From contig OZ038532.1 in NCBI GenBank assembly GCA_964036665.1, forward strand, positions 6,138,001 to 6,202,000: DNA of 64,000 bases, written 5' to 3'. The DNA is from Gordius sp. MW1. Taxonomy: Eukaryota > Nematomorpha > Gordioida > Gordea > Gordiidae. Positions 1 through 64,000 of this stretch are shown piece by piece. Each line of letters begins with the position of its first letter. Positions within the stretch are counted from its first letter, which is position 1. The notes beneath the pieces are model-generated. The model searched no databases. It was not told the origin of the DNA and saw only the letters and a program-made list of their open reading frames with translations. Both the position numbers and the translations under genes were made by a program.

Positions 1-350
1 TAATCGTAATAATTTTATCACCTTCTTCAAACTGAGTGGGTATAATGGCAATTATAATGATTTTAAATTACCAAAAAATTAACATCCTTCATTCTATCAT
101 TTTCAAATGCTTTGTGGCGTCTTTCATCCCAACTTTTCCCATAAAAATCACTATTGTTTGCCTTTTCACCCATTTTTTTTTAAAGCATTATATTTTTTTG
201 TAATTAAATACAAATCGAGTTACATAGAAACAAAGAGAACAAGATAACTAATATATCTAATAATTTCTATAATTAATAAAGTTAAAATTTAAAATAAGAA
301 TGGGAATTAAATAAGTAATGACACTAATTTTTAAACAAAAATTAACTCAT
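1..350. other. AT-rich flank, no feature seen
   Basis: I see no coding region, repeat boundary or RNA gene here. The last five bases, ctcat (346-350), are the left target-site duplication of the LTR element that follows. Confidence 0.5.
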
Positions 351-919
351 TGTCATGTCCCGCCAATGGGACATGATATATTTTAGAGGGCCATTATTAT
401 ATCCACTTAAAAGGAAACGAAATATTAATTTTAATTTCTAGTCCTATTTGTCTTTATATTCTAAGATCTACCGCGATTTAATTAGATACTAAATATTTGT
501 GTGACTACATCTTTATTTCCACTTTAAGAATTTATTAAGACCATTATCAAGGCAACGATTCAGATTACAATATGTTTTTTAAACACTGCTTTATAAAGCT
601 ACGATGATAGCGCACAATAAACAATAAGCGTATCAACAAGCGTACTGGTACAATAATGATCAGTGATATACATAAGAGGTAAACAATAATAATCGGGGGG
701 GGGGGAGGTAAATAATAACATGAACGTGCGGGGAAATTTAACGATTAAATTATATTCATGATGAAGGGGGGAAAATCTAGAAGCAAGAGTGACCTTGGAT
801 CTATTTTTAAAGAAGAAGGGTAATTAAATTAAACTATTAAAACTGCAATTTACCAAAACTGGAATAAAACGGTACGCGGGGGCCGGGGAAGAAAAATCCA
901 AATCTGGCCTTATGCCACA
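351..919 (-). repeat. LTR (3' LTR in element orientation)
   Basis: 569-bp repeat matching 1924-2493 almost base for base. Visible differences are cgtactgg versus cggactgg near 643, a 3-bp indel near 530, and lengths of the G runs near 697 and 765. The G runs (10 or more G) are conserved between both LTRs. Confidence 0.9.
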
Positions 920-1047
920 CCTTACCCTTTACCCAACATAAACTTGACCTTACAGAAACAAAATATCACTTAAACGACATATTTACTTTGATCATTTCAA
1001 TCAGGCCACCAATTAAATTTATCACCAATGCTACTTTATAAAAACAC

Positions 1048-1158
1048 TGAGGATAACTCATAGAGTTCAGAGCCTCAAAACATACGAGGATAACTCCTAG
1101 AGTTCAGAGCCTCAAAATTCAACATGAGGATAACTCATAGAGCTCAGAGCCTCAAAAA
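1048..1158. repeat. Three-copy tandem repeat inside the LTR element
   Basis: Three imperfect copies of a unit of about 40 bp, each with gaggataactc, agttcagagcctc and an A run. Each copy can fold (gagg with cctc; aactc with gagtt). It lies in the internal region of the LTR element, near its polypurine side. Function unknown. Confidence 0.7.
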
Positions 1159-1923
1159 TATCCGTAGCTTTAACTTTAAAACAAATTACTGGCCTTTTCT
1201 CGTAACCAAAAATTAATATAAACCATATTAAGAGTTCCAACAAAATTGACATTCAAAAATTTAACATAACCCTTATTACAAGTTTCCATCAAAATTAGAC
1301 CTTTTCCTCGCCATACTCTACTAAAAAAAACTGCTTTTCCCTCGACAAAAAAATCGCCCAAAATTGTTCAAATAAAAGGGGAGGGGGGGGGGTTTGGTAT
1401 AATATCGATTATTAACAATATAATCATCAAATTTACGTAACATAATAAGAATTTTGGCTTCTTTTAGATTATTTGTTTCCAGTGTTCATATTAGAATTTT
1501 CAGAATTCCTCCATTGACTTTCATCTGTGAAATATTGACGTATATCTCTTGAACCACTTCATGGATAAGAAGTATATGTTGGTTTACCCATTTTTCGGAA
1601 TTTTTTAATATAGAATTACTGGTTCTAGGAATTTCCCCTATATTTTGTTTGCGGTTCAAAATTTGGTTGCCCATTGTTCGAATGAATTGAGAAACGATTC
1701 CAAAGAATTAATTAGATATTTTAGTTCACCAAGGTTTGTTATGTCCAGAGACAACTTCTATTTTTCTTTCGTTCATAGAATTTCTTTTGTTTCGTCCATA
1801 ATGTTTTAAGAATTTTCATATATTCATTGAATATTTGCTACGAATTTTAATTTATTTTCGGAATATTGAAGAGTCTGACACCAATTGTCAAGTCTGACAC
1901 CAATTGTCAAGTCTGACACCAAT

Positions 1924-2493
1924 TGTCATGTCCCGCCAATGGGACATGATATATTTTAGAGGGCCATTATTATATCCACTTAAAAGGAAACGAAATATTA
2001 ATTTTAATTTCTAGTCCTATTTGTCTTTATATTCTAAGATCTACCGCGATTTAATTAGATACTAAATATTTGTGTGACTACATCTTTATTTCCACTTTAA
2101 ATTTATTAAGACCATTATCAAGGCAACGATTCAGATTACAATATGTTTTTTAAACACTGCTTTATAAAGCTACGATGATAGCGCACAATAAACAATAAGC
2201 GTATCAACAAGCGGACTGGTACAATAATGATCAGTGATATACATAAGAGGTAAACAATAATAATCGGGGGGGGGGGGGAGGTAAATAATAACATGAACGT
2301 GCGGGGAAATTTAACGATTAAATTATATTCATGATGAAGGGGGGGAAAATCTAGAAGCAAGAGTGACCTTGGATCTATTTTTAAAGAAGAAGGGTAATTA
2401 AATTAAACTATTAAAACTGCAATATACCAAAACTGGAATAAAACGGTACGCGGGGGCCGGGGAAGAAAAATCCAAATCTGGCCTTATGCCACA
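1924..2493 (-). repeat. LTR (5' LTR in element orientation)
   Basis: 570-bp partner of 351-919. Directly left of it, the 19-bp unit tctgacaccaattgtcaag is repeated two and a half times (1874-1923). The primer-site-like sequence is therefore multiplied at the LTR junction. Confidence 0.9.
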
Positions 2494-2498
2494 CTCAT

Positions 2499-3630
2499 CT
2501 GATATTTAATTTGTGCGTAGCAATTTCTAGAAGAAAATCATCAGAAATAAATTAATAAAATATGATTTTTCAAAGAAACACCCCTCCTGCCATGTTAAAA
2601 ATACATCAATCACAATTTATTTTAAGATAATTTTATATCATTTTTTTCAATGACTTAAAATTTTTTTAAAGAAAAACGTAATTTAAAAAAAATAACAAAT
2701 TGTATATTTAACAATATTTAACACAAATATAAATTAAAACCGCTATGTTCTTTCATTAATTAATTAAAATTACCTATTATCAAAGTAATGTGTAAACTGA
2801 AGCAATTGTTTATTTGATTGAAAGTATTAAAGTCTAGGGGAAACGACACGCAAGGGGAAAAACAATATTATTTTGTAAAAAGAGTTACTTACTTCTTTTT
2901 TAGAATTGCGCGAAAAATTTGAGAATTTCTAAAACAGCCAACAATTTTAATCATTTTAAATTCACGGAAATTATAAAATTAAGAAAAAATAGTGAGCATA
3001 TTCCTAAGGAAAGGGTATAATTTAAATTATGACATCTGGGGTTATAAAAAATGTAAAACTAATCGTGCTTGTTGTTTTACGACGTATAATCTAGGATGAG
3101 ACAGCAACACAGTGATCGGTAGAAATAGATGGATGGAAGGAAAAGTGCTTTTATAGCTTCTTATTCTTAAAAATTAATTTTATATTTCTTTATTTTTATC
3201 ACATAATAATTATTAAGGCGGATGAACTTAAAAGAATTTGGCTAGATAATTTTCTTGTTGGTTTTAAGGGTGGCAAGGGTGACCCATGCCATATTTCAAA
3301 AAATTATTAAAGTTAATAGGTATAGTGTGAAAATATGAATTTTTCAATAACTTACCAAAAATATCTTATAGTATTTGTCCAAATTTTGAATTTGCCTTAG
3401 ACTTGAGTTTAGGTGATATATTTCCTTTCTTTAGAGTTTAGACTATGGTTATATTCAGCCGGTAAAATTATAGATGAAATAAATTTTATTATTTTTGCCG
3501 CGAATCAAGCTTCCTACTAATCATAGGACCATTTAAATTGCTTGTTATAATAATTAATACTTGAGCATTTTGACATTTTAGCCTTTACTTGTAACAAAAC
3601 AATATATTAATTTTGTATGCATTTAGTTAG
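2499..3630. other. AT-rich interval, nothing recognised
   Basis: Long A/T-rich stretch with frequent stops in all frames. No repeat ends, splice-consistent exons or RNA genes seen. Confidence 0.4.
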
Positions 3631-3635
3631 TAACC

Positions 3636-5175
3636 ATCTAAAAATATGATTTGCCCTCGGAATTCGAACCCACATCAGTTAGAGGCATAGGCTTTTGTAG
3701 GGGGGGGGGCACAGGGACCCATATCAGTAGAGGCATAGGTCCTTCTAGAAGAGGGCATAGGGTAATTATCAATGTTAACTTAATATAATATACCAATTCA
3801 AAAACGAAAAAAATAAATTGCATAGCAATTAAAAATTTCGATTCACAATTTCTTCTTTAATATAATAAAATAATTAATTGAAGGATGGATAATTATTAAA
3901 AATATGCTTCTATGATCGACCACGTGATAATAATAATTGCCCTCCTGTTTTTCGATTACAATTAAAATGGTTAAAATATTATCGTTAAGTTACATCAAAG
4001 ACTTTAAAGCAGTATAAAAAGTTTATATATACATGTAATTTTTTTGATTAAAATTTTGACAAAATGCGAATTTTAATTTTTCTAAACAAAATTAATTGCT
4101 TTTTTTGAATTTACTTTTGCCTTATGGAAAAATATACATATGATTTAAATTTTGATTTAATATCATTATTATTTTAAAAAATAATTAGAAAGATACTTAA
4201 AACAATTTGGCCAATGGTCATTTTTTTCATTGGTCAGTAGCCTGGACACGGTCAAAAAGGATATAAATACATAAGAGACGATTAAAAAACGAAAAAAAAT
4301 TTCAAATCACAATTTGGGCAATGGTCATTTTTTTCCATTGGTCAGTAACAATAGACGGTCTATAAATACATACGAGTCAAAAAAAACGAAAAAAAAATTT
4401 TGATTCACACTTTGGCCAATGGTGATTTTTTCCATTGGTCAGCAGCCAACGGACGGCCAAAAAGTCACATTATCAATGGTATTAACAAAAACAATATATT
4501 AATTTGAAAAAAAGCGAAAAAAAGAATTTTTATTCACACTTTGGCCGATGATAATTTTTTTCAATGGTCAGCAGCCACCGGACGGTCAAAAAGTCATATA
4601 ATCAATGGTATTAACAAAAACAATATATTAATTTGAAAAAAAACGAAAAAAAATTTCGAATCACAATTTGGCCAATGGTCATTTTTTCATTGGTCAGTAG
4701 CCAGCGGACGACCAAAAAGCCATATTATCAAAGGTATTAACAAGAACAATATATTATTTAATTTAAAAAATAAATAAAAATTTTGCCCTCTCCGGGATTC
4801 GAACCCGCATCAGTAGAGGCATAAGCCTTTGTAGGGGCACAGGGACCCGTATCAGTATAGGCATAGGCCCTTGTAGGAGAGGCCATGGGGTAATTATCAA
4901 TGTTAACCAATTCAAAACGAAAAAAAAATTTCGATTCACATTTTGGCCATTGGTCATTTTTTCATTGGTCAGTAGCCAGCGGACGGTCAAAAATTCATAT
5001 TATCAATGGTATTAACAAGAACAATATATTAATTTAATTAAAAAAAAATTAAAAAAAAATTCGCCCTCTCCCTGGCTTGAACCCGACACCTCTAGGTCAC
5101 AAAGCTGGCGCCAATAACTTGGTGGACGACGGACGGACAACCAAAAACGAGCCCATAAATTGCATAGCAATTAAT
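3636..5175 (+). repeat. Degraded tandem-repeat element with tRNA-like segments
   Basis: The stretch carries six copies of a unit of roughly 100-130 bp, centred on ggccaatggtca-T run-ccattggtcag (about 4207, 4313, 4413, 4542, 4670 and 4945). Each copy can form a CCAATGG/CCATTGG hairpin. It ends with gagcccataaattgcatagcaatta (5150-5174, split here: gagcccataaatt then gcatagcaatta), the terminus shared by all elements of this family in the window. Left of and between the units are tRNA-like blocks with T-loop/B-box signatures on the minus strand (near 3655, 4790 and 5070). Confidence 0.7.
5069..5135 (-). repeat. tRNA-like segment (SINE-like)
   Basis: Read on the minus strand this shows, in order, CCAAGTTATTGG (a D-arm-like CCAA/TTGG stem), CCAG...CTGG-type anticodon arm sequence, then GGGTTCAAGCC, which fits the RNA polymerase III B box. 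A near copy lies at 14128-14196 (-). The acceptor 5' half does not pair with the 3' half, so this is a tRNA-derived repeat and not a working tRNA gene. Confidence 0.45.
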
Positions 5176-5224
5176 AAAAACGAGTGTTAAAATTGGAAAA
5201 ATATAAGAGCGGGTATAAAACAAA

Positions 5225-5640
5225 ATAAAAAAATTATAATTCAAAAGGGTCACATATGTCATTTATTAAAAGTAACCAGCTGTCGGCCAGGGATTTAAAC
5301 TTGTACTTTGCTATAAAAATACCAATTTTTTGCTTAAGTAAAAAACTTGAGAAATATTTAGAGGGCGGGCAGCGACGGCTGATTTCTTTGAAAAGCTTAA
5401 TGGCTGCCGGACCAAATGCAGAGCACCGGGCAACGATAGGGGCAAAGATATTAGAGGGTAGGAGGGCCTGGTATTTTTTGCGGTGTGGAGCGAGGGTCAG
5501 AGCGTTGTAGTTCTGGTTAGTGGGGGCGAAAATGTATATGCAGGTGAAATCCCATTTAAGGGGTTGACCATTTGGCTAAGGGATCAGGGTAGAGGTGACT
5601 GCTGGTCGCATCCTTCCTTCCAGCGATAGGTCTGACGGCT
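5225..5640 (-). pseudogene. C-terminal fragment of an RLE-type LINE
   Basis: Minus-strand translation contains LKWDFTCIYIFAPTN, then KY and FGPAAIKLF, then LKQKIGIFIAKY. The same order appears in the larger LINE at 41780-44552 (LAWDYKCTDVFAPSN, KY, FGPLALQLF, IRQKIGITICRY). This is the PD-(D/E)XK endonuclease-like tail of a reverse-transcriptase protein. The upstream PD part is in a different frame and the rest of the element is missing, so it is a dead fragment. Confidence 0.75.
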
Positions 5641-5683
5641 CTAGAACGGACAGGAAAAATGGCATTTTTAAGAGTGGCTTAGA

Positions 5684-5954
5684 TAAGGGCCCGTCTTAAT
5701 ATATGATTCAACTTCATGGCGCCAAATTTTTGTTTGTCTAAATTTGCTATATACATGTCGTGGAATCAACAATTTTAGTTTAGTTACCATATGAATATGC
5801 ATTAATAAGCGTAATTAAAGGATAAATATTTGTTTTATGAGCAAAACCACAAAAATAGAACAAAAATGACGTGACGCTCGTGTTAAGAAGCATGTTTTAA
5901 CATGCATTCGCTTTTTGAATCTAGATTCAAAATCGCGTATTAAGACGCACCCTA
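5684..5954. mobile_element. MITE with imperfect terminal inverted repeats
   Basis: The left end reads aagggcccgtcttaata and the right end tattaagacgcacccta. They are complementary over about 17 bp with two or three mismatches. The interior is AT-rich and non-coding. No clear target duplication was found, so the superfamily is unknown. Confidence 0.5.
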
Positions 5955-6218
5955 AGGCTATTCACCTTTTCGTGCCTTATGTATGTATTTAAATTTATTG
6001 TAAAGGCAGTGTAGGGGGTGCCTTGCATTAATGTCTATCTTCTGCAAGCAGTTGCGGCAGGAATATTTTAAGGTTAAAAATGAGGGATAGTAAATATTTT
6101 AATTTATATCATTTTTTAATTTAATTGCTAAATAGTTATTTGTAATAATTATATTCCGCAACGTTTATTACCTTAAAACACGTGCCTTTTTTCATTTACA
6201 GCCATTTGGGTGTAAATG

Positions 6219-6420
6219 GTAGTGTTGTAAAAACGGCTGGGTTTTTTTGGTCGGCCTTTGGTTCAACTAAACTAACGTTCGACTATGGTCTCTTTTACAA
6301 ATTTCGACCAAGCCTAGTGGTCGACTAAGTAAAATAGACCCAAAAATCTTTGGTCTGTTTATGTTTAGTCGACTAAAACCAAAGGTGGACTAATCCAAAC
6401 CCATCCGTTTTTACAACACA
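6219..6420. mobile_element. hAT-type MITE, AGTGTTGTAAAA family
   Basis: About 202 bp with ends gtagtgttgtaaaaacgg and ccgtttttacaacaca. Flanks are identical: tgtaaatg at 6211-6218 and 6421-6428, an 8-bp duplication typical of hAT elements. The interior has ggtcgac/gtcgac motifs shared with the copies at 10921, 56378 and 57617. No coding capacity. Confidence 0.85.
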
Positions 6421-6533
6421 TGTAAATGACAGTGATTTAAAAGCTAAAGCAAGCTCAGCGAATGTTAAGTTTGTTTTAAATAGAATATAGATTTACAAAA
6501 TTGTTTTTAAAGGGCTTTTAGCTAGCGGGTGGG

Positions 6534-6640
6534 GAGAGCTAGAGACTTGCACTGGCGGCCTAAAGACCGGCCCGGCTCGACCCGGGTTGAATATTAGAGG
6601 CTTTAAAATCCTGGCGCCCGTCATAAGTGATAAACCTAGT
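6534..6640. repeat. GC-rich hAT-terminus relic
   Basis: Begins tagagacttgcactgg and continues with a cccggctcgacccggg block in an otherwise AT-rich region. The tagagNcctgca start followed by repeated gcccgacccgag-like words is the signature of the hAT ends better preserved at 59831-60570. Confidence 0.45.
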
Positions 6641-7432
6641 CTTTCATTCTGTTAAAAACAACATATCACATTCTAAAATTTATTTAAAAAAGTTTATAAT
6701 TTTGCTAAACATTCATTAATACTTCAGCTATTTTTTATCTACCACCAATTTGTGTTAAATGGATAAAAAAAAATAAACCTATTTCTTATAGCTGAATCTA
6801 AAAGGGATTTTACACGGTTTAGGCTGGTAAATATCTAAGCCAGGCTATTTATGCGCTGGAGCCCTTTAATGCTTGAAACATTCATGAATGTTTATAGCGA
6901 AATAAAAAGTGTACTTAAGAACTCGACTTTTATTTTAAAATATACTTTGTCACTTTTATAAAGGTTTTTAAATAGTTGAATAATTTTGCAATTAAGAAGT
7001 CACATTATTCAATAATATTTTTTACTTAAAATAAAAATATGTTTTAGGATTATTTTTAGGTTTTTATAATTATATTTTAACAGAGCGTATGCCATTATTC
7101 TAATTATTAAATTTTTAAATACGGTTAATATGTATTTTTTATATTTATGTTTTACTTAAACCGCCGGGCAACCTTTTGTACACCAAAGTTAGAGTTTTTT
7201 GAATTTTTTGACAAATATTGACTATATAATTATTATTTACAAAAGATAACGTGAGTGAAATGTTAGCAATCATGTATTGATTTAAATTCTTGAATTTTTA
7301 TATTATATTAATTTTGTAGATTACGATATGAATAGAATCTTATCTGTAATTTTTTTAGAAATCAACCAACTGCATGTGGTTGTAAAAATTAGTTTTAGCA
7401 AAGTATTTTAAGGAAGCTTCCAATTTTAAATA
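6641..7432. other. AT-rich interval, nothing recognised
   Basis: No coding exon or repeat boundary supported. A short GC-rich patch at about 6825-6870 may be another hAT-end fragment. Confidence 0.35.
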
Positions 7433-7440
7433 GAAAGTAG

Positions 7441-7779
7441 CATGGGCGTAGCCAGGTTTTGAATTAGGACGGGGGGGGGGGAGCAGATTAAAAAAAAAAT
7501 TTCCCTGAGAACAAAAAAAAGGTCTCGACGTCCAAAAAATTTTCTGTGAGCAAAAAAAAGCAACTACCCTAAATTAAGCAGTGTGGGTAGCCAGACTTCC
7601 TGCCCCCCTGGCAAATTAGGGGGGGGGGGCAGGGGGTCCGGCTGCCGCCCTCTGGCTAATTAGGGGGGGCAAAAGATATTTTTTTTTAATCTCTAAGGGT
7701 TTTTGTATTGAAATTTTTTTTTAATTAGGGGGGGGGCAGCCGCTTCCCCCCCTGCCTCCTTCCCCTGGCTACGCCCATG
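7441..7779. mobile_element. hAT-type MITE, CATGGGCGTAGCC family
   Basis: 339 bp. Terminal inverted repeats are catgggcgtagccagg (left) and cctggctacgcccatg (right). The 8-bp duplication gaaagtag stands at 7433-7440 and 7780-7787. The interior has several runs of 7 to 9 G or C next to the repeats. Non-coding. Confidence 0.92.
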
Positions 7780-7787
7780 GAAAGTAG

Positions 7788-9190
7788 TCTCTAATTTTTC
7801 TAATTATGATGAGAAAATATATGTCCTTAAAGCTAAAACTATGCTCATTGTGGCATTTAACTAGTGAATATTTATTTTGGCACTACCAAGATTTCAGTCA
7901 TAAAGCGTTTAAAATTGGTTGTATAATTATTGTCTTTTTAAAGGCCCGACAAAATTATAAAATTATTTTAAAAAATTCCATGAAGTGTTATTTGTCATGA
8001 ATTATATGTTAGAAACTTTTTTACGCCATAACAATTCATATATTAATCCCAGAGAGTGAAAAAACACAATTTCTAATTAAAAATATGCCCGGGGATATAC
8101 AAGTCCCATAAACGGGTCTATAATACCCCTTGTAGTTTTTTATATTTCTATTCATAAAAATTTCAGTTAACATGAAAACAACTCCAAAATACCAAAAATG
8201 TGACTTGCATTGCAATTATTGTATAAATTGTTTTTTAGTATTAATAAAAATTGTGCATATAAAAAAACCTAATGTTTTATTTATTTATTTATTTATTTAT
8301 TTTTAGCATTTTCACTTTTGGAGTATTATTTTTAGAAAGAAATAGCAGAAGTTTGTTTGGCTATCTATACACCTCTAATTAATTTTTTATTTCTTTGCTT
8401 ATTCATTCAACTTTTCATGGGGGAAGGCAGAATTTAAATGGGGGGGGGGGTGGTAATGAATTAATATGAGTGGGTGGAATGCTTATTTAAAAATTTAATC
8501 ACACATTAATTAAATAAACAATAAGAACGTTTAGATTTAAAGGTGGGGGGGGGGCCCTAAACCCATGTTTGTTTTCAAAATAATGCCCAAGATTCGTTTA
8601 GCGTTAGTCACACTTTTTTTTGAATTTATTTTTGAATAAAAAGTTAATTATAGCTCCAGTCTCATAGCTTCAAGGTTAAAATATTTCTTTGGGAGCTGTT
8701 ATGACAGAGTTATTTACAACAAACCCTCTCATTCCTAGTAATTTATTATATGAAAAATTGAACTTTATCACCTAGTTTGGGTTTTAAAAAAATGATTGTT
8801 AAAAATTTTTAACAAAAAAGATAAATTAAAAAAGGAGCTTTTAGCCGCGAAAAACGTTATCTTCTCTCTACTTTTTTCCTGTAATTTTTTTTTTTAATTT
8901 TGTTATGCCTTAAATTTGACTGGATACAAGTCAATAACACGAAAATTATTCGAGAAGATATGTATATTATATAGTCCCGAAACACCTATAGCCCCGGTGT
9001 CCCTTATTAGATAAAAAAAAAATTATGATTTCATGTGTCACGAATATAATTATTATTGGTTTGCGGCATTGTTTAGTTAAACAAAATAAAATATTATTCA
9101 TATAATATGTATATTCCCTTCCAATTATTTTTGGCAACCTAAAACTATTTGGAGCATGTGTAGAGAACTGCAACGGCCCTGTTTAGGTAT
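7788..9190. other. AT-rich interval with a TTTA microsatellite
   Basis: No gene supported. Contains a (TTTA)n run at 8276-8305 and isolated G runs at about 8443 and 8545. Confidence 0.4.
8276..8305. repeat. (TTTA)n microsatellite
   Basis: About seven tandem copies of a 4-bp TTTA unit. Confidence 0.9.
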
Positions 9191-9205
9191 ATAACACTTT
9201 AAAAA

Positions 9206-9300
9206 CCCGGCCGGCCCGGACCAATCAAAATGATAGATTTTGGGCCCGCCCTGGTCCTTCAATTTTTAATAACGCCTGAGCCCAGCCCGGGCCCGTATAA
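9206..9300. repeat. GC-rich hAT-subterminal relic
   Basis: cccggccggcccgg and gcccagcccgggcccg blocks stand out from the AT-rich surroundings and resemble the subterminal repeats of hAT elements elsewhere in the window. No ends remain. Confidence 0.35.
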
Positions 9301-10029
9301 AATTTTTATTTTGAATTATAATCTCTTTACCGAAACGTTAAACAATATATTCAAATGATTTATTTATAATATTCATGTAGAATAAAAAATAATAATATTG
9401 GGTCTCAGACGAGTCCTTATTTCTCTTAAGGGGCGATTTACATGTGAAAAAATGTAATAATGGCTTTTGTAGTCGGGTTAAATAAAACCATAAATGCTAA
9501 AAGAAATATTTAAAAAAGCCTTCTTTATACTTAGCTTTTTTCTTTTACACTATTTTGAATCTTATAGTTTATTAATCCTGAATGGGAAATACAAATAAGT
9601 GATATTTAAAGGTAACTCGAAGAAGAAAACTTCTAAATTACCTTTTTTTCTAATGAGCATATATAGAAGATCTTACATAAACTTGTAAACAAAGCTATCT
9701 AAATATTAAATTAATTTACTATAATGCCGCTACACGGTATAAATGGAGTGGATTGCGCATAGGTGTAGCCCCTCCCCCCACCTCCAAATTAAACTACAAA
9801 AGCATTTTTTTACCCGAATACCCACTCTAATTCCAATCCTCAATACGCCCATGAAATCATGTGTACATGCAATCTCTAATTAACACTTATAATGTTCATT
9901 GAAATGTTGATTAATAAATGAACTAAGAGAAAAATATATTTTTCCCCTGTTAAAACATCAAATAATTAAAAACACACTTTTGATTTGATTGTACTTTTAA
10001 AAATACATAAAAAATCTTTTGTCTTACGT
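9301..10029. other. AT-rich interval, nothing recognised
   Basis: No feature supported. Confidence 0.35.
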
Positions 10030-10102
10030 ATTGAGGCCCGACCCGAGCCGGCAAGGTTATATTAAGGCTCGGCCAGGCCCTGCCCGTTAATTTATGCCGG
10101 GG
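10030..10102. repeat. GC-rich hAT-subterminal relic
   Basis: aggcccgacccgagccgg and ggcccgttaatt words match hAT subterminal sequence, without preserved ends. Confidence 0.35.
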
Positions 10103-10912
10103 TTTTAGTTTATATTACTTTTTTTCTACATTTATATTAGAGTTGTAGTTTATAGGGGAGGAATTTATAACCCTTTCCCCTGTAAAAAAGAGGTTCAAAA
10201 ATTGTATAGCAAATAATACTGCTTTTATACGAAGTATAGAGAGACCAATTTGGAAACGTAACATAAAATAAACAGCCTAGTACACATTTACATTTTAAAA
10301 TTTTATTGGATCGTTCTCCTTATTTGCATACATAAAATCAAAAATAACATTTTACAGATTTGAACAGATAAATTAATGAATATTATCTCAAACAAATTTT
10401 GAAAAAATTTAATGTAGTTTTATTACAAAACCACCTATTATGTTCAAAACGTTTACGCCATCTATGTACAACTTTAATTTACATAAAAAACAATGTATAC
10501 AGGGATCTTTTAGAGGGGAGGGGGTTGGGAGGAATATTGGGCATCCTTGGATTGTAAAATATATCCTACCCTAGAATTTAAAAAATAAATCTGAATATTT
10601 CACAATATATTGCAAATTTTAGTTATATCACTATTAAAAAACCCCTCCGAACAGAATATTTTAAAAATCTAATATAACCTAGTTTTGTCATCAAATTTTA
10701 GATGGTACTAAAATTATTAAATCCAATCTTAAGTCCTTGGCCTAAAGATAATCCTTAAAATATTAAATTGGTTGTATCAATATCAAGTCTACTCACTCTT
10801 ATTTGGTCAACGAAATTACATGTTTAAGGTTATTATTTACTGTCAATCCTTTGTAATGTAATTCGTGGTAAAGTGGTGGGGGGTTGGATTGATAAAATGA
10901 GTAGAGGGAAAT
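10103..10912. other. AT-rich interval, nothing recognised
   Basis: No coding or repeat structure supported. Confidence 0.35.
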
Positions 10913-10920
10913 GGTAATCG

Positions 10921-11119
10921 TAGTGTTGTGAAAACGGCTGTTTGGTCGACCTTTCGTTTTAGCCGATTGAACCTAAACAGACCAAAAAATTTTTCACCTA
11001 TTTTTCTTAGTCGATCACTAAGGCTTAGTCCAAATTAAAAAAACAGACCAGGTTTCGACCGTTAGGCTTAATTAAACCAAAGGTCGACCAAACTAAACCC
11101 AGCCGCTTTAACAGCACTA
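10921..11119. mobile_element. hAT-type MITE, AGTGTTGTAAAA family
   Basis: 199 bp with ends tagtgttgtgaaaacggc and gccgctttaacagcacta. The flanking octamers ggtaatcg (10913-10920) and gttaattg (11120-11127) match at six of eight positions, fitting an old 8-bp duplication. The interior is like 6219-6420. Confidence 0.75.
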
Positions 11120-11422
11120 GTTAATTGAGATTTAGGACCAATATAGCCCATCTTAAAAAATGTGGAGGTGAAGTCACATAAAAAATAAAAATGAAGTTAA
11201 GATAGCGAATAAATAAGAAGATGACAAAAACGTTAATGAATAACCAATAAAAATTAAACATCAGGATATAGCGCGAAGGAAGATGATGGGCTATATTAGC
11301 CCAAAGTATCGAGTGCCATTTCCCTCTAATCATTTCATCAACCGCTTTTATACAGCGAATTATACATGTTTTATATTTCATATTTTAATCGACTCTCTTC
11401 GGATATATTTGCAACCATAGAG

Positions 11423-11783
11423 TAAGACCATAAAAACACCCGGCCCTGCCTGCCCCCGAACTGTGTGGGCTGGGCATCTTTCAGAAATTCAAATTCCTGG
11501 CGGGCTCGGACGGCCACCCACACTTTTTATATAATATATTATTTTGTTTTTGTGTTAATTTTGTCCATTTTTTGTTTTATTATGTAAAATTTATTTATCT
11601 ATTGGAGTCCCTATCCAAAAAATCAAGAATTAAATTTAAATTTTTTGAAAAATACAAATAAAACCATTCCGGGAAGTTATTGCAGATCCAATGATTCGGG
11701 CATTGCACGGACGGACACTTATAACGTTTCAGGCGGGTCCGGGCGGGAATTGAGTTATACGGACAAGACAAATCTGACCGCTG
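11423..11783. mobile_element. Probable non-autonomous hAT, CAGAGGTCAGATTTG family
   Basis: GC-rich subterminal blocks (cacccggccctgcc left, gcgggtccgggcggg right) frame an AT-rich middle. The right end caaatctgaccgctg matches the ends at 18303, 45169 and 51564. Candidate duplications ccatagag (11415-11422) and tcatagat (11784-11791) match at six of eight positions. The left end is degraded. Confidence 0.55.
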
Positions 11784-11791
11784 TCATAGAT

Positions 11792-12263
11792 GGTTATTGG
11801 GTGTAACTTATATAAGAATAGGGGGCATGATTTGGACTTTATTCGTTTAAAATAACACAGATCTGAACTTATCAAAATATAAACACGATAATGTTAAAAT
11901 TTAGGTGTTTTAAGCATTAAAGACGTTGAAAAAAGTAGGCATGAAAGAAAAGAGGAATATGTAAATTAAAAAAGCCTCTTTATATCTAGGGCCAACTAGA
12001 CCTTTCCTTAGTAGAAAAATAGCAGGTTGGGATGTAAAAAGGTAGTTTTTAAAATTGAAAATATATAAATAAATTGTAGGTAATAAATTAGAAGATTGAA
12101 GTTTAAAATGACCTTACGGTTACGATTAAATTCAATGACCATATAGTTATTTCTTAAAACTGAAGATTTAAACAATCTTCTTCATAATTACCAACTATGA
12201 GTGAATTAAAGTAGGCAGAGATTATTTATATATAAAGTCTAATTTACTTACTTCTCTATCAAT
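11792..12263. other. AT-rich interval, nothing recognised
   Basis: No feature supported. Confidence 0.35.
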
Positions 12264-12271
12264 GTAGTGTA

Positions 12272-12436
12272 CATAGGCGTAGCCAGCATTGGAATTAGAG
12301 GGGGGCAATAATGATTTAGGGAGGGGCAAAATAATCATTTTTCGAAATATTAGCCATAATTTTAATAAATTTCGACAAATTTTTGTATTTGGAGGGGAGC
12401 AGCCGCCCCTCCACCTCCCCCTTGGTTACGCCCATG
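12272..12436. mobile_element. hAT-type MITE, CATGGGCGTAGCC family
   Basis: 165 bp with ends cataggcgtagccagc and cttggttacgcccatg. The octamer gtagtgta is duplicated at 12264-12271 and 12437-12444. It is a shorter, internally reduced relative of 7441-7779. Confidence 0.9.
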
Positions 12437-12444
12437 GTAGTGTA

Positions 12445-12938
12445 AACGCTCTATTTAATAAAGAATCCTTTACTCTAATCAAACTAACAATCTTGAGAAA
12501 TTCCATAATTTCCTAACTTCAAATCAATTCAATAGATGTAAATATATTTAAAGACGACCCCGACCCTTTGATTAAAAAAGGTTATTTGAAAATTGCGCAA
12601 CTAAATAATAAAAAAATGAGTTATGGCTCCTAGTTTGTCTGCGAGAAAATGCACTCTTTATCCTCACCCCTCGCTTTACTCAAGACCATAGAAATTATAA
12701 GAATGCGATCGATACCATATTATAAACTATCAATCAAAATAGCCCCACACATATTTGTATACAAACTAACCCCGCGTTCGTGATGACGCGCGAAGCGAAA
12801 AAAAGCGAAGTGAATTTTTGTGCTAAACTATCAAACTTTTCATTATTTTTCTTAATATCTTATATTCATGAATTTTATCATATATCACGAAAATAACAAT
12901 TTTAAATATGAGGTGTTCATAGTGAAACCGCAGACGAT
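12445..12938. other. AT-rich interval, nothing recognised
   Basis: No gene supported. The block gcgaagcgaaaaaaagcgaag near 12790 shares words with the inverted repeat that follows. Confidence 0.35.
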
Positions 12939-12939
12939 T

Positions 12940-13049
12940 ATTTTCGCCTGCGGCAAAAAGCGAACGAAAATTAAGATACAAATCATTTTGTACTTTTCGC
13001 GCAATGGTTAAAAAATTATTTTTGTTCGCTTTTTGCCGCAGGCGAAAAT
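12940..13049. repeat. Inverted repeat, about 35-bp arms
   Basis: The left arm attttcgcctgcggcaaaaa... (12940-12974) pairs with the right arm ...tttttgccgcaggcgaaaat (13015-13049) across a spacer of about 40 bp. Arms are nearly perfect. It could be the core of a small foldback element or a structured transcript; no target duplication was found. Confidence 0.75.
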
Positions 13050-13204
13050 AGGGCTAAATTCTGAAACTACCGGCCCGATTCACTCGAAACTTTACCCGTA
13101 GGTGCCCAGGGCGGCCAAGGGTAAAATAGCTTTTTCAGATTACTAAAATACCTTTTCGTTTTAAAAACATCGGACTTTTCCCGGGCAGTTTCATAAAAAA
13201 ATTA

Positions 13205-13404
13205 GATTTATTTGGCCAATGGTCATTTTTTTCACTGGTCAGTAGCCAGCGGACGGTCAAAAAGTCATATTATCAATGATATTAACAAGAACAAAATATT
13301 AATTTAATTTAAATAACACAAAGCTGGCGCCAATAACTTGGTGGACGGACAACGGACATCAACGGACAACCAAAAACGAGCCCATAAATTGCATAGCAAT
13401 TAAT
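13205..13404 (+). repeat. Truncated copy of the tandem-repeat element
   Basis: One hairpin unit (ttggccaatggtca, T run, cactggtcag), a tRNA-like block (aaagctggcgccaataacttgg) and the family terminus gcccataaattgcatagcaa. It abuts the next copy directly. Confidence 0.7.
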
Positions 13405-14251
13405 ACTCGGGCCTTCGGCCCTCGTGGGAAGGGGAGAAGGGAAGGGGAAGGGGAGGAGGAGAAGGGAAGGGGGGACGACTCATCTATACTCCGTATAAAC
13501 GTAGCATATTTGCTATGCAATTTATGGGCGAGAAAGGTTGGAAGGGGCGAGAATGCCTATAGGGGGGTATTAAATGCAAAATTATTATTAGTTAATTATT
13601 AATTTATACAAATTTTTAAAAAGTTAAATGGTATTAACAAGAACAATATATTAATTTGGTCAGTGCCCAGAGACGGTCTATAAATACATACGAGTCAAAA
13701 AAGACGAGAAAAAAAATTTCGAATCACTACTTTGGCTAATGGTCATTTTTTCCATTGGTCAGTAGCCAGGGCACGGTTAAAAAGTCACATTATCAAGGGT
13801 ATTAACATGAACAATATATTAATTTAATTAAAAAAAAATAAAAATTTTGCCCTCTCCGGGATTCGAACCCACATTAGAGGCATAGGCTTTTGTAGGGGCA
13901 CAGGGACCCATATCAGTAGAGGCTTAGGCCCTTCTAGGGGAGGGCACAGGGTAATTATCAATGTTAACCTAATATACCCAATTCAAAAACGAAAAAGAAA
14001 ATTTCAATTTATTTGGCCAATGGTCATTTTTTCATTGGTCAGTAGCCAGCGGACGGTCAAAAATTCATATTATCAATGGAATTAACAGGAACAAAATTTT
14101 AATTTAATTAAAAAAAATAAAAAAAATTCGTCCTCTCCTAGGCTTGAACCCGAACCTCCAGGTCACAAAGCTGGCGCCAATAACTTGGTGGACGGACAAC
14201 GGGCGGACAACGGACACCAAAAAACGAGCCCATAAATTGCATAGCAATTAA
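13405..14251 (+). mobile_element. Tandem-repeat element, full-ended copy
   Basis: The left end is actcgggccttcggccctcg, which folds as GGGCC-TTC-GGCCC. The right end is gcccataaattgcatagcaa, which folds as ATTGC-ATA-GCAAT. Inside are a purine-rich stretch, two hairpin units and tRNA-like blocks at about 13850 and 14130-14196. Same ends and orientation as the copies at 46585 and 48134. Confidence 0.75.
14128..14196 (-). repeat. tRNA-like segment (SINE-like)
   Basis: Minus strand: CCAAGTTATTGG (D-arm-like), GCCAGCTTTGTGACCTGG (anticodon-arm-like, with a T-T-T-G-T-G-A loop), then GGTTCGGGTTCAAGCC (B-box-like). Downstream is GGAGAGG, repeated in the sister segments. There is no matching acceptor 5' half, so it is not a functional tRNA. 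Confidence 0.45.
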
Positions 14252-15230
14252 TTAATTATTTATACAAATTTTCCATTTATAGGCAAAATGTAATATAGGC
14301 AAAATGTAATATAGTCAAGGGTTAGGGTTAGATTTAGTGTTTGCATCTATCTAGTTGCGTATTACATTACTTTTTATGGCCTTTAGTGATTATGGGTCTA
14401 ACAAACATTATATTATAAAACATCACAATGTTAAGAATTTGCAGAATTGTTGGGAGAAATTTTTTGTTGAATTTGAACAATTTTTAATTAAAAAAATCAA
14501 AAATTTGGCCAATGGTCATTTTTTCTCCATTGGTCAGTACCAACAGATACTCTATAAGTCAATGATAGCCAAAAAAACGGAAAAAAAAATTTTGATGCTC
14601 ACTTTGGCCAATGGTCATTTTTTTCCATTGGTCAGCAGCCAGCACACGGTAAAAATGGATATAAATTCATAAAAGTAAAAAAAAACGAAAAAAAAATTTT
14701 CAAATCACATTTTGGCCAATGGTCATTTTTTTCCATTGGTCAGCAGCCAGGACACAGTAAAAGTGTATATAAATTCATAATAGTCAAAAAAAAAACGAAA
14801 AAAAAAATTTTCGAATCACATTTTGGCCAATGGTCATTTTATTCCATTGGTCAGCAGCCAGCGGACGGCTAAAAAGTCATAATAGCAATGGTAGGAACAG
14901 GAACAATCATAATGGTCAAAAAAAACGAAAAAAATAATTTCGATTCACATTTTGGCCAATGGTCATTTTTTCCATCGGTCAGGAGCCAGCGGACGGCCAA
15001 AAAGTCATAATAGCAATGGTAGTAACAGGAACAATCATAATAGTCAAAAAAAAACGAAAAAATAAACTCGAATTCACATTTTGGCCAATGGTCATTTTTT
15101 TCATTGGTCAGCAGCCAGCGGACGGCCAAAAAGTCTTATTATCAATGATAGTAACAAGAACAATCATAAGAGTCAAAAAAACTCCGGGATTCTAACCCAA
15201 AAACTAGTTAAATTGCATAGCAATTAAAAG
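14252..15230 (+). repeat. Hairpin tandem array (109- and 128-bp units)
   Basis: Unique head (gcaaaatgtaatataggc repeated, caagggttagggttag, tagttgcgtattacatta), then seven hairpin units ggccaatggtca-T run-ccattggtcag. The last ones carry the longer spacer with catAATAGCAATGGTAG-type sequence. It ends at ccgggattctaaccc and tagttaaattgcatagcaat (about 15203-15228). Reading frames running through the array are a by-product of the repeat. Confidence 0.8.
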
Positions 15231-15279
15231 TAAACAACTTTTATTTATGTTTATTATATAATAAAATGAAACAATAATA

Positions 15280-15747
15280 GAACAAGCGGACGGCCAAAAA
15301 GTCATATTATCAATGGTAGTAACAGGAAAAATATATTAATTTAATTTAAAAAATAAAAATTTGCCCTCTTTGGGAATCGAACCAGCAATTCAGAACGTTC
15401 GCCGGGGTTCGAACCCACATTAATAGAGGCATAGGCTTTTGTAGGGGCACATAGACCCATATCAGTAAAGGCATAGGCCCTTTTAGTGGAGGGCATAGGG
15501 TAATTATAGCAATTAATATCAATGTTACCCAATTCAAAAACGAATAGATATACTTATGCATTAATTTAACATAGCAATTAAAACCCGACCCCGCCCGAAA
15601 GCGAGGGAGATAGAGATGAGGGGTGGGGCACCTCTTTCTAATGCATTAATTTAAAACATCGATAACCTAATGTACCCAATGCAAATAGATAGGGACGGAC
15701 GGACAACGGACAACCAAAAACGAGCCCATAAATTGCATAGCAATTAA
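15280..15747 (+). repeat. Tandem-repeat element tail with tRNA-like blocks
   Basis: Contains two T-loop-like blocks (gaatcgaaccagc at about 15373 and ggggttcgaaccc at about 15403), an aggggtggggcacctc segment and the terminus cccataaattgcatagcaat at 15725-15744. It resembles the distal part of 46585-48110. Confidence 0.65.
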
Positions 15748-16005
15748 AACATCATAATCACTTAATTATCTTAGAAAAATAAATTGTCTATTTTAAGTTT
15801 TTGAAATGAGAGGAATAGTGGCAGAAATAAAGTTAAAACAAACACTACCTCCTCTCGTTTCAATGTATTAATTATTTAATTATGCAAAAAATATCGAAAA
15901 TTATATTTTCTTGTATTAATCCGTTAAATATTAATTTGTACATTCTTTTGTTCCTACATTTATATTTTTAAAATAAGGCCAAATAAATTTAAATTATTTT
16001 AAATA

Positions 16006-16098
16006 TTAAGGCCCAAGCCCGGCCGTCACTTTTTGTACTGCATTTTTTAGGCCCAGCCGGGCCCACGGGCGGCTCCGGCCCATGCAGGTCTCTAATTA
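16006..16098. repeat. GC-rich hAT-terminus relic
   Basis: Internal gcccaagcccggccg and gggcccacgggcgg blocks, ending ccatgcaggtctcta. That matches the reverse complement of the tagaggtctgcatggg end at 63603. Only one end survives. Confidence 0.5.
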
Positions 16099-16358
16099 TG
16101 GCTAGCTCAATGGCAATCGTTTTGTTGAAACAATTATTTTAAGATAATTTTATTTTTTAACTGTTTAATACTTGAGCTAGAAATATTAAAATGGTTAAGC
16201 TCAATTATAACATTAAAATTTGCAAATATTAGCTATTCCTATGAATAAAATACAGGTATTTTCGACAAATATTAGTTTAACAAATTATAAATAAACGCTA
16301 ATATACGCAATGCCAATTTCGTTAATACACCTTTTAAACAAATAACATTAAGTATATT

Positions 16359-16367
16359 TATATAAAG
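16359..16367 (+). promoter_or_regulatory. TATA-like motif upstream of gene 1
   Basis: tatataaag, 80 bp upstream of the predicted start codon at 16447. The background is very AT-rich, so this is only suggestive. Confidence 0.3.
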
Positions 16368-16446
16368 CTATATTATATTATATTCAGTTTTATAATTCAA
16401 TTTATAATTCAATTTTATAATTCATTTGTATATTAAACCACCACTT

Positions 16447-19400
16447 ATGTTTAATATACTGTTATTAGTATCAATATGCATTCAAAGCTTATTTCTGGTT
16501 GACGCTCAAAGTAAATTGACATATTATAAACGGGTATTTTTGATTTTCTTGTCAAATATAAGGTCAACTTAGCTATTTATATCAAACATTTTCTTTTAGT
16601 ATGTTTAATGGAATTCAAATCATTCTAATTATATGTTTTACCTTACTTTTTATATGTTAAGCATTCTGATATTTTTTAAATATATTGGCATTTAAGGTCC
16701 AAACATACTTTTTTTTTAATTTTGATATCATATAAAATCTTTTACAATTTTATATAAAGTTAACACAAAAAAATAACTTTTTAGTTATAACGAAGCTCAT
16801 GGGTGTGGCCAGGGGGAGGCATCTAAATCCAAAAAATCTTTAAAATTTAATATAATTATGGCTAAAATTTAAAAAAAAGAATCATTTTGCCCCTGCCCAA
16901 ATTATTATTGTCCTCTTTAATTCAAATCCTGGCTACGCCCATGACGAAGCTAATATAAAAATCACTAAGCAGTGCTTAAAAGTATTAATCGCACACGCAT
17001 TTATAGAGTCTTACAGTTTTTAACATACCTTCATGCAGTAATGCTTCTCTTCCTCATTAGATAAGGATGCTGCGAGAGAAGAAATTACAACAAGTAATAA
17101 ATTTAAAGTTATGCAATGAACGTTAAATTTGAATGAAATAATAATTAAATTACAATATTATTTTGTATGCAGCTAGCACACCTCTAAGTTCAACTACACA
17201 AATTACAAGTAGATTAAAAATTTAGATTTTATTAAACTATTTGTGCTTAAGAATGGAAGGGAGAACTGTGCTCTTTGGTTCCACAGACGGGTTTTTATAA
17301 AATCAAAGATATCGTGAATCAGGAGTATCCAGAATCATTGTAAGTTACAAATCATCTTTAAACATTAACTAATCAATATAATTATATTATCAAATCATCA
17401 TTAACTCAAAATTTTTAAATTTAACCATAAAACTCAGTTCTGACGAAATTCACTTGGTGCGCGAGGATGAAAAAATCTATTGGTCTATAGATGGCAAAGA
17501 AATATTTATGTCAGATCAAGCTGATAAAATAAAAGGCGGACTGATAAAAAGAAAGGCGAGTCTGGCCAATGGCAAAAAGGATCAAATAGTATTTTTGGAT
17601 AGAATTGGGGTTCCATACACAATCGAGGCTGATAGCAACGTAATTCCTATCTTTGGATTATAATTTTTGGTGCAAATTATTTGGCAGCGCTCCCTACGGT
17701 GTATTCTAATCCTTAATTATATGTTTAAGTAAACGGAAGCCCTGATTAAACATTGATGTGCTTCATTTAATATTGACAAGAGATGACTACCCTTAATCAA
17801 ATAATGATTATAATATGATTGCCTTATACAATGACCACCTAATTATGGCTAAAATTTCAAAAAATGACCATTTTGCCCCTCCCTAAATCATTAATGCCTC
17901 CCTCTAATTGTAATTCCAAAGCTTACTACGCCCATGTGTGAATATACTAATAGTTGTCAGTGTAGGCAGGATTGCATATAGGGGGGAAGGGTGCAAAAAA
18001 TTTGATTAATAGTAAAAAACAAAAATCTATTATGTTTCCATACGTTAGTAGGATGGATCAACAAAGGGGGGAGGGGTGGAATTTAATTTTGTGTCAAAAA
18101 TTTAAAATAAAAAAATAATTAAGATTATTTGCATTCCATTCAATATCTACGATGAAATAGTATTAAAAATGCATCAAAAATACCTTCAGTATAATGTTTG
18201 TACTTAAAAAAAGGATTAACAGTTAATTTATCTAAATTTTATGACGCGCCTGTTCCAATTTTAATAAATATGCTCACCAGAGCTATTGTTTGAACTAGAG
18301 ATCAGAGGTCAGATTTGCTAAAAGAATTTCTCCTTGAACCCCGTCCGGTCCGATTTTACAACTAAGCTGCCCGTCCGGGTCTGCCTGGACCCTTCTAATA
18401 ATCCCCCCGGCCATGCCCAAATTATAAGAGCTGCCCTAACTAGCCGGCCCGAAATAATGTCTTGTACAATTTTTGAAACTAATATCGTTATATTTTGTAA
18501 GATTTCGACGTTAATTTCCGATTTTTACTAAAAACTAGGCTTAAAAAGATTATACAATCAAATAAAAAAATGAGCGATTACACGAAAAAGGATTAATACA
18601 TTATTTGAAGATATGAGTGAGCCCGAATCGCCCGAATATTATTGTGCCCACCCGGGCATAGCAGTTGCCCGGCCCGTGGGGACGGGGGGGTATGTTCGGG
18701 CACCGGGCATTTCTGGTCTCTGCTAGAGATATAAATGGACATTTTACTTAATTCGTGCACCTTTACGAAAATTAAAAACCCGGTCTTTGTTCAAGCCCCA
18801 TCGGATTACTTGTAGCCTCGAGCCCGGTAATTCTTTGCAAGGCACGGGCGAAGATTGGACCTTGCCCCACAAAATTCTTTTAAATAATGCAAATTGTTTG
18901 TCAATATTAAATCTAAATTTTTCAATAATAATCATGTTAAATCAGCTTCCAACGAGGGGCCTGCACTTGTATATTTTTAACAAAAATTACCAAGTTTTGT
19001 TTTTGTTTTCATAAGATAAGAGCTTTCGGGAATCCACTTTTTTAAAAAGCACAAGTTTAACGAATAAATGGTGAACGAAAATTATAATTGATGAAATTAA
19101 TATGAAAAATCTAATAAGTATCAAGACCTAAAAAATAAAAACATTAAATAGTAATTTTGCTGGTTGGAGCCAGGCATTATAGCTAGGCCCGGTCCGACCC
19201 CGTTTTGATACGTTAATTCTGTCCAAGCCCAGCCCTTAATTTTTGTAAACAAAAATCCAATACCTGCACGCTCATAGATAATCCGCAGGCCGGATTCTAA
19301 GTTTAATTTTGGCGAAGCCAACTAGTTTCGCTTTATTGGCTAAGTCATAATCATCTAATAGTAAAGTTAAACAATTAATTTACTTAACCATGAGGATTAT

Positions 19401-22400
19401 TGATACTTAGTTGACTTTTATCATTAATCTCTATTGTTGAAGTAGCACATTCAGTTTCTAAAGAAAAGAGATTTTAAATTAAGTTCAAAAATGAAGCATG
19501 CATGAATGAAGCGTACAACACGTAGTTAAATTATCATTTACTTTGTGTATTAACTATTTGTATTTTAATATTATGCTCTTCTTCAATAGTGTAAACACAC
19601 TCAAACAAGGACTCTAATATATTTTAAAATAAACATGTTAAACTCTTAGAATTATTAATAACTTTGACAAATTTCTTTTCTAATTTACAACTTAAGTTTT
19701 TTAAGAAATAATTAAGATTTAAATTTTTTTCCATTTGACACTCACAGGCAGGCGCATAGCCGAAATTTTCTCAAGGGGGCAGAAAGATTCCAAAAATTTT
19801 TCGACACTTTTATTTATAATCTAACAAAAGTAAACTTTGCGTACAATATATGCGAAACTTTAAGGCGCTATATAATCAGCTTTGGAAAAATCCCTTATCT
19901 TTATTAATTAGAGCATTTACTAGCGCTTTTATACCTTAAAAAAGGACATGGACCTTCAAAAAAATTTCCGAATTTCGGTCAAGGGGGTAGAAAATTCCCG
20001 CTTCCTGCCCCCTTGGCTACGCGCCTGCTCACAGGGAATGAAAATTTTGTATAAATTGTCTTGGAATAAAAAAATTTTCAACTAAAATCCATTCTCAAAT
20101 TAATTAAGATAATTAATTATTTCTATCAGCATAACACCAACAAGAGTCCTATTAATATCAATGAATTTTTGCATTTATTCTCAATTTTTTTTTAATTTTG
20201 TGCCAAGGTAGGGGGGGGGGGGAATTTTAACCCCAAACCCCCCCCCCCCCCTCGCCTCCGCCCATTACTAATTTTACAAAACCAATTTTTGAGCAATAAC
20301 CCATTATTTTTTATTAATTTTATCCAGCTGGTTATAAATCAAAGTGCAAGTGCCAATTATATCCTCTTCCTATGCTCTCTTAGTTACATAACTCAAACAA
20401 AGGCAGATTCTCACTACATTTGTGCCTTAGCAGTTGCGCCTGGCATGAAGGTAATTATTTAATATTTCGAATCATATTTCAAAATTTATAGACTAATGTT
20501 ATCCATAAAAAATGTTTTGTTTAATCATATAAGGCATCGCTAAATCAAAGACCACATCATATAATAGTTAATACAACTTTGCCCAACGGAAAAACAAAAT
20601 ACACATACATTAATGAGTCTTTCATCATTGGTGTTGAAGGGAGCTTCCAAATTGGTGGATACAAGCACTCTGTTAGAGTTATGTTGCAAACATGCCCTGG
20701 TATAAACTTTATTTCGCTCCTAATTAAGTTATCTGTTTGAAACTTTTCATTAATAGATTAATGAAAAGTGATTTCCAATTCTTAAATTCGCAACTATTTA
20801 ATAATAGAAACAGTATCCCTTAAATTATAGATCTTGTTAACTCATTTCCTCAAATTAAGTCCAGCACATGTAATATTAACGATTTTCATATGATAATATA
20901 ACATATTAATTTTAAATACTCAATACAATGTGTGTTCCCTTCATGTCGAAATGTAAAGTAATTGAAACCCTTCATTAAATAAATTTTTTATTAGTACCAT
21001 TATATGCAGTATACAAAATTATAAGATTAATAAATGTTTAAATTTAACTCGATCCACATAAAATAGAAACAACTACCTTGGCGCCAACTTCAACAACAAC
21101 TATTTCGACAACAGGTTAAAATTTATCTTCGATACAATTTACATTGAAATATCACATGAAAATTTCTAAATTTTAACTCTTTACTAAATCAACATGTATA
21201 ATAGAAACAACACCCTTGACGTCAACTCAATCCTTAACTATTTCCACTAAAGGTTATAAATGGCATCAATAAAATGTGTATATCATTATTATTTATATAT
21301 ATCAGAGATGCAAATAATAAGTTGTTTTTATTAAAAATGGGGTATATAACCGCTAATCTTTATGATAAGGATAATGATGCGATTCTAGCCATTTACAGCC
21401 TTTTCAGGTTTACGTTTTAAATCTGAATAACTCATAGGTGTTCAATGTCTATTATGCCTCATTTTTAATCCGAGCAAAAATTTAACTTGAAGATTATTTT
21501 TAAACGTCCCACCGGCAACGCCGTCAATCGATGGTTTATCTTAACAGATCTTCATGGTTTACCATAGTTGTATTTTGTCTTTGTATTTATAGACCATTTC
21601 CACATTCAAATGCTTTTTAATTTCAAAAGGATAGTGGCAAATTTAGACCAATAATGCACTACAAAAATGTCATAATGATGAATAACATCAATAAAATCAA
21701 ATACAAGTCGATTTAGTAATTAAAAAAAATCAATTAATCGAATTTTATGGCTACATGAAGCTAATATAACTCTTTAGTGTTTGATATGAATATATAATAG
21801 ACGTATAACGTAAGACTCATTTTGATTAGAAAATATTTTGATTGCTATATGCATTCGAAATGTAATGCCATTATATAGTTGATGTTAATTTAATGGATTT
21901 AAAATCAAAGTTTTTACATCAACTAATTTTTTTTTAATCTTATTATATCATTTTAATAATCACAACACAATGGAAATCCTTAAATCTAACACGATTTCCA
22001 TACACGGATCAATGCCATCCGTTTAGTTATAAGGCGTTTTTATATTCTTTTAGAGTCGTAAATGTAATTTTTTGTATACCATTTAATAAAGAATTTGTAT
22101 AAGATGGCTTTTTCTTTAAAATTTTATGAACATGTTTAATCGCTTGTGCTACTTTATTATATATAATCCGTTTTTATATTTTATAACGGTTTTTATAATG
22201 ATCAATTTAGTGATCATAAATTGAATCATGATTTGTAAATAACGTCAATCAATTTTTATAGGTCCTACAGCTTCTGAGACAACCACAGCGTGTCCACCAG
22301 GTATTTAGATTTTTTAATTTTTAAATTTTCTTTTGAATTAGTACCCGATATTTGCGAAGTTGTTAGGCAAAATGGCAATTATAGTTTAGCAGATATTATC

Positions 22401-25400
22401 ACTTGCACATCTCCATCTTGCCAGTATATAAATAATTTTTTTATAGTTTTATCATTTTTCACTATTTACGTTTAATTTTTTTAGGGGAAAAATATACCTT
22501 GAGCGAGCTCAAAACAAAGTTGTTTGGGCAAATGAAGAAAACGATTTTTTCCATGTGATAAGTGGCGGCAGTGACCTTGGTGAAGAATTAAAAATTTATC
22601 AAACCTTGTCCGTTATGTTCTACCTTAAAACAAAATATGAAATAACACTAGAATCTGACAGTGATGTAAAAACGATATTTTATACTTTGCATGCACATAA
22701 ATGTATTGTTTTTTAAATAGGTGGTGATGATTCCTAAAGATTTGACTGGCGATAGTAGAGCTTTTTGTGCGCTAATTATGGAAAAAGATATATATTCCGA
22801 TTGCTTTTACCCTAGCGATATTGCGAATGTTGTAAGACACAATTTGTATACATAAATTCAAATGTTGTAAGAAATGATTTGTTGATCTAAAAAAATTATT
22901 TCACATTTTTCAGAAATCCATTACACAGCACGAGAATTTCGTTGGCTTAGAAGAAGAAATTAATGGGCAAACTATAACCAGACGTCTAAATAATGCCTTC
23001 ATTATTTATAGCAATGATAAGCTTCTTTCAATAAGTGGCACGATGCATAAACTAAGAATAGTTCTTAAAGTTTGCAAGGGTATTACTTCTATTATATAAT
23101 TTTTAACCCAAATCTTTTATATTTAAATAGAATTGATAACCACTTCAGGTAAAATGTTTAAGAAAATTAACATTTTTATACCACTAATAAACTTTCCCAT
23201 TTAATCAATCTCTGCCGGCGTTTTTAAATAGTTATTACAGGGACGACAACAGAAACTATTACATTTACTCCGTCGTTATCCACATCTGTAACTTCCACTC
23301 CAATTACTACCCCAACCAAATCGTCAACTCATTCTGAACCTACTCTTTCAACTACAAGTCAACCTACTACCACCAGTCAAGGTAATTCTGTTGTGAAATA
23401 GACTTTAATATACCTCGTTTATATTTACTTGTTAAAAGACAATAATAATTTAATATATTACTAATAGAGATAATGGAATCCTCTATCACTAAAATAAATT
23501 TTATTAGGAATAACGATTCCAATAACCACAACAACCTATATCCATGAAGGTATAATTTTTAGACAATTAGTTAATATTACGAATTCATAATATTTTTAAT
23601 ATGTCATTTTAGGCGATGTGTGCCAATATCCAATGGGCGATTTTCAATATGACTTCAAGCAGTTCTGGAAACTAATTTTAAAGCCTGCTGGAATGTAATA
23701 ACTATTTGCAATTTGACACGAATTTTATACGTCTGAATTTAGATCTGATACGATGAATTTGAGAAGAGTGCCGGGGGCTGTTATCTGGCCCATTGATGGT
23801 AGTGATATTTATGACACCAAAAATGTGTGTAAATCGCATGATGCCAGTGATTGCAATAAGATAGTAGCTTCGATAGAGAAAACATCTTTAGCTCAGTTGA
23901 ATTGGTTGCACGAACATTCAGTAAAAGATATAAAATTTGTTGTAGATAGCAACGTAAGTTACTTTAATCTTACCTTTTACGCCGATACCATATTGGTTTT
24001 TATAACTTTTAATATAGATTATCATGGGTAGAGGCGGGCCCATATTCCCTTTCACTATTAATAAAAATAGCCTAAAACTTTAGTATAGAAAATTTTAACA
24101 AACTGTAAGAACTTTACTCACTTGTTTGAGCCAAATCAAATATAAGTTATATTAGCAATGAATAATTTTTATAGAAGTAGGGCATTTTTATAATAAACTA
24201 TTATTTTGTCGATCTTTGTTATCATTAAATGACCCAATGGATGCACATTTTAAAACTCTTTACAATTTTAAATTCAATAATTGAATTCAATTTTACTAAA
24301 ATATAATAAATGTATTGCTACTGTATAAAACATAGAAAGTGTTTATAAACCTGGAACCTTACACTAGAGAAGTGAAAAGTCACTTTTTTCAACCCGAACT
24401 CGCCTCAACCCGAATTTTTTTTAAATTGTCAACCCAAACCCGACCCGAAGCATTTTAAAATTTACAACCAAAACCCATTCTACCCCAAGGCATTAAAAAT
24501 TTTTCAACCCTTCAGGTCGGGTCGGGTTTCGGTCACCCATGCAGGTCTCTACCCTTTACTAGTAATCTGCCATTAAAGCACATGTAGGTAGAAGTTACTT
24601 TAAGAATAACAAAATCGTATAAGCCACTAAAAATCTTATTTTATATTATTGTTCAATTATTTTTTTGAAACATTATGCCTAACCTTCTTAATAAGTATTA
24701 ACCTTTTTAAAAAACAAGGTAATCTATTGGCGTTCTTTATAAAAATTCGAATTAATTATTTATCTGTGCTATAATAAAGTTAAAAGTGGAAGCCTCAGGA
24801 GAAAAATATCAGCTTATGATGTGCAAGTTTAGCGTACACCAAAGAAGAAGCGAAAAGTTAGGTTGCGAAACATTGGGTGTAAATCGTGTCAAGGTAGGCA
24901 GGTTGATTTCACAAATTTTATTCATTCTTAATAAATCCATAAAGAGCACTTATAATTTAACTACATTATAAACGTTCTTTAAATAATTTAAATAAAATGA
25001 ATTCTATTTTTGACTTGTATACTTGTATAAATTTATCCATGGGAAGCAACTATAAAATTGAACATTAAGATTTAAAACATTTTTGAGGGAGTTGTCGTTG
25101 TATCGTATATGTAATATACAAAACGGCTAACGAACTCTAATACTTTAAAGGAAATTTTCAATAATTATTAAAACATTTATAAATATTTCTATTTATTTTG
25201 ACGCAGAGTCTTACTATCACACAAAATGGGACCAGTATTGTAAGCGAGGGAGACCATTATAAAGATGTCAGCGGTGATTCCTTCATTGTAAAATTATCGG
25301 GTGACTTAAAACTTAATGGCAATACACATGACATCGGATTTGTGATTCAAAAGTGTCCTGGTAATATCTAATCTTAAATTTAAATTATATTCCAATATGA

Positions 25401-28400
25401 ATTTTGACGAATAATAAATAGAACCAACTATCTATTTAGATAGAGATAATGTACTTCATAATTTATGTAAAACAATTTATAGAAGTAAAGTTTATAAATT
25501 TAAAACATAATATATCGCTAAAATGTAAGATTCAAAATATCAAACAACCTCTACGCATCACTTTTTTACAAATAATATTTAACAAGTGCTGCCAAAACTA
25601 ATTTAAGGTTTCTTTTTAAACAAGATCGCTCTGTCGCAAAAAATTATTTAACCGGTGCCTTTGAGTTGCCAATTGATTCTTATCATACCGTATTAATCTT
25701 ACTATTTGTACCTCTGCTTTTTATCTAATTTATTATATCGATTTGGACTTCACATATATCTTCTAAAAATGGTTAAAACTGCATAGGTAAATAATAATTT
25801 TATAAAATGTCTGATTTTTTAACATGTATTAGGTACTTCAGTCTTGGGGTGTGTTTTGATAAATTTCATCCACCTTGATCGGATAGGCACCATGTTTGAA
25901 TATCTTCTTAGTTTTCAAAAATTAGTCTATTTGCCCTTTTGATGTGACATGAGTTCGTCCTTTTTCTCTCTTCCCCAGCACTTTATGTCCAGTGATTTAC
26001 ATCATCTGTTTCCTTTTTTAATATATGAACATACCACCTCATCCGATTTACGTTAATCAAATCCGCCATCGGTTAAATACCCATTTTTGGCCTAAGACAG
26101 TCATTCTTAATATGATCAACTTAGTATACCCCAAGCTCTACCGTATCATTGCCTGCTTGTAATAGCTTTCTTCCGTAGTTTTCAATGCCCATATTTGACT
26201 TCTATATAGTAACACCGGTCTTACAATGTATTTGTTTGCTCTGCTCGTCAACCGTATTGGCATATTCTTGTCAATTTCGCCATTTGAGACATCGTTTTTG
26301 GGTCTATGCAATGACATCTTTTTTGCAACCTCCCCTCGATGTACCATCGAGCCCAGGTATTTAAACGTGTGTACTTTAGAGTATTTTAGATGGTCATCCA
26401 GCGATGGGCTGCCTGAAACGTCCATTTCCATGTATACCCTTTTTCAATTGTTGACTTTTAAACTTATCGAGCTAAGCGCTTTTAATACTCTTAGGCTTTG
26501 AACACTTTCTCCTTTGTCTCTTCGCTACTACTATATCAGTCGCATATAGCATACACCAAGGAGATTAATGGCTTTTAATTATCGCGTCCATAGTTATATT
26601 GAATAATAAGCGACTTAAAGTATTAGATGCTTGATGTAATCCAATTTCAACCCGAAAAGGTTTAGAGTTCTCAACTGTCGTTCTAACGCGAAAGACTGAG
26701 GCTTCATCAATAATTTTTATGAGCTGTACATATGTGTCGGGTATATTTTGTTTTCTCAAACACCACCGTATATAATCGCGAAGGACCGTGTCATAAACTA
26801 TCTCCAACTCGATAAAACCCAAATCACTTTTCTTCCACACATTTGTCCATTATTTGTCTTAGTAAGAAGATTCGATTATGGTTAGGCGATATTTCCACCT
26901 CCTTTTTCACTCTTGTTACTAAGATCCTCTCCATAAATTTCTAGGAGTGGCAAGTTAGCTTGATACCTCTGTAATTGGCCCACTCCTGGGAGTCTCCTTA
27001 GCCTTGGAATAAGGGTATAATCGTGCTTTCTTTCCATGGATTAGAAATTTGCTATTCTACAATATGTTGTTAAACGAATTCGTCATGATTGTGACTCCTT
27101 CTTGGACCGATGCCTTCATAAGAATTTTATCTGGGCCATCTTTATTTGCCCAACTTGTTCATTTGTGTCCTTACATCATCCTTCTAAAGGAGTTTCATTG
27201 TAATACCCTTTTTACCTTGCCATCGCCTCCTGCGGCTTGAATAAAGTTTGATCCTTCTCGTTTATGACTATTTTAACGACTCCAACTTTTATTCTCCCTT
27301 ATCTTGGCCAATGTGTACATAAGCCTTCGCCACCTTTATGATCGAGTTTTTTTTGCCATTTTGTGTACGCATCATTTATCGCTTATGCAACGGCCTTCTT
27401 CCTCTCTTTGCTTCCCTATATTCTTGATGATCTCCAACTTTTGAATATAAGGCAGCGTTTATATCGAGTTTTATTTCTTTCAATTAATTCCCTGAACGAT
27501 TGATATTTTAATGCTAACTAAATTTAAATTTGAGTCATTGGGATTAAAATGGTTTTTATTATAGTGTATAACTTTAAATTAATAAGAAAATAACCATTTT
27601 GCTCTTAAAGAGCTCATCAATTTGCTACTTATAATTAAAATCATAAACCAGAAGAGGTAGGTGTAAGACCAAGCCATTTAATAAAACATTAATGATTCCT
27701 TCACTAGTGTTTAAGGAAGTTTCCAAATCACTGAATTTAAACACTTATTTGGAGTTATGTTGACAGGCATTGATTTAAATTTTATTACGCTTCTCATCAA
27801 TTCCTATGTATAAAACATTTTGTTTTTAGAATATTGAAAGATATTTTGAAATTCCTAAATTAACTGTTTATAAACTCTGTGCATTATGTCATTATATAAA
27901 GTAACTAACCTTCATATAATAATATTTTTATCACTTTTGTATGCCAAATAATATAATTTTTAAAATAGTTTATAAAATTTATTTAAATTAACATAAAATA
28001 GAAACAACACCTTTGACATCAACTCAAGCAACAACTATATCGACTAAAGGTTAATGATGGATTCATTTTGATTTGCTATATCACATTTTTTAAAAGATAT
28101 TTTAATGCTTGCGATCAACATTATATAGAAACAACACCCTTGACGTCAACTCAAGCAACAACTATTTCAAATAAAGGTTAAAACAGCGATACAATTTGAT
28201 TTGCAATACACTACTAAAAATATTAAAGTGTTTTTAACATTTATTTAAATCGAATTAAAATAGAAACAACACCTTTGACATCGACTCTTGCAACAACTTT
28301 ATCGACTAAGGATTAAATCAATTATCGATACAATTTGATTTGCTTTTTTAAAAAGATTATTGGAATTATTATTATATCAAGAACTTTTTTCTTTATTTTA

Positions 28401-31400
28401 TAATTTTATTTTGAATAATTATTTTTGCGATCATAAATTGAATCATGCTTCATATTATATAGTTGTTATATTACTATACTTATAATTACTTACAATATAT
28501 AAATTTTAAAGACAGATTCTTTTCTTCTATCACTACAAATAATCTCTAATAGATAAAAATGTAACGAAATTAATAAATTTTATTAGTAAGAAGGATTCCA
28601 GTAACCACAACAACCTATATCCATGAAGGTATAATTTTTAAACAATTTTTGCATACATATATATTTAGTCAATATTACAAATTTATAGTATTTTTAATAT
28701 GTCATTTTAGCCGATGTATGCCAATATCCAATGGGCGATTTTCAATATGACTTCAAGCAGTTCTGGAAACTAATTTTAAAGCCTGCTGGAATGTAATAAA
28801 CTATTTGCAATTTGACACGAATTTTATACATCTGAATTTAGATCGGATATGATGAATTTGAGAAGAGTACCGGGGGCTGTTCTCTGGCCTATTGATGGTC
28901 GTGATATTTATGACACCAAAAATGTGTGTAAATCGCATGATGCCAGTGATTGCAATAAGATAGTAGCTTCGATAGAGAAAACATCTTTAGCTCAGTTGAA
29001 TTGGTTGCACGAACATTCAATAAAAGATAGAAAATTTGTTGTTGATAGCAACGTAAGTTACTTTAATCTTGCCTTTTACACCGATATCATATTGGTTTGT
29101 AACTTATAATTTTAATTATTATGGGAGAGTTAGTCCTATATTCTCTTTAATACTGATAGATAAATATAGCCTAAGGCCTCTAGTACGGAAAAATCTCAAA
29201 CGCATCAAAAAACGTTAGTCAATTGTTTGAGCTAAATATAATATAGACGTATTAGCTATAGCTATGAATAATTACACAGGTCTACAAAAAAAATATCCCG
29301 CAATCTGACCAATAATTCTGATAGAGAATTTTGCACTGAAAAATAATATGTTTTTAGTTTTTTTCTACGATTACCAGCTTTTAAAATATATAAGTTTGAA
29401 AGTGCCAAAATGCCCTTTTTAAGCCTTTTTAAGGCTAAATTGCCATGGTATTTTTAATATTTAGTGAAAAATAGTAATATATTCATGTAAATTAAAGTTT
29501 CATCTATAGGTCCATTCTTTTTTTTATATCACCCTTATATTCAAATTTATACCCGCTTGCGTAAACCCCTTCTCCTTATTAAAATTCGTCCCACTATGTC
29601 TGGAAAAAGGAGTTCATTTAGAGTTCATACTACACACGCGCTGTTTACTAACACATATATCTCTCCCTTTACCTACTTACCTCTCTTTCTCCTCCACTCC
29701 CGCCCCTTTCATGTGTGCTTGGATAGATATGGGGGCAGGAGTGTAAGAGATGGAGAATTGGAGAGAGAGATGTGTTAGTAAACAGCGCGTGTGTAGTATG
29801 AACTCTAGTAGTCCATTTTCCAGACATAATGGGACGAATTTTGAGGGTTTACAAAAACGCGAATAAATTTAAGAGGTGTAACAATTAAAATAAATTAATA
29901 GACCTATAGATGAAACTTTAATCTACATGAATATATTACTATTTTTCACTAAATATTAAAAATACCGTGGCAATATAGCCTTACAAAGGCTTATAAAGGC
30001 CATTTTTGGCACTTTCAAACTCATATATCTTAAAAGCTGGTAATCGTAGAAAAAAACTAAAAACATATTATTTTTCAGCGCAAAATTCTCTATCAGAATT
30101 ATTGGTCGGATTGCGGGATACGATCACAAAGTCAATATTTGTAGAGCTGTGTTATTATAGAGATAGGATCTTTTCATAATGAGTAATTTTGTACTCATCT
30201 TGTCGATCTTTACCATTAATTAACATGATGGTAGCAAGGCCATGCAAACTTTTAACGCATTACAATTTTAAATAAAGTTATCCGAATTCAATTTTACTGT
30301 TATCTAAGAATTTAATGTTACTGTCGAACTCTACACTAGTTATCTGCCCTTTAAACACATGTAGGTAAGGTAGAATATATTTTAGGAATAATTAAATCAG
30401 CAAGCCGCTAGTAATGTTATGTTATATGGTTTAAAGATATTTTGTAAATATTTAGCCTAAAACGTTTTAATTATTGACATTTAATAAATCGAGGTATCTA
30501 TCGGTGTTTTTTGATGAAAAATCGAATTAATTATTTGTTTGTGCTCTAAAAAAAAAGTTAAAGGTCGTAGCCGCAGGAGAAAAATATGAGCTAATGATGT
30601 GCACGTTTAGTGTAGACCAAAGAAGGAGCAAGTTAAGTTGCGAAACATTCGGTGCAAATCATATCAAGGTAGGCGTTGATTTTACAAGTTTTATTCATTC
30701 TTAAAAAATCCATAAAGAACATATAATTTAACTATGTTTTTATGTTCTCAAAATAATTTAAATTAAATAATAAAATTCTACTTCCGTCTAACTTTTATAA
30801 CTTAACTAGGTAACTAGGTTTTGAAATGGAACAACAAGATGTAAAACAATTTATGCTTTTATTTTTAGTCTATTTTTCAGGGAATTTTTGTGTCGTATGA
30901 GTATTATATTAAACGGCTAACGAACTTAAATACTTTAAAGGACATATTTGAAACTATTTATTACGTTTCTATTTATTTTGACGCAGAATCTTACTATCAC
31001 ACAAAATGGGAGCAGTATTGTAAGCGAGCGAGCTAATTTTAAAGATGTCAGCGGTAATTCCTTCATCGTGAAATTATCGGGTGACTTAAGAATTCATGGC
31101 AATACACATGACATCGGATTTGTGATTCAAAAGTGTCCTGGTAATATCTAATCTTAAATTTAAATTAAATTCCTATATCACCAGTTTCTTACCCTTTCAA
31201 AACTATTGTATAAAACCTCATATTATTTACAGATTACGATCACATATGTGATATTGTAAGCGAGACAAAAGATTACAGCCTGAAGGATCTGATTCCGCCT
31301 CAAAACATACCATTCTTCATGTAAATATTGATATATTCTTATTTATAATTTATTGATATAAAGTATAATAACGTTACCATCTATTGTTGTATAGGCCAGA

Positions 31401-34400
31401 AAATGTAGGATTAGTAAGAAAAGGAGGTATTATCTTATGGATTTTAGAGGCTTCTGAGATATTTTATCCCATTAATAAATGTAATCCCGATGACCTTCCT
31501 TGCTCAAAATTCGAACATGCTCTAAATGATGAGAGGGTGGATCAAATTAAATGGATCAGGAGCCTTCCGGGGTCAAAGGTTGCCGTAGAGATTAATAGCG
31601 ACGTAAGTAGCTCTTTAAACAATTTTATTTTTTAAAAACAATCTGACTCTTACTATCGCGAGACATAAATAATTTTATAAATGAAATTTTTGTTAAAAAA
31701 TGTAAAATATTGCAGCATATTTTCATTTTGTCAACTAATTTACTAACTTAGTATATTTAAAGCGTGTAATTGATTTACATTTGTTATTTTCTTAATTACT
31801 TCCACATTAAATCGCTCAAAAAATATTAAATTATCATGTTTATATTTATTATATTTACGTTTTTACTAAGGTCGTCGTTACCATTAGCCATCCCTCTGCT
31901 TACGATATACTCTTATGCAGTTTAGATTTACAAAGCAGTGTTGATAGCATTGTATCATGTGAAACACATTCCATAGATCTCTTACAAGTAAGCTTTATAA
32001 GTATTAAGGAAATAGTTTTAAATAGAAGTTTAAACAAGATTTAGGCTATTTTATAACTAAAATTAAAAATTTTAAAGGGAGCAACAATTGAACAAAAGAG
32101 CAGTGGTGTTCATATAACACGAAGACCAGAAGGCGCTGAGCCCATCGTTCAAATTTATTCTAACAAATTTCTTTTTAAAGTAACTGGAGACATTTTTATC
32201 CAAGGCAACACCCACGCATTAGAATTCGTTATAAAGGACTGTGCAGGTAAACTAGTTTGATTCCATACCATGTCTATATTTAAGATCTATGTGTCCAAAC
32301 AAACATTATTAAAATACAATAACAAAGATTTAATAGGAATTGGGGGTTTATATCTACTAATATATATATATATATATATAATATATCAAGCTAGAACGTT
32401 AAAGCACACTATTACGTTTTAAATATTTATTTATTTTATTACAACAGTTTTAGTGACTCCAACTACAGTGGGAAATGGTAAAATATTGTTTTCTGATTTT
32501 TGTCTAATCTAACTTAACATGCTATATTTTAAAATAGGATTAGAAACTACGACTCCAGTAGCAACCCTAACATCACCTATCATGACTAAAGGTTAAACAA
32601 GGCATAGTGTGCATTCAGTTTTAATTTGTTAATCCATTACTTATCTTCTTCATAGATTTATTGTCGGGAATGTTAGAGGGTGTTAAAAGATGATAAATCT
32701 ATGAAGAACATTGATTATTAGGGTAAAAATCTTCTAAAATATTACTTATCGTGCTATCATATTTAAAAAGGCAAATATAGCGCCTTTATAAAAAATAGGA
32801 CGCTAATATAACCCCCTCGAATTTATCAAAATACTTTTATAGCAGGAAAGGTTTTATTCAAAACATAAATATATATAAATTGCTTAGCAATCAATATTTT
32901 AAAATAGCAAACGTCTTCCACGCATAATTTTTTTTTCTCATGTTGTCTAGGTCCCTCCAAATAATAAATCATAGGTTAAATTTTTAAACAAGATCGCTGT
33001 GTCGCTAAAATGAATTAACGGTGACTCTGATGAGTTAACAATTTTCTCTTATTCGACCTTCTTAATTTTACTTTTGCGCCTCTACTTTTTCTCTGTTTTA
33101 TAGAATTGCTTTGCAATAAGCCTAAAACATGATGTTATTAAAATTTTTTGATGAGATGTGTTTGGATGCCGCCTAAATTTTACATTCGTGTTAGTCTATA
33201 TTATATTATAGTGTTTGACCTTAAATTAACAAAGATGTAGACTTTTTGTTCCTAAAAGAGCTCACCAATTCGCTACATTTAATAAGGTCGTACCATCAGC
33301 TTAGGTAGGTGTAAAAACACCTTAGACTAAGCCATTTTATTTAGGTTATTCGCTCTACTATGGTCAGCTAATAGCTATAGGTGAAAAATCAAAAGTATGT
33401 GTTTACATTAAGACACTCATCTAGAAAGTTATGGATTCAATTAATTAAATTCGTTTTTATTTAAAAATTTATGTTAGATGACCGTTAATTGAAAATTATA
33501 ATCCCAATAAGCATTCTATTGTTTATATCGGTATTTTTAACCATTAGCTGCATATAAGATTTCTGATTTAATGAATATACTTATAATCATTTTTGAAAAT
33601 TTAGTTTTTATCAGAATTATATAAAAAGGGCAGAAAAATGATAAAATAATTTTAGATCAAATAGAGTTATATCATAAATATTCTTTAAGAATGGCTCAGT
33701 ACTTAATTTAAAATAAACCTTTTCACAGGCGACCGACTCTCCATGACTAATGCTTTTTAGCTCGAGCGAACATTTATTTTCTTACACTGTAGTCTGTAGC
33801 CGATATATGGCAGCGTTTTGTTGATTCTAAATTTTAATGCTCATTATTATAAATTTTGTAATGTTTTTGTGTTTTAGCAATAAATGTAATCAACAATTTT
33901 TGAATTTTATTCTAATGACTATAAATACTAAATAGAAACATAAATTCAAATCATTGTCAATTAATTTTATTAGAAACTTCAACCCAACCCCAACTTCAAC
34001 ATAATATTTATTTGGATATTTTTCCAATTAATTTTTACATTCAAAATAAGTTAGATCTTAAATTCTCTGCCCTTATCCCTACACTAATATAGGACTTTTT
34101 ATAAAGTCTCGAATAGTCTAACATTATTAATAAAATGGCACTTACTATAGAATAAACTGAGTTATAACTATTTTAAAAGTCTAGACTAAAAGTGTAAAAA
34201 ATCATCTTTTAAGAAAACTAGAAATAAATCTCTAATCCTAACTAATGCTTTTATAAAGAAAACTACAGGCGATTTAATCGTTAGCGGGACATTTTATAAT
34301 ATTTAATGTGGCCGAATGTCCCATAGAGGAGGATTAAGATTCAATCCCTATTCATTTTTGCGGCGATGATGAGTGTATATCTCATTTTTTTAAATTTTCT

Positions 34401-35600
34401 TAGGGGAAAACGAATCAATGCCTTGTTCTATGCCGGATCATTCCACTAAATATGGACCCAAAATTACGAGTAATAACCTAAAATTTTAGATGTATTAGAA
34501 ATTTCATTTATAATGGTATGGCACATTTTCAATTACAAAATGCGTTTTAGATTAAGGTTCAAAACCAAATAGATTGTCTTCAAATGATACAGGACACGTT
34601 CAATAATGATAAAACATCTCAATTATACATTTATTATATGATGTGAATGTTTTATGTATAATAAGTTTATTTTTAATCGATTTACTTTTTTCTGGATCTC
34701 TTTAGACGACTATATTACATTGAAATCCTTGTGCAGCCTTCCAGATTTTGCCGCCCATCGATCAATTAATTATACGGAAAGCAGCACATTATTAGAGTAA
34801 CATAATTTTCGCGATTTGTTGAAACTTATAATATTAAAATAATTAATATTTATTTATTCGAGTTTGTTCATTTAATAAAATAATTTTATAGCTAATTATT
34901 TATTAATTATTTTAAATTAGTGATATTAAATTACGAAAATGCAAAGGCTCAATATCAGCTATATGGGTAGCGACTTTTAACGCTAGAATTAGTGGGCAAG
35001 TTACCGAATATACATTTCTGACTCCTTTGGATAAACAAAATATGGAAAAATCAATTAAATCAGATTACAAAATAAGTGTCAATCCTGAACTGGTAAAATG
35101 TGAAATATAAAACTTATTGACACATCTCTCTGCAATATAAAATTAATAAAGGATATTGTTTCTATGTTTTTTTGTTAAATACTACTTTATTTATAAAGTA
35201 ATAAAAAATGAAATATATAGCATAAATATATTTTAGATGAAATTTAAACTATGGAACTATCGCGAGAGAACGGATATTTTTATTAACTTATACTCAATCA
35301 AAGATAAATTAATGCGTACAATTGACGGCTCTCTTTACAAAAAGGTATTAATTTTAATTGGATAAAAATGAAATCTTAATTTTCCTATAATAGGTCGCAG
35401 TGTCTCAAGGCCCTCAAGGTGTCTTATTTGAAGGAGTATTTAGAAATAATACACCGCACCAAGTGTTTTACTACAAAAGAATATTAGTTGATCTTCTAAT
35501 TGGAACGAATGATTTGGAAAAAGATTTAACTTTCCAAAATCCAGAGACTTATTTAAGCGTATCCACCACTCTTAAAGATTGTCAAGAAATGGAAGAATGA
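16447..35600 (+). CDS. Secreted six-module protein of unknown family (about 33 exons)
   Basis: Spliced gene of about 1360 residues; family not recognised. Exon 1 (16447-16510) encodes a signal peptide, MFNILLLVSICI then QSLFLVDAQ, so the product is probably secreted. Six modules of 180-194 residues follow, each from four exons whose phases repeat exactly (1-2, 2-0, 0-0, 0-1). Linker exons (phase 1-1) rich in Thr, Pro and Ser suggest O-glycosylated spacers. Linkers: 21067-21114, 21205-21252, 22262-22300, 23131-23148, 23232-23381, 23508-23549, 28002-28049, 28129-28176, 28587-28628, 32448-32477, 32538-32591, 34404-34469. The exon sum is 4083 nt, an exact multiple of three, ending in TGA at 35600. 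No transmembrane segment or GPI tail is visible. Phase agreement across all joins is strong support; exact boundaries, isoforms and use of module 3 are inferred. Confidence 0.8.
16798..16943. mobile_element. hAT-type MITE in intron 1 of gene 1
   Basis: 146 bp, ends catgggtgtggccagg and cctggctacgcccatg. Octamer acgaagct duplicated at 16790-16797 and 16944-16951. CATGGGCGTAGCC family. Confidence 0.9.
17842..17936. repeat. Half-copy of the CATGGGCGTAGCC MITE
   Basis: Interior words (attatggctaaaattt, ttttgcccctccct) and the right end ctacgcccatg are preserved, but the left end is absent. Confidence 0.55.
18303..18722. mobile_element. Non-autonomous hAT element in gene 1 intron
   Basis: 420 bp with ends cagaggtcagatttgc and gcatttctggtctctg. 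The octamer ctagagat is duplicated at 18295-18302 and 18723-18730. GC-rich subterminal zones (ccgtccggtccg, cccggccatgcccaa, gcccgaatcgcccg) surround an AT-rich core without a transposase. It lies in the long intron of module 1. Confidence 0.9.
19170..19290. repeat. GC-rich hAT-subterminal relic in gene 1 intron
   Basis: taggcccggtccgacccc and ccaagcccagccc words without ends. The patch at about 18780-18850 (aaaacccggtctttg, ctcgagcccgg) may belong to the same degraded element. Confidence 0.3.
19749..20027. mobile_element. hAT-type MITE in gene 1 intron
   Basis: 279 bp with ends caggcgcatagccgaa and ttggctacgcgcctg. The octamer ctcacagg is duplicated at 19741-19748 and 20028-20035. Related to, but distinct from, the CATGGGCGTAGCC family. 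Confidence 0.88.
22342..23079 (+). other. Module 2 of gene 1 (4 exons)
   Basis: Exons 22342-22423, 22485-22665, 22721-22831 and 22914-23079; 180 residues. Visible: DICEVVRQNGNYSLADII, then VVWANEENDFF and ESDSD, then VVMIPKDL with RAFCALIM, then FIIYSND...ISG and VLKVCKG. Introns are 41 to 82 bp apart from none longer. This is the clearest compact copy of the module. Confidence 0.85.
23613..25360 (+). other. Module 3 of gene 1 (possibly defective)
   Basis: Exons 23613-23694, 23743-23953, 24786-24893 and 25207-25360. Nearly identical to module 4 (two differences in the 82-nt first exon), so a recent tandem duplication. Visible: VCQYPMGDFQYDF, VIWPIDGSDIYDT, C-x7-C, QLNWLHEH, FVVDSN, then KYQLMMCKFSV, then VSGDSFIVKLSGDLKLNG and VIQKCPG. 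The third exon is preceded by ttaaaa, where module 4 has ttaaag: the AG acceptor is lost. Skipping this 108-nt phase 0-0 exon would keep the frame; using the AG one base downstream would not. Confidence 0.75.
24365..24551. mobile_element. Possible small hAT-type element in gene 1 intron
   Basis: Left end tagagaagtgaaaagtcac, right end ggtcacccatgcaggtctcta, with aacccgacccgaag-type subterminal words. Flanking octamers ccttacac and ccctttac agree at only five of eight positions. It lies between the second and third exons of module 3. Confidence 0.5.
25845..27490 (-). pseudogene. RTE-type LINE relic (reverse transcriptase)
   Basis: Minus-strand translation gives, in order, NYRGIKLTCHS and ERILVTRVKKEV; then a YD-V-RDYIRWCLRKQNIPDTYVQLI block (26565-26840); then VEIGLHQASNTLSRLLFNITMD, an altered form of the GL.QGS.LSP.LF motif; then FKYLGSMV (26138-26431). 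This is the reverse transcriptase of RTE-like non-LTR elements. Stops and frameshifts are frequent and the usual QGS is changed. It lies in the intron between module 3 and the next linkers of gene 1, in antisense. The endonuclease half is not seen. Confidence 0.8.
27690..27805 (+). pseudogene. Relic of a module exon (copy of the module 1 fourth exon)
   Basis: Resembles 20604-20740: ttaatgattccttca, aaggaagtttccaaatc and tggagttatgttg line up with ttaatgagtctttca, aagggagcttccaaatt and tagagttatgttg. Frame is broken and the CPG donor end is gone (ggcattg for tgccctgg). The following linker exons (28002, 28129) likewise resemble 21067 and 21205, so a block of module 1 end plus linkers was once copied here. 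Confidence 0.65.
28264..28311 (+). pseudogene. Third linker-exon copy with lost splice donor
   Basis: 48 bp after an AG acceptor, encoding ETTPLTSTLATTLSTK like its neighbours at 28002 and 28129. The GT donor of those copies (aaag-gttaa) reads aagg-attaa here, so the exon is probably not spliced in. Confidence 0.65.
28711..31140 (+). other. Module 4 of gene 1 (4 exons)
   Basis: Exons 28711-28792, 28842-29052, 30564-30668 and 30987-31140; 184 residues. Sister of module 3 with all four splice acceptors intact. The intron between the second and third exons contains the 0.88-kb foldback element (29275-30151). Module 5 follows directly without a linker. Confidence 0.85.
29275..30151. mobile_element. 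Foldback (long inverted repeat) element in gene 1 intron
   Basis: 877 bp forming almost one long palindrome. The left arm starts cacaggtctacaaa and includes atcccgcaatctgacc; the right arm includes ggtcggattgcgggat and ends tttgtagagctgtg. The arms run about 400 bp each, and the centre pairs ctacacacgcgctgtttact with agtaaacagcgcgtgtgtag. The trinucleotide tta flanks both ends (29272-29274 and 30152-30154), which would fit the TWA target of PIF/Harbinger elements, but the evidence is thin. Non-coding. Confidence 0.85.
31233..32246 (+). other. Module 5 of gene 1 (4 exons)
   Basis: Exons 31233-31320, 31395-31602, 31871-31987 and 32078-32246; 194 residues. Visible: ICDIVSETKDYSLKDLI, IILWILEASEIFY, C-x7-C, QIKWIRSLPGSKVAVEINSD, VVVTISHPSAYDILLCSL, FLFKVTGDIFIQGNTH and VIKDCAG. 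GNTH is shared with modules 3 and 4. Confidence 0.85.
32361..32385. repeat. (AT)n microsatellite
   Basis: About twelve TA units in a gene 1 intron. Confidence 0.85.
32646..32708. repeat. Perfect 16-bp inverted repeat
   Basis: ttcttcatagatttat at 32646-32661 and its exact complement ataaatctatgaagaa at 32693-32708, with a 31-bp spacer. It lies in the intron after the 32538-32591 linker exon of gene 1. Role unknown. Confidence 0.75.
32975..33345. repeat. Copy of sequences flanking the RTE relic
   Basis: 32975-33110 resembles 25610-25760 (aaacaagatcgctNtgtcgc, ctttttNtct), and 33165-33345 resembles 27520-27680 (aaagagctcaNcaatt, gtaggtgtaa, aagccatt). In the other copy the RTE relic lies between the two parts. 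Either the LINE landed inside a duplicated block, or this copy lost it. Confidence 0.55.
34404..35600 (+). other. Linker plus terminal module 6 of gene 1
   Basis: A phase 1-1 exon (34404-34469) is followed by exons 34706-34796, 34921-35092, 35237-35344 and 35394-35600 with the stop TGA. This module is the most divergent: SLCSLPDF, ISAIWVATFNARISG, ISVNPEL, then GVLFEGVFRN. The last exon runs on past the usual CPG position to end DCQEMEE. The first exon is the least certain join. Confidence 0.7.
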
Positions 35601-36302
35601 AAGGCATAAACTGGCATTCATATATTCCATTTTGTACCTAAACAATTATTATTATTCAACTTCATATAAATTGTTATGAAATTCAAGTTTGTACTGATTT
35701 TTTGCTCGTAAAATTTTATAGGCCATTGATAATTATAAACTCATTAACTTACGTAATAATATATATTTTACTATAGAGGGTAGCAAATAAAATGATAATA
35801 TAAATTGCCTATACTCACAATTTAATCGATATTAACTCATATTTGGTCATTAAGCCATTTATTATTATAATAATTGCCATTTAACGGGTACGGGACTGAG
35901 TCATTAAGTGACGTTATTTAAACTAAATTTTTCATAGTCTGAATATTCATTTTATAGTAATTATATATTCTAAAACGATTATCACATTTATGTTATATGA
36001 AAGAAATTATACTTAAGATTTAAAATAAATTTTATTTGAATAAATCAACTATTTATTTAAAAAAACACGAATGCTATTTATAAATAAATAGTTTAATCCG
36101 ATATATTGTTTTCGCTGTATTTGTTACCTTTCTGCAAAGCTAGTGTATCCCGTTTCTAATTGTATTTTTGATTTGTTCTAAAAAAAGGCATTGTTCGCTT
36201 GTCTCTAATTTAATTAAGAGTTTTTTTTTACCTGGACAATCTTGTTAAGAGCTTAAACGCTAAGTTAATTACAAAATTTAGTAAGCTAAGCGAATTAAAT
36301 TA
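35601..36302. other. 3' flank of gene 1, AT-rich
   Basis: Nothing recognised. There is no AATAAA within 150 bp of the stop; the first close match is near 35786. Confidence 0.35.
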
Positions 36303-36470
36303 TAGGAAGCCTTAGCCTGAGCCCTGCAAAATGAAATTTCTTCGGCCCGAGCCCGGCCCAAGTCCTACACCTTTTATTTTATTTTGCCCGAGCCCGACCA
36401 GAGCTCAAAATATTTTTTTACTAAGGCCCGACCCTAGCCCGGCCTGACTATTTTGAAATGTGAATTTGTC
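36303..36470. repeat. GC-rich hAT-terminus relic
   Basis: Starts gagccctgcaaaatgaaat, then ggcccgagcccggccc and cgagcccgacc. It matches the ends at 59412 and the right end of 59831-60570. Only one end is present. Confidence 0.6.
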
Positions 36471-36754
36471 AAAAAATTTATTCAGAATATCCACCCGCAC
36501 CTTTCATCTAACATAGAAATATTTTGTCTCTCCAACATAGCTTACTCAAAAAAGGAATTAGTAAAAAGTTAAATCAAACTTATAAACCCTCTGATAGATT
36601 GTCATTAAGAAAAGGAAGCATATGAATGACCTGGCACTTTGTCATAATTTAGATGGGACTTTAAATCGATGAAAAAATTAAAACTTTATCTACATAGTTC
36701 TGTGAACATTACATTCAGCATTAATTTTTAATAGCTCTAATTCGCATTTTACTT

Positions 36755-39474
36755 TTAATTGCTATGCAATTTATGGGCTCCCTTTTTGTTGTCCGTCCGT
36801 CCGTTGTCCGTCCAACGTTCTGAATTGCTGGTTCAATACCCAGAGAGGGCAAATTTTTATTTTTTTTTTAAATTTAATTAATATATTGTTCTTGTTAGTA
36901 CTATTGATAATATGACTTTTTGACCGTGTCCTGGCTACTGATCAATGAAAAAATGAACATTGGCCAAATTGTGATTCGAAATTTTTTTTTTCGTTTTTGA
37001 ATTGGTATATTAGGTTTAAATTGATAATTACACTATGCCCTCCATTAGAAGGGCCTATGCCTCTACCAGAGGTGTGCACGGATCAATCCAATCCGACGGA
37101 TCAACATTTTAATTTTGGAAGTCGGATCGGATCGGATCGGATAAACATTTTATTTTAGTCGGATCGGATCGGATTTTCAAATTTAATATGACAATAATAA
37201 GTTCTAATTAATTAATTAATAATTTTTAGTATACCTTTTCATAATTATCTTTGCATTCGTTTTTTAATTTACCATTTTTGATGCCCAATACCACCTCTCA
37301 CCTAACGTACCCTAATATATTTATCAGTATTTCCCTAGCGTTTTTCCCTAGCTAGACTTTCTTGTTTGGCGAGAAAGCAGCTTGCGCCAATGATAAATCA
37401 GCATCTCCCGTTTTTAGCCCACGCACCTCTTTCTATCTCAACTCAACTCCGAAAATCATCAATTACAATCTCCCCTTTCCTTAAAGCACACGCATAGCTC
37501 CTTTCCCCGAATTAAACCAGAAAATTTAGATTCTTTATTATTTTTATATGATAATATGGAATTAGTCAAATAAAATTTTATATTTATTTCAGGTCTATTA
37601 AAATTGCTATACCTTATTTATATGTATTTTGAATTTAATCATCAATAAAAAGTTCTGTTCATAAATTTTAATTAAAAAATTTCGGATCGGATCGTATTTA
37701 GATTTTACAAAACTCGGATCGGATCGGATTTAGATTTTAAAACACTCAGATCGGATCGGATGGATATAAAATTTTTCAAAAACCCCTCGGATCGGATCGG
37801 ATCAAAAACACCTCTAGCCTCTACTGATATGTGTCTAAGTGCCCCCCCTCCCACAAAAGCCCTCTACTGATGTGGGTCAAATCCCGGCGAGAGCATATTC
37901 TTAATTGCTGGTACGATACCTGGAGAGGGCAAATTTTTTTTTAAGTTAAATTAATAAATTGTTCTTGTTAATACCATTGATAATATGACTTTTTGACCGT
38001 GTCCTGGCTACTGACCAATGAAAAAAATGACCAATGACCAAATTGTGATTTGAAATTTTTTTTTTCGTTTTTGAGTTGGTATATTAGGGTTAACATTGAA
38101 ATTACCCTATGCCCTCCCGTAGAAGGGCCTATGCCTCCACTGATATGGGTCCCTGTGCCCCCCCTCCTACAAAAGCCTATGCCTCTACTGATGTGGGTGC
38201 GAATCTCGGCGAGGGCGAATTCTTAATTGCTGGTTTGTATCCCGGAAAGGGCAAATTTTTTTAAATTTTTTTTTAAATTAATATATTGTTCTTGTTAATA
38301 CCATTGATAATATGACTTTTTAACCGTGTCCTGGCTACTGACCAATGAAAAAAATGACCATTGGTTAAAATATAAATCGAAGTTTTTTTTTCTCGTTTTT
38401 TTTGTCTCTTATATATTTATATTTTTTTTGACCGTGTCCTGGCTACTGACCAATGAAATTAATGACCATTGGTCAAAGTATATATCGAAATTTTTTTTTC
38501 GTTTTTTTCGTCTCTTATGTATTAATATCCTTTTTGACCGTGTCCTGGCTACTGACCAATGAAAATAATGACCATTGACCAAAGTATAAATCGAAATGTT
38601 TTTTTTGTCTCTTATGTATTTATATTCTTTTCGACCGTGTCCTGGCTACTGACCAATGAAAATGACCATTGGCCAAAGTATAAATCGAAATTTTTTTTTC
38701 GTCTCTTATGTATTTATATTTTTTTTGACCGTGTCCTGGCTACTAACTAATAAAAAAAATGACCATTGGCCAAAGTGTAGCAATTTTTTTTCTAAATTTT
38801 TAATATAGGCTATTTGGCCGTTTGCTGGCTACTAACCAATAAAAAAAATGACCACTGGCCAAAGTGAGATTAAGTTCAAATTTTTTCTCTAGCTTATAAT
38901 TATAGGCTGGTTATTTGGCTGTCTGCTACCATTAGAAAAAATGACCACGGCCAAAGTGATGGAAAAAATGACCAATGGCCAAGGTCTGATTAGGAATTTT
39001 TTCGGTTTTGTAATATCTTGTTTATACTATACATATGCGCATGATTTGAATAGAGTCTATAATCATAATTCAAATTATGGGTCGCCTACATTAAATTGTT
39101 TAAATTTATACAGTATTAAAAAAACTCTAAATTGAAAGTTGGACGTTTTGGAAGGATGACTATTGGTTTTTCCAAGATCATACCCTCTATTTGCGTTCCT
39201 TTCGTCATTTTGATTAATTTAGAAGTTGATAAATAAGAATGAATGAAAGGAAACCTATTCCTCAATAATAGTAGGTACAAAAATTTAATTTTTTAAAAAT
39301 TTGTATAAATAATTAACTAATCATTTTGCATTTCATACCCCCCTGTAGGCATTCTCGCCCCTTCCCACCTTACTCGCCCATAAACTGCATAGCAAATATG
39401 CTACGTTTATACGGAGTATAGATGAGTTTCATTTCCCCCCTCCTCTCCTTCCCACTAGGGTCGAAGGCCCGAGT
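36755..39474 (-). mobile_element. Tandem-repeat element, inverted copy with nested hAT
   Basis: The left end ttaattgctatgcaatttat and right end tcgaaggcccgagt are the reverse of the ends at 46585-48110. It holds hairpin units (ctactgaccaatga ... ccattggcca) at about 36935, 38010, 38340, 38445, 38550, 38655, 38745 and 38830, and tRNA-like blocks near 36830, 37900 and 38200. A 750-bp hAT element is inserted at 37067-37816. Confidence 0.75.
37067..37816. mobile_element. Non-autonomous hAT with GGATC subterminal repeats
   Basis: 750 bp, ends cagaggtgtgcacggatc and gatcaaaaacacctcta. Octamer gcctctac duplicated at 37059-37066 and 37817-37824. Both ends carry tandem cggatcggatcgg words, which may bind transposase. 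The core is AT-rich with no coding frame. Confidence 0.9.
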
Positions 39475-39539
39475 TATTTATACGTTTTAAAATTTACCAA
39501 AAACAAAACTTAAAAGCAACATTTATTAAAATGCAAATT

Positions 39540-39606
39540 AGAGGGGGCCGGGCCGGGCAAATGTCTTAAATTTTGATAAGATTAGGGCGATTCGGGCATA
39601 ATTAAA
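39540..39606. repeat. GC-rich hAT-subterminal relic
   Basis: agagggggccgggccggg and agggcgattcgggcata, wedged between two tandem-repeat elements. Confidence 0.35.
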
Positions 39607-39622
39607 TAAAAATCAAAGTATA

Positions 39623-41405
39623 TTAATTGCTATGCAATTTATGGGCTCGTTTTTTGGTGTCCGTCCGTCCGTCCGTCCGTTGTCCGTTACCCTCCCTATC
39701 TATTTGCATTGGGTATATTAGGTTATCGCTTTTTTAAATTAATGCATGAGAAAGAGGTGCTTCACCCCTCATCTCTATCTCCCTCGCTGTGTTATTTTTT
39801 AAATTAATGCATAAGAGGTGCCCCACCCCTCATCTCTATCTCCCTCGGTGTGTTATATATAAGATTTGTTAAATTATCTATTATATAATAAACATAGATA
39901 AAAGTTGTTTACTTTTAATGCTATGCAATTTAACTAGTTATATAATAAACATAAATAAAAGTTGTTTACTTTTTAATTGCTATGCAATTTAACTAGTTTT
40001 GGGGTTAGAATCCTGGAGTTTTTTTGACTCTTATGATTGTTCTTGTTACTATCATTGATAATAAGAATTTTTGGCCGTCCGCTGGCTGCTGACCAATGAA
40101 AAAAATGACCATTGGCCAAAATGTGAATCGAAATTATTTTTTTCGTTTTTTTTGACTATTATGATTGTTCCTGTTTCTACCATTGCTATTATGACTTTTT
40201 GGCCGTCCGCTGGCTGCTGACCAATGTTATATAATAAACATAAATAGAAGTTGTTTACTTTTAATTGCTATGCAATTTAACTAGTTTTTGGGTTAGAATC
40301 CCGGAGTTTTTTTGACTCTTATGATTGTTCTTGTTACTATCATTGATAATAAGACTTTTTGGCCGTCCGTTGGCTGCTGACCAATGAAAAAAATGACCAT
40401 TGGCCAAAATGTGAATCCGAGTTTATTTTTTCGTTTTTTTTTTGACTATTATGATTGTTCCTGTTACTACCATTGCTATTATGACTTTTTGGCCGTCCGT
40501 TGGCTCCTGACCGATGGAAAAAATGACTATTGGCCAAAATGTGAATCGAAATTATTTTTTTCGTTTTTTTTGACTATTATGATTGTTCCTGTTCCTACCA
40601 TTGCTATTATGACTTTTTGGCCGTCCGCTGGCTGCTGACCAATGGAATAAAATGACTATTGGCCAAAATGTGATTTGAAAACTTTTTTTTCGTTTTTTTT
40701 TGACTATTATGAATTTATATCCACTTTTACCGTGTCCTGGCTGCTGACCAATGGAAAAAAATGACCATTGGCCAAAATGTGATTCGTTTTTTGTTTTGTT
40801 TTTTTTTACTCTTATGAATTTATATCCACTTTTACCGTGTGCTGGCTGCTGACCAATGGAAAAAAATGACCATTGGCCAAAGTGAGCATTAAAATTTTTT
40901 TTTCCGTTTTTTTGGCTATCATTGACTTATAGAGTATCTGTTGGTACTGACCAATAGAGAAAAAGTGACCATTGGCCGAATTTTTAATTTTTTTAATTAT
41001 AAATTGTTCAAATTCAACAAAAAATTTCTCCCAACAATTCTGCAAATTCTTAACATTGTGTTGTTTTATAATATAATGTTTGTTAGACCCATAATCACTA
41101 AAGGCCATAAAAACTAATGTAATACGCAACTAGATGCAAACACTAAATCTAACCCTAACCCTTGCCTATATTACATTTTGCCTATATTACATTTTGCCTA
41201 TAATGGAAAATTTTTATAAATAATTAATTAATCATTAGGCATTTAATACCCCCCTATAGGCATTCTCGCCCCTTCCCACCTATCTCGCCCATAAATTGCA
41301 TAGCAAATATGATACATTTATACGAAGTACAGATGTGTCGTCCCCCCTTCCCTTCCCCTCTTCCCTTCCCTTCTCCCCCTTCCCACGAGGGCCGAAGGCC
41401 CGAGT
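39623..41405 (-). mobile_element. Tandem-repeat element, inverted full-ended copy
   Basis: From ttaattgctatgcaatttat to gggccgaaggcccgagt. Contains the aggggtgNNNcacctc segments, about seven hairpin units, the 105-codon head frame (40812-41129, an artefact) and ctaaccctaacccttgc. It is the mirror image of 46585-48110. Confidence 0.8.
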
Positions 41406-41779
41406 TTTTATTTTGTTAATTTTTTATTAAATTGTATATCGCGAATGCTACCACCCCCACGTTAAATATTTGCCCGACTCCATTCCTTAGCTACTTTATG
41501 GAAAAGATATATTTATAGTAGCCATTTCATTGTTCGCAACACACATGTGTGCCGTCTAGATTAGACTTAAAACAAAGGCGTCATGCCATTTTACCACAAT
41601 GCATGCACATATAATTGTTTTAACAAATTAAATTTGGTTCAATTCGTCTTGTTTATTCCCTAATCTACGCTATTACTTTTTTTTCTTACTAATTTATTTA
41701 TTGGTAAAGATAGTTACATATTTTGTGAAGGTTTGATAAATAAATTAAAAAGTTAAGAATCGAAAATATTAGGAAAACA

Positions 41780-44552
41780 TTAGGTTATGGCTAATGATTT
41801 ATATCTACAGATGGTTATGCCGATTTTCTGTCGAATGAAATACGATTCGCGATTATCATGGGATAGCAATGAAGTTTGTTTCCCTATTTTTCTAAAAAGT
41901 TGTAAGGCTAGGGGACCAAAGGTTGTTAGGGTAGTTGTCGCAATGGGACAAAATATTATAGTAGTATTGTTAATATCCGAGTATTTTGAAGTTTTGAGAG
42001 CCTCAGCTGAGGACAAGGGATCTTTGTTATAATTAGATGGGGCAAATACGTCAGTACATTTATAGTCCCATGCTAAACTTAGTCCTTTTCCCCAAGCACC
42101 TAAAGTTTGGCCATCGGGTCGTTTGTTGTCATCACAGAGGCCTGTGGGTTCGAGAATTGAGGGGAAACCAGCTTTGGTGAAATAGATATGTATACGTTTG
42201 TTAACCGCGGTATGTCGGAAATACCGGGCTTTGTTGCGATTACAGTGAAGGCCATGATGGCCATTCGATTTTACGGAATTATTGCAAAGTGAACAAGTGT
42301 GTTCAGCCACTATATTGCATCCTAATCTTAGGCCTACGGCGAAGCGGAATTCGGTGTTGGATAAGAGAAGACCGAGGTTACGGCTTGGGAAAGCTTCGAG
42401 CCATTCGTGACCTGAGCGTGAAGCCAAGCTTTTAAGAGCTGGAAGTTCCTCTGCCGAAGCGCCATTAATAAGAGACTTTAAGAGGCACTCGAACAGGGGG
42501 CCAATCCAACACTTTTCAGGGAATTTAATAGGGACGTTAAATAATTCCTTCCATTATTGGAAGGCGACGTCGAGTAAGTTGTCATGTTGTGGGGTTAATG
42601 TTGAAATTAAGCTTTCATTTATGCGGCTTGATATAAATGCGGAAAGTGATACGAAGGCTATTGAGCCTAAGCCTAGCCCCCCCAGTTTTGTTGAAAGGCA
42701 AGCTTGTTGCCAGTGTGTAGAACCTAGGGTTAGATTGGTTATTTCTTCGGTTAAAGACTTAAGTTCTGTATCAAACTTGAACAAGGCCTCGTGATGTAAG
42801 AACACTGCAGAAGCTGTGCATTAATTTAGGGATTGAGTAGCAGTTTTTTACTAGAAAAAATGCTTGGTGGGCAGGTAAATGTTTAAATAGGCGTCTGCTA
42901 GTTTGCGACTGGTTTCTTGTAACAATTTTAAAATGGGAATAGAGCCTCCAATTGGGGATCCGAGTAGGGTCAAAGAGGAAGGACCTATTAATGTGTAAGA
43001 TAATTTGTCTTGATTGCCAATAAAAGGTGTATTAAGGGGACTTATTACGGTTTTAGATTTACTTAGAGATAGTCCGATTTTTGTTGATTCGATTTCCAGG
43101 TATCTCAAAGCGGCAAAAACATCATCGGGGGCGCCTTGGATTGTACCATCGTCAAAGTACCAAATGTTTAAAGTCAAATTAAACTTTGTTGCAAGGCTAT
43201 CAACTAAAGTTTTGATGCCAAGGGAAAACAGAAGCGGCCCTAAAGGGTCGCCTTGTTGAATACCGTCACTTGAATTGATGGTATGTTTGTGAAATTGTAA
43301 AATGGAAACTGGTGAATAGCATGCATTAAGAAATGCGGAGTACTCAGGGAAATGTTTGTATGTTTCATTAAGGAAGTGGAGACGATAAATGGAGTTGAAA
43401 GCATTCTTAAAATCCATTTTAGCGATCACTGAGGAGGTTGGGGTGGTAAGAGAAATTCTTACCGCGTGTGAAGCAATTTCGCATCTCCTTTTACGCCAAA
43501 ACCGAGTTGAGTAGGTGCTAGAATTTCCACAGCTTTATTTTTGATGCGTTTTATGATCAGTTTGGAACAGAGTCTGCGTAGAACAGACCCCATTGCTATA
43601 GGTTGGATTCCGCCATCAGATTTTGAAAATGATACTAGAGTAGCGCCGAAGAAATGTGGGGCTACAATTTCGGGAATTTGGCCTTTCATAATGATGTTAA
43701 TGAGGGTGGTGAGAGAGCTCAAGAAGACTCCTGTCTATTAAGGGATTTGATAGTTCTAGAAGGTGGGCTGGACGCAAGCCATCGAGCCCTGCGCCTGTCG
43801 AAGAGCGAAGTATTGATAGCAAGGACTTTTGAAGTGAAGAAGTTCTGATGGGCCTGCTGAATAGGATTGGGTAAAGGCAGGTTTGGCCTTATAGGATGCT
43901 TAGCTATTAGAGATTCTAGGGTGTCTTTGTTGTCTGGGGATATTTAATTATCAGAGGAAGCAATGCGGATCGCACCTTGAATGTCGCAATTATTGATTTT
44001 TGCGGAGACTAGTTGCTCTATGTTTAAGGGACGAATGAGTTCGCTCTTCCTGGGTATCATAAGTTATTGGTTCACTGAATTCTTGCCACTTTTTAAGATT
44101 TGTTTTTACCCAACTTGTAAGAGATCCAGTATATGATTTGGGCGGCACCGAAAGAACACGAGATGCAAAGTAAAAGAAATTTTGCCAATCTTCATAGTTA
44201 TTTATGGTGAGTTTTAAAATGGCCTCAGAAAATGTCTGAGATACTAGGTATCTTGCACCTTTAGGAATACTTTTTATTATTTTATTAAAGGGAAGACTTC
44301 AAAAATTTGTTAATGTGATGTCTAAGGGGGTGTCTGATTTGGAGAAGGCTATGGGGTCCAAAATTTTAGGTTTATAGATTTCCCCTGGTTTTTCTGATTG
44401 CATCGAGCTTTATGAGGTCCATGAATGTGAATAAGTCCTGATTGTGTAAGGGAGACGTTTCTAAGGCATACATGACAGGTTGTTCTAAAGTTTGGTTTAG
44501 TAAGTTTAGTCATGATCAAACAAATAGGGAAACAAATATCATTACTATCCAA
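41780..44552 (-). pseudogene. LINE with RLE-like endonuclease, decayed
   Basis: Minus strand, N- to C-terminus. A zinc-finger-like CHVCLRNVSLTQSGL...HGPHKARC lies at 44349-44552. Reverse transcriptase pieces lie at 43459-43722 and 42851-43429, with DFKNAFNS (motif A), IQQGDPLGPLLFSLGI and YFDDG (catalytic). A thumb-like piece lies at 42554-42805. The tail at 41780-42427 has CSLCNNSVKSNGHHGLHC, then RPDG...LAWDYKCTD and EALKTSKY. A CCHC knuckle before a PD...D...KY block matches the restriction-like endonuclease layout of R2/NeSL/R4-type elements. Stops and at least two frameshifts make it non-functional. Clade assignment is uncertain. Confidence 0.82.
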
Positions 44553-44559
44553 TGATAAT

Positions 44560-44825
44560 AGGCTATTTAATAATTAGTTTCCATACTATTATTTTTTTTG
44601 CCCCATTTTATTCGCCATTTATATTTCCTTATAACGCTATTACTTATTTTCATAATACATAATTAATTAACAACCATTATTTTTTTGCTTCAAATAAAAA
44701 TTTATCCATTATATTCTATAGCATAGTATGTATTACTAAGTAAAATAATTTTTTATTAACCTAAATGCATTAGCAATTAATCTATATTAAAATTGTGTGA
44801 TCATTTTTTAATATTGGTTGAAAGA
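44560..44825. other. AT-rich interval, nothing recognised
   Basis: No feature supported. Confidence 0.3.
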
Positions 44826-45169
44826 TTTTGGGAATGCATAAATTCAGATCTAGCAGGCAAATTTAATTAATGAGGTCGGGCAGCTCTAATGGTTCGGGCA
44901 GGGCCGAGCAGACACTTAGAAGGGTTCAGGCAGGCAATTTAGTTAGAAATTTGGACCGGGCCGGGTTCGGACAGAAAATTTAAACAAATGCCCTCTGTTT
45001 GGAATCGCATATATTTAGGATTAACGGGCAAATTTAATATATCGGGCCGGGCAATTCGGGCAGCTATAACGATTCGGGCGGGCCCAAGCGGACACTTAGA
45101 TGGGTTCGTACAGGCAATAAAGTTAAGAAATTGAATCGGGCCGGGTTCGGGAAGAAAATTCCAAACAAA
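44826..45169. repeat. Two degraded hAT-terminus repeats
   Basis: Two similar blocks of about 170 bp with gggcagctctaatggttcggg / gggcagctataacgattcggg (split, aligned words), acacttagaNgggttc and accgggccgggttcgg. The second ends caaatctgacctctg, the same end as 18303-18722. No matching left end, so probably nested or rearranged copies. Confidence 0.55.
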
Positions 45170-45186
45170 TCTGACCTCTGATGCAA

Positions 45187-45596
45187 TTGATAATATTAAA
45201 ACATTAAAAAAGGATGTACATTACCACGTAAACTTTTAGAATATGAAAATATATAAATAATTTAATCACCTTATAAATATTTGGATATTTTTGAAATGCA
45301 ATCTGGGAATGGTAGGTGACCGTGTTTAATATAATCTTTTAATCGTCAGGTCCTGAGGCCCCCCCTATCTGTATATGCGTATTTTGCTTCCTCTTACTCA
45401 ATCATACAAATACATTGCACCGCACTTCAAGAGAGTTTTTAACGTCCTGCTTGCCCCATTCAATGATCCCTATTGACTACTATCACTATGCTATGCGTAT
45501 GGTATATTCCCCTTACTAACATACACATACACACATCTATTGTTTTACACATAAACCAGCATTATCAAGCCTTTATAAGCATTCATTTTCATTAAG
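45187..45596. other. AT-rich interval, nothing recognised
   Basis: No feature supported. Confidence 0.3.
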
Positions 45597-46460
45597 TAGA
45601 GCTGTTAAAAGTTCCTTTTAAAAAGGAACTTGTCAAGTTCCAGTTCCTTTGCCTAAATGGAACTAGTTACAGTTTCTAGTTCCTCATTTTAAAAAGGAAC
45701 TAGTTCCAGTTCCTTAAGTTCTTTTTTTAAATTTTTTTTAAAATGTACAAACATCTTTTATTTCATAAAACCAATATATTATATATTATAATTTATAAAA
45801 ATCATCAGGTAATAAATGTTTATTTGATTTTAATAAAATATTATTTTCAAAGTTGTCATCTAAAAGACATGTTTGCTTGTCTCCAAATAAAATTTTGCCC
45901 AAGCTAAATAATCTTTCCACAGGAACACTTGATGGTAGTGGCGTATTATATTTAATAAGTTTTTTTTTAATAGGGAAAACTCTCTAAAAGACTTAAATTC
46001 TTGGAGAGCATTAAAGAGTTATTGATTTTGCATCCTTTTGAATAAGCGTAAAAATATTCTCAAATAAAGGCCAAGGTATATTTCAGGTTTAATTATGGTA
46101 ATGTCACTCTCACTCATATCTAAAATCAAAAGATTATATATTTAATATTTATAAACTTACTATTACTAGGAATATGATAAAAATCAGAAACCAATTAAAG
46201 GAAATGAACTTTATATAAATTAACATAAGTCGAAAAATTTATTTAACAAACACTACCGTGAATTAAATACTAAATAATATTTAAATTACAAATTAATTTA
46301 AAAAATTTTAATGCAAATTGAAATTGGCAAAAGGAACTTGTTAATAGTTCCTTTTGCGATAAATTGAGAAAAAAAGGAACTAGTTTCATTTCCAGTTCCT
46401 CATTTTAAAAAGAAACTTATTAGTTCCTTTTTTTTTAAAAAGGACTAGTTCCAGGAAATA
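45597..46460 (-). mobile_element. hAT element relic with GGAACTAGTTCC repeats
   Basis: Left end tagagctgttaaaagttcc, then many aaaaaggaactagttcc palindromic words at both sides. The minus strand encodes a hAT dimerisation domain (45786-45960). The right terminus is not clear. Confidence 0.7.
45786..45960 (-). pseudogene. hAT transposase C-terminal dimerisation domain
   Basis: Minus-strand translation includes YNTPLPSSVPVERLFSLG, then GDKQTCLLDDNFENNILLK, ending in TAA. The SS.PVER.FS...L...R..L....FE..+.LK pattern is the hAT-family C-terminal dimerisation domain. The rest of the transposase is absent. Confidence 0.85.
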
Positions 46461-46584
46461 AACATAATTTTAATACATATAAAGGAACGCATACCAATTT
46501 TTAAGCATATTTTTAAGCTTTATTTTATTAGAAAATTTATATGTCTGTTATCATTTTCGAGTCACATGCTAAAAAAAATAGAAA

Positions 46585-48110
46585 ACTCGGGCCTTCGGCC
46601 CTCGTGGGAAGGGGGAGAAGGGAAGGGAAGAGGGAAAGGGAAGGGGGGACGACTCATCTGTACTTCGTATAAATGTATCATATTTGCTATGCAATTTATG
46701 GGCGAGAAAGGTGGGAAGGGGCGAGAATGCCTATAGGGGGGTATTAAATGCCTAATGATTAATTAATTATTTATACAAATTTTCCATTTATAGGCAAAAT
46801 TTAATATAGGCAAAATGTAATATAGGCAAGGGTTATGGTTAGATTTAGTGTTTGCATCTAGTTGCGTATTACATTAGTTTTTATGGCCTTTAGTGATTAT
46901 GGGTCTAACAAACATTATATTATAAAACATCACAATGTTAAGAATTTGCAGAATTGTTGGGAGAAATTTTTTGTTGAATTTGAACAATTTTTAGTTAAAA
47001 AAATCAAAAATTTAGCCAATGGTCATTTTTTCTCCATTGGTCAGTACCAACAGATACTCTATAAGTCAATGATAGCCAAAAAAACGGAAAAAAAAATTTT
47101 GATGCACATTTTGGCCAATGGTCATTTTTTTCCATTGGTCAGCAGCCAGCACACGGTAAAAGTGGATATAAATTCATAAGAGTAAAAAAAAACGGAAAAA
47201 AAAATTTTGATGCACATTTTGGCCAATGGTCATTTTTTTCCATTGGTCAGCAGCCAGCACACGGTAAAAGTGGATATAAATTCATAAGAGTAAAAAAAAA
47301 CGAAAAAAAATTTTCGAATCACATTTTGGCCAATGGTCATTTTATTCCATTGGTCAGCAGCCAGCGGACGGCCAAAAAGTCATAATAGCAATGGTAGGAA
47401 CAGGAACAATCATAATAGTCAAAAAACGAAAAAAATAATCTCGATTCACATTTTGGCCAATGGTCATATTTACCATCGGTCAGGAGCCAGCGGACGGCCA
47501 AAAAGTCATAATAGCAATGGTAGGTAGTAACAGGAACAATCATAATAGTCAAAAAAAACGAAAAAATAAACTCGGATTCACATTTTGGCCAATGGTCATT
47601 TTTTTCATTGGTCAGCAGCCAGCGGACGGCCAAAAAGTCTTATTATCAATGATAGTAACAAGAACAATCATAAGAGTAAAAATAAACTCCGGGATTCTAA
47701 CCCAAAAACTAGTTAAATTGCATAGCAATTAAAAGTAAACAACTTTTATTTATGTTTATTATATAACTAGTTAAATTGCATAGCAATTAAAAGTAAACAA
47801 CTTTTATTTATGTTTATTATATAATAGATAATTTAACAAATCTTATATATAACACACCGAGGGAGATAGAGATGAGGGGTGGGGCACCTCTTATGCATTA
47901 ATTTAAAAAATAACACAGCGAGGGAGATAGAGATGAGGGGTGGGGCACCTCTTTCTCATGCATTAATTTAAAAAAGCGATAACCTAATATACCCAATGCA
48001 AATAGATAGGGAGGGTAACGGACAACAGACGGACGGACGGACGGACGGACGGACGGACGGACGGACGGACGGACACCAAAAAACGAGCCCATAAATAGCA
48101 TAGCAATTAA
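46585..48110 (+). mobile_element. Tandem-repeat element copy F
   Basis: Left end actcgggccttcggccctcg; right end gcccataaatagcatagcaa. Order: hairpin terminus, purine-rich tract, cgactcatctgtacttcg, gcaaaatgtaatataggc head, eight hairpin units (about 47010 to 47620), ccgggattctaaccc, two aggggtggggcacctc segments, a (GGAC)n run (48028-48074), terminus. The long reading frames across the units are artefacts. Confidence 0.85.
48028..48074. repeat. (GGAC)n microsatellite
   Basis: About eleven GGAC units, expanded compared with two to four units in the sister elements at 13350, 15700 and 36790. Confidence 0.9.
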
Positions 48111-48133
48111 TAGTTCAAATCGGTCTCTAAAAA

Positions 48134-50089
48134 ACTCGGGCCTTCGGCCCTCGTGGGAAGGGGCAGGGGAGAAGGGAAGGGAAGGGGGGAAGGGAAGGGG
48201 GGACGACTCATCTATACTTCGTATAAATGTATCATATTTGCTATGCAATTTATGGGCGAGAAAGGTGAAGGGGCGAGAATGCTTATAGGGGGGTATTCAA
48301 TGCCTAATGATTAATTAATTATTAATTTTTATGCAAATTTTCCATTTATGGGCAAAATGTAATATAGGCAAAATGTAATATAGGCAAGGGTTAGGGTTAG
48401 ATTTAGTGTTTGCATCTAGTTGCGTATTACATTAGTTTTTATGGCCTTTAGTGATTATGGGTCTAACAAACATTATATTATAAAACAACACAATGTTAAG
48501 AATTTGCAGAATTGTTGGGAGAAATTTTTTGTTGAATTTGAACAATTTATAATTAAAAAAATTAAAAATTCGGCCAATGGTCACTTTTTCTCTATTGGTC
48601 AGTACCAACAGATACTCTATAAGTCAATGATAGCCAAAAAAACGGAAAAAAAATTTTGATGCTCACTTTGGCCAATGGTCATTTTTTTCCATTGGTCAGC
48701 AGCCAGCACACGGTAAAAGTGGATATAAATTCATAAGAGTAAAAAAAAAACGAAAAAAAAATTTTCGAATCACATTTTGGCCAATGGTCATTTTTTTCCA
48801 TTGGTCAGCAACCAGGACACGGTAAAAGTGGATATAAATTCATAATAGTCAAAAAAAAACGAAAAAAAAATTTTCGAATCACATTTTGGCCAATGGTCAT
48901 TTTTTTCCATTGGTCAGCAGCCAGGACACGGTAAAAGTGGATATAAATTTATAATAGTAAAAAAAAAACGAAAAAATATTTTCGAATCACATTTTGGCCA
49001 ATGGTCATTTTTTCATTGGTCAGCAGCCAGCGGACGGCCAAAAAATCATAATAGCAATGGTAGGAACAGGAACAATCATAATAGTCAAAAAAAAATGAAA
49101 GAAATAATTTCGATTCACATTTTGGCCAATGGTCATTTTTTCCATCGGTCAGGAGCCAGCGGACGGCCAAAAAGTCATAATAGCAATGGTAGGAACAGGA
49201 ACAATCATAATAGTCAAAAAAAATGAAAAAAATAATTTCGATTCACATTTTGGCCAATGGTCATTTTTTTCATCGGTCAGGAACCAGCGAACGGCCAAAA
49301 AGTCATAATAGCAATGGTAGGAACAGGAACAATCATAATAGTCAAAAAAAACGAAAAAAATAATTTCGATTCACATTTTGGCCAATGGTCGTTTTTTCCA
49401 TCGGCCAGGAGCCAGCGGACGGCCAAAAAGTCATAATAGCAATGATAGTAACAGAAACAATCATAATAGTCAAAAAAAAACGAAAAAATAAACTCGGATT
49501 CACATTTTGGCCAATGGTCATTTTTTTCATTGGTCAGCAGCCAGCGGACGGCCAAAAAGTCATAATAGCAATGGTAGTAACAGGAACAATCATAATAGTC
49601 AAAAAAAAACGAAAAAATAAACTCGGATTCACATTTTGGCCAATGGTCATTTTTTTCATTGGTCAGCAGCCAGCGGACGGCCAAAAAGTCTTATTATCAA
49701 TGATAGTAACAAGAACAATCATAAGAGTCAAAAAAAACTCCGGGATTCTAACCCAAAAACTAGTTAAATTGCATAGCAATTAAAAGTAAACAACTTTTAT
49801 TTATGTTTATTATATAAAATTAATAAAATGAAACAATAATAGAACAAGCGGACGACCAAAAAGTCATATTATCAATGGGGCACCTCTTATGCATTAATTT
49901 AAAAAATAACACAGCGAGGGAGATAGAGATGAGGGGTGGGGCACCTCTTTCTTATGCATTAATTTAAAAAATCGATAACACCCAATGCAAACTAATAACA
50001 AACAGCGTGACATACAGCGGGACAAACAGCGTGACAAACAGCGTGACAAACAAAAGCAAAAGCGAGCCCATAAATTGCATAGCAATTAA
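48134..50089 (+). mobile_element. Tandem-repeat element copy G (longest array)
   Basis: Same ends as copy F. Ten hairpin units: about 109-bp units at 48667, 48777, 48886 and 48993, then about 128-bp units at 49121, 49248, 49376, 49506 and 49636, each with ggccaatggtca, a T run and ccattggtcag (or ccatcggtcag). The two unit types differ in the spacer (gtggatataaattcata versus agtcataatagcaatgg). Confidence 0.85.
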
Positions 50090-51222
50090 AATACCATATA
50101 GATGGCACTAATTAGAGGATACTTTTAATTTAATTGCGGCACTCCTAAAAGGGGTTATTATTATCTTCTATTAAAAAATCATTTAATTAAAAATATTAGT
50201 TTACAAACTATAGCAGTTTAAAAATTATATGCAATATACTGATTCCAAAGGATATTTGTAAAAAATCGAAAACCTATTATTTATGATACGTTTTTTATCG
50301 AAAGATGTTTAAGTTTGTTGCGTGATAATAAAAATTTAGAAATCGATAAAACTGCATTGATAATAAAATGAAATTTTTGATTAAAATGGCGAAAAAGCTG
50401 GTAAGAAACAAAAACCAATAAATCCTAATTTCAACGTCGCATGTAACATCCGTTTAAAGCGGCCAGGAATTTGTTATACTGATTAAAACACCTATTTTTT
50501 GGTTAAAAGTTTGTTGGATATTATGAGACCGGACTGCGCCAGCTGATTTCTTTATTTTTGAGCAATTGTCTGTGAGCGGTATTAAAAATTTTCAAGAAAT
50601 GCAAATTCTTAAATTCTATATAAAAAATTAGCACTATTCACGAAAGTCCAAGAACGGTGTGCTGGATATAAAAAATTTGGTAAGCTCATTTAGCTAGATT
50701 TTGCCCCGAATTTGGTGGATTGGACGCAAGGCCCGATTGAGCAGGGCTCTAGCCTTAGCACTAATTAGAGGCGCTAGAAAAAGGAGAGAAATGAAAAGGG
50801 GAGATTAAGTGGAAGGGGGGAGTGAAAGTTTGGTAAATATTACATATATTGTACTACGTCCTAGAAAGAGTGGGGGAATTTTGATAAGGTTAATAGGCGA
50901 AACAATGATAACATAGTAGTCATGGAGATTATTTAACGGTCTATAAATAAAAATTTGGGAATTTAACCTCTAAAAATGTTAAAAAGTTATTTTTTACATC
51001 AAAAAAAATAAAAACATCATTTTAGCAAAAAAAATTTAATTAAAGTATTTATTAGATTACATGATAAAATCATAAAATTAATAGATAGGTCAATGAAGGC
51101 ATTTTTATGATGTGTAACGCAAGGTACTTTGCATTCGTTTTGGTATTACGGTAATTTTATTAGTCGACCATAATTGTAGATGCATATTAAAAAGAAGCTT
51201 GAAATTAAATCTCATTATAATA
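50090..51222. other. AT-rich interval with a hAT-end fragment
   Basis: No gene supported. At about 50735-50755 gagcagggctcta resembles a hAT right end. Confidence 0.35.
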
Positions 51223-51230
51223 CTATGAAT

Positions 51231-51564
51231 CAGAGACCAGAAAAGCCTGACCATAACATGACTCGGGCAATTCGGGCTCAATGATGTATTATATTATTTT
51301 CGTGTGTAATTTGTCACTTTTTATTTGATTGTATAATGTTTGTTTAATCCTAGTTCTTATCCAATAAAAAATTCGAAATTAAAATAACTTTTTTAAATTA
51401 TAATTTTATTAATGCTGAAAATGTTAAAACACATTATTTCGGGTCGGGCAGCTTTAATGATTTGGGCGGGACCGGTGGACACTTAAAAGGGTTCGGGCGG
51501 GCAATCTAGTTAAATTTAACCGGGCTGGGATCGGGCAACAAATTCCAAACAAATCTAACCTTTG
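51231..51564. mobile_element. Non-autonomous hAT, CAGAGGTCAGATTTG family
   Basis: 334 bp, ends cagagaccagaaaagcc and caaatctaacctttg. Octamer ctatgaat duplicated at 51223-51230 and 51565-51572. GC-rich subterminal words tcgggtcgggcag and ggttcgggcgggc. Sister of 18303-18722. Confidence 0.9.
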
Positions 51565-51649
51565 CTATGAATTATCTGAAATTTAACTTTATTAGCAAAT
51601 AACTTATTAAATTTGCTATGATAAATTTTGATTGTCAACATATTTTTAA

Positions 51650-53508
51650 TCTATATGTATAAAAATCTATGTCCCTTTTTTTGAACGCTAATAACTTTTA
51701 GAGTTCTCAACCGATTGCCACCAAATTTGGCCAGATTATTGCCTTAGCATTGTAGATGGTTTATAGATACTTTTTATCAACATGCGACAGTGGGAACCAT
51801 GTTTTTTGGTAGTCTATACCGCCATCTAGCGGATTATTTATACTACGTTTTGTACTTATTTATTGTTAGGGTTCTACTTTTTGCCTTAAACATTTTTCCA
51901 CGATTGCTTTGTCATTTGTGTCTCAATTTTTTACTCACCTAGGCCCGTTTTTCTACAATATATAAAGCTGTAACAAATAAATATTCTCGATACCGTAAAT
52001 CATCACCATTTACTTAAATAAATATAATGCGCGGTTTTATAAACGCTCCCACGTTTCGTGCCTTTTTGCTATTTTTATGTCGTACAATACGGTTATTAAT
52101 ATTAAAAGTATAAATAGATTACTTTAACGGTAAGTTGATAAATGCAGACAATGGTTAACCGACTCATACAGAATAATGCTTCGAGAGTACGAAGAAAATC
52201 ATATTAAAAATGCTGCCAACTATTCCATCAAGGTAATATGTTAGCCAAAATTCATTCGGAACGACTGCTTTACATTAGTTAGATTGAGGGCAGTGATGGG
52301 TATCCTTTATAAAAAATAAAATCAACAAAGGATAGTGGTAGCGTGGCAACCATTCAACTGCGGAACGCAATAGTCTAGGTGGATAACCTTGGGTTTATGC
52401 CCCCCCCCCTTAAATAACAAAAAAACAGTTTAAATACAAAAAACCTTGAAAATTTAAAAAAAATTTATTTTGTCCCCCCCCTAATTGAACTTAAAACGTT
52501 TTCGCCCCCCCCCCTTCCTATCCAAAACCTGGACTGTCTTTTGCTACAAAAAGTATACAACGCACAATATAAACATGGATCAAATGCCACAAAATTATAA
52601 GATTTATGCTTACAAATTCGAAACAAAGCAACTGGGTATGACTATTATGTCGATCTGCTGCTGCTCCATTTTATATAGACTTACATCGCAAACAAAAATA
52701 CAACCAAGATGATTTTTTGTCTTTCATGCGATCTAATATTCCAAAGATAGCGACGCAACAAAAAGCCATTTACAATAAGATTTTGCTTGCTGTTAATAAA
52801 CGTTAAGGAGAAGCCTTCTTTTATGCTTGAGGAGGAACTGGTAAAACTTTCTTACTGACATTGCTCTGTTAACTATTCGTTCCCAAATTAATATAACCAT
52901 GCTCTAGCGTCTTCCGGAAGGGATGTCACATAACCCGGTGGTGCTCATTCAGCATAAAAATTTCCTTTAAACGCTTATTATTGTGAAACTCTAATGTGCA
53001 ACATTTCCAGAACATATGGAATGGGTAGAGTATTACAAAAGTGCATACTTATCGTTTGTGATGAATGCACAATAGCTTATGAAAAATCGCTCTAATCGGT
53101 AATCGCAAGATTACAAAGAACACTCAAAGTTGAATATCTCTTCATTTTGATACTATAGATTTTAGGCTATGACAATAAACAACTATAAACGCTGTACTAA
53201 AATATTTTCTATACATTGTCGAACATTATAACTAACTTTTATACACCAGTGCAGTGGTTTATAAATTTTTGTTACCCAACTATGCATATTATCGTTAACA
53301 TCGCACTTTTCAACATATAAAATAACAAATACCTTATAAGTTTTTAAACTATTACAAATCTATTTAATTATGTATAAGTATGCCTTTTCCTATATTTTTT
53401 ACATCATAAACGATTGACCCAAAATTTTCCATAAATGTTTTTAATTCATACTAATTATTTAGCTAATTAAGGGCTAAGCCAAAGCAACGCTTGGCCGGGC
53501 ACAGCTAG
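51650..53508 (+). mobile_element. Helitron with helicase relic
   Basis: Begins TCTATATGTATAAAAATC and ends GGGCACAGCTAG, inserted between A (51649) and T (53509), as rolling-circle Helitrons do. Just before the end, gccaaagcaacgcttggc can fold as the expected 3' hairpin. The interior holds a broken Pif1-like helicase fragment. 1.86 kb, so most of the Rep/helicase gene is gone. Confidence 0.85.
52718..53130 (+). pseudogene. Pif1-like Helitron helicase fragment
   Basis: Plus-strand translation shows AIYNKILLAVNKR, stop, EAFFYA, stop, then GGTGKTFLLTLL, the Walker A motif of the Helitron helicase. Traces of ASSGR (first-position change), LPEG/GGAHS and VCDECT (the DE box) follow in shifting frames. 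Many stops and frameshifts; clearly dead. Confidence 0.8.
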
Positions 53509-53610
53509 TTGTTTATATAAATCAATGTTCTGAAAAACTGCTACTGGAAGCAGCCTTAACCAGAAAAAACAGCTGAAAAGTCACCATTCGCAAGTAGAAT
53601 CATATGAAAC

Positions 53611-54073
53611 CATAGACTAATAGACTGCTCAGTCCCTTAAAAAAAGTGTTTCAAATATTGGCATCCATTTCGAAAATTTATTTGAATGGTTATGTCTATG
53701 CGTATAATGGTTGGCTATGCCTTATATATTTATTTTGATACAAAAATGTAAATCATAGGGTTTTATCAACATGAGCTTTTGAAAATTAAATTATTGGTAT
53801 AAAAATTAATAATTAATTAAAATTAACTTTTATAGCGCCATCTACATTTGAATTTATTTTCTAACATGAATTTTGGCTAAATCATATTGTTTAATCAATT
53901 TATAAAATCGCTATGATGATTAAAATGAGTTTTTCCTGTTAAAAGATTAATGATTATTGACCAATACAATCCATCGCTTTACAAACTCTACGTCACTTTT
54001 TAAAATGGCAGTCGTTTTTTGCAACACTTTTGATGCGTAAATTTATAAGAGATGAGCAGTCTATTAGTCTATG
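53611..54073. mobile_element. hAT-type MITE, CATAGACTAATAGACTG family
   Basis: 463 bp with terminal inverted repeats catagactaatagactgctca and tgagcagtctattagtctatg (20 and 21 bp, each split into cata + rest). Flanking octamers tatgaaac (53603-53610) and tgtgaaac (54074-54081) agree at seven of eight. AT-rich, non-coding. Confidence 0.85.
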
Positions 54074-54408
54074 TGTGAAACACATTTTCTATCGGAACCG
54101 ACGGGCACAGAATGGCAACCAAAGAGAATAAAAATAAAACAAATTGAAAAATTTAAAGATAAAGAATAATTCAGTAGAGATGAAAGTCAAACCCTAGTAA
54201 AACTTTATATATTTTTAAAAATTGATCAATCAAGAGTAGGGAAACGTCGTCGTACAAAAGCAACCAAACTGAGTATCACATAAATGATCGCATGGTCATT
54301 GCAATTCGCTTGACCATGTCCAAATTACTATTTAAAAACAAAAGGATTCTTGTATAGTTGTGTAGATAAAAATTGGAGTTCATGGTGAAACTATTTCATG
54401 TCCATTTA

Positions 54409-54569
54409 TATGGACGCAGCCAAGGGGGGGGGGGCGGGCAGAATGGGGCGGCTACCCCTCTAAATCCATAAACTTTCAAAATTATGGCTAAAATTTCAAA
54501 AATTATTCATTTTGCCCCTCCCTAAATCATAATTATCTCCATCTAATTCCAATGCTGGCTACGCCCATG
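54409..54569. mobile_element. hAT-type MITE, CATGGGCGTAGCC family
   Basis: 161 bp, ends tatggacgcagccaagg and gctggctacgcccatg. Octamer tccattta duplicated at 54401-54408 and 54570-54577. A run of ten G lies at the left end. Confidence 0.88.
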
Positions 54570-54577
54570 TCCATTTA

Positions 54578-55402
54578 TTTCAACCGAAATAATCATGCCT
54601 CTCTATATACTGGGAGCCCGAAAGATATATTCATTAAATTATTAAAACACAATAAGACAATAATTGTTATAAATCTGATTAAATTAAGTCTAGCTTTGCA
54701 TCTAAAACGACCAGAAGCAAAAAAAACAAGGAGTTTTCCGCATAACAATGCTAGCCACATATATCAGATTACAAGTTGTTAAGGTCGATATACAGAAGAG
54801 CAGTTTAATTCATCGCCAATACCAGAAGTTGTCTTAAGAGCTGATTTGCTAGATGGAATGATACTTTTAAATAATTTTCTTGAATAAAAACGATGGGATT
54901 TAATTCCCGTGCATAATATTTGTCCCTTTACCATTTTTTTCACTTTGCGTTATCTAAAATTTATTATCTTTTCTTTTCCTGGAGGATATAATTATCCGGA
55001 GTCGTGAATGTTGGGAGGAAAACAAGGTCCTTACCATGTGTATAACCTTAACAAATTGATTGAACGTCAACTAATAATATTATTAGACCATGTACCAGCT
55101 TTCAACAAAACTTACACTATGCAATTTAAGCTCGAAATTATATTGCGTTGACCGGAGACACATTAAAGAAAAGTTAGCACCTAGTTATAGGAGTTAATAA
55201 TTTTTAATTTTAAATAGCTTGTTTAAAAAATTAATTTGAATCAATCGAGAATGGCTTTCCTGTCCACATGTTTCTAAAGTTCCTTTCCTTTTCAAATAAA
55301 AACACAACATGGATTAATTTATATTAGTTTAGGGTTAAATTAACAATTAATATAATACAAAATCATCCACAAGGATACAACAAAAAGTGATATAATAACA
55401 TT
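54578..55402. other. AT-rich interval downstream of the MSL3-like gene
   Basis: No gene supported. The frame at 54552-54782 overlaps the MITE end and looks like chance. Confidence 0.35.
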
Positions 55403-56314
55403 TTATGGATTGTGTTGAGATCTCAGTAGTTCTTCCTTAATCAGGTTGGCACTAACGTAAACGCAAGACTGCATGTATGTTTGATGATTTTGTGACAGAT
55501 ACCTATATAGTCAAAACATAAAAAATGAATAATAAATATTCAAGTTTCATTTTAATAGTTCAATAATATATAGTGACAGATAATGTTCTTAACAAAATTT
55601 ATTTCCAATTGCTTAAGCTCTATGAATATAAGTAAAAGGCTACTTGTAAATCTTAAAACCATCATGCCGTCATCAAATATACTTTTAAACTTAACCTCGC
55701 TCAATTTTAACTCAACAGCAAAAAAAAATACTAAAAGTACTTACTGCAAAAAGTTTTCCAATTGACGAGAGAATACTTTGGGATACAGGAGTATTACATT
55801 GTGCTGGTTCAGGATGTCTGGCAGTATGGCTAAATATAATCGAATAAAAACGTGTAGCATTGGGAGAGATGTAAAATTTAAGGAATATAACAAACAAAGG
55901 GGAGTTTTGCACCCGGTTTTACATTTATACGAGGCAGGCACACATTACCTAATAACCTGAGCAAATGGATGAACCCAAATATTTTGCTCGGTGCTAACGG
56001 GGTTAGAAATTGAGGGACAGGACTAGGCGGCGAGTAAAATTCGGGGCTCTTTTTCAAGCGTTTAACGCCTCTACGCTCCCTTAAAGGATAGTGGTTGGCG
56101 AGAGGAGGTGTGGCTTCGAGGTTTGGTTGTTCCATCGTCAACTCCCAAGGCAGCGACGATTCCCTTTGAGTCGAACGGGACGCGAACTGAAGGTTGAGGG
56201 AGGAATGAGGGATAGAAAGGCTAGGTATCTGCGTCATCTCTTTGCAAGATGACAGGTAGAGCGGCAATACGAGGTAGATCGAGTGATGCTCCGAGGAGTC
56301 AGACCCGTCTTGAG
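55403..56314 (-). other. C-terminal MRG half of the MSL3-like gene
   Basis: Exon 7 ends HLLRLL with a phase-1 donor, exon 8 continues AILPDILNQHNVILLYPKVF, and exon 9 gives YLSQNHQTYMQSCVYVSANL and a TAA stop at 55405-55403. These line up with the HLLRLFVKLPEIL and AYVAACEAHY stretch at the end of animal MSL3 proteins. Confidence 0.85.
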
Positions 56315-59300
56315 CTAAACCAAAAGCACAAATCGGGTAATTTTTGATACACCCGCCCGTTAATTTAATCGCAGGCTTAGTGTTGTAAAAGGGCCTGGGT
56401 TTTGTTTGGTCGACCTTTTGTTTTAATCGACAACACATGGAAAGACCAAAGTTTTTTGGTCAATTTTTCTTAGTCGCATTAACGGACCAAAGATTTTTAG
56501 GTCAAACCTTTGATCTGTTCATGCTTAGTCGACTAAAACCAAAGGTAGACCAATCAAAACCCAGCCATTTTTACAACACTACACAGGCTAATGCTACCTT
56601 TTTTGGGGTGCGTAGTAAAGTTGACTAGTCTTTTTGGTGAATTCGGGTCAGCGGGCGCCCCCCGGCGTTTGAGACAAGTTACAGTGGTTAGAGGAAGAGT
56701 ATCTGAAGGATTTGGCAAATTATTGGAACGTCTTAGCAGGTTGGATTTCACCATCTGATTCCACCATTGGTGCAGACGCAAATTGACGGGCGGAGGGGGC
56801 ATTACTTTCACCCTTTCTTCTTCTTGGCGCGGCTCGTGGTTCGAATCACTAAGTAAATTGTCGGCGATCCCCGACTGAATCTGATCCAATCTAGGGGCGA
56901 GGGGTTCGCACGAATCGGGAAGAAATTGCGCCTTTTTTGCCTTGCCTTTGTGCCTGTATTTGAGGGAAAAAGGAGTTAGAGACAACAGTTTTATATAACG
57001 CGAGTCATAGTCATAGTCTTTCCCTTCAATGAAAGATTAATGCTAAAAATAATTGTGAAATAACTAAAACCTAAGAGGATTGATCAAGAGATTAGAATAG
57101 GCCCTGAGAGCGGCGTTTCTAGGGGTGCGATGATTAGCTATGGCAGGATCGGTCTTAATCGTGCCAACAACTCGTTGCGTTGGTGCGGGAGGTTCTAACG
57201 AAGGAAAAGCTTGGTTGTCATCTCCCTCCAAATCTTGAGTAGCGGAGGGTGGTGGTTGTGGTGGTGGCATCGCTTCCCCCTTGAAAGTAGTGAGGAAGGG
57301 GTAGTAGAAGGAGAGTGAGTAGAGATCTTTTTCGTTGGCGTACAACAGTCTCAGGGATATCAAGCAATCGAAGTAGAAACGCAAACCGTCCATCACCTCT
57401 TTACACATCTCGAAGCTAATAGAGAAGGAGAATTTAAGGCAAAATAAAATGAGAATCTTGAAGTAAAACTCTACAAGGCACAATAATAAAATTTAACGAC
57501 TTAATTATACAGGATACGATGGCTGGCCACGCTATACCCGCGTGTCATCATACTCAAAGGAATTCATAAAAATGACTTAATTCCAATTAAAAAGCAAGAA
57601 TTGCGAGTCAATGGATTAGTGTTGTAAAAATGGCTGGGTTTTGTTTGGCACACCTAGGTTTGGTCTGTTTTTCGAATTTCGACTAAGCCCAGGGGTCGAC
57701 CAAGAAAACAGACCAAAAAATGTTTGATTTGTTTATGTTTAATCGACTAAAACCAAAGGCCGACCAAACAAAACCCAGCCGTTTTCACAACACCACAATG
57801 TAGAATGAGACATATATGTGTTATACTTTACTTATTCTCAAATGAAGTATTAGTGGAGGGAGTCATCTGATGAGTTGTTTCTGGTTTAAAGTGGCTTTCT
57901 TGACTAGGCATTCCTGACTGATTAATGGGTTTGGATCTTGCTAGGGTAGATGTCGTTTTAAATGATTGATAGGGTGCGGGAGGGGCTCGTCTCAGGCTTA
58001 GCAAATCTCGCGCCTTCACGTTGTAATACAAAGTTTTCAAGTAGGCCTCCAATATGTAAACGGCGTGCGGAGTGGGCCCGTTGGGGTTGGAGGGAATTAA
58101 CCTTAAATGAGTCGGCGAAGAAATTTCCCGCGCTCCGCTAGGGTGAATTTTAAAGTGGGGAGAGCGATGGGTTCCATCGTCGTTGGTCGTATAGGTTGGA
58201 GTCGTAGTAGTTGAGGCGGAGAGGAGGGGAATCTGAGATATACAAATATATTAATTGCTATGCAATTTATGGGTCCGCTTTTGGTTGTCCGTCCGTCACA
58301 TCCTGTCCTGTATGTGTTATGTATTTATACAAAATAACAAGTGGGCGTGGCAGAAATTTTTATTTAAGAGGGGGGGGGCGGTTCAAACTGATTTGTTAAA
58401 GTTTAATTATAAATTTGTTATATATACATTATGAGATCGAGATTTGTGGAATGAAAGTTAAGGTACATTTGTGTCTAATGGCAATAACGTTTAATATTTA
58501 GGGAATAATAATAATATCAACCAAAAGAAACGACTGATGAGACCGATATGATTAAAATTATGATGATAATTTAAACTATGTTTAAAGGAAGCTTGGCGCA
58601 AAACAAGTAAACATCATTGTAGGCTCAACATTATTCCGACAAAAAGTTGACATCTTACTTCAAAATTTTTAAATGGAATAGGGTTCAATGCATTAATGTA
58701 AATGGTTTGCGTCATTTACATAACTTAAAAATAAGGTTGTCACCCATATGTAATAATAGGGTAAGGGGTCCATTATCAAAAGTTAAAACACATCTTTCAA
58801 GCTCGTCGACAGAAGATCGCTAAAAAAATCACTTATAATGTAAGAGATAATACCTTATTTTCATTGTTGACGAGATCGTAATCCCTGTCAAGAATCTTTT
58901 TCAGGGGGCTGGGAAGGGAAATTTGTGGTATACGAATGGTCGAAGCGGCAGGTCCCTTCAAACTTTGGGGTACGGTATTTCCGATCTATAAAGAGATGTA
59001 AAATGGCGTACGGTTTTATAAAAGTAGTTTGGTTAATAAGCGTGGTAGCAAATTATTTTTGTTATTTTAATTTTTTATCCCTTGGTCGCTTAGTGTTGGG
59101 GAATCCTTTGGTAAATAGAATTTAACCTTTTAGCAAGAAAATTTTAGCCGTCTAAACATTCCGTACCCTTTTTGCTAAACAATGACTTGGTATTCTTATA
59201 GTCATGGGCGTAGCCAGCATTGGGATTAGAGGGGGGCAATCATGATTGAGGGAGGGTAAAATGATTACTTTTTGAAATTTTAGTCATAATTTAAAACATT

Positions 59301-62300
59301 TTCACCAAATCTTTAGATTTAAAGGGGGGGCAGCCGTTTATCCTGCCCCCCCCCTGGCTAGCCCCATGCTTATAGCCAAATGCAATTTAAAATTGTTCGC
59401 GGCTCCTTAGTAGAGCCCTGCAAAATGAAAATTTTCCTGCCCGTGCCCGGCCCGACTTCTTCTTTTTTATTTTGCCCGAGCCCAAAAGACTTTTTCCTTT
59501 TCGGCCAGACCCGATTTTTTAAATAAAACGTTCAAAAAATTCTGTTTTTGAAAATTATTTCACTATCTAATTATAAATGCATTAGATTGTTATTACTCGT
59601 AATTTACAACTAAGAAAGTTTAAAATAAAAAATCCCTTTTCACTCGTTACAATGCTAATAATTCAAAACTAAAAAATAACTTTTAAAAATATACGTTATT
59701 TAACAGTTCCATATAAAAACGTTATTAAATATTTATTTATCTTATTTCTCAAGTTCTAACAGCTACTATGAATAGTTTAAATACTGTAATAAGATTTGCA
59801 ATTCAGGTCATTTATATTATAATAGACAGGTAGAGCCCTGCACGGGCCGTCCGAGGCCCGGCCCGAGCCCGACCCGACGGGCTTTCGGGCCGGGCTCGGG
59901 CAAATTTTAGAATATTGATCGGGTCTCGGGCTCGGGTCGGGCCTGATGGGCCAGCCCGACCCGAGGCCCGAGCCCGAAACGTCGAGCATGGTAATTTTTT
60001 AATTTGCATTAAGCACTTATTATTTTTCTAGATAATATAATGGAGGAAGAATTTGTAGATTTTAGTGTTGGGAAGAGCCCAGAATAGATAACAACGAAGC
60101 TGAGGAAGATGAATTACATAAATATTTAAATACGAATTATATTGATGGTATGAAAGTTTTGGAATGGTGGAAGATGCATCAGAGTGAATTTCCTTGTTTG
60201 AGCAATTTGGCTAGAAAGTATTTGGCAATACCTGCTACATCAGCTAGCAGTGAGCGAGCCTTTTCTACAGCAGGAGCGAGCTTAGGAAGAGAGAAGGACT
60301 TCGTTAAAACCCGATAAATTAAACTCCACTTTATTTATTTACCATAATTATTCATATTTTAAATCACATAATATTCGCGATACGTAATATATTTATAAAT
60401 AAATTTTTGAAATAAAATTGGTACAAATTTACATTTTTAAAAAAGTCGGGCCGCTCGGGCTCGGGTCGGGCCTCAGTGAAAAAAACAAATCGGGCTCGGG
60501 TAAAAAATAAAAAAAAAATTCGGGCTCGGGTCGGGCTCGGGCCGATAAAATTCAATTTTGCAGGGCTCTATAGACAGGGGGAAAAAGCTGAAGTTTGGAC
60601 CTATATTATATATGCTGTGCGAAGATAATTATTTAATATTAAGTTGAGTTTATTCAAATTATATATTATAAAAGTAGTTTGCATTATATCAATTCGGGCC
60701 GGGCTCGGGCCTCAAGTCGGGCCGCCTCATCAGGCCCGACCCGAGCCCGATACTTTTATAAAATTCTGCCCGAGCCCGGCCCGAAACCTGATCGGGTCGG
60801 GCTCAGGCCGGGCTTCGGGCGGCCCGTGCAGGGCTCTACTTCTTAGTCACTTTTGTAAGATCCCCCCCAAGCTCTAATATTAGAATATTTTATTTTAATT
60901 ATTTGACACATTTCGTTTTACATGTTTTATGTATTTATTTTGTATTATTGAATTTTGAAATTTTCCTGTAAAAAAATATCTTTAAACACACCTGTAAATC
61001 CTGGCTCTCTAGCTAGTGTGTTTTTCTAATAGAATTAAGGAGAGCAAGATCTATAAATTAGCCGTTTTATCGTAATAAAGCCGATTTGGAAACATCACAA
61101 GTCAAAAAAATGTTAATTTTCGATCAAATCAAAAAATGTATAATTAAAAAGCGAGCCCTTGCATAGCAATTAATAAGGTCTTACATCTTGTATATCAATG
61201 GCTTGTTCGGAGTTTAGTCTTTCTTTTTCCTTCATTTTTATCGCAGAAAAATGGTCAGCATACCGACCCAAAGCTATCGTTGGCATCAATTTTTTGTGAT
61301 ATTTTCTATATAGAAAGTGTTGATACAGTAAATATTGGCTTTGTCATTTTAATTTAAAAACCATAAATACAATCAATATTTCTTCCTCATAAATTTATTA
61401 TAATATTTGAATTGAACATTTAAGTTTTATAACCTAATTACTTAATACCTTAATGCCCATAATCAATTTTAGATGTGGGGCAAATTTAAACTTTTAAATA
61501 AAAAAATGCAAAGATATTGGCGGATACAAAATTTAAAGTACAAACGTATTATAGAATTAATAGCTTTGGAAGTCGATTTTGTATACGCATTATAAATTAT
61601 ATAATTTGGTATTTAAATTGTATAAGTAAACGTCTATATATAAAGAATTTACAAAAAGATTCTGTTGTGTTGGATTTAAAGGAAGCTTTAAAAGATAGTT
61701 TTCTTAAGATATAAAATTAAATTAACGTTAAAACGATACTGCAGAGAAGCAGGATATTCGCATTTAGTTCAAAACCAAACGATATAAAAGAGCCAATCAA
61801 TGAGAAAGAAAAGTCACGTGATATAGTGCGCATGCGCCCGCATTAATACAATACAATAAGCGTTTTTTTAGACGGTGTACAATGTGTTTGAAACCTTAAA
61901 GACCGTAATTTTTTTTCTTTATAATTAAAAATGTCCAGATTTTACACATTTTAAGGCTCAAACATAATTTATTGCTTTAAAAAGTAAATAAGCAAAAAAA
62001 TATAAGTAGTGTGCGTGATAATGATTATCACTAAAAATGTACAATCACAAAAGTAGAAATCCCGTAATCCTCTTTAAGAACCTTTTAAACTAAAAAGCTC
62101 CAAGGTTTCAATTAAAAATGAGTAAAATGTTATATTATAAAAACTTAAGACAATACCAATTCAGTAGATATTTTAAAGATCAAAGACAACAGGCAAAGCA
62201 TCAATAAAAATTTATTAACATTAGTAAAAAATGAGACAAAATTGCATGATTGATACTAAAAAGTATGACTAGAGTGCCATAAACTAAACCAATATTAATG

Positions 62301-62832
62301 AACATAGCCAGGATTTAAGCTTGAGGCAACTATAATTTACGAAGGAGCAAAATGATAATTATGCATAAAATCTTGCTAGAACAATATAAAGGCTATACTA
62401 ATTCTTATACAAAATATGCGTACTATACAAAAATTTGTAAATCATACATTTTTAAATAGAAAATTTTCATAGTATGATACTTTTGAATAAAAGGGTGTAA
62501 TTGTTCATCAATTTGCTTTTTTAAATCCCAATTTTCAGAATTATCCTTCATAATTAGCTCTCTATCAACTTGCCAATCCCACCTAGGTATAATATATATA
62601 ATCTTTATAGAAATGCAAAGCCAGGGTATTAAAATAAACACAATTTTTACGTTTTCTTCCATCCTATAAAATGGATCCAATATCTAGCCCTAGGCTTCTT
62701 TCCATTTTTTATAGGGTCAAAAGTTATATTAACGATTTTCGCAGAATATAATTTTTTTATTAAGGTTGGATCAGGTTCATAACATAAAACCCTTTCACCA
62801 ATAAAAAATGTGTCATTTGACTGTTTCACCAT
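55403..62832 (-). CDS. msl-3: MSL3-like chromo-barrel/MRG-domain protein (9 exons)
   Basis: About 685 residues from exons 62832-62651, 62582-62481, 61305-61185, 58232-57832, 57415-57071, 56953-56598, 56314-55949, 55829-55745 and 55502-55403; all phases agree and the sum is 2058 nt. Exons 1-2 encode a chromo-barrel: GERVLCYEPDP, LYSAKIVNI, HFIGWKKTWDW, keeping the aromatic residues that bind methyl-lysine in this family. Exon 4 starts the MRG domain (VYILEAYLKTLYYN); exon 5 has MCKEVMDGLRFYFD and LLYANEKDLY. A long Pro/Ser/basic insert (exons 5-7) separates these from SKIFGFIHLLRLLAILPDIL and the final QTYMQSCVYVSANL. EPDP and the split MRG indicate MSL3 rather than MRG15. MSL3 is a subunit of the MSL complex (MOF-containing H4K16 acetylation) in flies and mammals. 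Exon 3 is unlike known homologues and least certain. Confidence 0.88.
56378..56581. mobile_element. hAT-type MITE in MSL3-like intron 6
   Basis: 204 bp, ends tagtgttgtaaaagggcc and ggccat-like atttttacaacacta. Octamers cgcaggct (56370-56377) and cacaggct (56582-56589) agree at seven of eight. Occupies most of the intron between exons 6 and 7. Confidence 0.85.
57617..57795. mobile_element. hAT-type MITE in MSL3-like intron 4
   Basis: 179 bp, ends tagtgttgtaaaaatggc and gccgttttcacaacacca. Flanks caatggat and caatgtag agree at the first five positions. AGTGTTGTAAAA family. Confidence 0.75.
58251..58297 (-). repeat. Terminus of the tandem-repeat element beside a splice site
   Basis: ttaattgctatgcaatttat followed by ggtccgc, ttggttg and tccgtccgtc is the family end. 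It lies about 18 bp upstream (in gene direction) of the exon 4 acceptor of the MSL3-like gene at 58233. The rest of the element is not seen. Confidence 0.7.
58298..59194. other. Part of MSL3-like intron 3, nothing recognised
   Basis: AT-rich with a G run at 58370. The 58925-59125 frame (+) is somewhat GC-richer but matches nothing I know. Confidence 0.3.
59203..59368. mobile_element. hAT-type MITE in MSL3-like intron 3
   Basis: 166 bp, ends catgggcgtagccagc and cctggctagccccatg. Octamers cttatagt (59195-59202) and cttatagc (59369-59376) agree at seven of eight. Very similar to 12272-12436. Confidence 0.9.
59411..59525. repeat. hAT-terminus relic
   Basis: tagagccctgcaaaatgaaa with cccgtgcccggcccgac. 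Same end type as the right end of 59831-60570, without a partner. Confidence 0.55.
59831..60570 (+). mobile_element. Internally deleted hAT element with transposase remnant
   Basis: 740 bp, ends tagagccctgcacgggcc and tttgcagggctcta. Octamer tagacagg duplicated exactly at 59823-59830 and 60571-60578. Dense ggcccgagcccgacccg subterminal repeats at both sides surround the 3' part of a transposase gene. It sits in intron 3 of the MSL3-like gene, antisense to it. Confidence 0.93.
60075..60317 (+). pseudogene. hAT transposase C-terminal dimerisation domain
   Basis: Open to a TAA stop. Contains VLEWWKMHQSEFPCLSNLAR, then KYLAIPATSASSERAFSTAG, the W...FP.L..LA...L.IPATSA.SER.FS.AG signature of the hAT dimerisation region. 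The N-terminal catalytic part is deleted. Closest to intact of the three hAT protein remnants in the window. Confidence 0.93.
60689..60839. repeat. hAT right-end fragment
   Basis: ttcgggccgggctcgggcc through cgtgcagggctcta. Matches the ends of 59831-60570 in inverse arrangement. Its left partner is missing. Confidence 0.6.
62481..62832 (-). other. Chromo-barrel domain exons of the MSL3-like gene
   Basis: Start ATG at 62832 has an upstream in-frame stop. The domain spans about residues 10-75. The donor after GWKKT is AC-gtaaaa, and exon 2 follows after 68 bp with WDWQVDREL. One residue is missing relative to the usual WDxW spacing. Confidence 0.85.
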
Positions 62833-63157
62833 TCTTAGGACATTCTATAAAATTAAATCATATTAAGTTTAGTGGTTGGGTTTGTGAGAATTCATATTAG
62901 AAATTAATCAACAGTCCACTTTGATTTAAATTTTTGATGTATAATAACATACATATTAAATTTATAAACAAAAAAGCTAATGACATATGAATCTTACATA
63001 TTTTTAAGAAATGTATAAGAATATATATACCAATATATTCACAAAACTTGAATATTTCACGATAAAATTAACCTAATTTTTTGGTTATCAGAACATGTGT
63101 TATTTGCGATAAACAACAAAAACAATTTAGTTTTTGTCCCTCATAAAGAATATTTTT

Positions 63158-63214
63158 GAGAGATTTATTAACAGGAGCGCTAGACTCTTTTACGCTCCTG
63201 TTAGTAAATCTCTT
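63158..63214. repeat. Short stable hairpin
   Basis: gagagatttattaacaggagcg (split: gagagattta, ttaacaggagcg) pairs with cgctcctgttagtaaatctctt over about 22 bp with two mismatches and a 13-base loop. The length suits a small-RNA precursor or a tiny MITE. It lies upstream of the MSL3-like gene. Confidence 0.65.
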
Positions 63215-63308
63215 AAGAGCAAAAACAATTATAGACATTTCAAGACGTGCTGATTAATAATCCTCTTAATCATAGCATTGGGAAATAAATGAAGCCAATA
63301 ATTACTGG

Positions 63309-63491
63309 AATGGGCGTAGCCGGGGGGGGGGGGGGAGGGGCGCCCCCTCCCCTAAATGAAAAAAAAAATATTTTCAATAAACTCTTAAAAATTAAAAAAA
63401 AATTATGCTTTGCCCCCCCCCCCCCCCCCAATTGAACATTTTAACGTTTCGCCCCCCCCCCCCCAAAATATAATATCTGGCTACGTCCATG
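63309..63491. mobile_element. hAT-type MITE, CATGGGCGTAGCC family
   Basis: 183 bp, ends aatgggcgtagccggg and ctggctacgtccatg. Flanks attactgg (63301-63308) and gttactag (63492-63499) agree at six of eight. Contains three long G or C runs (over ten bases). Confidence 0.8.
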
Positions 63492-63602
63492 GTTACTAGC
63501 ACAATCTTCTAACGGAATTGGCTATATTGTCTTTGCATGAGAACGTCATAATAGTTACCAGCCTACCACAGTCGGCTAAACAACGAGATTGGGATGCAGT
63601 AT

Positions 63603-64000
63603 TAGAGGTCTGCATGGGCCAAAATTTTAGGGTCAGGCCCGGCCCATACCCGCAAAAATATTATTTGGTTGGCCCGCACCCGGCCCGCAAAAAACCTAAA
63701 TATTGCGCCGGCCCGCACGAATATAGATATGTTGTTTCAAAAAAATTTATTTGTATAAAACTTTGTATCATTCAAAAGATAACTTAGCTCTATATAAAAT
63801 AAGTTTTAATCATAAATTATAATTTAATATTGTAATTTTAAAAATAGAAGTCTATCTATTCTATCAGACAATAATTTCGTTTTTCTATGTTCTATAAGGC
63901 GACTTGCCCTACAGAATATGTGTTCACTCGTCTGGAGACTGGGACAAAAGCTGAATAGCTAATTTTGTTAAGTTTGGTAGCAAAAGTTGGTGTTCTTCCC
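63603..64000 (-). mobile_element. hAT element cut by the window edge
   Basis: Left end tagaggtctgcatgggcc with gtcaggcccggcccatac and cccgcacccggcccgc words, then a transposase 3' end on the minus strand. The other end lies beyond 64000. Confidence 0.75.
63824..63998 (-). pseudogene. hAT transposase C-terminal end, frameshifted
   Basis: Minus-strand translation gives LPNLTKLAIQLL, then after a frameshift SEHIFCRASRLIEHRKTKLL and SDRIDRLLFLK and a stop. The SE..F...........R..LL...+.+L.FLK pattern is the end of the hAT dimerisation domain. The frameshift makes it probably non-functional. Confidence 0.75.

Follow-up and report, generated by a model that had tools for sequence, protein, structure and literature searches.

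The stretch of DNA analysed here, a window of 64,000 nucleotides from the genome of Gordius sp. MW1, raises the question of what kind of protein arises when one four-exon module is repeated along a single gene, and whether that module belongs to a known domain family. The initial annotation had proposed, from the letters of the window, a secreted and mucin-like protein with six copies of an undescribed module between 16.4 and 35.6 kb. We have re-examined the gene model, the kinship of the modules, their relatives elsewhere in the genome and the explanations that may account for them.

When the exons were joined by script, the proposed coordinates proved exact. The gene lies on the plus strand and has 36 exons, from the ATG at 16447 to the TGA at 35600; the spliced sequence of 4068 nt gives 1355 codons free of stops, and all 35 introns (41–2688 nt) are of the GT-AG type. 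The exons run in the order SP (signal-like), M1, T1-T3, M2, T4-T5, M3, T6-T7-T9, M4, M5, T10-T11, 6x, M6 and stop, where M stands for a module with exons a to d and T for a spacer exon:

16447..16510 (+), exon SP: ATG and signal-like peptide MFNILLLVSICIQSLFLVDAQ, phase 0-1; signal judged by eye
17252..20699 (+), M1: a 17252-17339, b 17438-17639, c 20328-20450, d 20534-20699
21067..22300 (+), spacers: T1 21067-21114, T2 21205-21252, T3 22262-22300; 1-1; 45 aa, 55.6% S+T
22342..23079 (+), M2: a 22342-22423, b 22485-22665, c 22721-22831, d 22914-23079
23241..23549 (+), spacers: T4 23241-23381, T5 23508-23549; 1-1; 61 aa, 55.7% S+T
23613..25360 (+), M3: a 23613-23694, b 23743-23953, c 24780-24893, d 25207-25360
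28002..28628 (+), spacers: T6 28002-28049, T7 28129-28176, T9 28587-28628; direct-repeat family D3
28711..31140 (+), M4: a 28711-28792, b 28842-29052, c 30558-30668, d 30987-31140
31233..32246 (+), M5: a 31233-31320, b 31395-31602, c 31871-31987, d 32078-32246
32448..32591 (+), spacers: T10 32448-32477, T11 32538-32591; 28 aa, 35.7% S+T
34404..34469 (+), exon 6x: 1-1 linker preceding M6
34706..35600 (+), M6, terminal: a 34706-34796, b 34921-35092, c 35237-35344, d 35394-35600 including TGA

The repeating splice phases and symmetric 1-1 cassettes that had been claimed hold for M1-M5: the phases are 1-2, 2-0, 0-0 and 0-1 in every one of these modules, and the total length of each is a multiple of 3 nt. 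The same symmetry extends to the ten retained Thr-rich spacer exons (30–141 nt) and to exon 6x, all of which are 1-1 exons. In M6 the phases are 1-2, 2-0 and 0-0, followed by the stop. A further spacer-like segment, T8 (28264-28310, 47 nt as read), has the donor GA, not GT; it was omitted from the model because the GT donor is gone, and its inclusion also breaks the frame.

Within the set of six modules, phmmer linked M4 with M5 (E = 1.1e-19), M1 with M5 (2.2e-14), M1 with M2 (2.7e-10) and M2 with M5 (1.4e-6); the values for M2 against M3 and M4 (0.035–0.077) were non-significant, and M6 found no match among the other five (0.58–0.83). Kinship was also assessed by leaving one module out, building exon HMMs from the remaining modules of the window together with the paralogs, and searching 2052 open stretches of the window. 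All four exons were recovered at rank 1 for M1 (E = 7.4e-5, 1.9e-10, 0.21 and 1.5e-7, exon c being the weakest at 0.21) and for M5 (3.4e-5, 4.8e-12, 0.014 and 3.1e-11). For M3 and M4, exons b and d came at ranks 1–2 (9e-11 to 1.4e-10; 2e-11 to 7e-11), with misses for exon c (ranks 5 and 8) and exon a (rank 323); for M2, exons a and d stood at rank 1 (about 1e-4), exon b at rank 13 and exon c at rank 1157. On the strength of these recoveries and the phmmer links, we consider the five modules M1-M5, each of about 185 residues, to be homologous.

Five of the six claimed copies were thus upheld, whereas the sixth was not. In a profile-profile comparison with ten standard modules M6 gave E = 0.85, and its exon scores were equalled or beaten by 15 (a), 177 (b), 353 (c) and 73 (d) of 500 shuffles. 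It does have the same exon phases as the standard modules and a Cys near each end; M6 is part of the gene model, and its kinship with M1-M5 would rest on this exon plan. With the last module of the paralogous gene P47 (described below), M6 gave E = 4e-13 in a single comparison, and none of 1000 shuffles was as good. This match is carried by exon b (2.4e-9, 0/1000), with equally good shuffles for d, a and c in 11, 119 and 275 of 1000, respectively; in genome-wide searches the pair is weak (E = 0.10–0.16). Exon b is 172 nt long in M6 and in the last modules of both P46 and P47. The standard modules themselves are mostly 14–31% identical, recent copies aside.

The Cys of exon a, two Cys in exon c and the last Cys of exon d occur in all ten standard modules, and the Cys pair of exon b in eight, both members being absent from M1 and M2. 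Of the pattern given in the initial annotation, the exon a Cys therefore stands in full and the exon b pair in eight of ten modules; exon c has two Cys and not one, and the total is six rather than five. Counted by module, eight have six Cys, M1 has four and P47_1 has eight; M2 has two additional Cys in exon a, and P47_1 two elsewhere. The loss of Cys in pairs suggests the disulfides b1-b2, c1-c2 and a-d. Another claimed feature, a conserved Gly in a C-P/K/A-G ending with a split codon, did not survive splicing: conservation is limited to the G at the start of the split codon, and the spliced residue after M1 to M5 is E, G, E, D and V.

M4 is a recent duplicate of M3, introns included, and this pair offers a comparison of exons with introns. 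The two proteins are 86% identical, with a dN/dS of 0.45 (p 0.03); exon d alone gives 0.88, and the single exons are all non-significant. The c-d introns are 71% identical; the b-c introns can be aligned in pieces only, of which the three longest reach 73–75%. In contrast, the a-b introns (48–49 nt) are 96% identical, conserved as much as the exons. The b-c intron of M4 measures 1505 nt against 826 in M3 and holds, at 29294-30120, nested inverted repeats with arms of 117, 119, 48 and 31 nt (92–97% complementary), a palindromic, MITE-like insertion.

The genome searched for paralogs comprises 211.8 Mb in 12 contigs, designated here by C and a number. Module searches across it matched separate genes, for example exon b of P40 at 2.5e-7. 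P40 lies on contig C6 about 34 kb upstream of the window gene, on the same strand, and consists of a signal-like exon, a 24-nt exon, two modules and a stop (410 residues), with phases as in the window gene; a retroelement integrase-like reading frame adjoins it (L040:9700-10000, by eye). P46 and P47 are found on the same contig near 1.66 and 1.70 Mb, about 4.5 Mb from the window gene. In both, a signal-like exon is followed by one standard and one divergent module, a linker exon of 78 nt (3x) and a last module of the M6 type; for P46, the last exon is known from a search match alone and exon d of module 2 is unplaced. Linker 3x is placed as 6x is in the window gene, and the two are alike by eye. 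Between the divergent second module and the standard profile the match extends over the length of the module but is weak (E = 0.0012, probability 8%), and for its exons in P47 shuffles were as good in 113 (a), 23 (b), 199 (c) and 10 (d) of 500. These paralogs back the predicted gene in its exons and at both ends, the signal-peptide start and the sixth module.

Constraint is also indicated by the paralogs. Over the 12 exons available from both P46 and P47, dN is 0.072 and dS 0.221 (dN/dS 0.32, Fisher p 2.9e-9), and in every comparison made dN/dS was below 1 (0 to 0.88). On contig C5 a single module, PC5 (L042, minus strand), combines exons a-c of the M3/M4 type with an exon d of the M5 type, all four of them open; its dN/dS is 0.34 against M4, 0.40 against M3 and 0.32 against M5d. 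Weighed together, these comparisons show exons that evolve like coding sequence. Such a hybrid may be taken as a sign of recombination between modules. Contig C2 carries an M5-type exon d with spacers, frame-damaged by eye.

The largest group of relatives was found on the minus strand of C6. With M1+M2 as the query, 97 matches were obtained, mostly in one stretch about 280 kb past the end of the gene, and an array module as the query gave 118 (92 candidates scored). The array occupies C6:6456990-6513782 (57 kb), has 25 matches to each of the four module exons, and consists of M2-type cassettes; for exon b, 16 of the 25 matches have one identical score. Module-like matches also flank it at 6455315-6456014, with an exon d 91% identical to that of M2, and others lie at 6515703-6516758, 6517361-6518438 (weak, E = 0.12–0.13) and 6957145-6958187. 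The one array unit read as DNA keeps the phases of the family in exons a-d, continues with exons of 18, 984 and 36 nt, and is followed by exon a of the next unit; it amounts to 549 residues. The 984-nt exon encodes 328 residues (143 T, 62 S, 57 G, 39 A and 21 P) with repeats of the GTTSAGTTTPS type, that is, 62.5% S+T and 6.4% P.

Since the unit read has neither a stop nor a signal-like start (by eye), the array units may be joined. They are spaced by 2358 bp in 14 of 24 cases and by 2100 to 2532 bp in the others, and 22 of the 24 spacings are divisible by 3; these 22 therefore differ from one another by whole codons, as expected if the length of the coding repeat varies. The near-identity of the units suggests concerted evolution. 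If all were joined and all length differences were coding, we estimate that the 25 units would make up about 15,000 residues.

Searches for known relatives of the module gave no match over the cut-off in Pfam-A, NCBIfam or the PDB sequences, in agreement with the earlier failure to recognise CUB, lectin, EGF, Ig or other domains. In Pfam, none of the six modules exceeded the cut-off, and the best value for eight modules was E = 0.048. The whole protein came nearest to Fibrinogen_aC (21.5 bits against a cut-off of 22, E = 2.3e-4) and TcdA1_RBD_3 (18.5 bits against 27, E = 0.0024), with no stretch passing alone in either case; the best value in NCBIfam was 0.025. A collection of 5.8 billion proteins, searched by a procedure that detects only sequences sharing exact 5-residue words, gave no relative for residues 560-1130 (7992 candidates scored, limit E 0.1), for a two-module alignment (5341 candidates, limit 1) or for an eight-module alignment (1155 candidates, limit 1), and tblastn of M3 against phages gave no match. 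Within Pfam, NCBIfam, the PDB sequences and the protein collection searched, the module thus appears undescribed, and we infer that it may be specific to hairworms. Taken alone, exon d of M5 is predicted to be all-beta (pLDDT 84), its model having no confident structure match, and exon b alone gave a poor predicted fold (pLDDT 49).

According to the definition used here, mucins have a PTS domain together with VWD or SEA domains (PMC1552070). In the window protein of 1355 aa, no VWD or SEA match was found in Pfam-A at E <= 1. Its densest 100-residue stretch has 40% S+T and 6 P, and because its own spacers are this short (28–61 aa) it is only mildly mucin-like. In the window gene as well as in P40, P46 and P47, the first exon looks hydrophobic and signal-like by eye. 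The secreted, mucin-like character proposed earlier fits this first exon, the Thr-rich spacers and the symmetric 1-1 cassettes, and the window looks like it holds a real gene for a protein of this kind.

Several known systems may be compared with it. In the surface-coat mucins of Toxocara, Thr/Ser-rich repeats are combined with small disulfide domains of the six-Cys ShKT type. This pairing of repeats with disulfide domains in a parasitic worm resembles the layout seen here, whereas the unit here is a four-exon module of about 185 residues without a ShKT match in Pfam. The gel-forming mucins MUC5AC, MUC5B and MUC2 alternate disulfide-rich globular units with Pro/Thr/Ser stretches, which is the layout of the array unit read. 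MUC5AC is described as having typically nine CysD domains, with variable copy numbers of CysD and PTS, and the CysD domain as having five disulfides (PMC11912381); in contrast, the hairworm module has mostly six conserved Cys and no CysD match in Pfam, and the window protein is without VWD and has short spacers split over several exons. With no VWD or SEA found and a module that is not CysD, the window protein is not a member of the gel-forming family as described. In chicken Muc13, the PTS region is reported to come from several small, near-identical exons with one repeat each (PMC1552070), which resemble spacers T1, T2, T6 and T7; Muc13 has a SEA domain, of which none was found in the window protein, and a transmembrane domain (PMC1552070).

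The signal-like start, the Thr-rich spacers, the Cys-paired modules and the PTS-bearing sister locus together make a mucin-type glycoprotein the best reading, and we put the probability that the window gene encodes a secreted protein of this type at about 60%. By analogy, the undescribed disulfide module is best read as standing where gel-forming mucins have their CysD domains. Its fold would be held by up to three disulfides (a-d, b1-b2 and c1-c2), and the short spacers may be O-glycosylated, keeping the modules apart. As M1-M5 and the spacers are symmetric 1-1 units, recombination in introns could add or drop them with the frame intact, and the family, with its two-module gene, two three-module genes and array of 25 cassettes, seems to have grown in this way. 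The product would most likely serve as a coat or gel, hydrated and either protective or adhesive, for instance on the body surface or around the eggs, although the tissue is a guess. More tentatively, and with a chance that we rate a little short of even, the array may encode a giant hairworm mucin, a single secreted chain of about 15,000 residues in which an unrelated disulfide module has the CysD role and the cassettes have been amplified; the window gene would be its shorter relative.

Two other functions have to be weighed against a mucin-type glycoprotein. The modules could be diversifying binding domains directed at arthropod defences, in a host-facing parasitism factor whose Thr-rich parts are mere stalks. 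Hairworms do parasitise arthropods (PMC10380579), and the multigene family, with standard modules of such low identity outside the recent copies, would suit this role; we nevertheless find it unlikely, as dN/dS stays below 1 throughout, though the single M3/M4 exons are non-significant, and near-identical array units fit structural bulk better than diversification. Slightly less probable still is a structural protein of the cuticle or extracellular matrix without mucin function, with modules that crosslink in the cuticle and spacers that serve as flexible hinges. Disulfide modules repeated on symmetric exons are a typical feature of matrix proteins in animals, and spacers as short as those of the window gene would be compatible with hinges. 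The 328-aa exon of the array unit, at 62.5% S+T, has the composition of a mucin and not of a hinge.

The locus might also be decaying, its exons readable and its expression lost. The lost donor of T8, the palindromic insert within an intron and the partial copies on C5 and C2, of which the C2 copy looks frame-damaged, point in this direction. Against them stand 1355 open codons, splice sites that are all intact and the constraint between M3 and M4 (dN/dS 0.45, p 0.03), and we regard decay as very improbable.

To our knowledge, the coats and gels of hairworms are little known at the protein level, and the papers searched included none on hairworm mucins. An uncatalogued module that occurs in several constrained genes and has been amplified into a mucin-like array provides a concrete handle on them. 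If confirmed, the mucin-type reading would represent an independent origin of the alternating globular and PTS layout of gel-forming mucins, and would show clearly how a very long gene can be built from symmetric exon cassettes with concerted evolution.

The mitochondrial contig of the assembly, C12 (14.8 kb), bears on the identity of the organism. Its COX1 reads through with TGA as Trp, and AGR codons in it stand at positions of Ser, for which reason a tunicate was rejected as the host. The 4.3 kb examined contains perfect inverted repeats of 108, 53 and 40 nt within nad1, a frame of 329 residues that matches NADH dehydrogenase (PF00146, E = 5e-65) in Pfam. Inverted repeats of 95 and 47 nt lie in a putative atp6 frame, assigned by eye and without a Pfam match. 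Four nematomorph species have been reported to carry perfect repeats within their mitochondrial genes, shared between species in atp6 and nad1, the most conspicuous case outside the group being described as a gastrotrich with repeats of up to 60 bp (PMC6649704). The nad1 palindromes therefore most likely point to a nematomorph (hairworm), and a bryozoan, considered at first, was set aside in view of them. Many COX1 copies also occur on other contigs; C8, for instance, has a copy as long as the full profile, and C4 has repeated partial copies.

Elsewhere in the window, a reverse transcriptase domain (PF00078, E = 1.3e-12) was found at 42854-43534 on the minus strand; the adjoining ORF at 41780-42550 has no domain match and may belong to the same element. 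At 57067-57492, also on the minus strand, 31 residues match the MRG domain (PF05712, E = 8.1e-6, 25.8 bits against a cut-off of 22.8). Direct-repeat families with units of about 100–130 nt occupy 14003-15405, and parts of them recur inverted at 36753-38000, flanking the gene on both sides.
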